Shown here: positions 1 through 45,744 of the stretch, piece after piece | Layout of the letters: each line of letters opens with the position of its first letter | How positions within the stretch are numbered: the stretch's first letter is position 1 | Assembly (NCBI GenBank): GCA_947642455.1 | Contig: CANRSN010000017.1 | Location: forward strand, 1 to 45,744 | Length of the DNA stretch: 45,744 bases | From: an uncultured Clostridiaceae bacterium | GTDB taxonomy: Bacteria > Bacillota > Clostridia > TANB77 > CAG-508 | Direction: 5' to 3' | The notes under the pieces: model-generated | What the model was told of the DNA's origin: nothing | Databases searched by the model: none | Seen by the model: only the letters and a program-made list of their open reading frames with translations | Made by a program: the position numbers and the translations under genes

Positions 1-835
1 TGTTTCATACCTTCCTATATAATACCCTCCATATTTTTCTATACTTTTTATCGCTTTTGTAAATTCTCTCTCTAGCTGCATTTTGTATTCATGCATTGTT
101 TTTGCTCCTAGCCCTAAGGTCTTTAATCGTGAATCTTTGTCATAATCTCTTAATACATCTGGCTCTCTGACTCCTGTTTCATTTGTTATACTCATTACTC
201 CATTACTTTCACTCCAATTGTATGGGATTGTTCCTGTTACTTCATCTCCTGATGTTGCACTAAAGCTATACAACTTTCCCCATTTTTTTCCATTGGCATC
301 TGTTCCATATATTTTACTTACATCTGGTACTGGTACCCATACATATTGATTTCGAGTTTTTCTTGCTTCATCTAAATTGTCCTCTGTTACTGGATCTTCT
401 CCTTCATATATTACATAACCTGTGTTTATTCTATTTTCTTCATTTTCTCCACTTACACTGCTTCCCACATACCCATTTGGTACTGGTACTTTTTTTCCTT
501 CTGCATCTATTTCTACATGCATATATTCATTATTCTTTAACACTTTTTCTCTTTCTTCTGCTTTCTTGCTTTCTTCTTTTTTATTTCCTTCTTTACTATT
601 TTGTACTACTTTCTTACTTTCTGCTACATTTAGTTCTGCATTTCTATTTTTTGCCTCGTTTATGGCTATTACTAATACTGCTATTGCAAATATTATTATT
701 AGTACTGTTACTCCTATTGCTATGTCCATTCCTATGCTTCCTGCATTTTTCTCTTTTTTGGTTCGTTGTTTAAGGTCTACCCCCCCCCGATTTCCTTACT
801 GGCTCAACGGTTTTGTTGATTTTACCATTTAACAT
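1..835 (-). pseudogene. FGE-like surface protein with N-terminal membrane helix, 5' part, out of frame at a G9 run
   Basis: The gene runs off the left edge. A strong AGGAGG lies 9 bases upstream of the ATG at 835. The first codons read MLNGKINKTVEPVRKS, then enter a run of nine G (plus-strand C at 780-788) and meet a stop at 770-772. With eight G the frame would continue with VDLKQRTKK, a membrane helix (MDIAIGVTVLIIIFAIAVLV) and a long open extracellular part to the window edge. That part contains YVWVPVPDVSKIYG, REPDVLRDYD and GGYYIGRYET, which are typical of formylglycine-generating-enzyme (FGE/SUMF1)-like domains in clostridial surface proteins. The domain is incomplete here. A start at the in-frame ATG at 729 is possible but has a weaker ribosome site. 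The gene may be phase-off, decayed, or the victim of a homopolymer sequencing error. Confidence 0.75.
780..788. repeat. homopolymer run of nine C/G inside the FGE-like gene
   Basis: Nine consecutive C on the plus strand, exceptional in such AT-rich DNA, lie 16 codons into the FGE-like gene. Eight would join the start codon to the long downstream frame; nine or ten lead to early stops. This is the usual geometry of a slipped-strand phase switch, but it is also a classic site for assembly error. Confidence 0.7.
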
Positions 836-1035
836 TTTTTTGTTCCTCCTTCGTTTAATTACTTTTATACCATGTAATGTACTAAATATTTAACCGTAAT
901 TTGTATTACCAAAGTTTTATTATTAACAGCTTTTTACTTAATATACACTCTCTTTAATTTCATAACTTTTTGTTGTAATTGTATTTATTAAAGCATTTTG
1001 TTGTATTTTTGTCAATACTATTTTTCTTTTTAACT

Positions 1036-1080
1036 ATAAAACTATAATTTTGTAAACTGCGAATTTTAACTAATTGTTAA
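1036..1080. repeat. degenerate half of the palindromic repeat family
   Basis: The stretch ATAATTTTGTAAACTGCGAATTTTAAC resembles the right arm of the copy at 1648-1709 and the copy ending near 12715. There is no core. The 309 bases between 835 and 1145 hold nothing else I can identify apart from this and an imperfect hairpin at about 1091-1134, which may end the next minus-strand gene. Confidence 0.35.
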
Positions 1081-1144
1081 ATAAAAATAATTAGAGAAAG
1101 AAATTAAAGTTCTCCCTTACTTTCTTCCTCTAACCATTTCAATA

Positions 1145-1549
1145 TTATTTTTTATCTTCTACATTTATGTTTTTTGCAGATAATTTTTGATTTATTTCTG
1201 TTGTATTTCTACATATTATTAATTTTACTAATGCAAATTCATATAATACCCTTGCTAAAACATTTCCTAAAACTAATACTAATAAGAAAATTAAGAATCC
1301 CATTCCAGGAATAGCCATATAAGTAAATGAGCTTAAAGTAAAATATAATGCTGTACATATATAGGCAATTTTTAAAAATACCTCTAAAAACATTTTTTTG
1401 AATGATAAAAAGTCATAAAGCCAACCTAAAAAACCTTGAAACTTTCCTTCATTTTTCTTTGATAAAAATACAAAATAAATTACAATACCTCCAACTATTG
1501 ATAGAATTAGTGAAAGTATTAACCATATTGCTGCACCTATTCCATACAT
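1145..1549 (-). CDS. small multi-pass membrane protein of unknown function
   Basis: Encodes about 134 residues starting MYGIGAAIWLIL. I chose the ATG at 1549 because a GGGG-type ribosome site precedes it at about 9 bases; the longer reading from 1591 has no clear site. Three or four hydrophobic segments are visible: the N-terminal helix that ends in YFVFLSKK, then two or three helices between about residues 50 and 115. A short charged tail (NVEDKK) follows. I do not recognise the family. It stands alone, oriented like the DUF1294 gene upstream, with a repeat remnant between them. Confidence 0.6.
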   Translation of the reverse strand: MYGIGAAIWLILSLILSIVGGIVIYFVFLSKKNEGKFQGFLGWLYDFLSFKKMFLEVFLKIAYICTALYFTLSSFTYMAIPGMGFLIFLLVLVLGNVLARVLYEFALVKLIICRNTTEINQKLSAKNINVEDKK

Positions 1550-1647
1550 TTTACATATCCCCTTTCCTTTTATTTTGTTATATAATATCATATGTAATTT
1601 AATAAGTCAATTTTTTCTTTATATTTCGACCTATTTTGACATTTGTT

Positions 1648-1709
1648 GTTACAATTCTCAGCCTAATTTCTATTTAGGCAATATAATTTTACAAACTGTA
1701 AATTGTAAC
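1648..1709. repeat. degenerate core-less copy of the palindromic repeat family
   Basis: GTTACAATT at 1648 and AATTGTAAC at 1709 form the ends of an inverted repeat. The inner part includes CCTAATTTCTATTTAGG, a small hairpin. The ends match the inner part of the terminal repeats of the better copies, but the outer AAAAAAGAGTAC and the conserved core are missing. Confidence 0.5.
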
Positions 1710-1785
1710 CATTTGTTATTTCTATTAATATTTAATTAAACTTCTACCTTCCATTAATACTATTCTATAACAGATTATTTTATGA

Positions 1786-2097
1786 TTATTTATTCAGTGA
1801 AATTATAATATATATTATAACAATAATTTCAAATATCAAAATTGCTGGAAAACCTACTGAAAATCTAAGTTTTTTTGTTTTATGCCTAAAAATATACATT
1901 CCAGCAATTCCCCCTACCCCTCCACCTAACAATACCAAAGTAAGTAGTGTTGCTTCACTAGTTCTCCATTCTCCTTTTATAGCTCTTCTTTTATCTATCC
2001 ACATAGCAAAAAAAGTAATTATATTAATTACTAAAAAATAAATTAGTATATTTGGTATTGTAAAAATTTGTGACAGACTAATTGCATTTTCAAACAT
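1786..2097 (-). CDS. DUF1294 family membrane protein
   Basis: Encodes 103 residues. The DUF1294 signature is clear: a first membrane helix, then MWIDKRRAIKGEWRTSE, then a glycine-rich helix (LLGGGVGGIAGMYIF) followed by RHKTKKLRFSVG and a final helix. Family members are about 90-110 residues, so this is full length. Function is unknown; some homologues are fused to a cold-shock domain, but this one is not. The start ATG at 2097 is preceded by GAGGGAGAAT, a usable ribosome site. Confidence 0.85.
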   Translation of the reverse strand: MFENAISLSQIFTIPNILIYFLVINIITFFAMWIDKRRAIKGEWRTSEATLLTLVLLGGGVGGIAGMYIFRHKTKKLRFSVGFPAILIFEIIVIIYIIISLNK

Positions 2098-2164
2098 TAT
2101 TCTCCCTCTTTTCTAACATCTCATTTAATATTTCTATTTTAACACATTTTTTTACATTTTGGTA

Positions 2165-2406
2165 GTATTTTAGCCAACAAAAAAGAGTACGATTTGTTAC
2201 ATTTCACAGATATAACATTCACTTAAGTACTATAATATTTATTTTAACAAAGTTTTGCGCAGGGAAGCTCCCACAGTGGACATGACCCAGAGCGATTGGC
2301 GAAGCCAGTAAAAAACTTTGTTAAAATAAATATTATAGTACTCATATATTTGCGATTTTAATCTGTGAAATGTAACAAATCGTACTCTTTTTTGCTGTAT
2401 TTTAGC
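2165..2406. mobile_element. palindromic MITE-like element, copy A, with 10-bp direct repeats
   Basis: Perfect 34-bp terminal inverted repeats lie at 2178-2211 and 2361-2394 and share AAAAAAGAGTACGATTTGTT. The element (about 2175-2396) is bracketed by GTATTTTAGC at 2165-2174 and 2397-2406, a probable 10-bp target duplication. Inside, a second palindromic arm (AGTACTATAATATTTATTTT at left, its complement at right) surrounds a core at 2257-2311 beginning GCGCAGGGAAGCTCCC. The core is closed by CAAAGTTTT (2248-2256) pairing with AAAACTTTG (2312-2320). No protein is encoded. It lies directly upstream of the promoter at 2415-2444. Confidence 0.85.
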
Positions 2407-2414
2407 ATTAATTC

Positions 2415-2444
2415 TTGCGTTTTTATACCATATTATGTTATAAT
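2415..2444 (+). promoter_or_regulatory. sigma-A type promoter for the gene at 2476
   Basis: TTGCGT at 2415-2420, an 18-base spacer and a consensus TATAAT at 2439-2444. It starts just outside the target duplication of the MITE-like element, so the element may have landed right behind an existing promoter. Confidence 0.6.
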
Positions 2445-2475
2445 AGATATGTATTTTTATAAAAGAGGTGAGAAA

Positions 2476-3162
2476 ATGTTAGACATGTACAAAATTTATT
2501 CTTACGACGAAGTAAGTAAATGGTCACAAGAATTTGATGCTGCTACAAAAAGTGGAAATAAACAACAAGCTGTTCATTTATTAAAACAAGCTAAAAACTT
2601 GTATTTAGATGAATATTGTATTTATCATGCCTTAACATCATTTTCTAACAATACATTCTCCCCTTTAGAAAAAGAAACTTTACAAAACTGTAAAATTGTA
2701 AAAAACATTCAAGAAGATAAACATAGTTTATCAATTTCTACAACATTCCATCCAATAAAAGTATTTAAACTATCAAATATCTTTTCAGATGTTTTACAAG
2801 ACAAAGTAGATAAAAACAATTTAGTAAGAAGAAATTCATATTACAGTTCAGAATATGTATCACAAGTTCTTCCAATGCCTAATCAAGTAGTAACAGGCTA
2901 TGTATATGGAATTGCAGACAAAGCTAAAACAGTACATTCTTGGGTAGAATTTATCAACAAACATAATGAAGAATTTGTTATCGATTATAATGACAACCTA
3001 ATTATGAACAAAGAAGGTTATTATTATATCCGTCATGCTGAGCCATTAAAAAAAGTAAGTAGTGGTGGGCTAAAAGGAAAAAACATATCTGGAACAATAT
3101 CAAATAGTAATCCTGTAATCACAACTCCTTCTGAAAATATTACACCAGATATTGAAAGATAA
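2476..3162 (+). CDS. unrecognised protein, possibly with a papain-like fold
   Basis: Encodes about 228 residues starting MLDMYKIYSYDEV. The ATG at 2476 follows GAGGTGAG at good spacing and lies 32 bases after a TATAAT box, so the longer reading frame from 2365, which runs through the repeat, is not used. There is no signal peptide or membrane helix. Residues about 130-205 contain VVTGYVYG, HSWVEF, FVIDYNDNLIMNKEGYY. This order (GY, then HSWVE, then VIDY) recalls small cysteine-peptidase-like or transglutaminase-like hypothetical proteins of Clostridia, but I see no clear nucleophile cysteine, so this is only a suggestion. A strong terminator follows. Confidence 0.6.
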   Translation: MLDMYKIYSYDEVSKWSQEFDAATKSGNKQQAVHLLKQAKNLYLDEYCIYHALTSFSNNTFSPLEKETLQNCKIVKNIQEDKHSLSISTTFHPIKVFKLSNIFSDVLQDKVDKNNLVRRNSYYSSEYVSQVLPMPNQVVTGYVYGIADKAKTVHSWVEFINKHNEEFVIDYNDNLIMNKEGYYYIRHAEPLKKVSSGGLKGKNISGTISNSNPVITTPSENITPDIER

Positions 3163-3198
3163 AATATAGTTTTAGTTCTTTGGTATCAAACAATTAAA

Positions 3199-3243
3199 GA
3201 GACATGAAAAGTATTCAAATTTTTAGTTTACTTTTCATGTCTC
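3199..3243. terminator. bidirectional terminator between the gene at 2476 and polC
   Basis: A perfect 15-bp stem, GAGACATGAAAAGTA (3199-3213) with its complement at 3229-3243. TTTTTT follows on the plus strand and an A-rich flank on the other side gives T residues on the minus strand. It separates two convergent genes; the T-run touches the polC stop codon. Confidence 0.85.
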
Positions 3244-3248
3244 ATTTT

Positions 3249-6200
3249 TTATCCAAACAAACTCATTTGATTACTTTGGCTCATTCCTTTTAGACATCCT
3301 ACCTTCTCTAATAGCTCAACAACAGTTTTTCCTATTTTTGAACGTATTCTCATATCATCTATTGACATAAATTTTCCGTCTTTTTTAGCCAATTCTATTC
3401 CTTCTGCTGCAACAGTTCCAAGTCCAGGAATACTATTTAGAGGAGGTCTAATTCCATCTTCTTCTATTCTAAATTTTGTACTATGAGATTTATATAAATC
3501 GATTGGAAGAAAATTTATTCCTCTTTCATACATTTCTAAAACAAGTTCCAAAATAGCATACATATTTTTATCTTTTGTAGTTGCACTTTTACCTGCAATA
3601 TCTATTTCCTTCATTTTATTTTTTACTTTCTCTTTTCCATAACACATAACATCACTATCAAACTCATCTGCTCTAATTGTAAAATACGCTGTATAATATG
3701 CTTTAGGCTGATGAACTTTAAACCAAGCTATACGAAAGGCATTTGTTACATATGCTGCTGCATGGGCTTTTGGGAACATATATTTTATTTTTTCGCAAGA
3801 CTTAATATACCAGTCTGGTACATTATTTTCTTTCATTAAAGCCACATATTCTGCCCATTTTTCTGGGTCTTTTAAAGCTTTTCCTTTACGTACAGTTTCC
3901 ATTATTTTAAAAGCTGGGTTTGGTGGAACTCCCTTTTTTATTAAATATATCATAATATCATCACGACAACAAATTGCCTCATTTAGAGTTACTGTACCTT
4001 CTTCTATCAAGCTTTGAGCATTTCCAAGCCATACATCTGTACCATGTGATAATCCTGATATACGTATTAGTTCATCAAAAGTTGTTGGTTTTGTATCAAC
4101 TAACATGCCTCTTACAAACTTTGTTCCAAATTCGGGTATTCCATAACTTCCAACTTCACTTTTTATTTGTTCTGATGTAACTCCTAAAGCATCTGTAGAA
4201 CTGAATATACTCATAGTTTCTTTATCATCTAATGGGACTTTGGTTGGATCTATTCCTGTTAAATCTTGAAGCATACGTATCATTGTAGGATCATCATGAC
4301 CTAATATATCTAATTTTAACAAGTTTTGATCTATAGAGTGATAATCAAAATGTGTTGTTGTTATATCTGATTCTGGGTCATCTGCTGGATGTTGTATAGG
4401 TGTAAACTCATATATCTCTCTACCTTTTGGTACAACTATAATTCCTCCTGGGTGTTGACCAGTTGTCCTTTTTATTCCTGTACATCCTTGTGCTATACGT
4501 ATTACTTCTGCATTACTTACAGGTATTCCTCTTTCTTCATAATATTTTTTTACATATCCAAAAGCTGTTTTATCTGCAACTGTTCCAACTGTTCCAGCTT
4601 TAAAAGTTGTCCCTTTTCCAAATATTACTTCTGTATATTTATGTGCTTTTGCTTGATATTCTCCTGAGAAGTTTAAGTCTATATCTGGTTCTTTATCTCC
4701 ATTAAAGCCAAGGAAAGTTTCAAATGGTATATCTATTCCATCTTTTACCATTTTATGACCACATTTTGGGCAATCTTTATCTGGTAAATCAAATCCACAT
4801 TGGTATCCATAATCTGTAAAATCTGAATATTTACATTCTGGGCAACGATAATGTGGTGGTAATGAATTTACTTCTGTTATTCCTGTTGCATATGCTGCAA
4901 ATGATGAACCAACACTACCACGTGAACCTACAATATATCCATCTTCATTTGACTTCCACACCAATTTTTGTGCTATTATGTACATAACTGAAAAACCATT
5001 TTTTATAATTGATTCTAGTTCTTTTGATAGCCTATCTTCAACAATTTCTGGTAGTGGATCTCCATATAGTTCATGTGCTTTTTTATATGCAATATCTTTT
5101 ATTGTTTGTTCACATCCATCAATATGTGGTGGACATTTTTCTTTTGATATTGGAGATATTGCTTCACACATATCTGATATTTTATTTGTATTTGTTACAA
5201 CTACTTCATATGCTTTTTCTTTTCCTAAATACTCAAACTCTTTTAGCATTTCTTCTGTAGTTCTCAAATATAATGGTGCTTGCTCATCTGCATCATCATA
5301 TCCTTGACCTGCCATTAGAATTCTTCTATATATTTCATCTTGAGGATCTATAAAATGAACATCGCATGTTGCCACTACTGGTTTTCCTAATTTTTCTCCT
5401 AAGTCTACAATTTTCATATTTATATCTTCTATTGCTCTTGCATCTGGCAATGTTCCGTTTCTTACCATATACATATTATTTCCTACTGGTTGAATTTCTA
5501 AATAGTCATAACCTTTTGCTATTTCTTCTACTTCTTCATCTGACTTGCCTGCAACAATTGCTCTATATAATTCTCCTGCTTCACAGGCACTTCCTAATAT
5601 TAATCCTTCTGAATACTTTTTATACAAAGATTTTAAAATACGAGGCTTTTTATAGAAATATTGTATATGTGAAAAAGATACTAATTTATATAGATTTTTT
5701 AAACCTGTATAATTTTTAGCAAGTATTATTGCATGATAACTTGGTAACTTTTTGTAATTATTTTTTGTATCAAGTAATATTTCCATATCATCTAATGATT
5801 TTATATTTTTTTCTTTTAAGATGTCAAACATTACTCTTAAAACTTTTACTGTAGTATCAACATCATCTAATGCTCTATGCGCTACCTCAACTTTTATTCC
5901 TAGCTTGTCCGCAATTATTCCTAATTTATACTTTTTAAAGTCTGGAAATAATATTTTGGCTAAAGCTAATGTATCCATATATGTATTATTTAATGTATAT
6001 CCCAATTCGCTTGCATTATGTTTTAAAAAACCTATATCAAATTCTGCATTATGTGCAACTAAAACACTATCTCCCAAAAATTCTAATAATTTTGGCATTA
6101 CTTGCTCTATCGTTTCAGCATCTTTTACCATATCGTCTGTTATATTTGTTACCTCTACTACTTTTGGTGGTATTGGCTTTTCTGGATTTACAAAACAACT

Positions 6201-8123
6201 AAATTTATCAATAACTTCTCCATTTTTTACTTTCATAACACCTATTTCTGTAATTTTTTCTGTTCTAAATGAAAGACCTGTCGTCTCTAAGTCTAATACA
6301 CAATATGTTGAATTTTCAATGTTTTGATTTTTTGAAAATGATACTGGGCTTTTTTCATCTGGCACTAAATATGCTTCAACACCATAAATAATTTTCATAT
6401 CTGGATTATCATATCCTAATAATTTGTGTGCTTCTGGAAATGCTTGTACAACACCATGGTCAGTAATTGCAATTGATTTCATTCCCCACTTCATTGCTCT
6501 TTTTATTAAATCTGTAGCAGATGTTACTCCATCCATTTGACTCATTTGTGTGTGCATATGTAGCTCTACCCTCTTCTCAGAAGACTCATCCATTCTTACT
6601 TCTCTTTTTATTCCTGTACTTTCTACTATTGTTTTTGCCATAATTGTAATTTCATTTTCAAATGTATCCATCTCAGCTTTTCCAGCAATTTTTACGCCTT
6701 TTGCTTTTTTTAACTTTCCTATTACTTTTTTACTTGTATCTTTTGGAATAAATGCTTTACAAATTATACTATTTGTTCCATCATATATACCCATTTTTAA
6801 AAGTACAGAACCTTTTTTTTCTTCATCTTCTATAAATATTACTTCTCCATCTATATATACCATTCCTGTGTCTACACCTATATCTGCTATTTTTATAAAT
6901 TTTTCTTTAATTTCTGGATTCATTCCATATATTAATGGCGAATTCTCGTCATCTGTTGGAAGTTTTGGAAAATCTTCTCCATTTACTTCTATAATAGTAT
7001 TTACCATTACAGTAACATCTCCTACAAAATTATCCAAACTTGCTTTTCCTATTGTTTTAATCCCACTTGCATTTTTTATTTTATTTGCTATCTCATTTCC
7101 TTCTGCAATATCTTTTGCAAAAGATTTACATAACATAATTCCTGTACCATCATATATTTCAAATTTTATCATACCTTTTCCAGTTTTTGTTTCTCTACAT
7201 TCACAACTTGCTACTCTTCCTTCTAAGGTAATTCTGGTATTTTCTGCTGTTATATCTTTTATTTTTACTTTTCTTTCTTTTGCTTTTGTTGGCTTTCCTA
7301 ATATATAATCTTTTTCTTGCTCCATTTCTTCTAGTTCTTTTAGATATTCTTCTTGCTCTTCTCCTCCAAAATATGAATCATCTATTGGAGGAGCTGGAAA
7401 ATTTGGTATATCTTGACTTTTATGACTTTGCACTCTTTCTTGTTTACTATCTACTACATTATGTTCCTTAGCTTCTACCATATTTTCCTCTTTTTCTGGG
7501 TGTTTAAGTTCATTATCTTTTTCTAAATTTTCCATTACTTGTTCTTGCATTTTTCTTGCATATTCTTGATATTTTTGGAGGTCTTCTACTGTTACATTTT
7601 CTACAATATTTACTTTATATTTTATTTCATATGTGTTATATAAAAATTCTGATATGACTTCTTCATATTTGTGTGCTATTAAAAAATTTTTCCCTTTCTG
7701 TGCAAGAACTATATTTGCCAAATTATTGTCTATTGTTATTTCACTATCTTCCAATATTGCTCTTGCCATAGGGTGTTTTAGTGATACATAGTCAATAATT
7801 TCTTTCCATTCTTTTTGTATTATAGTCTCTACTTCTAAAAGCTCTGTTTTATCACAATTGCTTTCATTTGTGATTTGCTCAACTTTATTAATATTATCTA
7901 TTTTTATTTTTACAGTATCTATTAAAAATCTAGCACTTAAATACCTTTCTAAACCTTCTATATCTCTAACCTTTATATATTTTTCTGTTAATAACTCTAT
8001 TTTTAAAGTATTTGTTTTTTTATATAATTCTATAAATTTTATTTTTGCATTTAATAATTCTTGACTATATGTCTTATAATCTTTAAATACTTCTTTTAAA
8101 GTTTTGTATTCTGCTTCATTCAT
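3249..8123 (-). CDS. polC: DNA polymerase III alpha subunit, PolC type, with two OB-like modules
   Basis: Encodes 1624 residues, longer than the roughly 1440 usual for PolC. It is the replicative polymerase of low-GC Gram-positive bacteria. Order of parts: N-terminal domain (1-200), an acidic, Lys/Glu-rich linker (200-280), two OB-like modules (about 285-382 and 405-505), PHP domain beginning VELHMHTQMSQMDGV (519), an inserted DEDDh proofreading exonuclease (606-775, with CVLDLETTG, AHNAEFD and HRALDDVD), the rest of PHP, a zinc finger (CPEC at 1094 and CPKCG at 1118), and the polymerase core with EPDIDLNFSGEY (1145-1156). Both OB-like modules contain the pattern (F/M)xIYDGT..I.CK.F, which suggests a tandem duplication. 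The start ATG follows GGGGGTAGAG. It is the last gene of the pyrH-polC block. Confidence 0.97.
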   Translation of the reverse strand: MNEAEYKTLKEVFKDYKTYSQELLNAKIKFIELYKKTNTLKIELLTEKYIKVRDIEGLERYLSARFLIDTVKIKIDNINKVEQITNESNCDKTELLEVETIIQKEWKEIIDYVSLKHPMARAILEDSEITIDNNLANIVLAQKGKNFLIAHKYEEVISEFLYNTYEIKYKVNIVENVTVEDLQKYQEYARKMQEQVMENLEKDNELKHPEKEENMVEAKEHNVVDSKQERVQSHKSQDIPNFPAPPIDDSYFGGEEQEEYLKELEEMEQEKDYILGKPTKAKERKVKIKDITAENTRITLEGRVASCECRETKTGKGMIKFEIYDGTGIMLCKSFAKDIAEGNEIANKIKNASGIKTIGKASLDNFVGDVTVMVNTIIEVNGEDFPKLPTDDENSPLIYGMNPEIKEKFIKIADIGVDTGMVYIDGEVIFIEDEEKKGSVLLKMGIYDGTNSIICKAFIPKDTSKKVIGKLKKAKGVKIAGKAEMDTFENEITIMAKTIVESTGIKREVRMDESSEKRVELHMHTQMSQMDGVTSATDLIKRAMKWGMKSIAITDHGVVQAFPEAHKLLGYDNPDMKIIYGVEAYLVPDEKSPVSFSKNQNIENSTYCVLDLETTGLSFRTEKITEIGVMKVKNGEVIDKFSCFVNPEKPIPPKVVEVTNITDDMVKDAETIEQVMPKLLEFLGDSVLVAHNAEFDIGFLKHNASELGYTLNNTYMDTLALAKILFPDFKKYKLGIIADKLGIKVEVAHRALDDVDTTVKVLRVMFDILKEKNIKSLDDMEILLDTKNNYKKLPSYHAIILAKNYTGLKNLYKLVSFSHIQYFYKKPRILKSLYKKYSEGLILGSACEAGELYRAIVAGKSDEEVEEIAKGYDYLEIQPVGNNMYMVRNGTLPDARAIEDINMKIVDLGEKLGKPVVATCDVHFIDPQDEIYRRILMAGQGYDDADEQAPLYLRTTEEMLKEFEYLGKEKAYEVVVTNTNKISDMCEAISPISKEKCPPHIDGCEQTIKDIAYKKAHELYGDPLPEIVEDRLSKELESIIKNGFSVMYIIAQKLVWKSNEDGYIVGSRGSVGSSFAAYATGITEVNSLPPHYRCPECKYSDFTDYGYQCGFDLPDKDCPKCGHKMVKDGIDIPFETFLGFNGDKEPDIDLNFSGEYQAKAHKYTEVIFGKGTTFKAGTVGTVADKTAFGYVKKYYEERGIPVSNAEVIRIAQGCTGIKRTTGQHPGGIIVVPKGREIYEFTPIQHPADDPESDITTTHFDYHSIDQNLLKLDILGHDDPTMIRMLQDLTGIDPTKVPLDDKETMSIFSSTDALGVTSEQIKSEVGSYGIPEFGTKFVRGMLVDTKPTTFDELIRISGLSHGTDVWLGNAQSLIEEGTVTLNEAICCRDDIMIYLIKKGVPPNPAFKIMETVRKGKALKDPEKWAEYVALMKENNVPDWYIKSCEKIKYMFPKAHAAAYVTNAFRIAWFKVHQPKAYYTAYFTIRADEFDSDVMCYGKEKVKNKMKEIDIAGKSATTKDKNMYAILELVLEMYERGINFLPIDLYKSHSTKFRIEEDGIRPPLNSIPGLGTVAAEGIELAKKDGKFMSIDDMRIRSKIGKTVVELLEKVGCLKGMSQSNQMSLFG

Positions 8124-8198
8124 TTCTCTACCCCCAAAACCATATTTTAATGTAATATAAACTGTTTGTATATTTTAAAAAGATATTTATTATTTTAT

Positions 8199-9458
8199 TT
8201 ATATTACCCTCCGTATTCTTAATATATCATTATAAGCAACTACAATTGAGATTGTAATTAATAATGCAAAACCAACTAATTGTATATTTATTTCTGTTTT
8301 CTCACTTAATTTTTTTCTGCGTATAGCTTCTATTAACAAAAGTAATAATTTTCCACCATCTAAGGCTGGTATAGGTAATAAATTAGTTACTCCCAATGAC
8401 AATGAAATTAAAGCTAATATATAGATAAAATCGGCTACTTCATTTGTTTTTGCTACCATTTCAGATATACCTACTGGTCCCATCAATTGGTTCATTCTTA
8501 CATTTCCAGTAAATAACATTTTTAAATTATCTATTATTGAAAAACCAAAATCTCTAGTTTCAAAAACTGCATAATATAAGTTGTTAGGCAAATTATCTTC
8601 TGCTTTTCTAAAATATACTCCTAAATAGTAGTTATTCAATACTTCTGGTGTTAATTTTATTGATACTTCACTTTCTCCTCTTTTTAGTAAAAAAGTAAGT
8701 TCTTCTTCTCTATTTATTATATCTACAACATCTTGACCATTATTAACTTGTATATCATTTATTTTTAAAATAACATCATTTGCCTGTATTCCAGCTTTCT
8801 CAGCAATGCTATTTGCTGCAACTGTAAGTATTTTGGTCGTCTCCCCTGAGCCTTTTAAATAAATACCTGTATTTTTATATTCTTTTTTTGTTGGTGTTAA
8901 TTTTAATTCCTCTAGATTACCATTTCTTTTTACTGTTAATGTTATTTCTTCTCCATTTGATTTTTCTAATATTTTATTAATATCATTCTTTATATTTACA
9001 GTGTTATTGTTTATTTTTATAATTTCATCATTTGCCATAACTCCTGCTACTTCTGCTGCATAATTTTCAATTGTACCATCTACAATTAATGATGTATTAT
9101 TTCCCATACATGCCATTAATACAAAATATACAACTAATGCAAAAATAATATTTACTATTCCGCCAGCTGCTACAATTGCCATTCTTTTTGGTATACTTGC
9201 TTCACTAAAAGAACCTTCTTCTCCAGAACGTTCTTCTTCTCCTTCCATTCTCACAAATCCACCTAATGGAATAAGCCTTAATGCGTATTTAGTAACCTTT
9301 CCTTGCTTTCTCCAAATAGTAGGTCCAAATCCTATTGCAAATTCATTGACCTTTACTTTACATAGCTTTGCTACAAAGAAATGACCTGCTTCATGTATTA
9401 ATATTAAAAATCCTAATAAAAATATTATTTTCAATGCTGTTATTAAAAAACTAATCAA
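8199..9458 (-). CDS. rseP: site-2 intramembrane zinc protease RseP/RasP
   Basis: Encodes 419 residues. This membrane protease cuts anti-sigma factors and signal-peptide remnants within the membrane. The zinc motif HEAGHF is near residue 22 in the first helix, and the second metal motif appears as LPIPALDGG near residue 365. Two PDZ-like regions lie between (about 105-205 and 210-285, with NTGIYLKGSG and IAEKAGIQANDVIL). Three further helices complete the protein. The start codon is TTG at 9458, six bases after a full AAGGAGG, so the call is firm. It sits between cdsA and polC; dxr, often found before it, is absent. Confidence 0.95.
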   Translation of the reverse strand: MISFLITALKIIFLLGFLILIHEAGHFFVAKLCKVKVNEFAIGFGPTIWRKQGKVTKYALRLIPLGGFVRMEGEEERSGEEGSFSEASIPKRMAIVAAGGIVNIIFALVVYFVLMACMGNNTSLIVDGTIENYAAEVAGVMANDEIIKINNNTVNIKNDINKILEKSNGEEITLTVKRNGNLEELKLTPTKKEYKNTGIYLKGSGETTKILTVAANSIAEKAGIQANDVILKINDIQVNNGQDVVDIINREEELTFLLKRGESEVSIKLTPEVLNNYYLGVYFRKAEDNLPNNLYYAVFETRDFGFSIIDNLKMLFTGNVRMNQLMGPVGISEMVAKTNEVADFIYILALISLSLGVTNLLPIPALDGGKLLLLLIEAIRRKKLSEKTEINIQLVGFALLITISIVVAYNDILRIRRVI

Positions 9459-9526
9459 TTTTTTCCTCCTTATATGAATAAATGGAAAACCTTAATAAAA
9501 GTTTATTTCCACTATTTGTTTTATGC

Positions 9527-10330
9527 TTACAACATCCTAAACATTGCATATGCAAATGGTGCTATAAAAAGCAAACTATCTATTCTGTCTAACATTCCTC
9601 CATGTCCTGGAATTAAATTACTATAATCTTTTATATCCACAAATCGTTTTATACTTGATGCTGCAAAATCACCTATTTGACCTATAAAACTTAATGCAAT
9701 ACCTATTAATCCCATTATTAAAAGTGAATAATTCATTGAGCAAAAAGAATTTATAATATATGTATAACCAAGTGTTAATACAAGAGCTCCTAGTGCTCCA
9801 CCAATACAACCCTCTATCGATTTTTTTGGGCTTACTTTACTAAATTTATGTTTTCCAAATAATTTCCCTGCAAAAAAGGCAAAAATGTCAGTTCCCCAAG
9901 CTGCAATAATTATATACCATATTAAAATATTACCATTTGGCATTCCATCAACAAAAGCTACAAACATCATAAAAAATACTATATAACATATACCTAAAAA
10001 TGTAAAAGCTATATCTTTAAAATCTGTTTTCATATCTGATGCAATTATTTGCGAAAATAGCAATAATAAAATTGTTGGAACAGAAAGAGTTACTATTATT
10101 TGTAACCATTCTGGTGGTATTATATGTATAAAAGCTATACTTATACAGCAAATATAGCCTACCCATTTTACAGGTTTTGATACTTTTGACACTGCATTAA
10201 AATATTCATTTAAACTTAAATAAGCTATAACTGTTAGTGCTACATCTACTACATATTTATTTTGTATTAGTAAAATTATTAACACAATTGGAAACCATAA
10301 TAATGCTGATGTTACTCTTTTTATATCCAT
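9527..10330 (-). CDS. cdsA: phosphatidate cytidylyltransferase
   Basis: Encodes about 267 residues. It makes CDP-diacylglycerol from phosphatidate and CTP for phospholipid synthesis at the membrane. About eight hydrophobic helices are visible. The C-terminal signature is present: KKSIEGCIGG, then KRFVDIKDYSNLIPGHGGMLDRIDS near the end. I prefer the ATG at 10330 (MDIKRVTSALL), which follows AAAGAGAG, over the upstream ATG at 10354, which has no ribosome site. It follows uppS by about 55 bases, as in many Firmicutes. Confidence 0.95.
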   Translation of the reverse strand: MDIKRVTSALLWFPIVLIILLIQNKYVVDVALTVIAYLSLNEYFNAVSKVSKPVKWVGYICCISIAFIHIIPPEWLQIIVTLSVPTILLLLFSQIIASDMKTDFKDIAFTFLGICYIVFFMMFVAFVDGMPNGNILIWYIIIAAWGTDIFAFFAGKLFGKHKFSKVSPKKSIEGCIGGALGALVLTLGYTYIINSFCSMNYSLLIMGLIGIALSFIGQIGDFAASSIKRFVDIKDYSNLIPGHGGMLDRIDSLLFIAPFAYAMFRML

Positions 10331-10385
10331 ATTTTTCTCTCTTTCATTATACATTTTATTGTTATTATTCTAAATTTATGTATGA

Positions 10386-11093
10386 CTAATTTCCTCCAAA
10401 TTTTCTATTTCTTTTTATATATTCCTCAATTGCTCCATCTAAATCCTTTTCATCAAATTCTGGCCAATTTTTCTCTATAAAAAGAAACTCTGAATATACT
10501 ATTTGCCATGGCAAAAAATTGCTAGTTCGTAATTCTCCACTTGTTCTAATTAACAAATCTGGATCTGGAATTCCAGCAGTATACAAATTATTAGAAATTG
10601 TATCTTCTGTAATATCATCTATTTGTAACATTCCATTTTTTACTTGTATTGCAAGTTCTTTTACAGCCCTTAGTATTTCATTTCTTCCTCCATAATTTAA
10701 AGCAATGCTAAATGTTACTCCTGTATTACCTTTTGTTCTTTCTATACATTTTTTTATGCTTTTTTGCATTCCTGAGTTTAATGCTGATATATCTCCTATT
10801 ACTTTAACTTTTATATTCTCTGTGTCTGCTCTTTTACTATAATCATCTAAATAATTTTGAAGTAATATCATTAAAGTTCCAACTTCATCTTCTGTCCTTT
10901 TCCAGTTTTCGGTTGAAAACGCATATACAGTTATATATTGTAAACCTATTTTATTTGCATACCTTACGATTTTTTCTAAAGTTTTTGCACCTTCTTTATG
11001 ACCTAGTTTTGGATCTAATCCTTTTTTTCTAGCCCATGTTCTATTTCCATCCATTATAATTGCTATGTGTTTTGGCATTTCACTTTTTTCCAT
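10386..11093 (-). CDS. uppS: undecaprenyl diphosphate synthase (cis-prenyl transferase)
   Basis: Encodes 235 residues. It condenses isopentenyl units onto farnesyl diphosphate to make the lipid carrier for cell-wall synthesis. Family motifs in order: HIAIIMDGNRTWARKKG with the catalytic Asp, GHKEGAKTLEKI, TVYAFSTENWKR, and PDLLIRTSGELRTSNFLPWQ near the end. The length is normal. The ATG at 11093 follows AAAGGA at about 12 bases; an internal ATG (MPKHIAI) is an alternative. It lies between frr and cdsA. Confidence 0.96.
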   Translation of the reverse strand: MEKSEMPKHIAIIMDGNRTWARKKGLDPKLGHKEGAKTLEKIVRYANKIGLQYITVYAFSTENWKRTEDEVGTLMILLQNYLDDYSKRADTENIKVKVIGDISALNSGMQKSIKKCIERTKGNTGVTFSIALNYGGRNEILRAVKELAIQVKNGMLQIDDITEDTISNNLYTAGIPDPDLLIRTSGELRTSNFLPWQIVYSEFLFIEKNWPEFDEKDLDGAIEEYIKRNRKFGGN

Positions 11094-11151
11094 GATTACT
11101 GGTATTCCTTTCCATTAATGCTTAAAGCTTAAATTTATTGATGTACTTATT

Positions 11152-11700
11152 TTATAATGTCATTACTTCTTTTTCTTTTGCTTCTAATATTTTATCTATT
11201 TTTTCTACAAATTGATCTGTTAATTTTTGAATTTTTTCTTCTGCTTGTTTTAAATCATCTTCTGTTATTTCTGATTCTTTTTGCATTTTTTTAAATTCAT
11301 CTATTCCATCACGTCTTACTGCTCTTACAGCGACTTTTGCTTCCTCTGCCATTTTCCTAATATCTTTAACAATTTCTTTTCTTCTTTCCTCGTTTAGCTC
11401 TGGAAAATTTAGCCTTATTACATTTCCATCATTGTTTGGATTTATTCCTATATCTGATGCAAGTATTGCTTTTTCTATTTCTTTTAATACACTTTTATCC
11501 CATGGTTGTATTACTATTAGCCTTGCTTCTGGAACTGAAATTCCAGCCACCTGATTTATTGGTGTTGGTGTTCCATAATATTCTACTGATATTTTATTTA
11601 ATATTGCAGGGTTTGCTCTACCTGCTCTTACTTCTGATAAATTTTCCTCAAAAACACTTATTGTTTTATTCATTCTTTCTTCAATTCTTGTATAATCCAT
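11152..11700 (-). CDS. frr: ribosome recycling factor
   Basis: Encodes 182 residues, close to the usual 185. It splits post-termination ribosomes together with EF-G. Conserved stretches include EVRAGRANPAILNKI, YYGTPTPINQVA, RLIVIQPWDKS, NDGNVIRLNFPELNEERRKE and the C-terminal coiled helix. AAGGAGG stands 6 bases before the ATG. It lies 23 bases after pyrH, so the two are surely co-transcribed. Confidence 0.97.
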   Translation of the reverse strand: MDYTRIEERMNKTISVFEENLSEVRAGRANPAILNKISVEYYGTPTPINQVAGISVPEARLIVIQPWDKSVLKEIEKAILASDIGINPNNDGNVIRLNFPELNEERRKEIVKDIRKMAEEAKVAVRAVRRDGIDEFKKMQKESEITEDDLKQAEEKIQKLTDQFVEKIDKILEAKEKEVMTL

Positions 11701-11723
11701 AATTTTCCTCCTTAATTGGACAT

Positions 11724-12431
11724 TTATTTTACTATTGTCCCTATTTGTTCTCCTTTTACTATTTTTACCATATTTTCTGGCTTATCTATTCCAAAAACTA
11801 TTAATGGTATTTTATTATCTCTACATAATGATGTTGCTGTTGAATCCATTACTTTTAAATCTTTGTTTAATATGTCTAAGTATGTAATTTCATTATATTT
11901 TACTGCATTTGCATCTTCTTTTGGGTCTGCTGAATATACTCCATCTATTGTTTTGGCAAGCAATATTACCTCTGCTTCAATTTCTGCTGCTCTTAGTGCT
12001 GCTGCTGTGTCTGTTGTAAAATATGGGTTTCCTGTACCACATGAGAATATTACTATTCTTCCTTTTTCTAAATGTTTTTCTGCTTTTCTTCTAATGTATG
12101 GTTCTGCTATTTGCCTCATTTCGATTGCTGTTTGTACTCTTGTATGTATTTGCCTTGCCTCTAGTGCATCTTGCAATGCTAAACCGTTCATAGTTGTTGC
12201 AAGCATTCCCATATAGTCTGAGGTTGTTCTTTCCATTTGATGACCATATTTACCTCTCCAAAAGTTTCCGCCTCCTACTACTATTGCTACTTGTGTTCCT
12301 AATTTTACTAATTCTTTTATTTGATCACATATTTTGCCAAGTACTTCTGCATTAACTCCTGTCTTTTTTTCCCCTGCTAGTGCCTCACCGCTTAGTTTTA
12401 ATAATACTCTTTTATATTTTATTTCAGGCAA
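11724..12431 (-). CDS. pyrH: UMP kinase
   Basis: Encodes 235 residues of the amino-acid-kinase fold. It phosphorylates UMP to UDP. Motifs include [12 protein letters not shown] at the N-terminus, [28 protein letters not shown], and [17 protein letters not shown]. The start codon is TTG at 12431, eight bases after AAGGAGAG; no ATG fits. It is the first gene of the minus-strand block ending with polC. Translation genes rpsB and tsf, which often precede it, are not here. Confidence 0.97.
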
Positions 12432-12538
12432 TTTTTACACTCTCCTTACTTTTTATTTTTACGTTTTCTATTCTATCATATAATTATAAAAAAAAGAAAC
12501 AATTTATTAAAAATTTTTTAAAAATAAGGTATTTTTTT

Positions 12539-12715
12539 GTTATAATTCACAGTTCAATTTCTATTTAGTCAATGCAATATTTATTTTAAAAAAGTTTTGC
12601 GCAGGTAAGTTCCCAGAATAGATATAACCAAGAGGGATTAGTGAATCAGTAAACTTCATTAAAATAAATATTATATTGACTAAAATATATAATTTTAAAA
12701 ACTGTGAATTGTAAC
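12539..12715. mobile_element. palindromic MITE-like element, copy B, degenerate but with the core
   Basis: The terminal part is GTTATAATTCACAG at 12539 and CTGTGAATTGTAAC ending at 12715. Inner arms GTCAATGCAATATTTATTTTA and its near-complement flank a diverged core at about 12599-12655 (GCGCAGGTAAGTTCCC). The outermost AGCAAAAAAGAGTAC is missing. It lies in the 358 bases between pyrH and the divergent sortase gene, which otherwise hold only AT-rich sequence and no promoter I can call firmly. Confidence 0.75.
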
Positions 12716-12789
12716 ATTTTTTTCATATATATTTATATAATTTTTGAGCAAACTAATTATATGAAAATTTATAAGGATTGAAAAGAGTT

Positions 12790-13449
12790 ATGAATCAAAT
12801 ATTAAATTTTAATGATAATAGTCCTAATTCTTCTAAAAAAGGCTATGATTTTTTAAAAAATTATAAAACTATATTTTTATTTTCTATAATTATATGTATT
12901 ATTTCAATTATTATTTATTTTTTCATAAGATATAATATGGATAAAAATGACAAACTCTCTAAAGAATTAGCAAACAACTTCTCTCTTTCTACATTATACT
13001 CTAATTCAATAGGAGAATATTCTACTCAGAAATTAGAAGAAATTACTACAAAAAGAGAGCCTTTTGTAATAGGATTAATTGAAATTGAAAAAATTAAATT
13101 AATATATCCAATATTGTCTGAAACTACTACAGAACTTTTAAAACTTTCTCCATGTAGATATGTTGGACCTATGCCTAATGAACCTGGAAACTTATGTATT
13201 GCAGGTCATAACTATGTTGATAATAAATTATTTAGTAAACTTAATATTTTGAAAAATGGGGATATTATAAAAATTTATGATTTAACTGGTAACTGTCTTC
13301 AATATTCTGTTTTTGAAATAAAAGAAGTTCCTTCTACTGACACTTCTTGTACTTCCCAAAACAATGATAACAATAGATATGTTACTCTTATAACATGTAA
13401 TAATGTAAATGGATTACGACTTATTGTAAAATGTAAAAATATTACTTAA
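12790..13449 (+). CDS. sortase
   Basis: Encodes about 219 residues. Sortases cut LPXTG-like signals and link the protein to the cell wall. An N-terminal membrane anchor (about residues 30-48) is followed by a linker and the catalytic domain. The catalytic His lies in CIAGHNY, the Cys in TLITC and the Arg in GLRLIV, in the correct order. I prefer the ATG at 12790 (MNQILNF) over the TTG at 12778, which touches its own AAGGA. It converges with a small LPQTG gene 276 bases away, a plausible substrate. The subclass (D or E) cannot be settled by eye. Confidence 0.9.
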   Translation: MNQILNFNDNSPNSSKKGYDFLKNYKTIFLFSIIICIISIIIYFFIRYNMDKNDKLSKELANNFSLSTLYSNSIGEYSTQKLEEITTKREPFVIGLIEIEKIKLIYPILSETTTELLKLSPCRYVGPMPNEPGNLCIAGHNYVDNKLFSKLNILKNGDIIKIYDLTGNCLQYSVFEIKEVPSTDTSCTSQNNDNNRYVTLITCNNVNGLRLIVKCKNIT

Positions 13450-13458
13450 TAGTACCAC

Positions 13459-13489
13459 AAGAATTTTAGATTAAATCGCTAAAATTCTT
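13459..13489 (+). terminator. terminator after the sortase gene
   Basis: Stem AAGAATTTTAG / CTAAAATTCTT (11 bp) with a 9-base loop, 10 bases after the sortase stop, followed by a T-rich stretch (ATTCCTTTTTTC). Confidence 0.7.
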
Positions 13490-13519
13490 ACTATTCCTTT
13501 TTTCATGCCTCTCCTTTGT

Positions 13520-13660
13520 TCTCTTTGCCAAAATTGCTTTGGCAATTTTGTGTAGAACGTTTGGCGAAGCTTTTATATGACTTAGGAAAGTATAACAAAC
13601 GTTATACTTTCCTAATACATAAAAAAGGGATGTCCGTTTTTTATAATTTAATTAATGACA
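13520..13660. other. hairpin-rich intergenic segment
   Basis: Three further inverted repeats follow the sortase terminator. CAAAATTGC/GCAATTTTG has a 4-base loop (about 13530-13551). A perfect 15-bp hairpin, TTAGGAAAGTATAAC-AAAC-GTTATACTTTCCTAA, lies at about 13580-13613. GGGATGTC pairs with GACACCCC across about 13628-13667. No open frame fits. It may be a terminator for the opposite LPQTG gene plus a small structured RNA, or an element remnant. Confidence 0.45.
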
Positions 13661-13724
13661 CCCCATTATTATATATTAGAGAAGTATAATAACTTCTTAC
13701 TTTTAGTATATAAAAGTTTTTCTA

Positions 13725-14078
13725 TTATATATTTTTATAATCTCTTATTTTTTTAAATGCATAAATTGCCGCAATTAATGCTACTATAATAATTGCAAAT
13801 ATTGCATAGTCACTAGCATCTCCTGTTTGTGGTAATTTTGTATTATTTACATAATTGCTTGTAGTATTTGTAACAGGTGTTACTGGTGTTAATGGAGTTT
13901 GAGTGTTTGTTGTTGGAGTTACTGTGTTAGTTGTTGTATTTGTTGTTGGTTGTACTGTATTTGCATCTGGTACTGGTAATTGAAGTGCTGCATTTACTGT
14001 ATTTGTAGCTAATACTCCCATTAATATTATTGTCAATAAAGTTACTATAAATATAGTTTTTGTTGTTTTGTTTTTCAT
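13725..14078 (-). CDS. short secreted LPXTG wall-anchored protein
   Basis: Encodes about 117 residues. A signal peptide (MKNKTTKTIFIVTLLTIILM, cut near TVNAA) is followed by a low-complexity Pro/Thr/Asn/Val stretch of about 60 residues without a folded domain. The sorting signal is LPQTGDAS, then a membrane helix and the basic tail KKIRDYKN. The ATG at 14078 follows AAGGAG; the upstream ATG at 14105 has none. It is unusually short for a wall-anchored protein and looks like a stalk without a head. It converges with the sortase gene at 12790. Confidence 0.85.
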   Translation of the reverse strand: MKNKTTKTIFIVTLLTIILMGVLATNTVNAALQLPVPDANTVQPTTNTTTNTVTPTTNTQTPLTPVTPVTNTTSNYVNNTKLPQTGDASDYAIFAIIIVALIAAIYAFKKIRDYKNI

Positions 14079-14245
14079 AATTCTTATCTCCTTTTTTTCA
14101 ATCATTTGTATTATTATTTGCTTTTTCCTTTTAATTTATGCACATATACATAAATTTTCAAAATCTATTGATATTTTACATCGTTTTTTAATTATAGTCA
14201 ATACATTTCCCATTACATTTTTGTTTCAGTTTTATTACGTTTATA

Positions 14246-15337
14246 TTACACGTTAAATCTAAATAGTACAATATCTCCATCTTGCATAATATATTCTTTT
14301 CCTTCTGAACGAACTAAACCATGTTCTTTACAAGACTGCATTGTTCCCTCTTTTATTAAGTCATTATATGATACTATTTCTGCTCTTATAAATCCTCTTT
14401 CAATGTCTGTGTGTATTTTTCCTGCTGCTTCTGGTGCTTTTGTTCCTTTTTTTATTGTCCATGCTCTAACTTCTGGTTCACCTGCTGTTAAAAATGACAT
14501 CAGTCCTAATAGATCATAACTGGTTTTTACAACTTTATCTAAACCTGATTCATCTAAATTTAAAGCTTCTAACATTTCCTTTTTATCTTCTTGAGACAAA
14601 CCTGAAAGTTCTTCTTCTATTTTTACACAAAGTGGTATTACTTTTGCTTCTTCCGTTTTTGCAAATTCCTTTACTTTATTTACCATTTCATCATTTTCTA
14701 TATTTTCTAATTGCTTCTCTGATACATTTGCAATATATAATACTGGTTTTGCAGTTAGTAAATATAAATCCTTTATTGCTTCTTTTTCTTCATCTGTAAG
14801 TTCTACTATTCTCGCACATTTTCCCTGTTCTAGCACTTGTTTTATTTTTTCTAATGCATCTATTTCTATTTGATACTTTTTGTCTGCTTTTAATTTCTTT
14901 TTAGTATTATCTAAACGTTTTTCTACTGCTTCTATGTCTGAAAATATTAGTTCTAAATTTATTGTTTCTATATCTCTTAATGGATTTATGTTTCCATCTA
15001 CATGAACTATATTTGAGTCTTCAAAACATCTTACTACATGTGCAATAGCATCTACTTCACGTATATGTGATAAAAATTTGTTTCCTAATCCTTCTCCTTT
15101 ACTTGCTCCTTTTACTAAACCTGCTATATCAACAAATTCAATTATTGCATGTGTTGTTTTTTGTGGATTGTACATTTTTGATAATTGATCTAGCCTTTCA
15201 TCTGGAACTGGCACTACTCCCACATTTGGCTCTATTGTACAAAATGGATAATTTGCACATTCTGCTCCAGCATTTGTTATACTATTAAATAATGTTGATT
15301 TTCCTACATTTGGTAACCCTACTATTCCTATTTTCAT
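14246..15337 (-). CDS. ychF: ribosome-associated Obg-family ATPase YchF
   Basis: Encodes 363 residues, full length. YchF (OLA1 in eukaryotes) binds ribosomes and prefers ATP over GTP. The P-loop GLPNVGKSTLFN is at residues 7-18, switch regions include NYPFCTIEPNVG and FVDIAGLVKGASKGEGLGNKFL, then a coiled-coil insertion (about 135-200) and the C-terminal TGS domain with RGFIRAEIVSYNDL. The ribosome site is AAAGGATAAATAAA before the ATG. Confidence 0.97.
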   Translation of the reverse strand: MKIGIVGLPNVGKSTLFNSITNAGAECANYPFCTIEPNVGVVPVPDERLDQLSKMYNPQKTTHAIIEFVDIAGLVKGASKGEGLGNKFLSHIREVDAIAHVVRCFEDSNIVHVDGNINPLRDIETINLELIFSDIEAVEKRLDNTKKKLKADKKYQIEIDALEKIKQVLEQGKCARIVELTDEEKEAIKDLYLLTAKPVLYIANVSEKQLENIENDEMVNKVKEFAKTEEAKVIPLCVKIEEELSGLSQEDKKEMLEALNLDESGLDKVVKTSYDLLGLMSFLTAGEPEVRAWTIKKGTKAPEAAGKIHTDIERGFIRAEIVSYNDLIKEGTMQSCKEHGLVRSEGKEYIMQDGDIVLFRFNV

Positions 15338-15429
15338 TTTATTTATCCTTTCATTTAATATATTTTTGAATTTCTAAGTATAATATTATCACTAATTATA
15401 TTTTTTTACAATAGTTGCCATAATTATTC

Positions 15430-15513
15430 AGCAAAAAAGAGTACATTTGTTACAATTCATAGTTTAAAATTAGAAGTCAATAGGCAATATAATATTTAAT
15501 TAAATAGATTGCC
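15430..15513. mobile_element. palindromic MITE-like element, copy C, internally deleted
   Basis: It starts AGCAAAAAAGAGTACATTTG and runs through TTAGAAGTCAATAGGCAATATAATATTTA, nearly identical to one arm of copy E at 27981-28203. It then jumps to a short return arm, giving GGCAAT...ATTGCC around an A/T loop. The core and the second terminal repeat are gone. It lies in the 310 bases between ychF and sigH, upstream of the sigH promoter. Confidence 0.7.
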
Positions 15514-15581
15514 ACTATTATATCATGATAGTATTATTTTTTAACGGTTATGTGAAAACTGAAAATATTTTACTGAACCTA

Positions 15582-15611
15582 TTGACATTAAAGAAAGAAC
15601 TGACTTATAAT
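15582..15611 (+). promoter_or_regulatory. sigma-A type promoter for sigH
   Basis: Consensus TTGACA at 15582-15587, an 18-base spacer and TATAAT at 15606-15611, about 36 bases before the chosen sigH start. It lies inside the longer reading frame from 15525, which argues for the downstream start. Confidence 0.75.
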
Positions 15612-15647
15612 AAAGCCATAGAATTCATCAGGAGGTTATACTTTAGT

Positions 15648-16292
15648 ATGAAAGAAAGTAATTTATATTATTCATTAAAAGACAATTGTGATTATAAAAA
15701 TATGAGTGATGAAGATTTAATAAGTATTATTAAGTCTGGTGACAAATATGCCTTGGACTTTTTAATGAATAAATACAAAGAATTAGTTAATATGAAGGTT
15801 GGCAAATATTTTATAGTAGGTGCAGAAAAAGAAGATATAACACAAGAAGGATTAATAGGCTTATTTAAGGCTATTAAAAGTTTTGATAAGGACAAGCAAA
15901 ATTCTTTTAAAACTTTTGCTAATATGTGTATAGAGCGACAATTGATTACAGCAATAAAATCTTCAAATAGGCAAAAACATATGCCACTTAATTCATATTT
16001 GTCCTTAAATGTTGCAGCATATGAAGATGATGATGAGGCTTCTATTATAGATATTTTTGATGCTCATCAAGTAGAAGATCCTCTAGATACTATAACTAAA
16101 AAGGAATATTATCAGACAGTAGAAAATGCTATAGATAAACACTTAAGCAGTTTTGAAAAGCAAGTTTTAAATAGATATATTCAAGGAGAGAGCTATGTTC
16201 AAATAGCACAGAAATTGGATGCTCCAGTAAAGTCTATTGATAATGCAATTCAAAGGATTAGAAAAAAAGCAATTAAAAATATAAATGATTAA
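15648..16292 (+). CDS. sigH: RNA polymerase sigma factor, sigma-H (Spo0H) type
   Basis: Encodes about 214 residues, the normal size for sigma-H, which directs early sporulation and transition-state genes in Bacillota. Region 2 contains EDITQEGLIGLFKAIKSFD and SFKTFANMCIERQLITAIKSS; RQKHMPLNSYLSLN is typical of sigma-H. Region 4 has SSFEKQVLNRYIQGESYVQIAQKL, a helix-turn-helix. AGGAGG lies 12 bases before the ATG at 15648 and the promoter ends at 15611. It precedes tRNA-Thr. Confidence 0.9.
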   Translation: MKESNLYYSLKDNCDYKNMSDEDLISIIKSGDKYALDFLMNKYKELVNMKVGKYFIVGAEKEDITQEGLIGLFKAIKSFDKDKQNSFKTFANMCIERQLITAIKSSNRQKHMPLNSYLSLNVAAYEDDDEASIIDIFDAHQVEDPLDTITKKEYYQTVENAIDKHLSSFEKQVLNRYIQGESYVQIAQKLDAPVKSIDNAIQRIRKKAIKNIND

Positions 16293-16337
16293 TATTTATT
16301 AGAAAATATTATAAATATGTTTTATAAAATAATTTAA

Positions 16338-16373
16338 AAGGATGGATAAATCTGAAATGTTTATCCTTCCTCA
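16338..16373 (+). terminator. hairpin between sigH and tRNA-Thr
   Basis: GGATGGATAAA pairs with TTTATCCTTCC (one mismatch) across a 9-base loop. There is no good T-run after it, so it may be an attenuator or RNA-processing hairpin rather than a full stop. Confidence 0.4.
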
Positions 16374-16386
16374 ATACTTTATAAAT

Positions 16387-16462
16387 GCTTTCATAGCTCA
16401 GTAGGTAGAGTGCTACCTTGGTAAGGTAGAGGTCACCGGTTCGATTCCGGTTGGAAGCTCCA
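16387..16462 (+). tRNA. tRNA-Thr(GGT)
   Basis: A 76-nt cloverleaf with encoded CCA. Acceptor GCTTTCA pairs with TGGAAGC (one G-T pair), the D arm is GCTC..GAGT, anticodon stem CTACC/GGTAG encloses TTGGTAA with anticodon GGT, and the T arm is ACCGG-TTCGATT-CCGGT. It reads ACC/ACT threonine codons. The accessory island begins at its 3' end. Confidence 0.95.
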
Positions 16463-16480
16463 ATTTATAGCAACTTACGA
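16457..16480 (+). repeat. left attachment-like site at the tRNA-Thr 3' end
   Basis: GCTCCAATTTATAGCAACTTACGA covers the last tRNA bases and the start of its terminator. It recurs at 22497-22520 with two mismatches, in the same orientation. The 6-kb segment between them carries a recombinase and phage-type genes, so these are probable attL/attR sites. Confidence 0.55.
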
Positions 16481-16506
16481 ACTATAAAGTTTGTAGGTTG
16501 TTTTTT
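16471..16506 (+). terminator. tRNA-Thr terminator
   Basis: CAACTTACGAAC pairs with GTTTGTAGGTTG (two G-T pairs) around a 6-base loop and is followed by TTTTTT. Confidence 0.8.
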
Positions 16507-16554
16507 CATATCTATAATTAAAATGTTCTCTTTCCAGAAAGGAGGACATTTTTT

Positions 16555-16839
16555 ATGTTTGAGTTTGAAATAATACAAGAACTAAAACCAAATGATGAAA
16601 TACTAGAAATTATTAAAGGTTATAACTATACAGTTAAAAATGGCAAAATTAAGCATTTAAAGGGGACTAATTTACAATTTATTGAACCAACTGAATATTT
16701 AATTACATATCCTACTACTCTTACTATACTTGAATATAAAATAAATGAAATAGCTAATAAAAACTTTTACATTAAAGAACACAAACAAAAGTATAATCTC
16801 AAAGAAATTAAGCAAATTCTCATAGAATTAAAAAGTTAA
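16555..16839 (+). CDS. small unrecognised protein at the start of the island
   Basis: Encodes 94 residues, MFEFEIIQELKPND..., with a strong AAGGAGG before the ATG. It is soluble, rich in Lys, Ile and Glu, with no signal or helix motif I know. It is the first gene after the tRNA terminator, where integrative elements often keep small regulators or excision factors; that role is only a guess from position. Confidence 0.55.
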   Translation: MFEFEIIQELKPNDEILEIIKGYNYTVKNGKIKHLKGTNLQFIEPTEYLITYPTTLTILEYKINEIANKNFYIKEHKQKYNLKEIKQILIELKS

Positions 16840-16984
16840 TATTATATTTTGAAATTTACAAAAAATTTTCATAAACAAGAAGTGCAAAGATAATTTTTAG
16901 TTTGTAAGACAACATGAAATTTTTTTGAAAATTTGATTAACAAAACCTAAAAAAATTCACAGAAGATATAGGAGGTAATATTTT

Positions 16985-17847
16985 ATGAGATGTGGTGTTA
17001 TGTAATAGTGTCAACAGATGAGCAAAGAGATAATGGTTTTTCTATTGATTCACAGTTACGAATGATAAAGGAATATTGTGAAAAAAACAATTATGATATT
17101 GTAGATGTATATAATGATGCAGTACATTTAGGAAAAGATTTAATGCGACCAGAAATGCAAAGACTTTTAAAAGATATTAAATCACATAAAATTGAAGTAA
17201 TAGTTGCTATTAAAGTAGATAGACTTACTAGAAACAACTATGATGGCTTTTGGCTACTCAATTATTGTGAAGAACATGATGTCAAAATAGAACTTATTTT
17301 AGAACCTTATGATGTATCTACTGTAAATGGTGAAATGATATTTGGAATGAACTTAGTATTTGGACAAAGAGAACGAAAAGAAATTGGAGCAAGAACAAAA
17401 AGAGCAATGGAAGAAATGGCATTAGAAAAAGTATACCCAGCTAAAGCACCTTATGGATATATTAGAAATGTAGAAACAGGTCATTTAGAAGTAGAGCCTA
17501 TTGAAGCACAAGTAGTTAAAGAAATATTTGAACTATGTAAGCAAGGTAATTCAAGTAGAGGAATTTCAACAGTTATGAAAGATAGCAATGCTTATTTAAA
17601 GACAGGAAAATGGACAAGTGATAGAGTTTATAAGATACTCATTAACTCTATTTATATTGGTATATTTGAATATGGTAAATTTGGAGAATATTCAAAAGAA
17701 GAATTAGAAAAATATGTAGAACTATTGCAAGAGCATTTTTATACAGATGGAGTTATAAATTGCCCATATATTGAAAATGAAAATATGATAGATAATTTAA
17801 CATTAATACCAAAAAATATAAGCAAATTTTGTCCCAGCAAGCACTGA
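16985..17847 (+). pseudogene. serine site-specific recombinase, frameshifted and truncated
   Basis: AGGAGG precedes an ATG at 16985 that reads MRCGVM then stops. One missing base near 17000 would restore MRCGVYVIVSTDEQ, the expected N-terminus of a resolvase/invertase-type recombinase. The following frame is clear: SIDSQLRMIKEYCE, IEVIVAIKVDRLTRN, and ERKEIGARTKRAMEEMA, then the recombinase domain APYGYIRNVETG. The catalytic YxRVS motif here is YVIVS, so the conserved Arg is lost. The protein stops after about 285 residues, whereas large serine integrases have 450-550, and its end runs into unrelated sequence (NFVPASTEFGYTP in another frame). It was probably the integrase of this island and is now dead. 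Confidence 0.8.
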
Positions 17848-17926
17848 ATTTGGATATACGCCAAATTCAAATATGGGAACTTCGTCCCCAATCCCAAAAA
17901 ATAAAAATAAGAAAGAAGGAAAGATT

Positions 17927-18274
17927 ATGAATAATGAAAAAGTAAATTATTTAATTGATATAATAAAAGATATGGATATAGAAAATAAATTAAGACTTGC
18001 AATATGTATGTGTGATAATTATAGCTATACAAATTTAAAATATATCAAAACAGAAATGTATAAATATTTTGATAATTTATTAAAAGAAATTAACATAGAA
18101 TACAGAACAACAACTGTTAATTTTTCAAACTATCCATACATAATGTTTGCTATATCAAAAGTTGTAGAAATGAATTCACTAGAACAAAATAGAGTAGCAT
18201 TATATCTTTTTAATAGTATAAATTTTAAAATTAAAAATTGTAAAAGTATTGACATTGAAGAACAAATGTTTTAG
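17927..18274 (+). CDS. small unrecognised island protein
   Basis: Encodes about 115 residues starting MNNEKVNYLIDIIKDMD. The ATG at 17927 follows AGAAGGAAAG. The frame is also open upstream (MGTSSPIPKNKNK), which looks like the tail of another, deleted gene joined to the recombinase remnant. Predicted soluble and mostly helical. I recognise no family. Confidence 0.5.
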   Translation: MNNEKVNYLIDIIKDMDIENKLRLAICMCDNYSYTNLKYIKTEMYKYFDNLLKEINIEYRTTTVNFSNYPYIMFAISKVVEMNSLEQNRVALYLFNSINFKIKNCKSIDIEEQMF

Positions 18275-18304
18275 AATATATAGAGTAAAAAAGGATGTGA
18301 AGCT

Positions 18305-18964
18305 ATGGAAGAAAATCAGTTAGCAGTTCAAAATGAATTGGCTATTGAAGATATAAAGAAATTAATATATACAATAAGAGGTAAACAAGTAATGATTGAT
18401 AGTGATGTAGCAAATATATATCATTGTGAGACAAAATATGTAAATCGTGTAGTAAAAAGAAATATAGAACGATTTCTAGGAGAATTTTGTTTTCAATTGA
18501 ATGAAAATGAGTTTGAATCTTTAAGGTGCCAATTTGTCACCTTAAACGAAAATGGAAGAGGACAACATAGAAAATATTTGCCTTATGTATTTACTGAACA
18601 AGGTATAGCAATGTTATCAGCTCTGCTAAAAAGTGATATAGCAGTAAGTGTTAGTGTAAATATTATGAAAGCATTTATCGAAATGCGAAAATTCTTAATG
18701 ATTAATGGACAAGTATTTGAAAGATTAACGAGTGTAGAAAATAAATTATTAGAGCATGATAAAAATTTAGATGTTAAAAAATTTAATAAAGAATATCCTA
18801 TTTTAAAAGTTTCTAAAACTAATAAATTTCATGATAGATTTATTGTAGTAGATAATAAAGAGATGTATCATTTAGGAGCTTCAATCAAAGACTTAGGAAA
18901 TAAATGCTTTGCAATTAATAGAATTGAAGATGTGGAGATTATAGGAAAATTTATTAATCTATAA
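18305..18964 (+). CDS. ORF6N-domain protein with internal deletion
   Basis: Encodes 219 residues. The N-terminal ORF6N DNA-binding domain, common in phages and mobile elements, is clear: IYTIRGKQVMIDSDVANIYHCETKYVNRVVKRN, then RKYLPYVFTEQGIAMLSALLKS and MKAFIEMRKFL. The C-terminus has KFHDRFIVVDNKEMYHLGASIKDLG. In relatives about 80 residues (with a DNYID-type segment) normally separate the coiled region from LDVKKFNKEYP; here SVENKLLEHDKN is joined straight to LDVKKF, an in-frame deletion. A second copy of its last 38 codons lies at 22591-22704. The start ATG follows GGATGTGAAGCT. Confidence 0.8.
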   Translation: MEENQLAVQNELAIEDIKKLIYTIRGKQVMIDSDVANIYHCETKYVNRVVKRNIERFLGEFCFQLNENEFESLRCQFVTLNENGRGQHRKYLPYVFTEQGIAMLSALLKSDIAVSVSVNIMKAFIEMRKFLMINGQVFERLTSVENKLLEHDKNLDVKKFNKEYPILKVSKTNKFHDRFIVVDNKEMYHLGASIKDLGNKCFAINRIEDVEIIGKFINL

Positions 18965-19018
18965 GTGAGATTTCAAAAGTCGCCGTGAATTAGATGTTAT
19001 TTAAAGCTATGGAAACAT

Positions 19019-19047
19019 TTGATTTTTTATGGTAATTTTAGTATAAT
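19019..19047 (+). promoter_or_regulatory. sigma-A type promoter for the radical SAM gene
   Basis: TTGATT at 19019-19024, a 17-base spacer and TATAAT at 19042-19047, followed by a leader of about 65 bases. The gene is thus transcribed on its own. Confidence 0.6.
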
Positions 19048-19114
19048 AGACTTATAATTCGTTGGTACAGCGAATATAACAAATGTACTAATATTATTAT
19101 GGGAGGTAAGCAGA

Positions 19115-20131
19115 ATGATGTATGAATATGCACCGTGGGCAAAAGACACTTTACATCGGATACTTGCTATATCTTCAAAGAGTTTGCCTATTTTAGACAT
19201 TCAATTTGGAGGAGCATGTAACCTAAATTGTATCTATTGCGACACACCAAAGTACGACCATCCTTGTCTACTTGATTTGAATGCCATTGAAAAAATTATT
19301 AACAGTGGAACTATTCAATGGATTTATGCATGTGGACTAGGAGAACCAACGGCGAAAGGAAATGTCGAAGCTTTTAAGCAGATTTTGGCGATGTGCAAGA
19401 AAATGTCTGTTAAGGTGTCTATCTTTAGCAATTTAGTCAATCTTGACAAGGAATTGCTTGATTACATCGAAAACGGAACATTGCATGTGCTGTTTAAGCT
19501 AGATAGCTTCAAGCCAGAAGTAATGAAGTTTCTTTATGGTGCCGACAGGAGTCAGACCATTTTGGAAAACTACCATAGACTAAAAGAAGCTGTTAGAACT
19601 AGCAACGGCACTACCAACTTGGGAGCATCCATCGTTCCTACATCCAAAAACTATGAAGAAATCTATGAAATCATTGATTGGTGTATGGAATATCATGTAT
19701 ATCCTTTGTTGGGACAGCTCGAAAATGCAGGCAAGTGTGCTCATATTTTCAATGAGTTAGAACTTAAAGAAGAAGAGTTATTAACTTTAAGAAATTACAT
19801 TGAAACAAAATACGGCGTACACTATGAAATTCCTGTATGTCCTGCAACTATTTCTGGAATACACATCACAAATACTAATCATGTAATCGTTGATGAAAGA
19901 ACAGGTCTTTCCTGTGGATGGTTCTGGCTCGACGAACCTAAAATGGTTCGGATTGGTAGCATTGAAAACATGACTTTGGAAGAAATAACAGTAAAGATTA
20001 TTGCCTATCGTAAGTCAAAATTTGCTAATGTTATCGAAACCGAAAAGGCTCTTGAGCCTAATCCATTTGGTGGTTGTGGTGGAGATGCAAAAGCTCTGTT
20101 AAGCCAGTATATCAGTATTTCTGATTATTGA
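19115..20131 (+). CDS. orphan radical SAM enzyme
   Basis: Encodes 338 residues. The radical SAM cluster motif is GACNLNCIYCDTPKY (Cx3Cx2C form) near residues 34-42, followed by GLGEPTAKGN, the usual GxGEP strand. A later group of cysteines (VCPATISG, LSCGWFW, GGCGGDA) resembles a SPASM or twitch-type extension that may bind further Fe-S clusters. GGGAGGT precedes a double ATG. Base composition is visibly less AT-rich than its neighbours, a sign of transfer. No peptide precursor or partner enzyme lies next to it, so the substrate is unknown. Confidence 0.85.
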   Translation: MMYEYAPWAKDTLHRILAISSKSLPILDIQFGGACNLNCIYCDTPKYDHPCLLDLNAIEKIINSGTIQWIYACGLGEPTAKGNVEAFKQILAMCKKMSVKVSIFSNLVNLDKELLDYIENGTLHVLFKLDSFKPEVMKFLYGADRSQTILENYHRLKEAVRTSNGTTNLGASIVPTSKNYEEIYEIIDWCMEYHVYPLLGQLENAGKCAHIFNELELKEEELLTLRNYIETKYGVHYEIPVCPATISGIHITNTNHVIVDERTGLSCGWFWLDEPKMVRIGSIENMTLEEITVKIIAYRKSKFANVIETEKALEPNPFGGCGGDAKALLSQYISISDY

Positions 20132-20192
20132 GCTATCAACCAGTAAAGGCACTTCTGCTAACGCATTTAGTGCCTTTACTTTTACAAATAAA

Positions 20193-21040
20193 TTATTTAT
20201 TTAACAAATTTTTATTGTCATTATTATTATCTAAAGCTTCAATTTTCTTCATACTACTACTATCTTGTAAAATATCATATTGCTTTTTAGCTATTTTATT
20301 CAAGCTTTCAAGTCTTGACTTTTGAGGGATTTCTCGCTCTATCTTTTCTGCATTTAGATTTTCTAAATTACTTAAAATTACTAACTGAAGAATATTTGCA
20401 TAATCTCTCATATTGCCATCTAAAGTAGGATTTTTGTCTTTCCATTCTTTTGCTGTCATTCCAAATAATGCAACATTTAGTAAATCTGCCTCATTGGCAT
20501 AAGCATATAATTTCTGTTTTTCTGTGAGTGTTGGAATTATATTTTCTTTTATACTATCAGTATGTATTCTATAATTTGTTTTTGCAAGTTCTCGTCTAAC
20601 AGACCAATCAATTTTATTTTGATAACTTTCATTTTGTTTTAATCTCTCAAATTCAGTAATCAAATATAAATTAAATTCTGGACTAATCCAACTAGCAAAT
20701 TCAAATGCTATATCTGGATGTGCATATGTTCCACCATTGTTACCAGATTTTGAAATAATACCTATTGCATTTGTTTCTTTAATCCATCTTTGAGGAGACA
20801 TAGTAAAATAATGAGTACCTGCTTCTGATTTAAAGGTGTCGATTTCGACCCCTTTGATATTTGGATTGTGCATTTGTTCCCAAAGTGCTAGAAATTCAAT
20901 ATTTGTTTTTGCTCTTAGCCAGTTTTTTATAACATCCTTAGGTTCAATTGGATTTTTATATCGTGCTAAATCTGTTAAAGAAATATAATCTACATTTCCA
21001 ATGTAAAACTATTTTTTGTATATGTAATATATAATTTCAT
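20193..21040 (-). pseudogene. KilA-N domain protein with N-terminal frameshift
   Basis: The main frame from 20873 gives 226 residues beginning MHNPNIKGVEID, but homology continues upstream: VDYISLTDLARYKNPIEPKD, VIKNWLRAKTNIEFLALWEQ. That is the KilA-N DNA-binding domain of phages. The expected start, ATG at 21040 after GGAG (MKLYITYTKNSFTLEM), is in another frame and meets a stop, so a small indel near 20998 separates the two parts. The rest contains GGTYAHPDIAFEFASWISPEFNLYL and a C-terminal helical region. If translation started internally the protein would lack part of its DNA-binding fold. Confidence 0.75.
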
Positions 21041-21061
21041 TCTCATATCTCCATAAACTCT

Positions 21062-22291
21062 TTATAAATTTTTATTGTTATAAATAAAATCAACAATATT
21101 CACATGATTTATACCATCTCGTTTTTGAAGTAACATATCCATAGTAAATAAATATCTAGGGTATAGTTCTTTAATCATATAAAATGGTCTATATTCTCTT
21201 TCTTCAGTGTCTTTATTACTAATATCTTTAGAAACTTGAATATAATAGTAATCATCATAATTTGCTCTTGCAATAAAATCGCATTCTAATTTTCCAATAT
21301 AACCTACAGAAAGTTTATAATTCTTGCTTTTTAAATAAGAATACATTACATTTTCAAGAACTGGTCCATAGTTTATTCTGTTGTCAGTGTTTTGTGAATA
21401 GTAAATACTTAAGTCTGCTAAATAATATTTTTTTTCTCCTTTTAAAACTGATTTTGATTTTATATCAAACAAGTCACAAGAATAGATTATTTTAGCCTTT
21501 TCCAAAATATCTAAATATCTTTTTATAGTTCTTCTATCTACATTAACCTTTATTTCATCTTTTAGATAGTTGTATATGTTTTTGATAGATATAACTGCTC
21601 CAAAATTATTGATAACAAACTTTTCTATTCTTTCAAATAAAGATTTATCTTTTATTTTATTACTTGTTTTTATATCTTTATCGAAGATTTGATTTATAAC
21701 ACTAGAAGTATAAGTTATTTTCTCTTCATAGTTATCATAATATAAAGACTTTGGAAATCCACCATTTCTAATATATTCTTCAAATTCTAAATATATATTT
21801 TCATTAACATTTTTGTTTAAAAATCTTTTCATGTCTACATATTCATAAAAAGAGAGTGTCATCATTTCTATTTCAATATATCTACCAGTTAACTTTGTTA
21901 CCAATTCTCCACTCAAAAGATAAGAGTTTGAACCTGTAATAAAAATAGATATATTTCCTTCTTCTCTATATGAATTAATTAAAGATTCAAAATCTTCAAC
22001 ATTTTGTATTTCATCAATAAATAAATATTTAAAATCCTCATCAATTATCTTTTCATCTATTACTTTTTCTAATTGCTTTGACGTTTTTATATCTTTGTAT
22101 CCTTTTTTATCTAGCTCTATATAAATAATATCTTTTTCATTTATACCATTTTCTAATAGTTCCTCAATAATTGATTTTAAAAAGAAAGATTTACCACATC
22201 TTCTTATTCCAGATATAACTTTAATCATATCATCTTTATAAAATCCACGAATTTTATTTAAATAACTTTCTCTTTTATATATTTTTTCCAT
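21062..22291 (-). CDS. AAA_14/DUF4143 ATPase
   Basis: Encodes 409 residues. The Walker A is GIRRCGKSFFL (residues 28-38) and Walker B is YLFIDEIQN; ITGSNSYLLSGEL is the sensor region. The C-terminal half is a DUF4143 domain with VLENVMYSYLKSKNY and YIQVSKD, related to nuclease-like folds. Such ATPases are widespread accessory genes in gut bacteria and archaea; their role is not established, though a defence or toxin-like function is often suggested. The family is usually about 400 residues, so this is intact. GGTGAT precedes the ATG, and a promoter-like TTGACT..TAATAT with an inverted repeat lies upstream. Confidence 0.9.
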   Translation of the reverse strand: MEKIYKRESYLNKIRGFYKDDMIKVISGIRRCGKSFFLKSIIEELLENGINEKDIIYIELDKKGYKDIKTSKQLEKVIDEKIIDEDFKYLFIDEIQNVEDFESLINSYREEGNISIFITGSNSYLLSGELVTKLTGRYIEIEMMTLSFYEYVDMKRFLNKNVNENIYLEFEEYIRNGGFPKSLYYDNYEEKITYTSSVINQIFDKDIKTSNKIKDKSLFERIEKFVINNFGAVISIKNIYNYLKDEIKVNVDRRTIKRYLDILEKAKIIYSCDLFDIKSKSVLKGEKKYYLADLSIYYSQNTDNRINYGPVLENVMYSYLKSKNYKLSVGYIGKLECDFIARANYDDYYYIQVSKDISNKDTEEREYRPFYMIKELYPRYLFTMDMLLQKRDGINHVNIVDFIYNNKNL

Positions 22292-22335
22292 ATCATCACC
22301 ATAATTATATTATTATATTTTTATATAAAAGTCAA

Positions 22336-22381
22336 GTTATTGACCAATTTTAATAGATTTTATATAAAAATGGTCGATAAC
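22336..22381. promoter_or_regulatory. inverted repeat behind the ATPase promoter
   Basis: GTTATTGACCA and TGGTCGATAAC form a long interrupted palindrome. The minus-strand TTGACT (22330-22335) with TAATAT 17 bases further begins at its edge. It could be an operator for the ATPase gene or a transcription stop for rightward reading. Confidence 0.4.
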
Positions 22382-22496
22382 TTTCAAAAATGTACTTGCA
22401 AAATTATAATATTTATGTTAAAGTAAAGACAATAAATTGATTGATATTTGTATCAATCGTCAAGAGAGAAAAAAGTTGTAGATAACTACGACGTCC

Positions 22497-22520
22497 GCTC
22501 CAATTTATAATAACTTACGA
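22497..22520 (+). repeat. right attachment-like site, second tRNA 3'-end copy
   Basis: GCTCCAATTTATAATAACTTACGA matches 16457-16480 in 22 of 24 positions. A hairpin with a T-run (AACTTACGA..TCGTAAGTTTTTT) follows, just as after tRNA-Thr. The bases before it (GATAACTACGACGTCC) do not form a full tRNA, so this is an att remnant or the end of a lost tRNA. Confidence 0.55.
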
Positions 22521-22547
22521 GCTATTAAAGGTTTCGTAAGTTTTTTC
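22512..22547 (+). terminator. terminator-like hairpin at the second att site
   Basis: AACTTACGA pairs with TCGTAAGTT and is followed by TTTTTCATTTTT; it is the counterpart of the tRNA-Thr terminator. Confidence 0.6.
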
Positions 22548-22590
22548 ATTTTTAGTAAAGATTAATTGAGTATGACAGTGCAACTTTAAC

Positions 22591-22704
22591 GATAACAAGG
22601 ATATGTATCATCTAGGAGCTTCTATAAAAGACTTAGGAAAGAAATGCTTTGCGATTAATAAAATTGAAGATGTAGAAATTATAAAAAAAATTATTAATTT
22701 GTAA
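22591..22704 (+). pseudogene. 3' remnant of a second ORF6N gene
   Basis: Reads DNKDMYHLGASIKDLGKKCF through to a stop at 22702-22704, nearly the same as the last 38 residues of the protein encoded at 18305-18964. There is no N-terminal part. It shows that a related element or a duplication once extended past the second att-like site. Confidence 0.8.
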
Positions 22705-22712
22705 ATACATAA

Positions 22713-22754
22713 AAAGACAATGCTTCGTATAAAATAAATTTGAGCATTGTCTTT
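22713..22754. terminator. bidirectional terminator
   Basis: AAAGACAATGC pairs with GCATTGTCTTT over a 20-base loop, with T-rich sequence on the minus side. It stands between the ORF6N remnant and the convergent hydrolase fragment. Confidence 0.65.
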
Positions 22755-22762
22755 AAATTTTA

Positions 22763-23092
22763 TTAAAATCTATTTCTTATCCAATCTAAAATAATATCTC
22801 CAATTTCATTCTCTTTATTAGTATAAAAATGGCTTGTATTATCTATTATTTTATATTCGAAGTCATTACAGCTTTTTGCTTTATCTTTTAATAGATCCAA
22901 ATGCAAATAATTATTAGTTTCATTTGAACCTGAAAAAGTTAATACTGGCACATTAATTGCCTCAAATTGATACCAATTTTCTGAATTACCCATAACAGGT
23001 AAATTGCCCAAATTAGATTTTTCATTATCTGGAGCACTCGCAAGAACTAAACCTAAAATGTTGGGATGTTTTTTATAATAATAGTAAATCAA
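22763..23092 (-). pseudogene. alpha/beta-hydrolase, C-terminal fragment
   Basis: Encodes 109 residues from a TTG without a ribosome site. It begins where the helix after the nucleophile elbow should be (YYYYKKHPNILGLVLASAP) and continues with VPVLTFSGSNETNN and a conserved His near the end (DNTSHFYT). The N-terminal half with the nucleophile is missing, so this is a 5'-truncated hydrolase that cannot be active as read. Confidence 0.7.
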
Positions 23093-23114
23093 TTATTTTA
23101 AATTTTCATACTTT

Positions 23115-23252
23115 CTAATAACCAGCTCTCAATCCTATATGCGACTCGTTTTCACCTAGCATCTGAGGAATGTAAAATTCCAAAGAAGACATCAATATTT
23201 TTGTATTCTCAACTGGAATACAAATAATATATATCACGATTTTAGCCTAAAG
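23115..23252 (-). pseudogene. short coding remnant of unknown origin
   Basis: A minus-strand frame reads CIPVENTKILMSSLEFYIPQ then MLGENESHIGLRAGY and a stop at 23115-23117. It has no start or ribosome site and is cut at its 5' side by a stop. The composition looks protein-like, but I cannot name the family. The rest of 23093-23274 shows nothing else. Confidence 0.3.
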
Positions 23253-23274
23253 TTAATGAATTTGGCGCTTTTTG

Positions 23275-23303
23275 TTGAAAGTTATGTCAAATTATAGTAT
23301 AAT
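23275..23303 (+). promoter_or_regulatory. sigma-A type promoter for the orphan gene at 23393
   Basis: TTGAAA at 23275-23280, exactly 17 bases, then TATAAT at 23298-23303. The leader of about 80 bases contains a hairpin (AGTTAC..GTAACT with AATAC/GTATT inside, about 23347-23378) that ends just before the ribosome site. Confidence 0.7.
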
Positions 23304-23392
23304 ATAACTAGTTTATCCTTGGTACCAAGAGCAATAAAGGGTACAAGTTACATAAATACTACTTCGTATTAGTAACTACTATGGAGGTAATT

Positions 23393-24373
23393 ATGAGTAT
23401 AAGAGATTTTTTTGCACGGAACAGAGAAACTGTAAATGAGGTAACATCAGAGGCAACTACCAACAGCCTAAAGGATGCAGATGTAATTATTTGTGATACT
23501 TCTGAACTCAAAGATATGATTACAAGATGGACTCAGAGCGAAGGCTGGAAATTTGGCGATTTTGCAACTTTTGTAGAACTTACAGGAGTTAAAACTCCTA
23601 TTAAGTTGAGTGAGTGGGATAAAGAAAAGTATTCTTTTAAGTGTATCACAGCACTTAATACAGAAGTTACAATGTCAATTTGGTTTGATTCTTGCCCAGA
23701 ACTTTGGGTAACAGAGGGAGAAGAAACTCGAAGGTATGTAACCAATAGCAATTATGAAAAGGGTAAAACTATACCTAAGGTTACTCTTCAGGAAAGGACT
23801 ATTACAAGAGACGGCAAAAAACTCAGTAATTATTATTATGAATACTTCTGCCACAGAACATTGAAGCTGGATGAAACTCATATACTCAAAGTTGAGATTG
23901 ATGAACCTCACAAGTTTGATGAAAAATCTGAGATTTTTGTATTAAGAAATTGTGCAAATATCGAAGAATACTTGTTAGGCTTAGATAACTCTTTGAATGT
24001 AGCACAGGTGTATGACAAGTTGATTGAACTTCTCGGTTTTTCTAAGGAGGACATTTCAAACAGCGAAAAGATTTTGATTACTTATGTTGAAACAGTTGAT
24101 GAGGAAGAAAGAACGAGGAGCAAAATCTTAATCAATAAAGGAAAAATGCAGGAGTATGCTATAACCGAAAACGGAGAAACATTTCATGTATTCAAAGATG
24201 GCAATTGGGAGTACTTGTCTAATAATGGTATACGAATGGGATATCTTGCTGAAAAAAAACAGTATGATTTCTCTATAATAGGATCAAGCAACCAGATTAA
24301 AAGCATCAGTCCTTTTGGAATTTTAAATCGTGTAGAATTAATTATTTCTGAATTGTGGAAGTTTGTAAAATAG
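23393..24373 (+). CDS. unrecognised cytoplasmic protein
   Basis: Encodes about 326 residues starting MSIRDFFARNRETVNEV. GGAGG lies 6 bases before the ATG at 23393; the ATG at 23381 overlaps that site and is unlikely. There is no signal peptide or membrane helix. It is acidic with mixed alpha/beta character and many aromatic residues (SIWFDSCPELWVTEG, SNYYYEYFCHRTLKL). Base composition is less AT-rich than the core genes, as for the radical SAM gene, suggesting transfer. It has its own promoter and no operon partner. No family recognised. Confidence 0.7.
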   Translation: MSIRDFFARNRETVNEVTSEATTNSLKDADVIICDTSELKDMITRWTQSEGWKFGDFATFVELTGVKTPIKLSEWDKEKYSFKCITALNTEVTMSIWFDSCPELWVTEGEETRRYVTNSNYEKGKTIPKVTLQERTITRDGKKLSNYYYEYFCHRTLKLDETHILKVEIDEPHKFDEKSEIFVLRNCANIEEYLLGLDNSLNVAQVYDKLIELLGFSKEDISNSEKILITYVETVDEEERTRSKILINKGKMQEYAITENGETFHVFKDGNWEYLSNNGIRMGYLAEKKQYDFSIIGSSNQIKSISPFGILNRVELIISELWKFVK

Positions 24374-24441
24374 TAAGTAATTCCATTTTTCAAAATTTTG
24401 TACTCAAATCGAGTAGAGAATAAATAATTATTTTATTTATT

Positions 24442-24925
24442 CCCTCTCACACCACCACATCGTGCCGTTCGGCAATGGGCGGTTCAATTTATATTTCAAC
24501 ATGTACTTTTGCATATTGGTCTGATAGAAATATCAGACCTCTTTTTCTTAGCTTATCATTATTTATTGCAAACTTAAGCCAACTTGTTTTTGCTACTAAT
24601 TGATAACCTTTCTCTTTTCTGCATTTACCTTTAAACCTAATTTCTTTTCAATATATTTTGTTACTGAACTCAAAACTCGATTTGCTGCTTTCTCACTCTT
24701 AACCATTATGATACAATCATCTGCATAACGTACGAACTGCAATCCACGTGCTTCTGGTCTACTGTGTCGAAAAAACTCTCTAGGTCTATGTCTACTATCC
24801 ATTCATAACCATCGTTTAGATATTCTAATGCTTTTATCACTGCTTGTTTACAACTTCTTTTTGGTCTAAACCCATAGCTATTCTCGCTAAATTTTTCTTC
24901 AAATATTGGACTTAGCACTTGTTAC
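24442..24925 (-). pseudogene. group II intron reverse transcriptase remnant
   Basis: The first part (24918 downward) reads LSPIFEEKFSENSYGFRPKRS, then a strand with DIDLESFFDTV. It is joined out of frame to a later part with RPEARGLQFVRYADDCIIMV (the YADD polymerase motif) and KLGLKVNAEKRKV. Beyond a stop near 24598 further intron-type sequence is visible: LVAKTSWLKFAINNDKLRKRG, a hairpin GGTCTGATA/TATCAGACC, and near 24442-24484 the region that ends such reading frames. Both the 5' end of the gene and its middle are deleted. Confidence 0.75.
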
Positions 24926-24993
24926 AATTTTGTACAAAAATATTTTGCCCAAATTTTACATTTTTGTATTGACAATAATACACAAATGTAAAA

Positions 24994-25018
24994 GGACTCC
25001 CTCACAATGAGAGAGTCC
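24994..25018 (-). terminator. terminator of the Nudix gene
   Basis: GGACTC/GAGTCC and inner CTCA/TGAG form a stem just downstream of the minus-strand gene ending at 25026, followed on that strand by TTTTAC. Confidence 0.7.
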
Positions 25019-25025
25019 CCTAATT

Positions 25026-25568
25026 CTAATAGCGATATAAATAATCACGTAATGCATCATAAACAGGATCACGTTTTACAATACAATCGGTTTGTAAAAT
25101 TTCTTCCAGTTCTTGAAGAGATACAAACTTTGCACATTCGACTTCTGATTCCTGAAGTATAATATCCTTTGCACGTAAACCATTATGCCTTAAAATGAAG
25201 AAGTCATAAAACTGATTCTCCACATAATCATCTGCAAATTTTTGAGATACTCTGTATGAGAACATATATCTAAAATCTGTTACACTAACCTTAGCTCTAA
25301 TACCAACAGAAACTTCCTCATTGATTTCTCGTGCAGCAGCTGAAACAGCATCTTGCCCTGTCGAAATATGACCAGCGACAGAAATGTCCCAAAGACCAGC
25401 ATTTTTATCTTTGCTAATACTTCTTTTTTGTAACAAAACCTTATTCTTTTCATTGATTATAGCAATTACAATTGCACGATGCCATAATCCACGTTGATGA
25501 ATTTCTTTACGAGTCAATATTTCACCTGTTTTTACACCATTTTCATCGAGAACATCAATATATTCCAT
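25026..25568 (-). CDS. Nudix hydrolase, isopentenyl-diphosphate-isomerase-like group
   Basis: Encodes about 180 residues starting MEYIDVLDENGVKTGE. Features: RKEIHQRGLWHRAIVIAI, LLQKRSISKDKNAGLWDISV, then the Nudix box as GHISTGQDAVSAAAREINEE. The first Glu of the GX5E pattern is Gln, as is usual for this group (YfcD-like), while the REINEE metal ligands are intact. Substrate unknown. I prefer the ATG at 25568, 8 bases after GGGAG, to the ATG at 25574. Its codons are less AT-rich than those of rqcH next door, and it borders the accessory island. Confidence 0.85.
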   Translation of the reverse strand: MEYIDVLDENGVKTGEILTRKEIHQRGLWHRAIVIAIINEKNKVLLQKRSISKDKNAGLWDISVAGHISTGQDAVSAAAREINEEVSVGIRAKVSVTDFRYMFSYRVSQKFADDYVENQFYDFFILRHNGLRAKDIILQESEVECAKFVSLQELEEILQTDCIVKRDPVYDALRDYLYRY

Positions 25569-25644
25569 ATGCATCTCTCCCTTTCTTATATTATTGTATA
25601 AGACTACATTATAATAGTATCATGATTAACATAAAATGTCAAGG

Positions 25645-25673
25645 TTGATATTTAGATATTTTTATGTTAAAAT
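25645..25673 (+). promoter_or_regulatory. sigma-A type promoter for rqcH
   Basis: TTGATA at 25645-25650, a 17-base spacer, TAAAAT at 25668-25673, 34 bases before the rqcH start. Confidence 0.65.
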
Positions 25674-25707
25674 CAACTTAAATTCTCAAAGGAAAGGAAA
25701 TTTAACT

Positions 25708-27432
25708 ATGGCATTTGATGGTATTGTTACAAAAAAAATAGTTTACGAATTAAATAATAACTTAAAAAATGGCAAAATAAACAAAATATATGAACCTAGC
25801 AAAAACGAAATCATACTAGGTATTTACAATAATGGTAAAAACTATGCTTTAACCTTAAATATTTCTACTAACTACAGAATACACCTTACAACAAACTCTA
25901 AGCCTAATCCAATACATGCTCCAAATTTCTGCATGTTATTAAGAAAACACTTAATAGGCTTTAAAATCTCAAATATAACTCTAAAAGGATTAGAAAGAAT
26001 TGTATATCTTGATTTAGAAGGTTATAATGAGCTAAACGATTTTACTAAAAAAAAGTTAGTAGTTGAGCTGATGGGTAAACATAGTAATATAATTCTTTTA
26101 AATGATAAAGAAATTATAATAGATAGTTTAAGGCATCTAGATATAACATCTAACTCCTATAGAGACATTTTACCAGCACACTTCTATAGTTTACCAACTT
26201 CTGAAAAGTATAACTTTTTAGAAACATCTAGTCAAGATTTTCTAAATATAATTAATCAAAGAAATAATTCTACTCTATCAAATATAATCCCAGATTTATT
26301 TATTGGTATAAGTAGAGCTTTTATATTAAACAGACTAGAAAGTTTAAATATATCTGACACAGAATATTCTACTTCAGATATATTAGTTTTGTATTCTTCT
26401 ATAAAAAATATTATAGAAAATATTAATCAATCATCATGTATTACAACAAATAATGATTTTGTTATTTCTGACCTGCCTACCTCAGATTTATTGCAAACAA
26501 ATTTCTTTATAGATGATTTCTACTTTAATAAAGAATCTCATGATTTATTAATAAATTATAGAAATAGTTTATTAAAACTAATGCTTGTAAATTTAAAAAA
26601 GATTTCTAAAAAAATTGAAAACATAAATCATAAACTAAAAGATTGTGAAAATATGGATAAATATCGCATATATGGAGAATTGATTACTGCTAACTTGTAT
26701 CAAATAAATCCAAATGAAAATATATCTTCAATCACTTTAGAAAATTTTTATGATAATAATAATTCTATTGAAATTCCTTTAGATAAGGCGATTTCTCCTT
26801 CATTAAATGCTAAAAAGTACTTTAAAAAATATCACAAGCTAAAAAATGCTTTAGAAATTGTGAGTCTTCAAAAACAAGAAGCAGAAAAAGAATTAGACTA
26901 TATTGAAAGTATTATTTATGAACTTGAAAATTGTAGCAGTATTGAAGACATAGATGAAATTTACGAAGAAATCTCTGAAAATAGCATCTTGCAAGAATAT
27001 AATAACTTCAAAAAAAATGATTCTAAAATTAAACAAAATAAAATGAATAAAAGGAAATCAAATAATGAATATGAACCTATCACTTATACTGTTGATGGCT
27101 ATACTGTGTTTGTTGGTAAAAACAACAAACAAAATGATTACATTTCTACTAAACTGGGTAAAAATGAAGATTTATGGTTTCATACTAAAGATATAAGAGG
27201 TAGTCATGTTCTTCTTAAATGTAATGGAAAACAAGTATCTACAAATACTATTATCAGCTGTTGCAAAATTGCAGCTTTTCACAGCAAAGCCAAACTCTCA
27301 TCAAATGTACCTGTAGATTATTGTAAAATTAAATATGTACGTAAACCTTCTGGCAGTAAACCTGGCATGGTTATTTATTCTAATAATGAAACTATTAACG
27401 TTATGCCTCTTAACCCAAAAAAGAAAGTATGA
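25708..27432 (+). CDS. rqcH: Rqc2/NEMF homologue RqcH (NFACT protein)
   Basis: Encodes about 574 residues starting MAFDGIVTKKIVYELN, the standard NFACT N-terminus. RqcH binds stalled 50S subunits and adds C-terminal alanine tails that mark the peptide for degradation. NFACT-N covers about 1-170 (with HAPNFCMLLRKHL and LMGKHSNIIL), a helix-hairpin and coiled-coil part about 290-450, and the NFACT-R (DUF814) domain at the end (TVDGYTVFVGKNNKQNDY, DLWFHTKDIRGSHVLLK). The ATG at 25708 follows AAAGGAAAGG; the open frame from 25636 covers the promoter. Older annotations call it fibronectin-binding protein. Confidence 0.95.
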   Translation: MAFDGIVTKKIVYELNNNLKNGKINKIYEPSKNEIILGIYNNGKNYALTLNISTNYRIHLTTNSKPNPIHAPNFCMLLRKHLIGFKISNITLKGLERIVYLDLEGYNELNDFTKKKLVVELMGKHSNIILLNDKEIIIDSLRHLDITSNSYRDILPAHFYSLPTSEKYNFLETSSQDFLNIINQRNNSTLSNIIPDLFIGISRAFILNRLESLNISDTEYSTSDILVLYSSIKNIIENINQSSCITTNNDFVISDLPTSDLLQTNFFIDDFYFNKESHDLLINYRNSLLKLMLVNLKKISKKIENINHKLKDCENMDKYRIYGELITANLYQINPNENISSITLENFYDNNNSIEIPLDKAISPSLNAKKYFKKYHKLKNALEIVSLQKQEAEKELDYIESIIYELENCSSIEDIDEIYEEISENSILQEYNNFKKNDSKIKQNKMNKRKSNNEYEPITYTVDGYTVFVGKNNKQNDYISTKLGKNEDLWFHTKDIRGSHVLLKCNGKQVSTNTIISCCKIAAFHSKAKLSSNVPVDYCKIKYVRKPSGSKPGMVIYSNNETINVMPLNPKKKV

Positions 27433-27517
27433 ACAAATCGAAAAAACTTTAAATTAGCATAATTTCAACTTTTCTCTTTGGCTTTTTGTAAATTTGTGCA
27501 CAATGTTAGTAAAGCTC

Positions 27518-27558
27518 TTAAACAATAGGAAAAATCAGTATGCTTTCCTATTGTTTAA
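27518..27558 (+). terminator. hairpin after rqcH
   Basis: TTAAACAATAGGAAA pairs perfectly with TTTCCTATTGTTTAA (15 bp, 11-base loop). Confidence 0.65.
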
Positions 27559-27604
27559 AAAAATGAAATAAGGTATAAATTATTATTCCTTATCTCATTT
27601 TTTT
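27557..27604. terminator. bidirectional terminator between rqcH and the small membrane gene
   Basis: AAAAAAATGA..AATAAGG pairs with CCTTAT..TCATTTTTTT around an A/T-rich loop, giving a T-run in both directions. It overlaps the previous hairpin by two bases. Confidence 0.7.
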
Positions 27605-27648
27605 ATATTGCTAACACCAAAGTTAATTTTTTGTTAAGAATCCCTTGG

Positions 27649-27879
27649 TTATATACCATATATTAGTCTAACAATTGCAATAACCATTAATAACATTATT
27701 GTACTCCAAAACCAAGTTGCAATAGTACACATACACATTACTAAAAGTTTTGGTAGCCTTTCTCCTACAAACCCCTGCATTATTGCTCCTGCAAAAAATT
27801 TCCGATGAGCTACCATATACATTGAATAAATTATACTAAAAATTAATGTTGCAATAAGAATTCCTACAAATACTTTCAT
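27649..27879 (-). CDS. small two-helix membrane protein
   Basis: Encodes about 76 residues starting MKVFVGILIATLIFSIIYSM. AAGGAGGAGC precedes the ATG at 27879. Two membrane helices (about 2-22 and 48-72) flank the short cationic segment VAHRKFFAGAIMQGFVGERLP. I recognise no family. Confidence 0.6.
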   Translation of the reverse strand: MKVFVGILIATLIFSIIYSMYMVAHRKFFAGAIMQGFVGERLPKLLVMCMCTIATWFWSTIMLLMVIAIVRLIYGI

Positions 27880-27970
27880 TTTGCTCCTCCTTGTGCCTAC
27901 TGCACGTTGCATTTTTTTATTTTCATCTATTTATATTGTAACACTTTTTACTACATTTTACAAGTATTTT

Positions 27971-28213
27971 GCTTAGTGTGTAGCAAAAAGAGTACAATTT
28001 GTTACAATTCATAGATATTAAGTATCTATGTAGGCAATATAATATTTATTTTTAGAAGTTTTGCGCAGGGAAGCTCCCACAGCGGACATGACCCAGAGCT
28101 ACCCACGAAGCCAGTAAAAAACTTCGACAAAATAAATATTATATTGCCTATTGGCTTCTAATTTTCAAACTATGAATTGTAACAAATTGTACTCTTTTTT
28201 GCTGTTCAGTGTG
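27971..28213. mobile_element. palindromic MITE-like element, copy E, nearly full
   Basis: The ends are TAGCAAAAAGAGTACAATTT at 27981 and its complement ending GCT at 28203, with one A missing on the left. Outside lie GCTTAGTGTG (27971-27980) and GTTCAGTGTG (28204-28213), an 8-of-10 match that fits a decayed target duplication. The core at 28063-28117 begins GCGCAGGGAAGCTCCC and matches copy A in about 49 of 55 bases. It is closed by GAAGTTTT/AAAACTTC, where copy A has CAAAGTTTT/AAAACTTTG. The stop codon of the minus-strand gene that ends at 28206 lies in the right duplication. Confidence 0.85.
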
Positions 28214-29417
28214 TTTTTCTACGTTTATATATAATTACTAAAATTACAATTATAGTAAAAACAATTATACCACCAATAATAAAAGCAAAATTATTTTCTT
28301 GTTGTATGATATCTCCACTAATTTGTGTTTCATTTTGGTTTTGTTCTAAAATAGCAGAGAGTTTTTGTGCCTGAGCTTTTTGCTCTTCCTTATTTTGAAG
28401 CTCTTCTACTTCATTTCTTTTATATGCTATTATTTCATATTTTTTAATAGTAATACCATCACTTGCAGAAACAACAACTTCAATTTTATTCTCTCCTACT
28501 TTTATATTCTCATTTCCGCTAACCTTTACTATTGCATTTTGTTTTTGAGGAATAGCCAAAATATCTAATTTATCCACATTATTTGCTACTTCTATAAAAT
28601 ATTTAGTAATATTAAAATCAAAAGGTGGAGTTAACATACCTTGCCTTACTGCTAAGTTTTCTAAATTTGCATTTGCCATTTCTATATTTTTAGTTTTTGT
28701 TATATATATTTTATATATCTCTACTTTTGTTTTGTCTTTTGACTGAACTTCTATATTTATAGTATTAGACCCCATTTTAAAATTAGTATTTCCTGTTATT
28801 ATAACATTTGCATCTTTACTTTCTGGAATAGCTGTTACCTCTAAACTATTTATATTATCATCAGCAACAAAATAATATTCTTTTATATTTTTATCAAAAT
28901 CTGGACTAATTCCTTCATGATTTAATCGTAAAACTTTCAAATCTGCATTATCAGGTGAAGTTTCTGGTTGCTCACTCTCATTTGCTTCTACTTCAATTTT
29001 CCCTATTTGTAATTCTATATTGCCATTATTTATTTCTATTTTTTCGCCATTTTCATTATAAAATTCTCCTGTAACTATAAAACCTGTTTTTCCTTCTTCA
29101 ATTCCTTTAAATACAAAACTTCCTATATCTATTTCTCTTACATTTTGACCAGTACTACTTACCCAAGTATATAAAATTTTATTATCTACTTTGTTTGAAT
29201 TCTCTGGTCCTTTTACATACTCTAACTTTGTATTATCCCAATATATTTCCATTGTAAAAGTGGCTACAAAAGTATCTTTAATATTTACTATTACTTCTAC
29301 TTCTTCATCTTTTTCTATAATAGTTTTATTTAATATTATTTGCATATCAGACTGTGCAAGGCATACACTAAAACTTACACACAAAATTAGAATTCCTAAA
29401 ACTATAATTCTTTTCAT
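28206..29417 (-). CDS. membrane-anchored cohesin-like protein with two cadherin-like domains
   Basis: Encodes 403 residues. A signal peptide (about 1-21) is followed by a cohesin-like beta domain (24-142; EIYWDNTKLEYVKGP and GSFVFKGIEEGKTGF are typical cohesin strands), two cadherin-like beta-sandwich domains of the PF12733 type (about 157-240 and 245-332, each with LEVTAIPESKDANVII or LDILAIPQKQNAIVKV), a Gln/Glu-rich linker and a C-terminal membrane helix (about 378-396) with KRRKTH inside. It is thus held on the outer membrane face. It lies 71 bases downstream of a dockerin-bearing glucosaminidase and probably displays it. Cohesin is inferred from pattern, not from a profile search. Confidence 0.8.
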   Translation of the reverse strand: MKRIIVLGILILCVSFSVCLAQSDMQIILNKTIIEKDEEVEVIVNIKDTFVATFTMEIYWDNTKLEYVKGPENSNKVDNKILYTWVSSTGQNVREIDIGSFVFKGIEEGKTGFIVTGEFYNENGEKIEINNGNIELQIGKIEVEANESEQPETSPDNADLKVLRLNHEGISPDFDKNIKEYYFVADDNINSLEVTAIPESKDANVIITGNTNFKMGSNTINIEVQSKDKTKVEIYKIYITKTKNIEMANANLENLAVRQGMLTPPFDFNITKYFIEVANNVDKLDILAIPQKQNAIVKVSGNENIKVGENKIEVVVSASDGITIKKYEIIAYKRNEVEELQNKEEQKAQAQKLSAILEQNQNETQISGDIIQQENNFAFIIGGIIVFTIIVILVIIYKRRKTH

Positions 29418-29488
29418 AAAGCTTCTCTTCCCCTTTCCCTAAATTCTCACACATTAAATCTTACTAGAAAATTTAAACAGTATTAGCT

Positions 29489-31732
29489 TTATTGTTCTAT
29501 AAACTTAATTTCTAAAATATGTCTTTGTATTAATAGTGAATCTAATGAAGATGGATTTTTTCCATTTTTATTAATATTTCCTGCTTTTAAAAATACTCCA
29601 TTTAACATTTCTATTTCTAATATATGTCTTTGCAATACTAATAAATCTGAACTATTAATTTTACCATCTGCATTTACATCTCCATATATAATAGTTATAT
29701 ATTCCATTTTTATTACATCATTTTCATCTATTAATCTGATTTTACTTCCTGTTGTTATAATTTGCTCATCTGTCAATAATTCTCCTTTATTACTATATAT
29801 TTCTATATTATATTTACTATTTATTTTCTTTTTTATTTCTACTGATTTCAAATTTTCAATATCAAAACCTGTAATTTCATTTTCATCTACTTTCAAACCT
29901 TCTTCAAATATTACATCACCTTCTTCAAGTTTTGGAACAACTAAAACTTCTACTTCTTTGCTTATTCCTTCGTCTTGAGTAGTTAATATAATTTTTGCCT
30001 TTCCTTCATTTACTGTTGTTATAGTCCCTAAATTATCAACATTTATAATATTTACATTACTTGATTCATATTTTATATTCATATTACTTGCATCACTTGG
30101 TATAATAATAGGTTTTAATATATAACTATCACCCATTTGCAATGTTAAACTTTCTATACCAAGTTGTAAATCTGTTACAGGTGTATATACTTGTATATCA
30201 ATACTTCCAGAAACATCATTTTCTTTAGATTTTACTGTAATAGCTGTTTTCCCTGATCTAATCCCCATTATATTTCCACTACTATCTATACTTGCAATTC
30301 CACTATTGCTTGAACTATATTCTACTTCATTATCTTTTGCTTCTTCTGGTAAAATCTGTACATTTAACTTTTTAACTTCTCCTTTTTTTATGACAGGATT
30401 GTCAATAGATACATTTATTTGTTCTATTTGTCTTTTTGGAACTTCTTTCAGATAATTTTGGAAAACATACCCTATCATTCCATTTGGTAGTCTCACTCTA
30501 TCCCATAGTTCCCCTGATTGCTTACCTTTAGCAATTCTAGTCATTGTAACTGTTCTATCTATAGATGTTAATACTTCATATGAAGTAGATGGTCCTGATC
30601 TTACATTTAATGTATTTATTACATCTGCATACACCTGCGTATCATCTAAAGAAAAATCGCTTTCCAAAATATTAGGACTTTCCATTGGAACTCTTGGCAT
30701 ATTATTATATACTGGAATTATAAAAGACATTGAACTATCAAGAATTCCAGTATTTGCATACCCATTATATATTGACCTAGACTCACTATATGGAGCCAAT
30801 ACATTCGTCATATACTGATGCCAAAATAATTGACCACCACTACTACTAGTTACATGAAATTTTTGTAAATAAACTGTATCTTGTCCTAAATGTATATAAC
30901 TTGAACCAATAAAAATTCCTCCTCCTGTTATTGCCTTATTTTTGTCATTCCATGGAATCAAATATTTATCTTTAGTAGCCTGACTTGCTCCTTTACCATC
31001 TTTAGCATATTGTAATCCATTTCTTATAGCCCCATTTGGCTCTGCTGAACTTGTCGCTCCAATATTATAAAAATTGTAATATCCTTCAAAACCAGGTACT
31101 CTTCCACTAATTGAACTATGTGACAAAAAAGGTCCTACTTCTTGTTTTATTCTTGATGCTAAATGATAACTACTTACTCTTGAATTTACTCCAGCTGACA
31201 AAATCAAATCTGAATATTTATTTGTCATTGTTATATTATTTCCACTACTATCAACATATTCTACAATCCTATTATAAAATTCAGTTCCATACAAAATTTT
31301 CTCAATACCATCTATGTTATTAGTCTTTTCATCATATGATAAACTTTCAAATTGAAATATTCTAACTTCATTTAAAAAATTTCTTGGATCCATACAATAT
31401 TCAACCGCTCTTCTAGAAGAATCTACCCATCCTGAATCTACTTCTACATTATATTTGTCTGGATCAGTATTTTTCCACCTATCTGAATATGATTTTGGTA
31501 CTAAATTTTTCCCAAAAATATTTTCATTATTTATTACATATGTCCAATCTAAATTAGTATATAATGCTGTAAATTTCCAATTTGGATGTCTTTTTTGCAA
31601 TTCATATAAATATGGTCTATAACTTTCAGGAAAACTCTCTATCCCCTCTCTTCTGTCATCTGCTAAAACTTTACTATTTATTAATATAATTGCTACAAAT
31701 ATAATAAATACAAAGATTTTTTTATATTTCAT
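29489..31732 (-). CDS. secreted glucosaminidase with SH3, Big_2 and dockerin domains
   Basis: Encodes about 747 residues from the ATG at 31732 (MKYKKIFVFIIF, a signal peptide). Positions below count from an upstream ATG-like codon 10 residues earlier. A GH73-type N-acetylglucosaminidase domain covers about 45-355 (HPNWKFTALYTNLDW, DPRNFLNE, HLASRIKQEVG with the likely catalytic Glu, YYNFYNIGA). Then SH3b (377-440, LNVRSGPSTSYEVL), two Big_2 domains (447-525 and 527-608), a small beta module and a type I dockerin (693-755: GDVNADGKINSSDLLVLQRH, then a degenerate second repeat NINKNGKNPSSLDSLLIQRH). It should cut peptidoglycan while docked on a cohesin protein. The next gene downstream encodes such a protein. 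Confidence 0.88.
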   Translation of the reverse strand: MKYKKIFVFIIFVAIILINSKVLADDRREGIESFPESYRPYLYELQKRHPNWKFTALYTNLDWTYVINNENIFGKNLVPKSYSDRWKNTDPDKYNVEVDSGWVDSSRRAVEYCMDPRNFLNEVRIFQFESLSYDEKTNNIDGIEKILYGTEFYNRIVEYVDSSGNNITMTNKYSDLILSAGVNSRVSSYHLASRIKQEVGPFLSHSSISGRVPGFEGYYNFYNIGATSSAEPNGAIRNGLQYAKDGKGASQATKDKYLIPWNDKNKAITGGGIFIGSSYIHLGQDTVYLQKFHVTSSSGGQLFWHQYMTNVLAPYSESRSIYNGYANTGILDSSMSFIIPVYNNMPRVPMESPNILESDFSLDDTQVYADVINTLNVRSGPSTSYEVLTSIDRTVTMTRIAKGKQSGELWDRVRLPNGMIGYVFQNYLKEVPKRQIEQINVSIDNPVIKKGEVKKLNVQILPEEAKDNEVEYSSSNSGIASIDSSGNIMGIRSGKTAITVKSKENDVSGSIDIQVYTPVTDLQLGIESLTLQMGDSYILKPIIIPSDASNMNIKYESSNVNIINVDNLGTITTVNEGKAKIILTTQDEGISKEVEVLVVPKLEEGDVIFEEGLKVDENEITGFDIENLKSVEIKKKINSKYNIEIYSNKGELLTDEQIITTGSKIRLIDENDVIKMEYITIIYGDVNADGKINSSDLLVLQRHILEIEMLNGVFLKAGNINKNGKNPSSLDSLLIQRHILEIKFIEQ

Positions 31733-31784
31733 ATTTAATATCATTCCTTCCTCAAGGCACAAATCTAGTTAAAAAAGATATATA

Positions 31785-32414
31785 CTACTCAATTCCTCTT
31801 GCTTGTACAATAAGCCTATTTCTTGAGTAATTTACACATGTTATTAAAGTAACTATTCTTTCCCCTTTTGTTTCTTGCTCTATAGGTGCTGTATTTTGTG
31901 GTTTAACTTTGTAAATGTCATATATAGCATAGGTTTTTTTTCCATTTATATTATCTGACAAATACAATTCATCCCCAATTTCTAAGTCTATTAAATGATT
32001 AAACATTCTTTCTTGTTCATAATTATGACCTGCTATACAAAAATTACCTATTTCATTTGGGCTTGGTCCCCAAAACTTAGAAACGCATACTTTCATTCCA
32101 TTTTCTTCATAATTTTCTAATACATATGTCTCTAATTTTATTTTTGGTATTTCCAATTTTGCTGAAACTTCAAATCCCTTATATGTTGACGGAATATCCA
32201 CTCTTTCTATAATTATAGGAATCTCCTGCTCTACTTTCTCTACTATAATATTTTGCGTTATCTCTGTTTTATTTTCCATTCTAAATTTATTTTCTTTATA
32301 TACTCCCATACCTATATTTACTATTATTCCTAAAATAAGTATTAATATTATAATTCTTATTTTTCTTATTATTTTCATTTTTTCCATTTTTCTTTTTAAT
32401 ATTCTTCTTCCCAT
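31785..32414 (-). CDS. sortase
   Basis: Encodes 209 residues. An N-terminal basic stretch and membrane helix (IIILILILGIIVNIGMG) precede the catalytic domain: LEIPKIKLETYVLE, GNFCIAGHNY with the catalytic His, TLITCVNYS with Cys and NRLIVQ with Arg. AGAGGAAAT precedes the ATG at 32414. It lies between an LPKTG cohesin-like protein upstream and a dockerin glucosaminidase downstream, so the LPKTG protein is its likely substrate. It resembles the sortase at 12790 in layout and motifs. Confidence 0.92.
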   Translation of the reverse strand: MGRRILKRKMEKMKIIRKIRIIILILILGIIVNIGMGVYKENKFRMENKTEITQNIIVEKVEQEIPIIIERVDIPSTYKGFEVSAKLEIPKIKLETYVLENYEENGMKVCVSKFWGPSPNEIGNFCIAGHNYEQERMFNHLIDLEIGDELYLSDNINGKKTYAIYDIYKVKPQNTAPIEQETKGERIVTLITCVNYSRNRLIVQARGIE

Positions 32415-32556
32415 AATATTTCCTCTTTCTATGTAACATACTAATTTTAAAAATTATAGCCTGAAATATATATAATTTACTTTGCATAACAAGTTAGTTA
32501 AAAATATTTCAATTCCTATACTTAACACATTATATATGTTTCAGGCAACTTAATAT

Positions 32557-33609
32557 TTATTTTTCCTTTTTCTTTAATAAAACATATGCAAATACTAATA
32601 TTGCCAATATTGGCATTACTATATAGTATACTGTATTACCTGTTTTTGGTAAGTTTTGTGGTTTGTTACTTGCTCCATTGTTTGTTGTATTTGTTCCACT
32701 TGTTGTAGGTGGTACATTATTTTGTATTGGTGGTGTGTTTTCTTGTGGTGGTGGTGTTTGTGTATGCTCTTCTTTTACTGGAACTGTAAACGTTTGGCTT
32801 GCAATTTCTGCATCTGAATTGTCTCTATCTATTATTTTCAATTTTATACTATAATCTCCTGCTACCGTAAATAAACCTCTAACATTTAATTCTTTTTTTA
32901 CATCTTTTCCACCAATTGAGTCTCCTGCTGCATCTCCCCATCCACTTTGTATAATGTCATGTTCTAGACCTTGTGTATCTGTTCCTAATAATTTTACAGT
33001 TGCACCTGCTGGAGTTGTTGCTTCTGCTAATATTCTTGTATGCTCATAATTTTTTCCTAATGGTGATGTTATTGCTATTTTCATATTTTTTTCTTCATTT
33101 TTTATAATTTCACCTTCATAAGTTAATGCTATTTTATAATCTTCATATATTGGTTCTACTGTTACATTTTTTATAATTGGTATTGTAATGTCATCATAAT
33201 TTACTGATGCATCTGGATTTGCTAGTCCTTCTGCTGTAATACTAAACTCTGTTGGATTTGATGTTATAATTCCTTGTTTTCCCTTAAATGTTATAGACAT
33301 GTTACTTCGTGGTGCTATTCCTCCTTGTTGATCATAATAGTATACTCTTACTTTCGTACCTGTGTCATTTGCTGTTCCACCTTCTGCAGAAACATATTCT
33401 AATAAATTATTGTCATATGCAATATCAAATGTATATGCTCCCAATTGTGTTCCAAATTCTATATTTACAGTCACATTTTCCTCTGGATGTACTATTTGTT
33501 TGTCCACCGTAATATCAATTGTGTCTAATGCTGCTGCATATGTTTTTATTGTAAATGTCATCATAAATAATATAATAAAAGCTGTGATAATGCTCACTAT
33601 TTTTTTCAT
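32557..33609 (-). CDS. LPKTG wall-anchored cohesin-like protein
   Basis: Encodes 350 residues. Signal peptide 1-26; cohesin-like domain about 28-155 (IDITVDKQIVHPEENVTVNI, AYTFDIAYDNNLLEYVSAEG, MSITFKGKQGI); a second beta domain 156-275; a Pro/Thr/Asn-rich spacer; the sorting signal NLPKTGNT, a membrane helix and KKKEK. AGGAGGAAAATT precedes the ATG. It would be covalently fixed to the wall by the sortase encoded next to it, offering a cohesin to the dockerin hydrolases of this cluster. The cohesin assignment rests on visible patterns only. Confidence 0.82.
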   Translation of the reverse strand: MKKIVSIITAFIILFMMTFTIKTYAAALDTIDITVDKQIVHPEENVTVNIEFGTQLGAYTFDIAYDNNLLEYVSAEGGTANDTGTKVRVYYYDQQGGIAPRSNMSITFKGKQGIITSNPTEFSITAEGLANPDASVNYDDITIPIIKNVTVEPIYEDYKIALTYEGEIIKNEEKNMKIAITSPLGKNYEHTRILAEATTPAGATVKLLGTDTQGLEHDIIQSGWGDAAGDSIGGKDVKKELNVRGLFTVAGDYSIKLKIIDRDNSDAEIASQTFTVPVKEEHTQTPPPQENTPPIQNNVPPTTSGTNTTNNGASNKPQNLPKTGNTVYYIVMPILAILVFAYVLLKKKEK

Positions 33610-33777
33610 AAAAATTTTCCTCCTTTTTTGTTTATAATACTATTATTTCTTTTTTTTGAATTTTTACGTTAGAAATTTTTAGGATTTTAGCATTTTTTTT
33701 CAAAATTTGAATTTATTATAATTACATTTATTTATGTTATAATTTTGACTATACTAAATTTGAAAGGAATGATTTAT

Positions 33778-34401
33778 ATGAAAGTTCTACTTGTTAATGG
33801 CAGCCCTCATAAAGAGGGATGCACTAACTTAGCTTTAGAAGAAGTATCAAAAATTTTAGAAAAAAACGATATTGAAACTGAAATTTTTTGGCTTGGTAAC
33901 AAACCTATTGGTGGTTGCATTGGTTGTAATCACTGTCTTAATACAAATAATAGATGCTTTATGGATGATAAAGTAAATGTTTTTTTAGATATGGTTCCTT
34001 CTGCAGATGGCTTTGTTTTTGGCAGTCCTGTTCATTTTGCAAGCTCTAGTGGAAATTTAACTTCTTTTTTAGATAGAGTCTTTTATGGGAGAGGAAATCT
34101 ATTTGCTGGAAAAGCTTTCGCTAGTGTTGTAAGTTGTAGAAGAGGTGGTGCAACTGCTACTTTTGATCAAATTAATAAATATGCTCTTATTAGTAATATG
34201 TTTGTTGTTGGAAGCTCTTATTGGAATCAAATTCATGGTACTAATAGACAAGAAGCTATGCAAGACTTAGAAGGTTTACAAACAATGCGAAATCTCGCAC
34301 AAAATATGTCTTATTTTCTAAAATGTACCAATTTTTCTCATTCTAATGGTATTAATAAACCTACTTATGAAAAATCTATTAAAACAAATTTTATTAGATA
34401 A
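33778..34401 (+). CDS. flavodoxin-like NAD(P)H-dependent FMN reductase
   Basis: Encodes about 207 residues of the flavodoxin fold. MKVLLVNGSPHKEGCTNLAL is the FMN phosphate-binding loop; GCIGCNHCLN is the Cys-rich stretch common to iron-sulfur flavoprotein-like members; GFVFGSPVHFASSSGNLTSFLDR is the second flavin site. The ATG at 33778 follows AAAGGA by 9 bases. It lies on the plus strand inside the minus-strand surface cluster and splits it, so it is probably an insertion unrelated to the wall proteins. Confidence 0.88.
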   Translation: MKVLLVNGSPHKEGCTNLALEEVSKILEKNDIETEIFWLGNKPIGGCIGCNHCLNTNNRCFMDDKVNVFLDMVPSADGFVFGSPVHFASSSGNLTSFLDRVFYGRGNLFAGKAFASVVSCRRGGATATFDQINKYALISNMFVVGSSYWNQIHGTNRQEAMQDLEGLQTMRNLAQNMSYFLKCTNFSHSNGINKPTYEKSIKTNFIR

Positions 34402-34435
34402 GAATAGTCTTCGTATAGAACAAAATAAGTCCTAT

Positions 34436-34478
34436 AAAAAAATAAGATAGATTTTTATGTATTCTATCTTATTTTTTT
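34436..34478. terminator. bidirectional terminator
   Basis: AAAAATAAGATAGA pairs with TCTATCTTATTTTT over an 11-base loop, with T-runs both ways. It separates the flavoprotein gene from the convergent surface gene ending at 34493. Confidence 0.85.
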
Positions 34479-34492
34479 GTAATTATTCAATT

Positions 34493-35827
34493 TTAAAAAT
34501 GTTTTCCTTTTTTTCTTTTGTCATCATCATCTTCTTCATTTATTCCTACTTCTTTATCATAATTAAATATTGTATTTTCTTCATCGTATAAATCATCTTC
34601 ATTTTTTCTAGCTCTTACTTTTAGTACTATTATTACTATTGTTATAACAATTATTAGACCTATTATTACAGCTAATGCTATATACATTATATCAATTTCA
34701 TTTTCACTATTTGTTTGCTCTGATACTTCTCCTAATGTTACAATAATTTGATATGTACATGTCTGTGAGCCATCTGCAGATTTTAATATGATTGTTACTA
34801 AGTTTTCATCACCTTCAAAATCTTCATTGCCTAATATTTCTACTGTTGCATCACTTTGATTTGCTATTGCTTCTATTTCCAATTTTCTTCCTGTTTCCAT
34901 ATGTATTTTGTATTCATATATATCTGGACTAAATACTGATGATATATCAGCACCTTTTATTTTCAATGATTTTAATTTTAATATTGCTGAATCATCAAAG
35001 TTTTCATCTACTATTCCTACCTCATTTGTTATTGTATTTGTTGTTATTTCATTTGATATTGTATTTGTTATCTCATTTGATATTGTATTTGCAACTGTGT
35101 TTGTATTGTTTTGAGGTTCTTCTGGTTGTGGTGCTGTTTTTGTTAATAACCTACTGCTAATATATGCAACTGCTCCTTTATATTGAACTCTACTCCAACC
35201 ATTATTGCCTACACCTGTTCTTACTATTGCTTCATCTTTTTTTAATGTTCCTACTACACTACTTCCATCTTCTGTTGAATCATATTTTCTAACATTTATA
35301 CTTCCTGTTGCATATACAGTTTCATTTACATCTGTATATTTCCCTTGTACTGATGTAACTTTTGGAGTAGTAGGTTTCTCTGAAGGCTTTTCTGTAGTTG
35401 AAGGTGGCTGTGTAGTAGTTGGTGGTGGTGTAACTGTTTTTGGATTTACTGTTACTGTTGATGTATTTGTAGTCCCATTTATATTAAATGATACTTTAAA
35501 TGTTTTTTTCTCTGTAACTTCTGGTGCTTTAAATGTATATGTTCCTAAAGTTGTATAGCCTCCAATTGTAGCTCCTGATAATTTTCCATTATTAACTATT
35601 ACAGTATTATCTACACCACTGCAACTTACAAATGTTAAACCAGAATACCCTGTAAGATTTGCATCAAAGTTTTCTATTTTTTCAGTAGAACTTATTGTTA
35701 TTGAAAAGGTTCCTCCTGATTCTACTGTAGGATCATTACTTCTATAACTTGCATTTACTTTTATTGTTAATATTCCTAAAATCAAAATTATAAGTATTGG
35801 TACTATTTTTAATATCTTTTTTCTCAT
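34493..35827 (-). CDS. membrane-anchored surface protein, cohesin-like, SH3 and cadherin-like domains
   Basis: Encodes 444 residues. A signal peptide (1-26) is followed by a short cohesin- or Ig-like beta domain (about 27-128), a Pro/Thr linker, an SH3b domain (about 165-230, SINVRKYDSTEDGSSVVGTL), an Asn/Thr-rich repeat linker (NTISNEITNTISNEI), a cadherin-like beta-sandwich (283-370), a membrane helix (377-405) and an acidic-then-basic cytoplasmic tail (DDDDKRKKGKHF). It lies 79 bases after a dockerin glucosaminidase gene, the same arrangement as at 28206-31732. Its first domain is shorter than a normal cohesin, so that label is less sure. Confidence 0.75.
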   Translation of the reverse strand: MRKKILKIVPILIILILGILTIKVNASYRSNDPTVESGGTFSITISSTEKIENFDANLTGYSGLTFVSCSGVDNTVIVNNGKLSGATIGGYTTLGTYTFKAPEVTEKKTFKVSFNINGTTNTSTVTVNPKTVTPPPTTTQPPSTTEKPSEKPTTPKVTSVQGKYTDVNETVYATGSINVRKYDSTEDGSSVVGTLKKDEAIVRTGVGNNGWSRVQYKGAVAYISSRLLTKTAPQPEEPQNNTNTVANTISNEITNTISNEITTNTITNEVGIVDENFDDSAILKLKSLKIKGADISSVFSPDIYEYKIHMETGRKLEIEAIANQSDATVEILGNEDFEGDENLVTIILKSADGSQTCTYQIIVTLGEVSEQTNSENEIDIMYIALAVIIGLIIVITIVIIVLKVRARKNEDDLYDEENTIFNYDKEVGINEEDDDDKRKKGKHF

Positions 35828-35906
35828 ATTTAATTACATTCCTTTCTTAAGACATAAATGGTTGGAAAAAAATTGTAATTCTTTTTCAACCTTTTATTCT
35901 CCATTC

Positions 35907-38099
35907 TTATAATGCTATTTGTGAAAGTCCAACTGCCTTTTTTAAAACAAGTAAGGCATCTGCTGAATTTACTTTTCCATCTTTATTGGTGTCCATTGCT
36001 TCTAAATATTCATTTGTTTTATTTATCATTTGAACACTTTGTTTTAAAATATCTAAAGCATCTGCTGAATTTACTCTTCCATCTCCATTTGTGTCACCAT
36101 ATTTTACAACTGTATATTCCTTTTTGTCTATAGTAACTTTATAACCAGTTCCTATATTTCCTGTTTCTACAACTTTACCTTTACTATCTTTAATTACAAT
36201 ATTTTTTCCAGCATTTTTCCCTTTTACATATTCTATTGTTAGATCTGGTGTACCTATTAATTTTTCTTCTTCTATTTTAAATTCTTCTATCTTTTCTACT
36301 TCAGTTGGTGGTGTAGGTGTGTTACTTTGTACTACTTCAATGTATGCTCCTGAACTATCTCCTCTTGCTATATATCCTGTTATACCATCAGATGTAACAA
36401 TTTTGTCCCAAACATATCCATTTGCTCTTGATACATCTTTTTGTATTCTTGTTACAACTTCACCTTTATTTAAGTACTTAGACATGGTTTTGTCTGTGCC
36501 TGGTGCTGACCTCACTTTTAATCCAGATGGACAAATTACCTTTACTAATTCTGAACCATTATTTGTATTTGTTCCTCCATTAGAGGCATTTAAGTAGTTC
36601 CTTGCAACATAGCCCTTTTTCCCATCTGATAAGACTACTCTATCCCATATATAGCCATTTAAGTTATATTTTCCTTGTTCTATTCTTGTACAAGCCTGCC
36701 CTTCAACTAAAGTAGTAACAACTATAGTTCCATCTGTTCCTGGACCATTTCTTAAATTAACTGCTGTATTGGCTATGACTGAGTCATTACAATTTGTAAC
36801 ATCTGCAATATTTACAATATAACTACGTGCAATATACCCTTTTTGACCATTTGGTAAAACTACTTTATCCCAATAGTATCCACCTTGAGTTGAGGTTGCC
36901 ACTTCTATTTTTAATAAAACATCACCTGTATTTACTGTTGCAATAGCCCTTGAAGATGAGCTTTTTCCTTCTCTTACATTAACATTAGTACCTTTTACTT
37001 TTACATCTTGTGTAACTATTGTATCTGAACCTGGTTGTGCACATGCTGTAGTTGGCATGTTTTCATATACTGGAATTATAAAATCTATACTTGCATTTAG
37101 TAAACCTAAACTATTATATGAATTTCTTGCTCTTGTACCTTCACTTTTTGATGCAGAAACATTTTGCATATATTGGTGGTAAAACATAATTCCATCTGTA
37201 TTGTCTACATCAAATTTTTGTAAATATGCTGTATCTTGTCCTTTTGAAATATACCCTTCTGCTATAAATTTAGCTCCATATTTTATTGATTTTTCAGGAT
37301 CTGTTAATCCATTATTTTTTGCACGAGTTAATCCATTTTGTATTACTTGTGCTTCCCCATTTCCTGAAGCTCCTATATTGAAAAAATTATAATAACCTAC
37401 AAATCCAGGATATGTACCTCTTGCAAGAACTCCTGGTGTATTGCCAACACCTTGTTCTTGCCTTATTCTCGCTGCTAAATGATATGGACTTACATTTGCC
37501 TCTTTTGCAGTTTCCATTATTACTTGTGCATATGATTTATTAATTGTTCCTGTTTTTCCATCTGTTTTTGTATATGTAATAGTGTTTCCTTGCATATACC
37601 CTACATCACTTAAGATCTTTTTTACACCTTCTATTGTTTGTATACTTTCATTAAATGATAATGCCTCAAATTGAAAAACATAATCTTCATTTAAAGAATT
37701 TCTTGGATCCATATAATAACTTATTGTTGCCTCTGATGCACATTTCCAACCTGTATCATAGCTTTTATTTCCACATACTGAACACACCCAAGCTCCTGTT
37801 TTGCTAGATGAAACTAAGTTTCTTCCATGTGTAGCTTCATTTTTTATTACTTGATTCCAATCTAACCCTGTATATAAAATTCTAAAATTCCAGTTTGGAT
37901 GACTCGCCTTTAGTTTATTAATTAATTCTGCATAACCTGGATAGTTATTTATTTTGTCTGATAAATTCTCTCTTGTTTGTGTGACTGCATATACATTATT
38001 ACAATTAATAAGGTTAATTATTAAATAAGATATTATTGTTAATATTGCTATTATACTTACTATTTTACTTATATTTAATAATCTGCTTGTATTTTTCAA
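35907..38099 (-). CDS. secreted glucosaminidase with three SH3 domains and a dockerin
   Basis: Encodes 730 residues. Signal/anchor segment 1-39; GH73-like N-acetylglucosaminidase about 55-350 (HPNWNFRILYTGLDW, DPRNSLNE, HLAARIRQEQG with the likely catalytic Glu 215, YYNFFNIGA). Three SH3b domains follow (about 364-428, 440-504 and 518-580). A small beta module (612-665) precedes a type I dockerin with two good calcium repeats, DTNGDGRVNSADALDILKQS and DTNKDGKVNSADALLVLKKA. A cluster CSVCG...WKC near 106-120 is unusual for an extracellular enzyme. It should cut peptidoglycan and bind a cohesin, presumably one of this cluster. Confidence 0.88.
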   Translation of the reverse strand: MKNTSRLLNISKIVSIIAILTIISYLIINLINCNNVYAVTQTRENLSDKINNYPGYAELINKLKASHPNWNFRILYTGLDWNQVIKNEATHGRNLVSSSKTGAWVCSVCGNKSYDTGWKCASEATISYYMDPRNSLNEDYVFQFEALSFNESIQTIEGVKKILSDVGYMQGNTITYTKTDGKTGTINKSYAQVIMETAKEANVSPYHLAARIRQEQGVGNTPGVLARGTYPGFVGYYNFFNIGASGNGEAQVIQNGLTRAKNNGLTDPEKSIKYGAKFIAEGYISKGQDTAYLQKFDVDNTDGIMFYHQYMQNVSASKSEGTRARNSYNSLGLLNASIDFIIPVYENMPTTACAQPGSDTIVTQDVKVKGTNVNVREGKSSSSRAIATVNTGDVLLKIEVATSTQGGYYWDKVVLPNGQKGYIARSYIVNIADVTNCNDSVIANTAVNLRNGPGTDGTIVVTTLVEGQACTRIEQGKYNLNGYIWDRVVLSDGKKGYVARNYLNASNGGTNTNNGSELVKVICPSGLKVRSAPGTDKTMSKYLNKGEVVTRIQKDVSRANGYVWDKIVTSDGITGYIARGDSSGAYIEVVQSNTPTPPTEVEKIEEFKIEEEKLIGTPDLTIEYVKGKNAGKNIVIKDSKGKVVETGNIGTGYKVTIDKKEYTVVKYGDTNGDGRVNSADALDILKQSVQMINKTNEYLEAMDTNKDGKVNSADALLVLKKAVGLSQIAL

Positions 38100-38228
38100 T
38101 TTTATTTCCTCCCAAGTTTACTTGATATTTTATCTTTTTCGACATTTTATTTTTAGATTATATCATTTGTAAAAATGGTAGTCAACCAATTTGAAAAATG
38201 TAATAAAAATGTAATAAATTGTTTTTAC

Positions 38229-38300
38229 ATTCACTTAAGTACTATAGTATTTACATAATTCTGATTTTAATCTGTGAAATGTAACAAATTGTACTCTTAC
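38229..38300. mobile_element. palindromic MITE-like element, copy D, internally deleted
   Basis: ATTCACTTAAGTACTATAGTATTTA matches one inner arm of copy A, then AATCTGTGAAATGTAACAAATTGTACTCTTA gives the right terminal repeat. Core and left terminal repeat are deleted. It fills most of the 209 bases between rnr and the glucosaminidase gene. Confidence 0.7.
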
Positions 38301-38308
38301 TGTACATC

Positions 38309-40465
38309 TTATACTATTTTAAAATCAATCTGTCTTAATATTTTATTAGCATTTATAACTTCAATTTTAACTTTATCCCCTACTTTATACTGTTTCTTTG
38401 TTCTTTCTCCTAGTAAACTTTTTTTATTCTCATCATAAATAAAATACTCGTTGCCTAAATTTTCAAACCTAATTAACCCTTCAACTGTATTTTCAAGTTC
38501 TACGAACATTCCAAAAGATGTTATATTAGAAACAATTCCATCATATTGCTCTCCAATTTTGTCTTGCATAAATTCTGCCATTTTAATATCTATACTATCT
38601 CTTTCCACTTTTTGAGCTACTTTTTCTCTTTCTGAAGACTGTTCTGCATATTTTGTTGCTTGCTGGCTATATTTATTTTTAAATTCATCACTTACATTAT
38701 AATTTTTACTAATATAATTTGATATAATTCTATGAATAAATAAGTCTGGGTATCTTCTAATTGGGGAAGTAAAGTGACAATAATATTTACTTGCTATTCC
38801 AAAGTGTCCTTTATTCTCACTTTCATATTTTGCTATTTTTAAAGTCCTTAATATTAAATTTGATATTACCCTTTCTTCTGGCATTCCCTTTATTTTTTCT
38901 AAAACTTCTGCAAATGCTTTTGGATGTATATTATCTTTATTTCCTTTTATTTTGTATCCAAAGTTGTATAAAAATTTATTTAATTCATCTATTTTGTCAT
39001 CATCTGGAACTTCATGTACTCTATATATAAATGGTGCTTCTAACCAGAAAAACCTTTCTGCTATTACTTCATTTGCTGTTAGCATAAATTGTTCTATAAT
39101 TTCATTTGCAAATGTCAACTCATATTTTTTTATATTTATTGCAAAACCATTCTCATCTAGTACTATTTTGCTTTCTGGTATATCTAAATTTAAGCTACCT
39201 TGTTTTTCTCTTCTTTGCTTAAGGATTTGTGCAATTTCTTGCATTTCTTTAAAATGATTTATATATTTTTCATATTGTTTTACTATTTTAATATCTTCTT
39301 TAGACAACTCCTCCTTATTTATATATTTTAAAATTTTTGATACATTAGTATATGTCATCCTTTTTGTTACATTTATTATACTTTTTTGTATATCTGCTGA
39401 AACAATTTGTCCTTCTTGATTTATTTCCATTATTACAGATATTGTTAATCTGTCTTTTCCTTCATTTAAGCTACATATTCCATTTGAAAGTTCTTTTGGA
39501 AGCATTGGTATTACTCTATCTAGCATATATATGCTTGTCCCCCTTATTATTGCTTCTTTATCTAGCTTTGAATCTTCTTTTACATAATAGCTAACATCTG
39601 CAATATGAACTCCTAGTTCATAATTTCCATTTTCTAATTTTTTTACATTTATTGCATCATCTAAGTCTTTTGCATCTTCCCCATCTATTGTAAATATTTC
39701 TTTGTTTCGTAAATCTAATCTGTTTGGAATGTCTTTTTTACTTATTTCTTCTTTTATACCTTTTGCCTCTGATATTACTTGTTCTGGAAATTCATATGGT
39801 AATTTATATTCCTTTATTAAAGATAACATGTCTACCCCTGCTTGATTTACTTTTCCTAGAATTTCTATAATTTTACCTTCTGCATTTTTCCCTTTTTCTG
39901 GATATTTTAATATTTTTACAACTACTTTTTCATTGTTTTTTGCTTTTCCAATATTTGATTTTGAAATAAATATATCTGTTCCAAATTTTCTATCATCTGG
40001 TACAACAAAACCAAAATTTCTGCTTTTTGTAAAAATTCCAACTATTGTGTCTTTTTCATGTTTAATTATCTTTACTATTCTACCTTCTAGATGCTCTTTT
40101 ACTTCTGTTTTCTCTAATATTTCTACTAATACAGTATCTCCATTTAATGCGTTTTTCGTGTTTGTTTTTGATACATATATTTCTTGACTTTTGCTTAAAT
40201 CTTTTGTATTTATTTTTACAAAGCCAAATCCTCTTTCATTTGCCCTATATGTTCCTGTTATAAATTTTTCATTATCTACTAAACTATATTTATTTTTTCT
40301 GTTTTTTTGTATTTTGTACTCTTCTTCTAATTTTTTAAGTGTTGCCGTTAATTCTGAATATTGATTTTTTGGCACACTTAATAATACTGCAATTTCCTTT
40401 GCTTTCATTGGAACATAGCTTTCTTCACTCATAAATTCTATTATTAACTTTTCTCTTTCTTCCAT
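38309..40465 (-). CDS. rnr: ribonuclease R
   Basis: Encodes about 718 residues. RNase R degrades structured RNA from the 3' end. A helix-turn-helix region is followed by two cold-shock domains (GTYRANERGFGFVKI and VGIFTKSRNFGFVVP), the RNB catalytic domain (FTIDGEDAKDLDDAINV with the metal-binding Asp residues) and a C-terminal S1 domain (GEQYDGIVSNITSFGMFVEL). I use the ATG at 40465, 12 bases after AAAGGA; a TTG at 40486 or ATG at 40477 are possible but sit on the ribosome site. It follows secG, a common pairing in Gram-positive bacteria. Confidence 0.95.
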   Translation of the reverse strand: MEEREKLIIEFMSEESYVPMKAKEIAVLLSVPKNQYSELTATLKKLEEEYKIQKNRKNKYSLVDNEKFITGTYRANERGFGFVKINTKDLSKSQEIYVSKTNTKNALNGDTVLVEILEKTEVKEHLEGRIVKIIKHEKDTIVGIFTKSRNFGFVVPDDRKFGTDIFISKSNIGKAKNNEKVVVKILKYPEKGKNAEGKIIEILGKVNQAGVDMLSLIKEYKLPYEFPEQVISEAKGIKEEISKKDIPNRLDLRNKEIFTIDGEDAKDLDDAINVKKLENGNYELGVHIADVSYYVKEDSKLDKEAIIRGTSIYMLDRVIPMLPKELSNGICSLNEGKDRLTISVIMEINQEGQIVSADIQKSIINVTKRMTYTNVSKILKYINKEELSKEDIKIVKQYEKYINHFKEMQEIAQILKQRREKQGSLNLDIPESKIVLDENGFAINIKKYELTFANEIIEQFMLTANEVIAERFFWLEAPFIYRVHEVPDDDKIDELNKFLYNFGYKIKGNKDNIHPKAFAEVLEKIKGMPEERVISNLILRTLKIAKYESENKGHFGIASKYYCHFTSPIRRYPDLFIHRIISNYISKNYNVSDEFKNKYSQQATKYAEQSSEREKVAQKVERDSIDIKMAEFMQDKIGEQYDGIVSNITSFGMFVELENTVEGLIRFENLGNEYFIYDENKKSLLGERTKKQYKVGDKVKIEVINANKILRQIDFKIV

Positions 40466-40567
40466 TTCTACTATCATTCCTTTCAAAGGTATATAATGAT
40501 TTTTGACATAGCTAAATTTGTAAGTTTTTTGCTTTTTACTCTTATACGCAAATTTATGTATTATTAA

Positions 40568-40594
40568 AGATGTAGCAAGGTTTACTACATCTTA
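40568..40594 (-). terminator. hairpin between secG and rnr
   Basis: AAGATGTAG pairs with CTACATCTT over a 9-base loop, followed on the minus strand by TTAATAAT. It may partly separate secG from rnr. Confidence 0.55.
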
Positions 40595-40601
40595 TTATAA
40601 T

Positions 40602-40850
40602 CTATATTACAAATAATATTCCTGATACAATTGCTAATATTGCAAATATTGCACTTAATAATATTGTTATTCTTTTTAGTCCTCCTTCTTTTGTTCTTCC
40701 TTTGTTTTTTTCAAAGAAATTTCCTGTTGAAGAACCAGTAATTGTTTCAGGTGCGCCTTGACTTTCTTTAGTTTGCATTGTTGCTACTATTATTAAGGCA
40801 ACACAAACTACTAAATATACTCCTAATATTACATTTTTTAAGATATCCAT
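40602..40850 (-). CDS. secG: preprotein translocase subunit SecG
   Basis: Encodes 82 residues with two membrane helices (about 5-25 and 59-80) joined by a polar loop with the family pattern KESQGAPETITGSS and FFEKNKGRTKEG. SecG assists the SecYE channel in export. The length is normal. AGGAGAGTGT precedes the ATG. Confidence 0.92.
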   Translation of the reverse strand: MDILKNVILGVYLVVCVALIIVATMQTKESQGAPETITGSSTGNFFEKNKGRTKEGGLKRITILLSAIFAILAIVSGILFVI

Positions 40851-41083
40851 TTAATACACTCTCCTAAGTTCTCTTTTTTTCAATAAATCTATTTTACCAT
40901 ACTTGTTACAAAAAAGTAAAGAGTTAATTTAAAATTTACAAATAATTTTGTAACAACTATTTGTTAAATATAATGTACCCACAAATCGGTGTTTTTTGCT
41001 ATTAACTATGTTTTTAATTTAACATAAAATTTTAAGTTTGGCAATACTTTTTGAAAACAAATTTAAAATTGCTCTATTCTTGT

Positions 41084-41494
41084 TTAAAATATATATTTTC
41101 CTAATTCATTACCATCTACATCATAAATAGTAGCCTCTACATTTTCCATATACAATGCTTTAAAATCTGGATTGTCTAATGTATATCCAGCTTCTTCCGC
41201 CCAATCAAATTCGTCTATTATTGCTTGTTTAGCTTTTGTATTATTACTGTCATCAATTAGTTGACAATTGATTCTTATCCAAGTGTCGTCTGTACTATCA
41301 TATGCTACTATACAAACATTGTTATTTTTCTCTATTTGTTTTGCTACATTTTTCTTTGCATTTGTTAATACATATATTTTATTATCAAATAATACTGGAT
41401 CACCAAAAGGTCTATTACTTGGCTTATCTCCATTCATTGTTGCAACAAAATTTACTTTTGTCTTTTCTTTTAAAAAATTAAAAACTTCTTCCAT
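41084..41494 (-). CDS. pyridoxamine 5'-phosphate oxidase-like flavoprotein
   Basis: Encodes 136 residues. The split-barrel fold typical of PNPOx-like proteins is suggested by VNFVATMNGDKPSNRPFGDPVLFDNKIYVLTN, KNNNVCIVAYD and the closing strand VEATIYDVDGNELGKY. Such proteins bind FMN, F420 or haem; the substrate cannot be told. AAAGGAG precedes the ATG. It starts 4 bases after a damaged acetyltransferase gene and is probably co-transcribed with it. Confidence 0.85.
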   Translation of the reverse strand: MEEVFNFLKEKTKVNFVATMNGDKPSNRPFGDPVLFDNKIYVLTNAKKNVAKQIEKNNNVCIVAYDSTDDTWIRINCQLIDDSNNTKAKQAIIDEFDWAEEAGYTLDNPDFKALYMENVEATIYDVDGNELGKYIF

Positions 41495-41498
41495 AAAA

Positions 41499-41813
41499 CT
41501 ACTCCTTTATTTTTTTATCAAAATATTCGTATACCTCTTTGATATCGCCATTTATAACAACAAATATTTCTGTTTCTATTAAACGGTTACCATCATGCCA
41601 CGGTTTAACTATTGACATTACTGCTCCTACTACTTTTTCATCTACTTCAGCTACAACAAAAATATCAGATTGTAATGTGTAAAAGAAATTTAATAATCCA
41701 TAAGACTTTTCTATTGACCAATCTTCATTTAAGATTGATTCACCATATAAGTCTTTATAAATTTTAGCAAGCTCATTTAAATCTTCTTTTCTTGCTAATC
41801 TAATATTTGTCAT
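41499..41813 (-). CDS. GNAT acetyltransferase, shortened
   Basis: Encodes about 104 residues starting MTNIRLARKEDLNELAKIY. GGAGG precedes the ATG at 41813. The N-terminal half of a GNAT fold is clear (IFVVAEVDEKVVGAVMSIV, ETEIFV). The acetyl-CoA loop (R-x-x-G-x-G/A) that should follow ETEIFV is missing; instead come VINGDIKEVYEYFDKKIKE and a stop. About 50 residues seem deleted, so it is probably inactive. Confidence 0.65.
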   Translation of the reverse strand: MTNIRLARKEDLNELAKIYKDLYGESILNEDWSIEKSYGLLNFFYTLQSDIFVVAEVDEKVVGAVMSIVKPWHDGNRLIETEIFVVINGDIKEVYEYFDKKIKE

Positions 41814-41922
41814 TCCAATTACCTCCATTTAATTTGTTATGTCTATATTATCATAATTATTTGAAAATGCAAATATTATAATAAGAATTTCTACAAATAT
41901 ACGTATTTTTATTATAATTTTA

Positions 41923-41951
41923 TTGAATTTTCTCTTAATCCATTGTATAAT
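41923..41951 (+). promoter_or_regulatory. sigma-A type promoter for the gene at 42003
   Basis: TTGAAT at 41923-41928, 17 bases, TATAAT at 41946-41951. Confidence 0.7.
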
Positions 41952-42002
41952 CTATTTAGTTTTTATTCTAAAATTTTTTTATTTTCAAAGGAGGTTTTAT
42001 TC

Positions 42003-42371
42003 ATGAACGATTTTTTTAGCTCTTTATCTAATGGTTTACGTGAGCTTGATTTATCACTTCATAACACCAAATTAAAAGATACTTTCGTAGATAATTTTAT
42101 ACATGAATTACGAGATTATTTAGCTAAGTCAGATGTTACTTATAGATTATCAAAACTACCGCAAGACACATTACTTGATATTAACGAAATTGAGAAAAAT
42201 CATATTCAATGTTATTTTAATCATGAAGAATATAATATTCCAAACGAAATGATTTATAGACAGGAATTAAATGGCTTAGTTAATGATGGATTTATCAAAC
42301 TTCAATTACAAGATGATGGATTATATCATGTAGTTAGAAGAGCTGAATTACCTCATACTCATGGCAATTAA
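42003..42371 (+). CDS. unrecognised small protein
   Basis: Encodes about 122 residues, MNDFFSSLSNGLRELDLSLHN. AAAGGAGG precedes the ATG at 42003, and a consensus promoter lies 50 bases upstream. Predicted soluble and mainly helical, with an N-terminal region like a minor structural or regulator protein; no family recognised. Its 3' end overlaps the convergent metallo-beta-lactamase-like frame by 38 bases. Confidence 0.6.
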   Translation: MNDFFSSLSNGLRELDLSLHNTKLKDTFVDNFIHELRDYLAKSDVTYRLSKLPQDTLLDINEIEKNHIQCYFNHEEYNIPNEMIYRQELNGLVNDGFIKLQLQDDGLYHVVRRAELPHTHGN

Positions 42372-43071
42372 AAAAGAAAGCTAAACGATACTTTCTTTCA
42401 AATAGTATTGCTTGCTTTCTTCCAGTTCCATCTAAATTATATTTTAAAGGATTTATCTCAATTTTTGCTCCATCACTAGTAAGCCAAATTGTGTTATTTT
42501 CATCTGTTCTATATATTTTAATATTATTGTTTTTCAATTGCTCAATTATATCTATATCAGGAAGATTATGCGAATTATCTCTTCCAACTGAAATTATTGC
42601 ATATTTAGGCTTAACTTTTTCTAAAAATAATTGGCTTGTACTACTATTAGATCCATGATGTGCTACTTTTAATACATCTACTTTATCCCATTCAACCATT
42701 TCTTCTACTCTTGTTGTAGCATCTCCCATAAATAAATATTTTGTATTCCCATATTTTAATTCAGTTACTATTGAAGAATCGTTAAGATTGTTTTTAGCAT
42801 CAACACTTAAAATTTTCCAACTAGCATTGCCAATTGTGTATAGTGTTTCTTTTGATGCTTTTAGATTTTTATTAACATTTACATTATTTCTTTCAATTGC
42901 CTTTAATAATCTTTCGTAAGTTTGTGTATCATTTTCTTTGTTTGGCATATATAAAGTTCCTATTTGTAATTCGTCTAATATTTTGTAAGCACCACCTATG
43001 TGATCTTCATCACAGTGTGTAAGTATAAAATAGTCAATTTTATCTATATTCTGTGCTTTTAAAAATTGCAC
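42334..43071 (-). pseudogene. ComEC-like metallo-beta-lactamase domain, 5'-truncated
   Basis: Encodes 245 residues from a GTG without a ribosome site, overlapping the end of the SDR gene by 13 bases. The metal motif FILTHCDEDHIGGA and later KVAHHGSNSS and VGRDNSHNLPD match the ComEC/Rec2 C-terminal domain group. The usual N-terminal strand (FLDVGQGD..LID) is missing, and homology (ENIVQFLKAQNIDKID) continues a few codons upstream of the GTG. A deletion has apparently joined this gene to the SDR gene. Near the 3' end the frame runs through a hairpin with a minus-strand T-run at 42373-42398, so its natural stop may also be lost. Confidence 0.7.
42373..42398 (-). terminator. terminator between convergent genes
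   Basis: AAAGAAAG pairs with CTTTCTTT over a 10-base loop, with TTTTTT on the minus strand. It lies inside the last codons of the metallo-beta-lactamase-like frame. Confidence 0.6.
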
Positions 43072-43760
43072 AATATTCTCTCAATTATAATATCTGCTAC
43101 TGTCAAATTAGTTTCATTTGTTACATTATCTATGATTGTTCTAGCAACATCACAAGGTTTCATAAATGTAGACTGCTTTTCTTCTGATACATAATCTCTA
43201 CTATTTTTATAAAATTCTGTATTTATTCCACCTGGATATACTCCTATTACTTTTACACTTGTACCTTTATATGCTACTTTTAAACTTTCTGTATATCCTC
43301 TTTCTCCCCATTTAGTAGCACAATATACCGCTTCTTGTTTGTTTCCTCTTAATGCTGCTGATGACATTATATTTATTATTTTTAAATCTTTTTCTTCTTT
43401 TACTTTTAAAGTTTCTGTTGAAAATAAAATCATACCTTGCAAACCTTTAAAGCATTTATCTATATCCTCTTTTTCATATTTTGTAGGCAACTTAAATGAC
43501 GGCTCTCCTGCATTATTAATTAATATGTTTATATTTCCTAAATTTGATATTTCATTAATAATATTTTTAACAGATTCATTATCTGAAATATCTCCTATAA
43601 ATCCTTTGTAGTTTTCTCTATATGTATTATCTAATACTTTCATTTTCTCAAAATCTCTATCTATGTTACATACAAAATAATTTTTCTCTATAAATTGTTT
43701 AATAAGTTCCAAGCCTAGTCCACTTGCTCCACCTGTTATAATTACTATGTTTTTATCCAT
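43059..43760 (-). CDS. short-chain dehydrogenase/reductase
   Basis: Encodes 233 residues of the Rossmann-type SDR family. Cofactor motif TGGASGLG at residues 10-17, NNAG in ILINNAGEPS, catalytic Ser in NIMSSAALRG and YCATK as the YxxxK motif. The substrate is unknown. AGGAGGAAACAAA precedes the ATG. Its last codons overlap the 5'-truncated metallo-beta-lactamase frame, and the C-terminal residues (RILCNF) may be altered by that junction. Confidence 0.9.
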   Translation of the reverse strand: MDKNIVIITGGASGLGLELIKQFIEKNYFVCNIDRDFEKMKVLDNTYRENYKGFIGDISDNESVKNIINEISNLGNINILINNAGEPSFKLPTKYEKEDIDKCFKGLQGMILFSTETLKVKEEKDLKIINIMSSAALRGNKQEAVYCATKWGERGYTESLKVAYKGTSVKVIGVYPGGINTEFYKNSRDYVSEEKQSTFMKPCDVARTIIDNVTNETNLTVADIIIERILCNF

Positions 43761-43774
43761 TTTGTTTCCTCCTT

Positions 43775-44597
43775 CTATTTATCTCTTTTTATATAATAAT
43801 ATTCTGTACATACATCTTTAAACCCTAATTTTCTATATGTATCTGCTGGATAATATCCTTCTTCTGTTTGTAAAAATGCTAATTTTAGTTTTTTATCTTT
43901 GCACATCTCTAATTGTTGCTTTATAATTTCTTTTCCAATCCCTTTACATCTAAAATCCTTTTTCACAGCTAGTCCATATATGCCATAAATCTCTTTATCA
44001 TATACACCACTTGTAATACCTACTATTTCATCATTTACTTTAGCAAAGAAAAATTCGTCTGTGTATTCATTTTCTACCTTTTTATAGCTTTCATAGACTT
44101 CTTTATATATCGAATCAAAATCTCCATAAGGATCATCTTTATCTCCTGTTTGATATGCTTTTATCATTTCCTCACTATATAATTTCATATTTGTTGTTTT
44201 CTCTAATTTCACATTTAAATCACACTTACTTTTAATATTATTTAGCTCTTCGAAATTATCGAAAATTTGCCATACTTCATTTGAAACCATTTCATAGCTA
44301 TTATCAAAAAATATTTCTCTCTTATTATAAATTTCTTCCATATATGGTAATATAGCAATAGCAACATCTCTATTTTTTGCTTTCATTTTACTACTTGCAT
44401 CTAATATAATTTTATCTTTTATCAAATTCTTCTTTATTATTTGCTTTTATGTCCGTAATAAAGTTGTACCAATAGTCCTTAATTTTGTTGTGATATGTAA
44501 TTTTGTATTTTTCAAAATTATTTATTCCATCAAATTGAAATCCTAAATTAGCATATACATTAAAATGGTTTAATTTTTTTATCAATTCTAAATCCAT
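43775..44597 (-). pseudogene. GNAT acetyltransferase split by a frameshift
   Basis: Two frames belong together. The first (44597 to 44412, 61 residues) reads MDLELIKKLNHFNVYANLGF and ends NNKEEFDKR. The second continues DKIILDASSKMKAKNRDVAI and includes the acetyl-CoA loop of a GNAT enzyme, AVKKDFRCKGIGKEIIKQQL, then TEEGYYPADTYRKLGF. The run AAAA (plus-strand T at 44417-44420) has one base too many; with three A the frame is continuous, giving about 273 residues. The second frame alone has only a TTG and no ribosome site. Decay, or a sequence error. Confidence 0.7.
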
Positions 44598-44615
44598 AAC
44601 ACTTCTCCTCTAAAT

Positions 44616-45496
44616 TTATATTTCATATCTTGTTTCTATATCAATATAATCATTTCTAGGAATTAAAATCACATTTAATGTATCATCTTCAATATAGGAG
44701 CTTATATCATTAATTAATTCATTTTTATTTTTTACAATATAATTAGTATATATTTTTATTATTTTACTAATATGCAATTTATTTTCTAATAAAGGAACAA
44801 CTATATTTTCTCTTACTTCTCCTATATTGCTACTTTCTTTATTTATCAATTTTTTTATATTTTTTTATTTACTTTACTAGCATCTAAACTTAATACTATT
44901 TGCTTTTCTTTATCTAAATTTTTTGACATTAAAATTTTTTCTAAAAATCTTATACTATCATAATCTGACTTTGTATATTTATCTGTTCTAGTTAAATTTA
45001 GATTAAATGTTGTATTTATCTTTTTTAATACTTCACAAAATTTAATGGTATTTTTTAGAATAGTAACATCATCTTTTATTGGTAATCTTCCAATCAAGCT
45101 TTTATTTGGATTATCAATAAATTTCATATACATGTCTTTTCCTTCTGCTATATTTAATAGTATTTTATAGAACATAATATTAGCATCTAAATTGTCCTTA
45201 TATCTACTATTTATATTGAAATTAAAATTGAATTGTATATCAGCACTATTATTTTCTTCATTTATGTTGCTAACTACAAATTTTATTTTTATGACAATAA
45301 AACTATCTTGTTTCTCATTATTTAAAATTCCTGTAAAAAAATATGGATATAATTTATGTTGTTTTTTAGTCATTTCTAACAAAAAATCGGAATCAATAGT
45401 TACTTGATTATTATAATTATTTTGTTCTATTGTGTTATTATTTCCTATAAATTGTGCTATATTACTTTGATTTTCTTCTTTATTTACTTTCTCCAT
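44616..45496 (-). pseudogene. unrecognised protein split by a poly-A frameshift
   Basis: The first frame (45496 to 44855, 213 residues) starts MEKVNKEENQSNIAQFIGNN and contains NNTIEQNNYNNQ, then a region of beta and helical character without known motifs. It stops in an A-rich stretch. The next frame (from 44849, 77 residues; TTG, no ribosome site) begins LINKESSNIGEV. Adding one A to the first A7 run makes a single frame of about 290 residues. A short Asn-rich GNNNTI motif near the N-terminus also occurs in the gene upstream. Function unknown. Confidence 0.55.
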
Positions 45497-45671
45497 TGTT
45501 CATATTCTCCTGTTTTATTGTATTATTGTTTCCTATGCTAAAACTACGATTTTTTTGTTTATTTATGTTGTATTTCTTTTTAGTATAAAATGTTCCTCCA
45601 GCAAAACCTGCTAAAAAAGTTATAATTGCTATAATTAATTCCAAAATTAATTTTGTCATATCTGTATCCAT
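45480..45671 (-). CDS. small membrane protein with GNNNTI tail
   Basis: Encodes 63 residues: one membrane helix (about 6-28, ILELIIAIITFLAGFAGGTFY), a basic stretch (TKKKYNINKQKNR), then SIGNNNTIKQENMNNGESK. AGGGGAG precedes the ATG. It overlaps the next gene by 17 bases, so the two are translated together. The GNNNTI(E/K)Q motif shared with that protein suggests a paired role. I recognise no family. Confidence 0.6.
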   Translation of the reverse strand: MDTDMTKLILELIIAIITFLAGFAGGTFYTKKKYNINKQKNRSFSIGNNNTIKQENMNNGESK

Positions 45672-45689
45672 AAATTTCTCCCCTTTAGT

Positions 45690-45744
45690 TTATTCCAATC
45701 CTTCTAATCTCTTCTTTATCTCTTCTGGTGAAGGTAATAAATTC
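45690..45744 (-). CDS. C-terminal end of a gene cut by the window edge
   Basis: The most plausible frame reads NLLPSPEEIKKRLEGLE then TAA at 45690-45692, 19 bases before the next start. It is helical and charged; too short to name. Confidence 0.4.
   Translation of the reverse strand, partial: NLLPSPEEIKKRLEGLE

Follow-up and report, generated by a model that had tools for sequence, protein, structure and literature searches.

A putative two-gene membrane tether for an autolysin-like enzyme, with a docking pair apparently exchanged between species of little-known gut bacteria

Adjoining genes in a little-known group of gut bacteria encode a predicted cell-wall hydrolase with a C-terminal dockerin and a membrane-anchored protein with an outermost N-terminal domain (N-domain). 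At one of the two such loci in the window (the whole 45,744-nucleotide stretch of DNA that was analysed), referred to as the 35907/34493-type locus, the dockerin and the N-domain appear to have been swapped jointly between species, with the remainder of both proteins unchanged. Our reading is that the two genes tether an autolysin non-covalently to the membrane, by a docking pair that can be exchanged at this locus; we assign it a probability of about 0.72.

The ORF list and translations place all five reading frames where an earlier note on this DNA had put them. The frame of enzyme A spans 29489–31762, and the boundary at 31732 given previously is an internal ATG of the same frame. The features of the region are as follows:

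35907–38099, minus strand: enzyme B, predicted GH73-like N-acetylglucosaminidase; signal peptide, catalytic domain (residues 46–361), three SH3_3 domains, C-terminal dockerin
35940–36101, minus strand: type I dockerin of enzyme B, with two Ca-loop repeats
34493–35827, minus strand: anchor C; signal peptide, Ig-like N-domain (possibly a divergent cohesin), SH3_3 match under the cut-off, a single cadherin-like domain, transmembrane helix, cytosolic tail with the end RKKGKHF
35402–35758, minus strand: N-domain of anchor C (alignment fragment), co-swapped with the dockerin in relatives
33745–34401, plus strand: gene for an NADPH-dependent FMN reductase, lying between the units
32557–33609, minus strand: anchor B; signal peptide, cohesin, LPKTG wall-sorting signal
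31785–32414, minus strand: sortase (Pfam 4.6e-24, over cut-off)
29489–31762, minus strand: enzyme A, predicted GH73-like N-acetylglucosaminidase; catalytic domain, SH3_3, two Big_2 domains, dockerin
29513–29686, minus strand: type I dockerin of enzyme A
28206–29417, minus strand: anchor A; signal peptide, cohesin (residues 23–143), two cadherin-like domains (PF12733), transmembrane helix, short tail

As stated in the earlier note, each dockerin enzyme is followed by a protein with a signal peptide and a C-terminal membrane helix. The FMN reductase gene is not thought to belong to the docking system.

The dockerins proposed for both enzymes are real and of type I, with Pfam Dockerin_1 matches of 2.1e-9 in enzyme A and 3.3e-11 in enzyme B (PF00404, 37.9 and 43.6 bits; curated cut-off 22.9). 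Among the relatives, the Asp at the first position of the Ca loop is retained in 79 of 83 dockerins. The label of glucosaminidase found no backing in PF01832 (GH73), which neither enzyme matched at E ≤ 1 in the Pfam search, and draws its support instead from homology to solved autolysin chains and from a conserved Glu. Enzyme B matches the chains of Autolysin E (1.4e-9), an LYZ2 domain-containing protein (7.6e-8) and Bifunctional autolysin (1.1e-4), and NCBIfam SagB at 7.2e-12, below cut-off. A Glu aligned with an autolysin E Glu, which we take to be the catalytic residue, is present in all 138 domains compared, those of the window included. Both enzymes are thus probably GH73-like glucosaminidases, and peptidoglycan cutting is predicted from this homology. 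Split enzyme A genes occur in several species, with breaks at CGG and frames otherwise open, for which reason they were not regarded as plain pseudogenes. A CGG site is also found at the tail position of the anchor in two relatives (L217 and L221).

Anchors A and C had been ascribed a cohesin-like start, and anchor B had been called cohesin-like. This holds for anchor B and, by way of relatives, for anchor A, while the start of anchor C is Ig-like and linked to cohesins indirectly. Anchor B matches PF00963 with an E-value of 2.4e-4 and 21.7 bits in hmmscan, under the Pfam cut-off of 24.1, and with 24.5 bits, over the cut-off, in the genome search. No PF00963 match at E ≤ 1 was found in Pfam for anchors A and C, and from Pfam and NCBIfam by themselves these two would not be called cohesins. 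A profile built only from this genome's five cohesin domains that Pfam validates recovered anchor B (9.2e-4) and neither of the other two. With a profile of 20 cohesin domains from relatives, from which the window rows were left out, anchor A was found at 2.2e-35 and anchor B at 4.1e-13; anchor C was recovered neither by this profile nor by the other local cohesin profiles. The alignment of the relatives' cohesins with anchor A matches solved cohesins, down to 6.4e-9, and the validated cohesins with 97.5% over 117 columns. A further score for anchor A, 1.9e-30, was obtained with an iterated profile, and anchor A itself may be part of that profile. On this profile evidence, the outer domains of anchors A and B are cohesins. 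Within a locus, cohesins of these two types are 16–29% identical (20 loci), and at this identity a single specificity shared by the LPKTG cohesin of anchor B and by anchor A is unsupported. Anchor B is, from its sequence signals, a sortase-dependent wall protein, with an LPKTG end, a TIGR01167 score of 17.5 bits over the cut-off of 15.9, and a sortase nearby.

For anchor C the cohesin claim is weaker because the PDB search with its profile gave mixed Ig-like folds and not cohesins, with ‘autonomous cohesin’ only at E-values of 0.12 and 0.51. Its own N-domain type, one of six, aligns to the clean cohesin alignment with 87.7% over 78 columns, against 66.4% over 27 columns and 1.8% over 23 for controls; another of the six types reaches 49.6%. 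The N-domain of anchor C is Ig-like, and its tie to cohesins is indirect, through intermediate profiles. The cadherin-like domains claimed for both membrane anchors are found as two PF12733 stretches in anchor A (2.7e-15) and as a single domain in anchor C. The latter has no Pfam match at E ≤ 1 and is detected by a local profile at 3.9e-24, this profile being seeded with the same domain among others.

The gene order is conserved in relatives, as found in the search of related genomes that had been proposed as a check; the evidence is tempered by its source, assembled metagenomes of species related to each other. A same-strand membrane anchor with an N-domain follows 80 of the 92 uncut GH73-like frames that carry a dockerin, whereas a membrane anchor comes next after 4 of 35 such frames without a C-terminal dockerin, a difference that goes beyond chance. 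The part with the LPKTG cohesin and the sortase was found again in 19 relatives. One relative (L201) has an Amidase_3 enzyme with a dockerin, and the gene after it encodes an anchor of this kind. Exceptions exist: six dockerin enzymes have no adjoining anchor (L096, L103, L106, L114, L126, L138), four enzymes without a dockerin have one (L110, L117, L131, L132), one dockerin enzyme of L201 adjoins an anchor without an N-domain, and anchor A of L168 lacks most of its N-domain, although the enzyme retains its dockerin.

At the 35907/34493-type locus, species with near-identical flanks (96–100% in the best case) bear unrelated dockerins and unrelated N-domains. In this best case (L174 and L176), DNA identity is 96–100% up to ~250 bases before the dockerin, 74–85% just before it, and 46–68% from the dockerin through the N-domain; it then rises to 89–94% in the linker and to 96–100% from the first cadherin-like domain onward. 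A similar pattern is observed among L172, L217, and L221, in each of which the dockerin and the N-domain also share one nearest neighbour in a third species (L168, L180, and L219). We compared 35 gene pairs with a catalytic identity of at least 0.75. In six of these, dockerin identity is at least 0.85 and N-domain identity is 0.65–0.99; in the other 29, dockerin identity is below 0.6 and N-domain identity is 0.22–0.45. No pair has a dockerin identity between 0.6 and 0.85. With the catalytic and anchor parts controlled for, the partial Mantel correlation between dockerin and N-domain is 0.52 (n = 58; reached in 0 of 1000 permutations). In a thinned set (n = 53) it is 0.41 ± 0.07, compared with 0.46 ± 0.06 within the N-domain, so that the flank-corrected co-variation across two genes almost equals that between the halves of a single domain. 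Against the reading, 29 of 58 genes have a different nearest neighbour when ranked by dockerin than when ranked by N-domain. The extra correlation is also weak (0.16; 29 of 1000 permutations) at those 25 loci that have cohesin matches, among them the window unit of enzyme A and anchor A.

Such a pattern could also arise by linkage, if diversifying selection by phage or host antibody acted on a surface-exposed region and one recombination tract spanned both domains without any mutual binding. The dockerin and the N-domain are indeed adjacent in the DNA, and a single tract of ~1 kb could replace both. We consider this explanation unlikely. The signal peptide, which lies between the two domains, and the module directly before the dockerin co-vary far less than 0.41, with values of 0.07–0.10, noisy because the peptide has only 24 residues, and 0.13–0.25, respectively. 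Moreover, the dockerin retains its Ca loops and alters both recognition helices in step, as a mere antigen need not. The two helices have on average 9.45 of 14 residues in common inside one and the same dockerin and 3.38 between dockerins (49 of 83 parsed), being alike within one dockerin though differing between types; those of enzyme B, SADALDILKQSVQM and SADALLVLKKAVGL, are similar to each other.

Less probable still is a wider, cellulosome-like surface complex, in which the anchored cohesins would take any of ~20 dockerin proteins and the hydrolases would be some clients among others. At E ≤ 0.1, the genome has 22 matches to dockerin and nine to cohesin, of which 17 and six, respectively, are over cut-off; papain-like, transglutaminase-like, LRR and amidase proteins are among them, and one dockerin type is common to six proteins of the genome. 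The two dockerins of the window, however, are unlike this shared type and unlike each other, the coupling at the locus is private, and in 12 of 26 relatives from the same genus the genome shows only 1–3 dockerin matches. Nor does the system look like a cellulosome proper, which has a scaffoldin bearing several cohesins, a cellulose-binding module and enzymes for plant polysaccharides: each anchor in the window carries at most one cohesin, and no cellulose-binding module or plant-wall enzyme was found among the window proteins considered here and the ten other genome proteins scanned. A role of the anchor mainly as sensor or regulator, with a conserved cytosolic tail reporting enzyme docking inwards, is very improbable: a count by eye gives a GKHF end in 24 of 58 N-type anchors, but L172, L217, and L221 have no tail, and no GKHF end occurs among the listed anchors with cohesin matches.

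In the tether that we favour, the first gene would encode a secreted GH73-like glucosaminidase with the dockerin at its C-terminus, and the second a membrane protein that crosses the membrane once; the outermost domain of the latter, a cohesin or a cohesin-derived Ig-like domain, would be a private dockerin receptor. The exported enzyme would dock non-covalently onto the anchor and be kept near the inner face of the wall, where the cadherin-like and SH3 domains would act as a spacer and touch the wall; being within reach of this face, it would cut the cell's own wall locally. The dockerin and the receptor of the 35907/34493-type locus would be a cognate pair that can be exchanged. Homologous recombination would swap the 3′ end of the first gene together with the 5′ start of the second, and the docking type would therefore change while enzyme and anchor stay. 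The earlier idea that autolysins are fixed to the cell in this way gains from the many species in which dockerin enzymes adjoin membrane-anchored cohesin-type proteins and, at this locus, from co-variation beyond that of the flanks; the tether itself is putative. Co-variation and repeat symmetry point, indirectly, to a putative cognate cohesin–dockerin pair.

How bacteria confine their secreted wall hydrolases to the right places has been asked for a long time. Here the placing part would be separate from the cutting part and coded by the adjoining gene, in many natural docking types. Pairing rules thereby become testable from sequence, with a panel of possibly orthogonal dockerin/receptor pairs. 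The question is raised why species change the lock yet leave enzyme and anchor alone. One tentative answer, which we rate somewhat below even odds, is a self-recognition code, in which cognate plug-and-socket types are exchanged whole and a polymorphic docking lock is kept diverse by selection, such that a secreted wall-cutting enzyme binds its own kind and not neighbours. If true, this would be a privatised autolysin.

Several known systems share parts of this arrangement. In Staphylococcus aureus, the glucosaminidase SagB acts at the membrane with the membrane partner SpdC; in contrast to the window enzymes, SagB is itself anchored in the membrane and is not known to carry a dockerin. NagJ chains are matched by the cohesin profile, and NagJ-type cohesins likewise stand outside cellulosomes, but in NagJ the cohesin is carried on the enzyme. 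Dockerin-bearing wall hydrolases are already known, in cellulosomes. The earlier statement that no standard description of the arrangement exists is broadly right, yet a passage of a 2019 review (PMC6403190), which cites Morais 2016 and Bensoussan 2017, mentions that cellulosomes include cell-wall hydrolases with dockerins and puts forward the idea of a ‘lyticome’. As here, these are peptidoglycan hydrolases with dockerins, but in that passage they join scaffoldins and no dedicated membrane receptor is described. A full-text literature search for ‘cadherin-like beta sandwich’ together with ‘cohesin’ found nothing. Single-cohesin proteins with a C-terminal membrane helix are described in H. luporum and C. 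cibarium, with partners called unclear (PMC11557425); the combination of cohesin and membrane helix is the same, and in the present case gene order and co-variation suggest a partner. In R. flavefaciens, according to PMC2930009, the sortase-linked surface cohesin of ScaE (LPXTG) holds a dockerin partner. Compared with ScaE and cellulosomes, the likely target here is the cell's own wall, each anchor would take a single enzyme, the anchors are mostly membrane proteins, and the partner gene adjoins. What is new is that, at the 35907/34493-type locus, the docking type is swapped with the partner, dockerin and anchor N-domain jointly.

The system in question, proposed in the earlier note to display peptidoglycan hydrolases through dockerin-bearing glucosaminidases and cohesin-like membrane and LPKTG proteins, lies downstream of RNase R. 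In 5' to 3' order it comprises:

35907–38099, minus strand: enzyme B, GH73-like with a dockerin, first of the system
34493–35827, minus strand: anchor C, directly after enzyme B
between anchor C and cohesin B, plus (opposite) strand: FMN-reductase gene
32557–33609, minus strand: cohesin B, with LPKTG
31785–32414, minus strand: sortase, after cohesin B
29489–31762, minus strand: enzyme A, GH73-like with a dockerin, after the sortase
28206–29417, minus strand: anchor A, after enzyme A and last of the series

The enzyme-to-anchor spacing in the two units is 71 and 79 bases. A second sortase gene (12778–13449) is distant from the system. The window's genome comprises 2.2 Mb in 85 contigs, with a completeness of 100 and a contamination of 5.63. 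Profile searches of it gave 22 matches to dockerin and nine to cohesin at E ≤ 0.1, with 17 and six, respectively, over the cut-off, as well as ten sortase matches. An LPQTG cohesin adjoins a papain-like protease with a dockerin on contig C37 and, on C41, a transglutaminase-like protein that has both a cohesin and a dockerin; other adjoining cohesin and dockerin genes are found on C48, on C1 and at C5:94634–99294, and some of these short contigs may be contaminants.

The dockerins of both enzymes are genuine according to Pfam, and that of enzyme B also matches solved dockerins. PF01832 gives no match to either enzyme, but enzyme B matches solved chains entitled Autolysin E, LYZ2 domain-containing protein and Bifunctional autolysin, the latter two of which we take to be SagB and AtlA of S. 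aureus. All 138 domains examined from the GH73-like family have the Glu that is aligned in these matches.

The cohesin-like starts are supported by profile for cohesin B and anchor A, and only indirectly for anchor C. With a profile built from five cohesin domains of the window's genome that Pfam validates, cohesin B is found (9.2e-4) and neither anchor A nor anchor C; with one built from 20 relatives' domains, window rows excluded, the hits are anchor A at 2.2e-35 and cohesin B at 4.1e-13, and anchor C is again missing. The alignment of anchor A with the 20 relatives' domains, built solely from DNA references, recovers the solved cohesins of scaffoldin adaptor protein B (6.4e-9) and NagJ (3.2e-5), and scores 97.5% over 117 columns against the validated cohesins. 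We compared this clean alignment with the six largest types (36 of 58 genes) of N-domain, the outermost domain of the anchor and proposed receptor for the neighboring dockerin. Anchor C's own type (nine sequences) scores 87.7% over 78 columns, four others 95.5–96.6% over 99–107 columns and one 49.6%; the controls Big_2 and cadherin-like reach 66.4% over only 27 columns and 1.8% over 23. Against an earlier cohesin alignment, partly hand-typed, the six types scored 93.9–97.6% and one control 45.5%. The pooled profile of the 34493 type, which groups N-domains like that of anchor C, matches Ig-like folds in the PDB, with an 'autonomous cohesin' at E 0.12 and 0.51. On the basis of these alignments and matches, the first domain of anchor C is Ig-like and probably a divergent cohesin.

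Locus maps were drawn for 60 relative loci. The named relatives are mainly metagenome-assembled genomes labeled Clostridia, Clostridiaceae, Lachnospiraceae, Oscillospiraceae or Bacilli, several of them from ruminant gut sections, and the named loci with a full unit are metagenome assemblies, judging by their titles. GH73-like frames, collected with a local profile at E ≤ 1e-30 and a minimum length of 330 residues, numbered 136 once exact duplicates were removed; nine of them are cut by contig ends. A full anchor was defined by a membrane helix with either a cohesin match or a cadherin-like domain, the latter with at least 110 residues ahead. Such an anchor comes next on the same strand in 80 of the 92 uncut frames with a C-terminal dockerin, compared with four of the 35 without, counts that are non-independent given the common ancestry of the species; the gene order is thus kept in relatives. 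Of the remaining dockerin-bearing frames, two precede a short anchor that lacks an N-domain and ten precede neither kind; the ten include L079, which breaks off within the following gene, as well as L196, L216 and L133, where candidates fall below the cut-offs. Among the frames without C-terminal dockerin, three precede a short anchor and 28 neither; three of the four with a full anchor terminate in PF12733 instead, and enzyme A copies with the dockerin in the next frame past a CGG site account for nine of the 28. In L139, L203 and L206, an enzyme without dockerin adjoins an anchor without N-domain. In L166, L167 and L168 the two units are neighbors, as they are in the window. The combination of LPKTG cohesin, sortase, enzyme A and type-A cohesin is present in the window and recurs in 19 further genomes, of which two represent other genera within the family; 13 of these 19 have an enzyme A gene divided between frames. 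A natural fusion is present at L116:8894–12400, where a single frame carries a GH73-like domain, a cohesin match (5.2e-9) and a dockerin.

Frame changes in the enzyme A gene were observed in L182, L183, L188, L213, L214, L216, L173, L175, L177, L179, L190, L193, L218, L220 and L222, and also in other genes of those loci and in further loci. A +1 change recurs at CGG, with an additional C ahead of the relatives' GGA codon (DNA displayed for two sites); nine further enzyme A frames all stop no more than 4–5 codons past CGGA, which is prominent at ORF ends (34/50 vs ~10% overall). Searching both pieces of each junction separately confirmed 43/429 junctions for CGGA, 22/341 for CGGT, 3/452 for CGGC and 0/248 for CGGG, many cases being duplicated across species, against 12/274 for AGGT (the highest control), 11/297 for TGGT, 11/338 for TGGA, 13/650 for AGAA and 1/301 for CGAA. 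At this position the intact homologue has Gly in 36, Gln in 14 and Thr in 12 of 68 CGGN cases, again with many duplicates across species. The incomplete lists of 28 tRNA matches each (Ala and Ile missing) for the window's genome and genome G017 contain no tRNA-Arg(CCG). Both genomes have a second tRNA-Gly whose anticodon loop contains UCCG, the complement of CGGA, and whose stem has a mismatch; of 56 genomes, 29 have this arm, and all 29 are among the 36 that belong to the window's family. CGGN may be read naturally as a four-base codon for Gly, or a +1 slip may occur where CGG is unassigned; neither was found in the literature text searched, including portions of PMC8629427 and PMC13092985.

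Among close relatives, the anchors resemble one another in linker and membrane part, while their N-domains are unrelated. Comparing one genome per species, L172 and L217 share 94% identity in the catalytic domain and 32% in the dockerin, and, in the anchor, 22% in the N-domain, 99–100% in the cadherin-like domains and 100% in the tail. At the DNA level (100-base steps), L174 and L176 are 96–100% identical up to ~250 bases ahead of the dockerin, 74–85% directly ahead of it, 54–62% in the dockerin, 46–68% in the next gene's start and N-domain, 89–94% in the linker, and 96–100% from the first cadherin-like domain through the end. Conversely, distant enzymes can share both docking domains, with dockerin, N-domain and catalytic identities of 0.83, 0.61 and 0.39 (L217/L180), 0.80, 0.66 and 0.60 (L221/L219), 0.69, 0.60 and 0.42 (L172/L168), and 0.80, 0.73 and 0.44 (L204/L206). 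Chimeric contigs are argued against by the intact open frames and, in the best examples, by both domains matching one third species. Nearest neighbors of dockerin and N-domain coincide in 29 of 58 genes, eight of these cases being sister pairs with catalytic identity of at least 0.91 (by-eye count). No swapping was seen among the 25 genes with a cohesin match.

Partial Mantel correlation of dockerin and N-domain, given catalytic and anchor identities, is 0.52 for the 58 genes of the 34493 type and 0.47 for all 83 (0/1000 permutations each), and 0.16 for the 25 genes with a cohesin match (29/1000). Pairs with catalytic identity of at least 0.75 fall into two non-overlapping classes: six with dockerin identity of at least 0.85 and N-domain identity of 0.65–0.99, and 29 with dockerin identity below 0.6 and N-domain identity of 0.22–0.45. 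In eight pairs with catalytic identity below 0.65 and dockerin identity of at least 0.65, N-domain identity is 0.45–0.73; the background, from 1505 pairs, is 0.27 (sd 0.05, maximum 0.50). After removal of near-duplicates (58 to 53 genes), and using segments of similar length, the dockerin correlates with the first half of the N-domain at 0.41 ± 0.07 (reached in 0/2000 permutations) and with the second at 0.38 ± 0.07, close to the 0.46 ± 0.06 between the halves themselves. Also against the dockerin, the module ahead of it gives 0.25 ± 0.08, the linker ahead of the cadherin-like domain −0.02 and the intervening signal peptide 0.10; for signal peptide and N-domain the value is 0.07, and both signal-peptide figures are noisy because the segment is short. 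Dockerin and N-domain, although in separate genes, therefore co-vary nearly like one domain, skipping the stretch between them. Plain linkage predicts otherwise, subject to the noise of that short signal peptide.

The co-varying dockerins also show internal symmetry. In the 49 of 83 parsed by a motif rule, the two recognition helices (taken as 14 residues) of one dockerin have on average 9.45 residues in common, whereas helices from different dockerins share 3.38, with 4.63 the highest value under permutation; SFDYIRIMNYIM occurs twice in L217 and PADSTVILR twice in L215. Since both helices of one dockerin are alike, the varying residues would correspond to the binding face. In known cellulosomal dockerins, such symmetry accompanies dual-mode binding.

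From the observed anatomy, gene order and co-variation, we infer that the secreted enzyme would dock via its dockerin onto the outermost domain of the membrane protein encoded by the next gene, whose spacer domains would extend toward the wall, so that an active enzyme would cut the wall close to the membrane. Anchor C terminates in RKKGKHF, and GKHF ends 24 of 58 related anchors of its N-domain type, with others ending in GRHF or GKHSK (by-eye count); this conserved inner end suggests some cytosolic partner.

The two-gene docking principle may extend beyond GH73, because Amidase_3 enzymes with dockerins occur in comparable settings. In L201, one such enzyme (7323–8525) precedes an anchor of the same kind (8535–9938), which carries two cadherin-like stretches besides its N-domain. 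The window's own genome has a candidate further display locus (L143, G000:C5:62960–68442) that encodes a sortase, a protein with a cohesin, four Big_2 domains and LPKTG, another protein with a dockerin, and a dockerin-bearing Amidase_3 enzyme.

Within the full-text literature covered, with preprints and most subscription papers outside its scope, we found neither a dedicated enzyme–anchor gene pair nor co-swapped docking types. Single-cohesin membrane proteins are on record, with partners described as unclear (PMC11557425), and dockerin-bearing wall hydrolases are recorded in cellulosomes, where a 'lyticome' has been proposed (PMC6403190).
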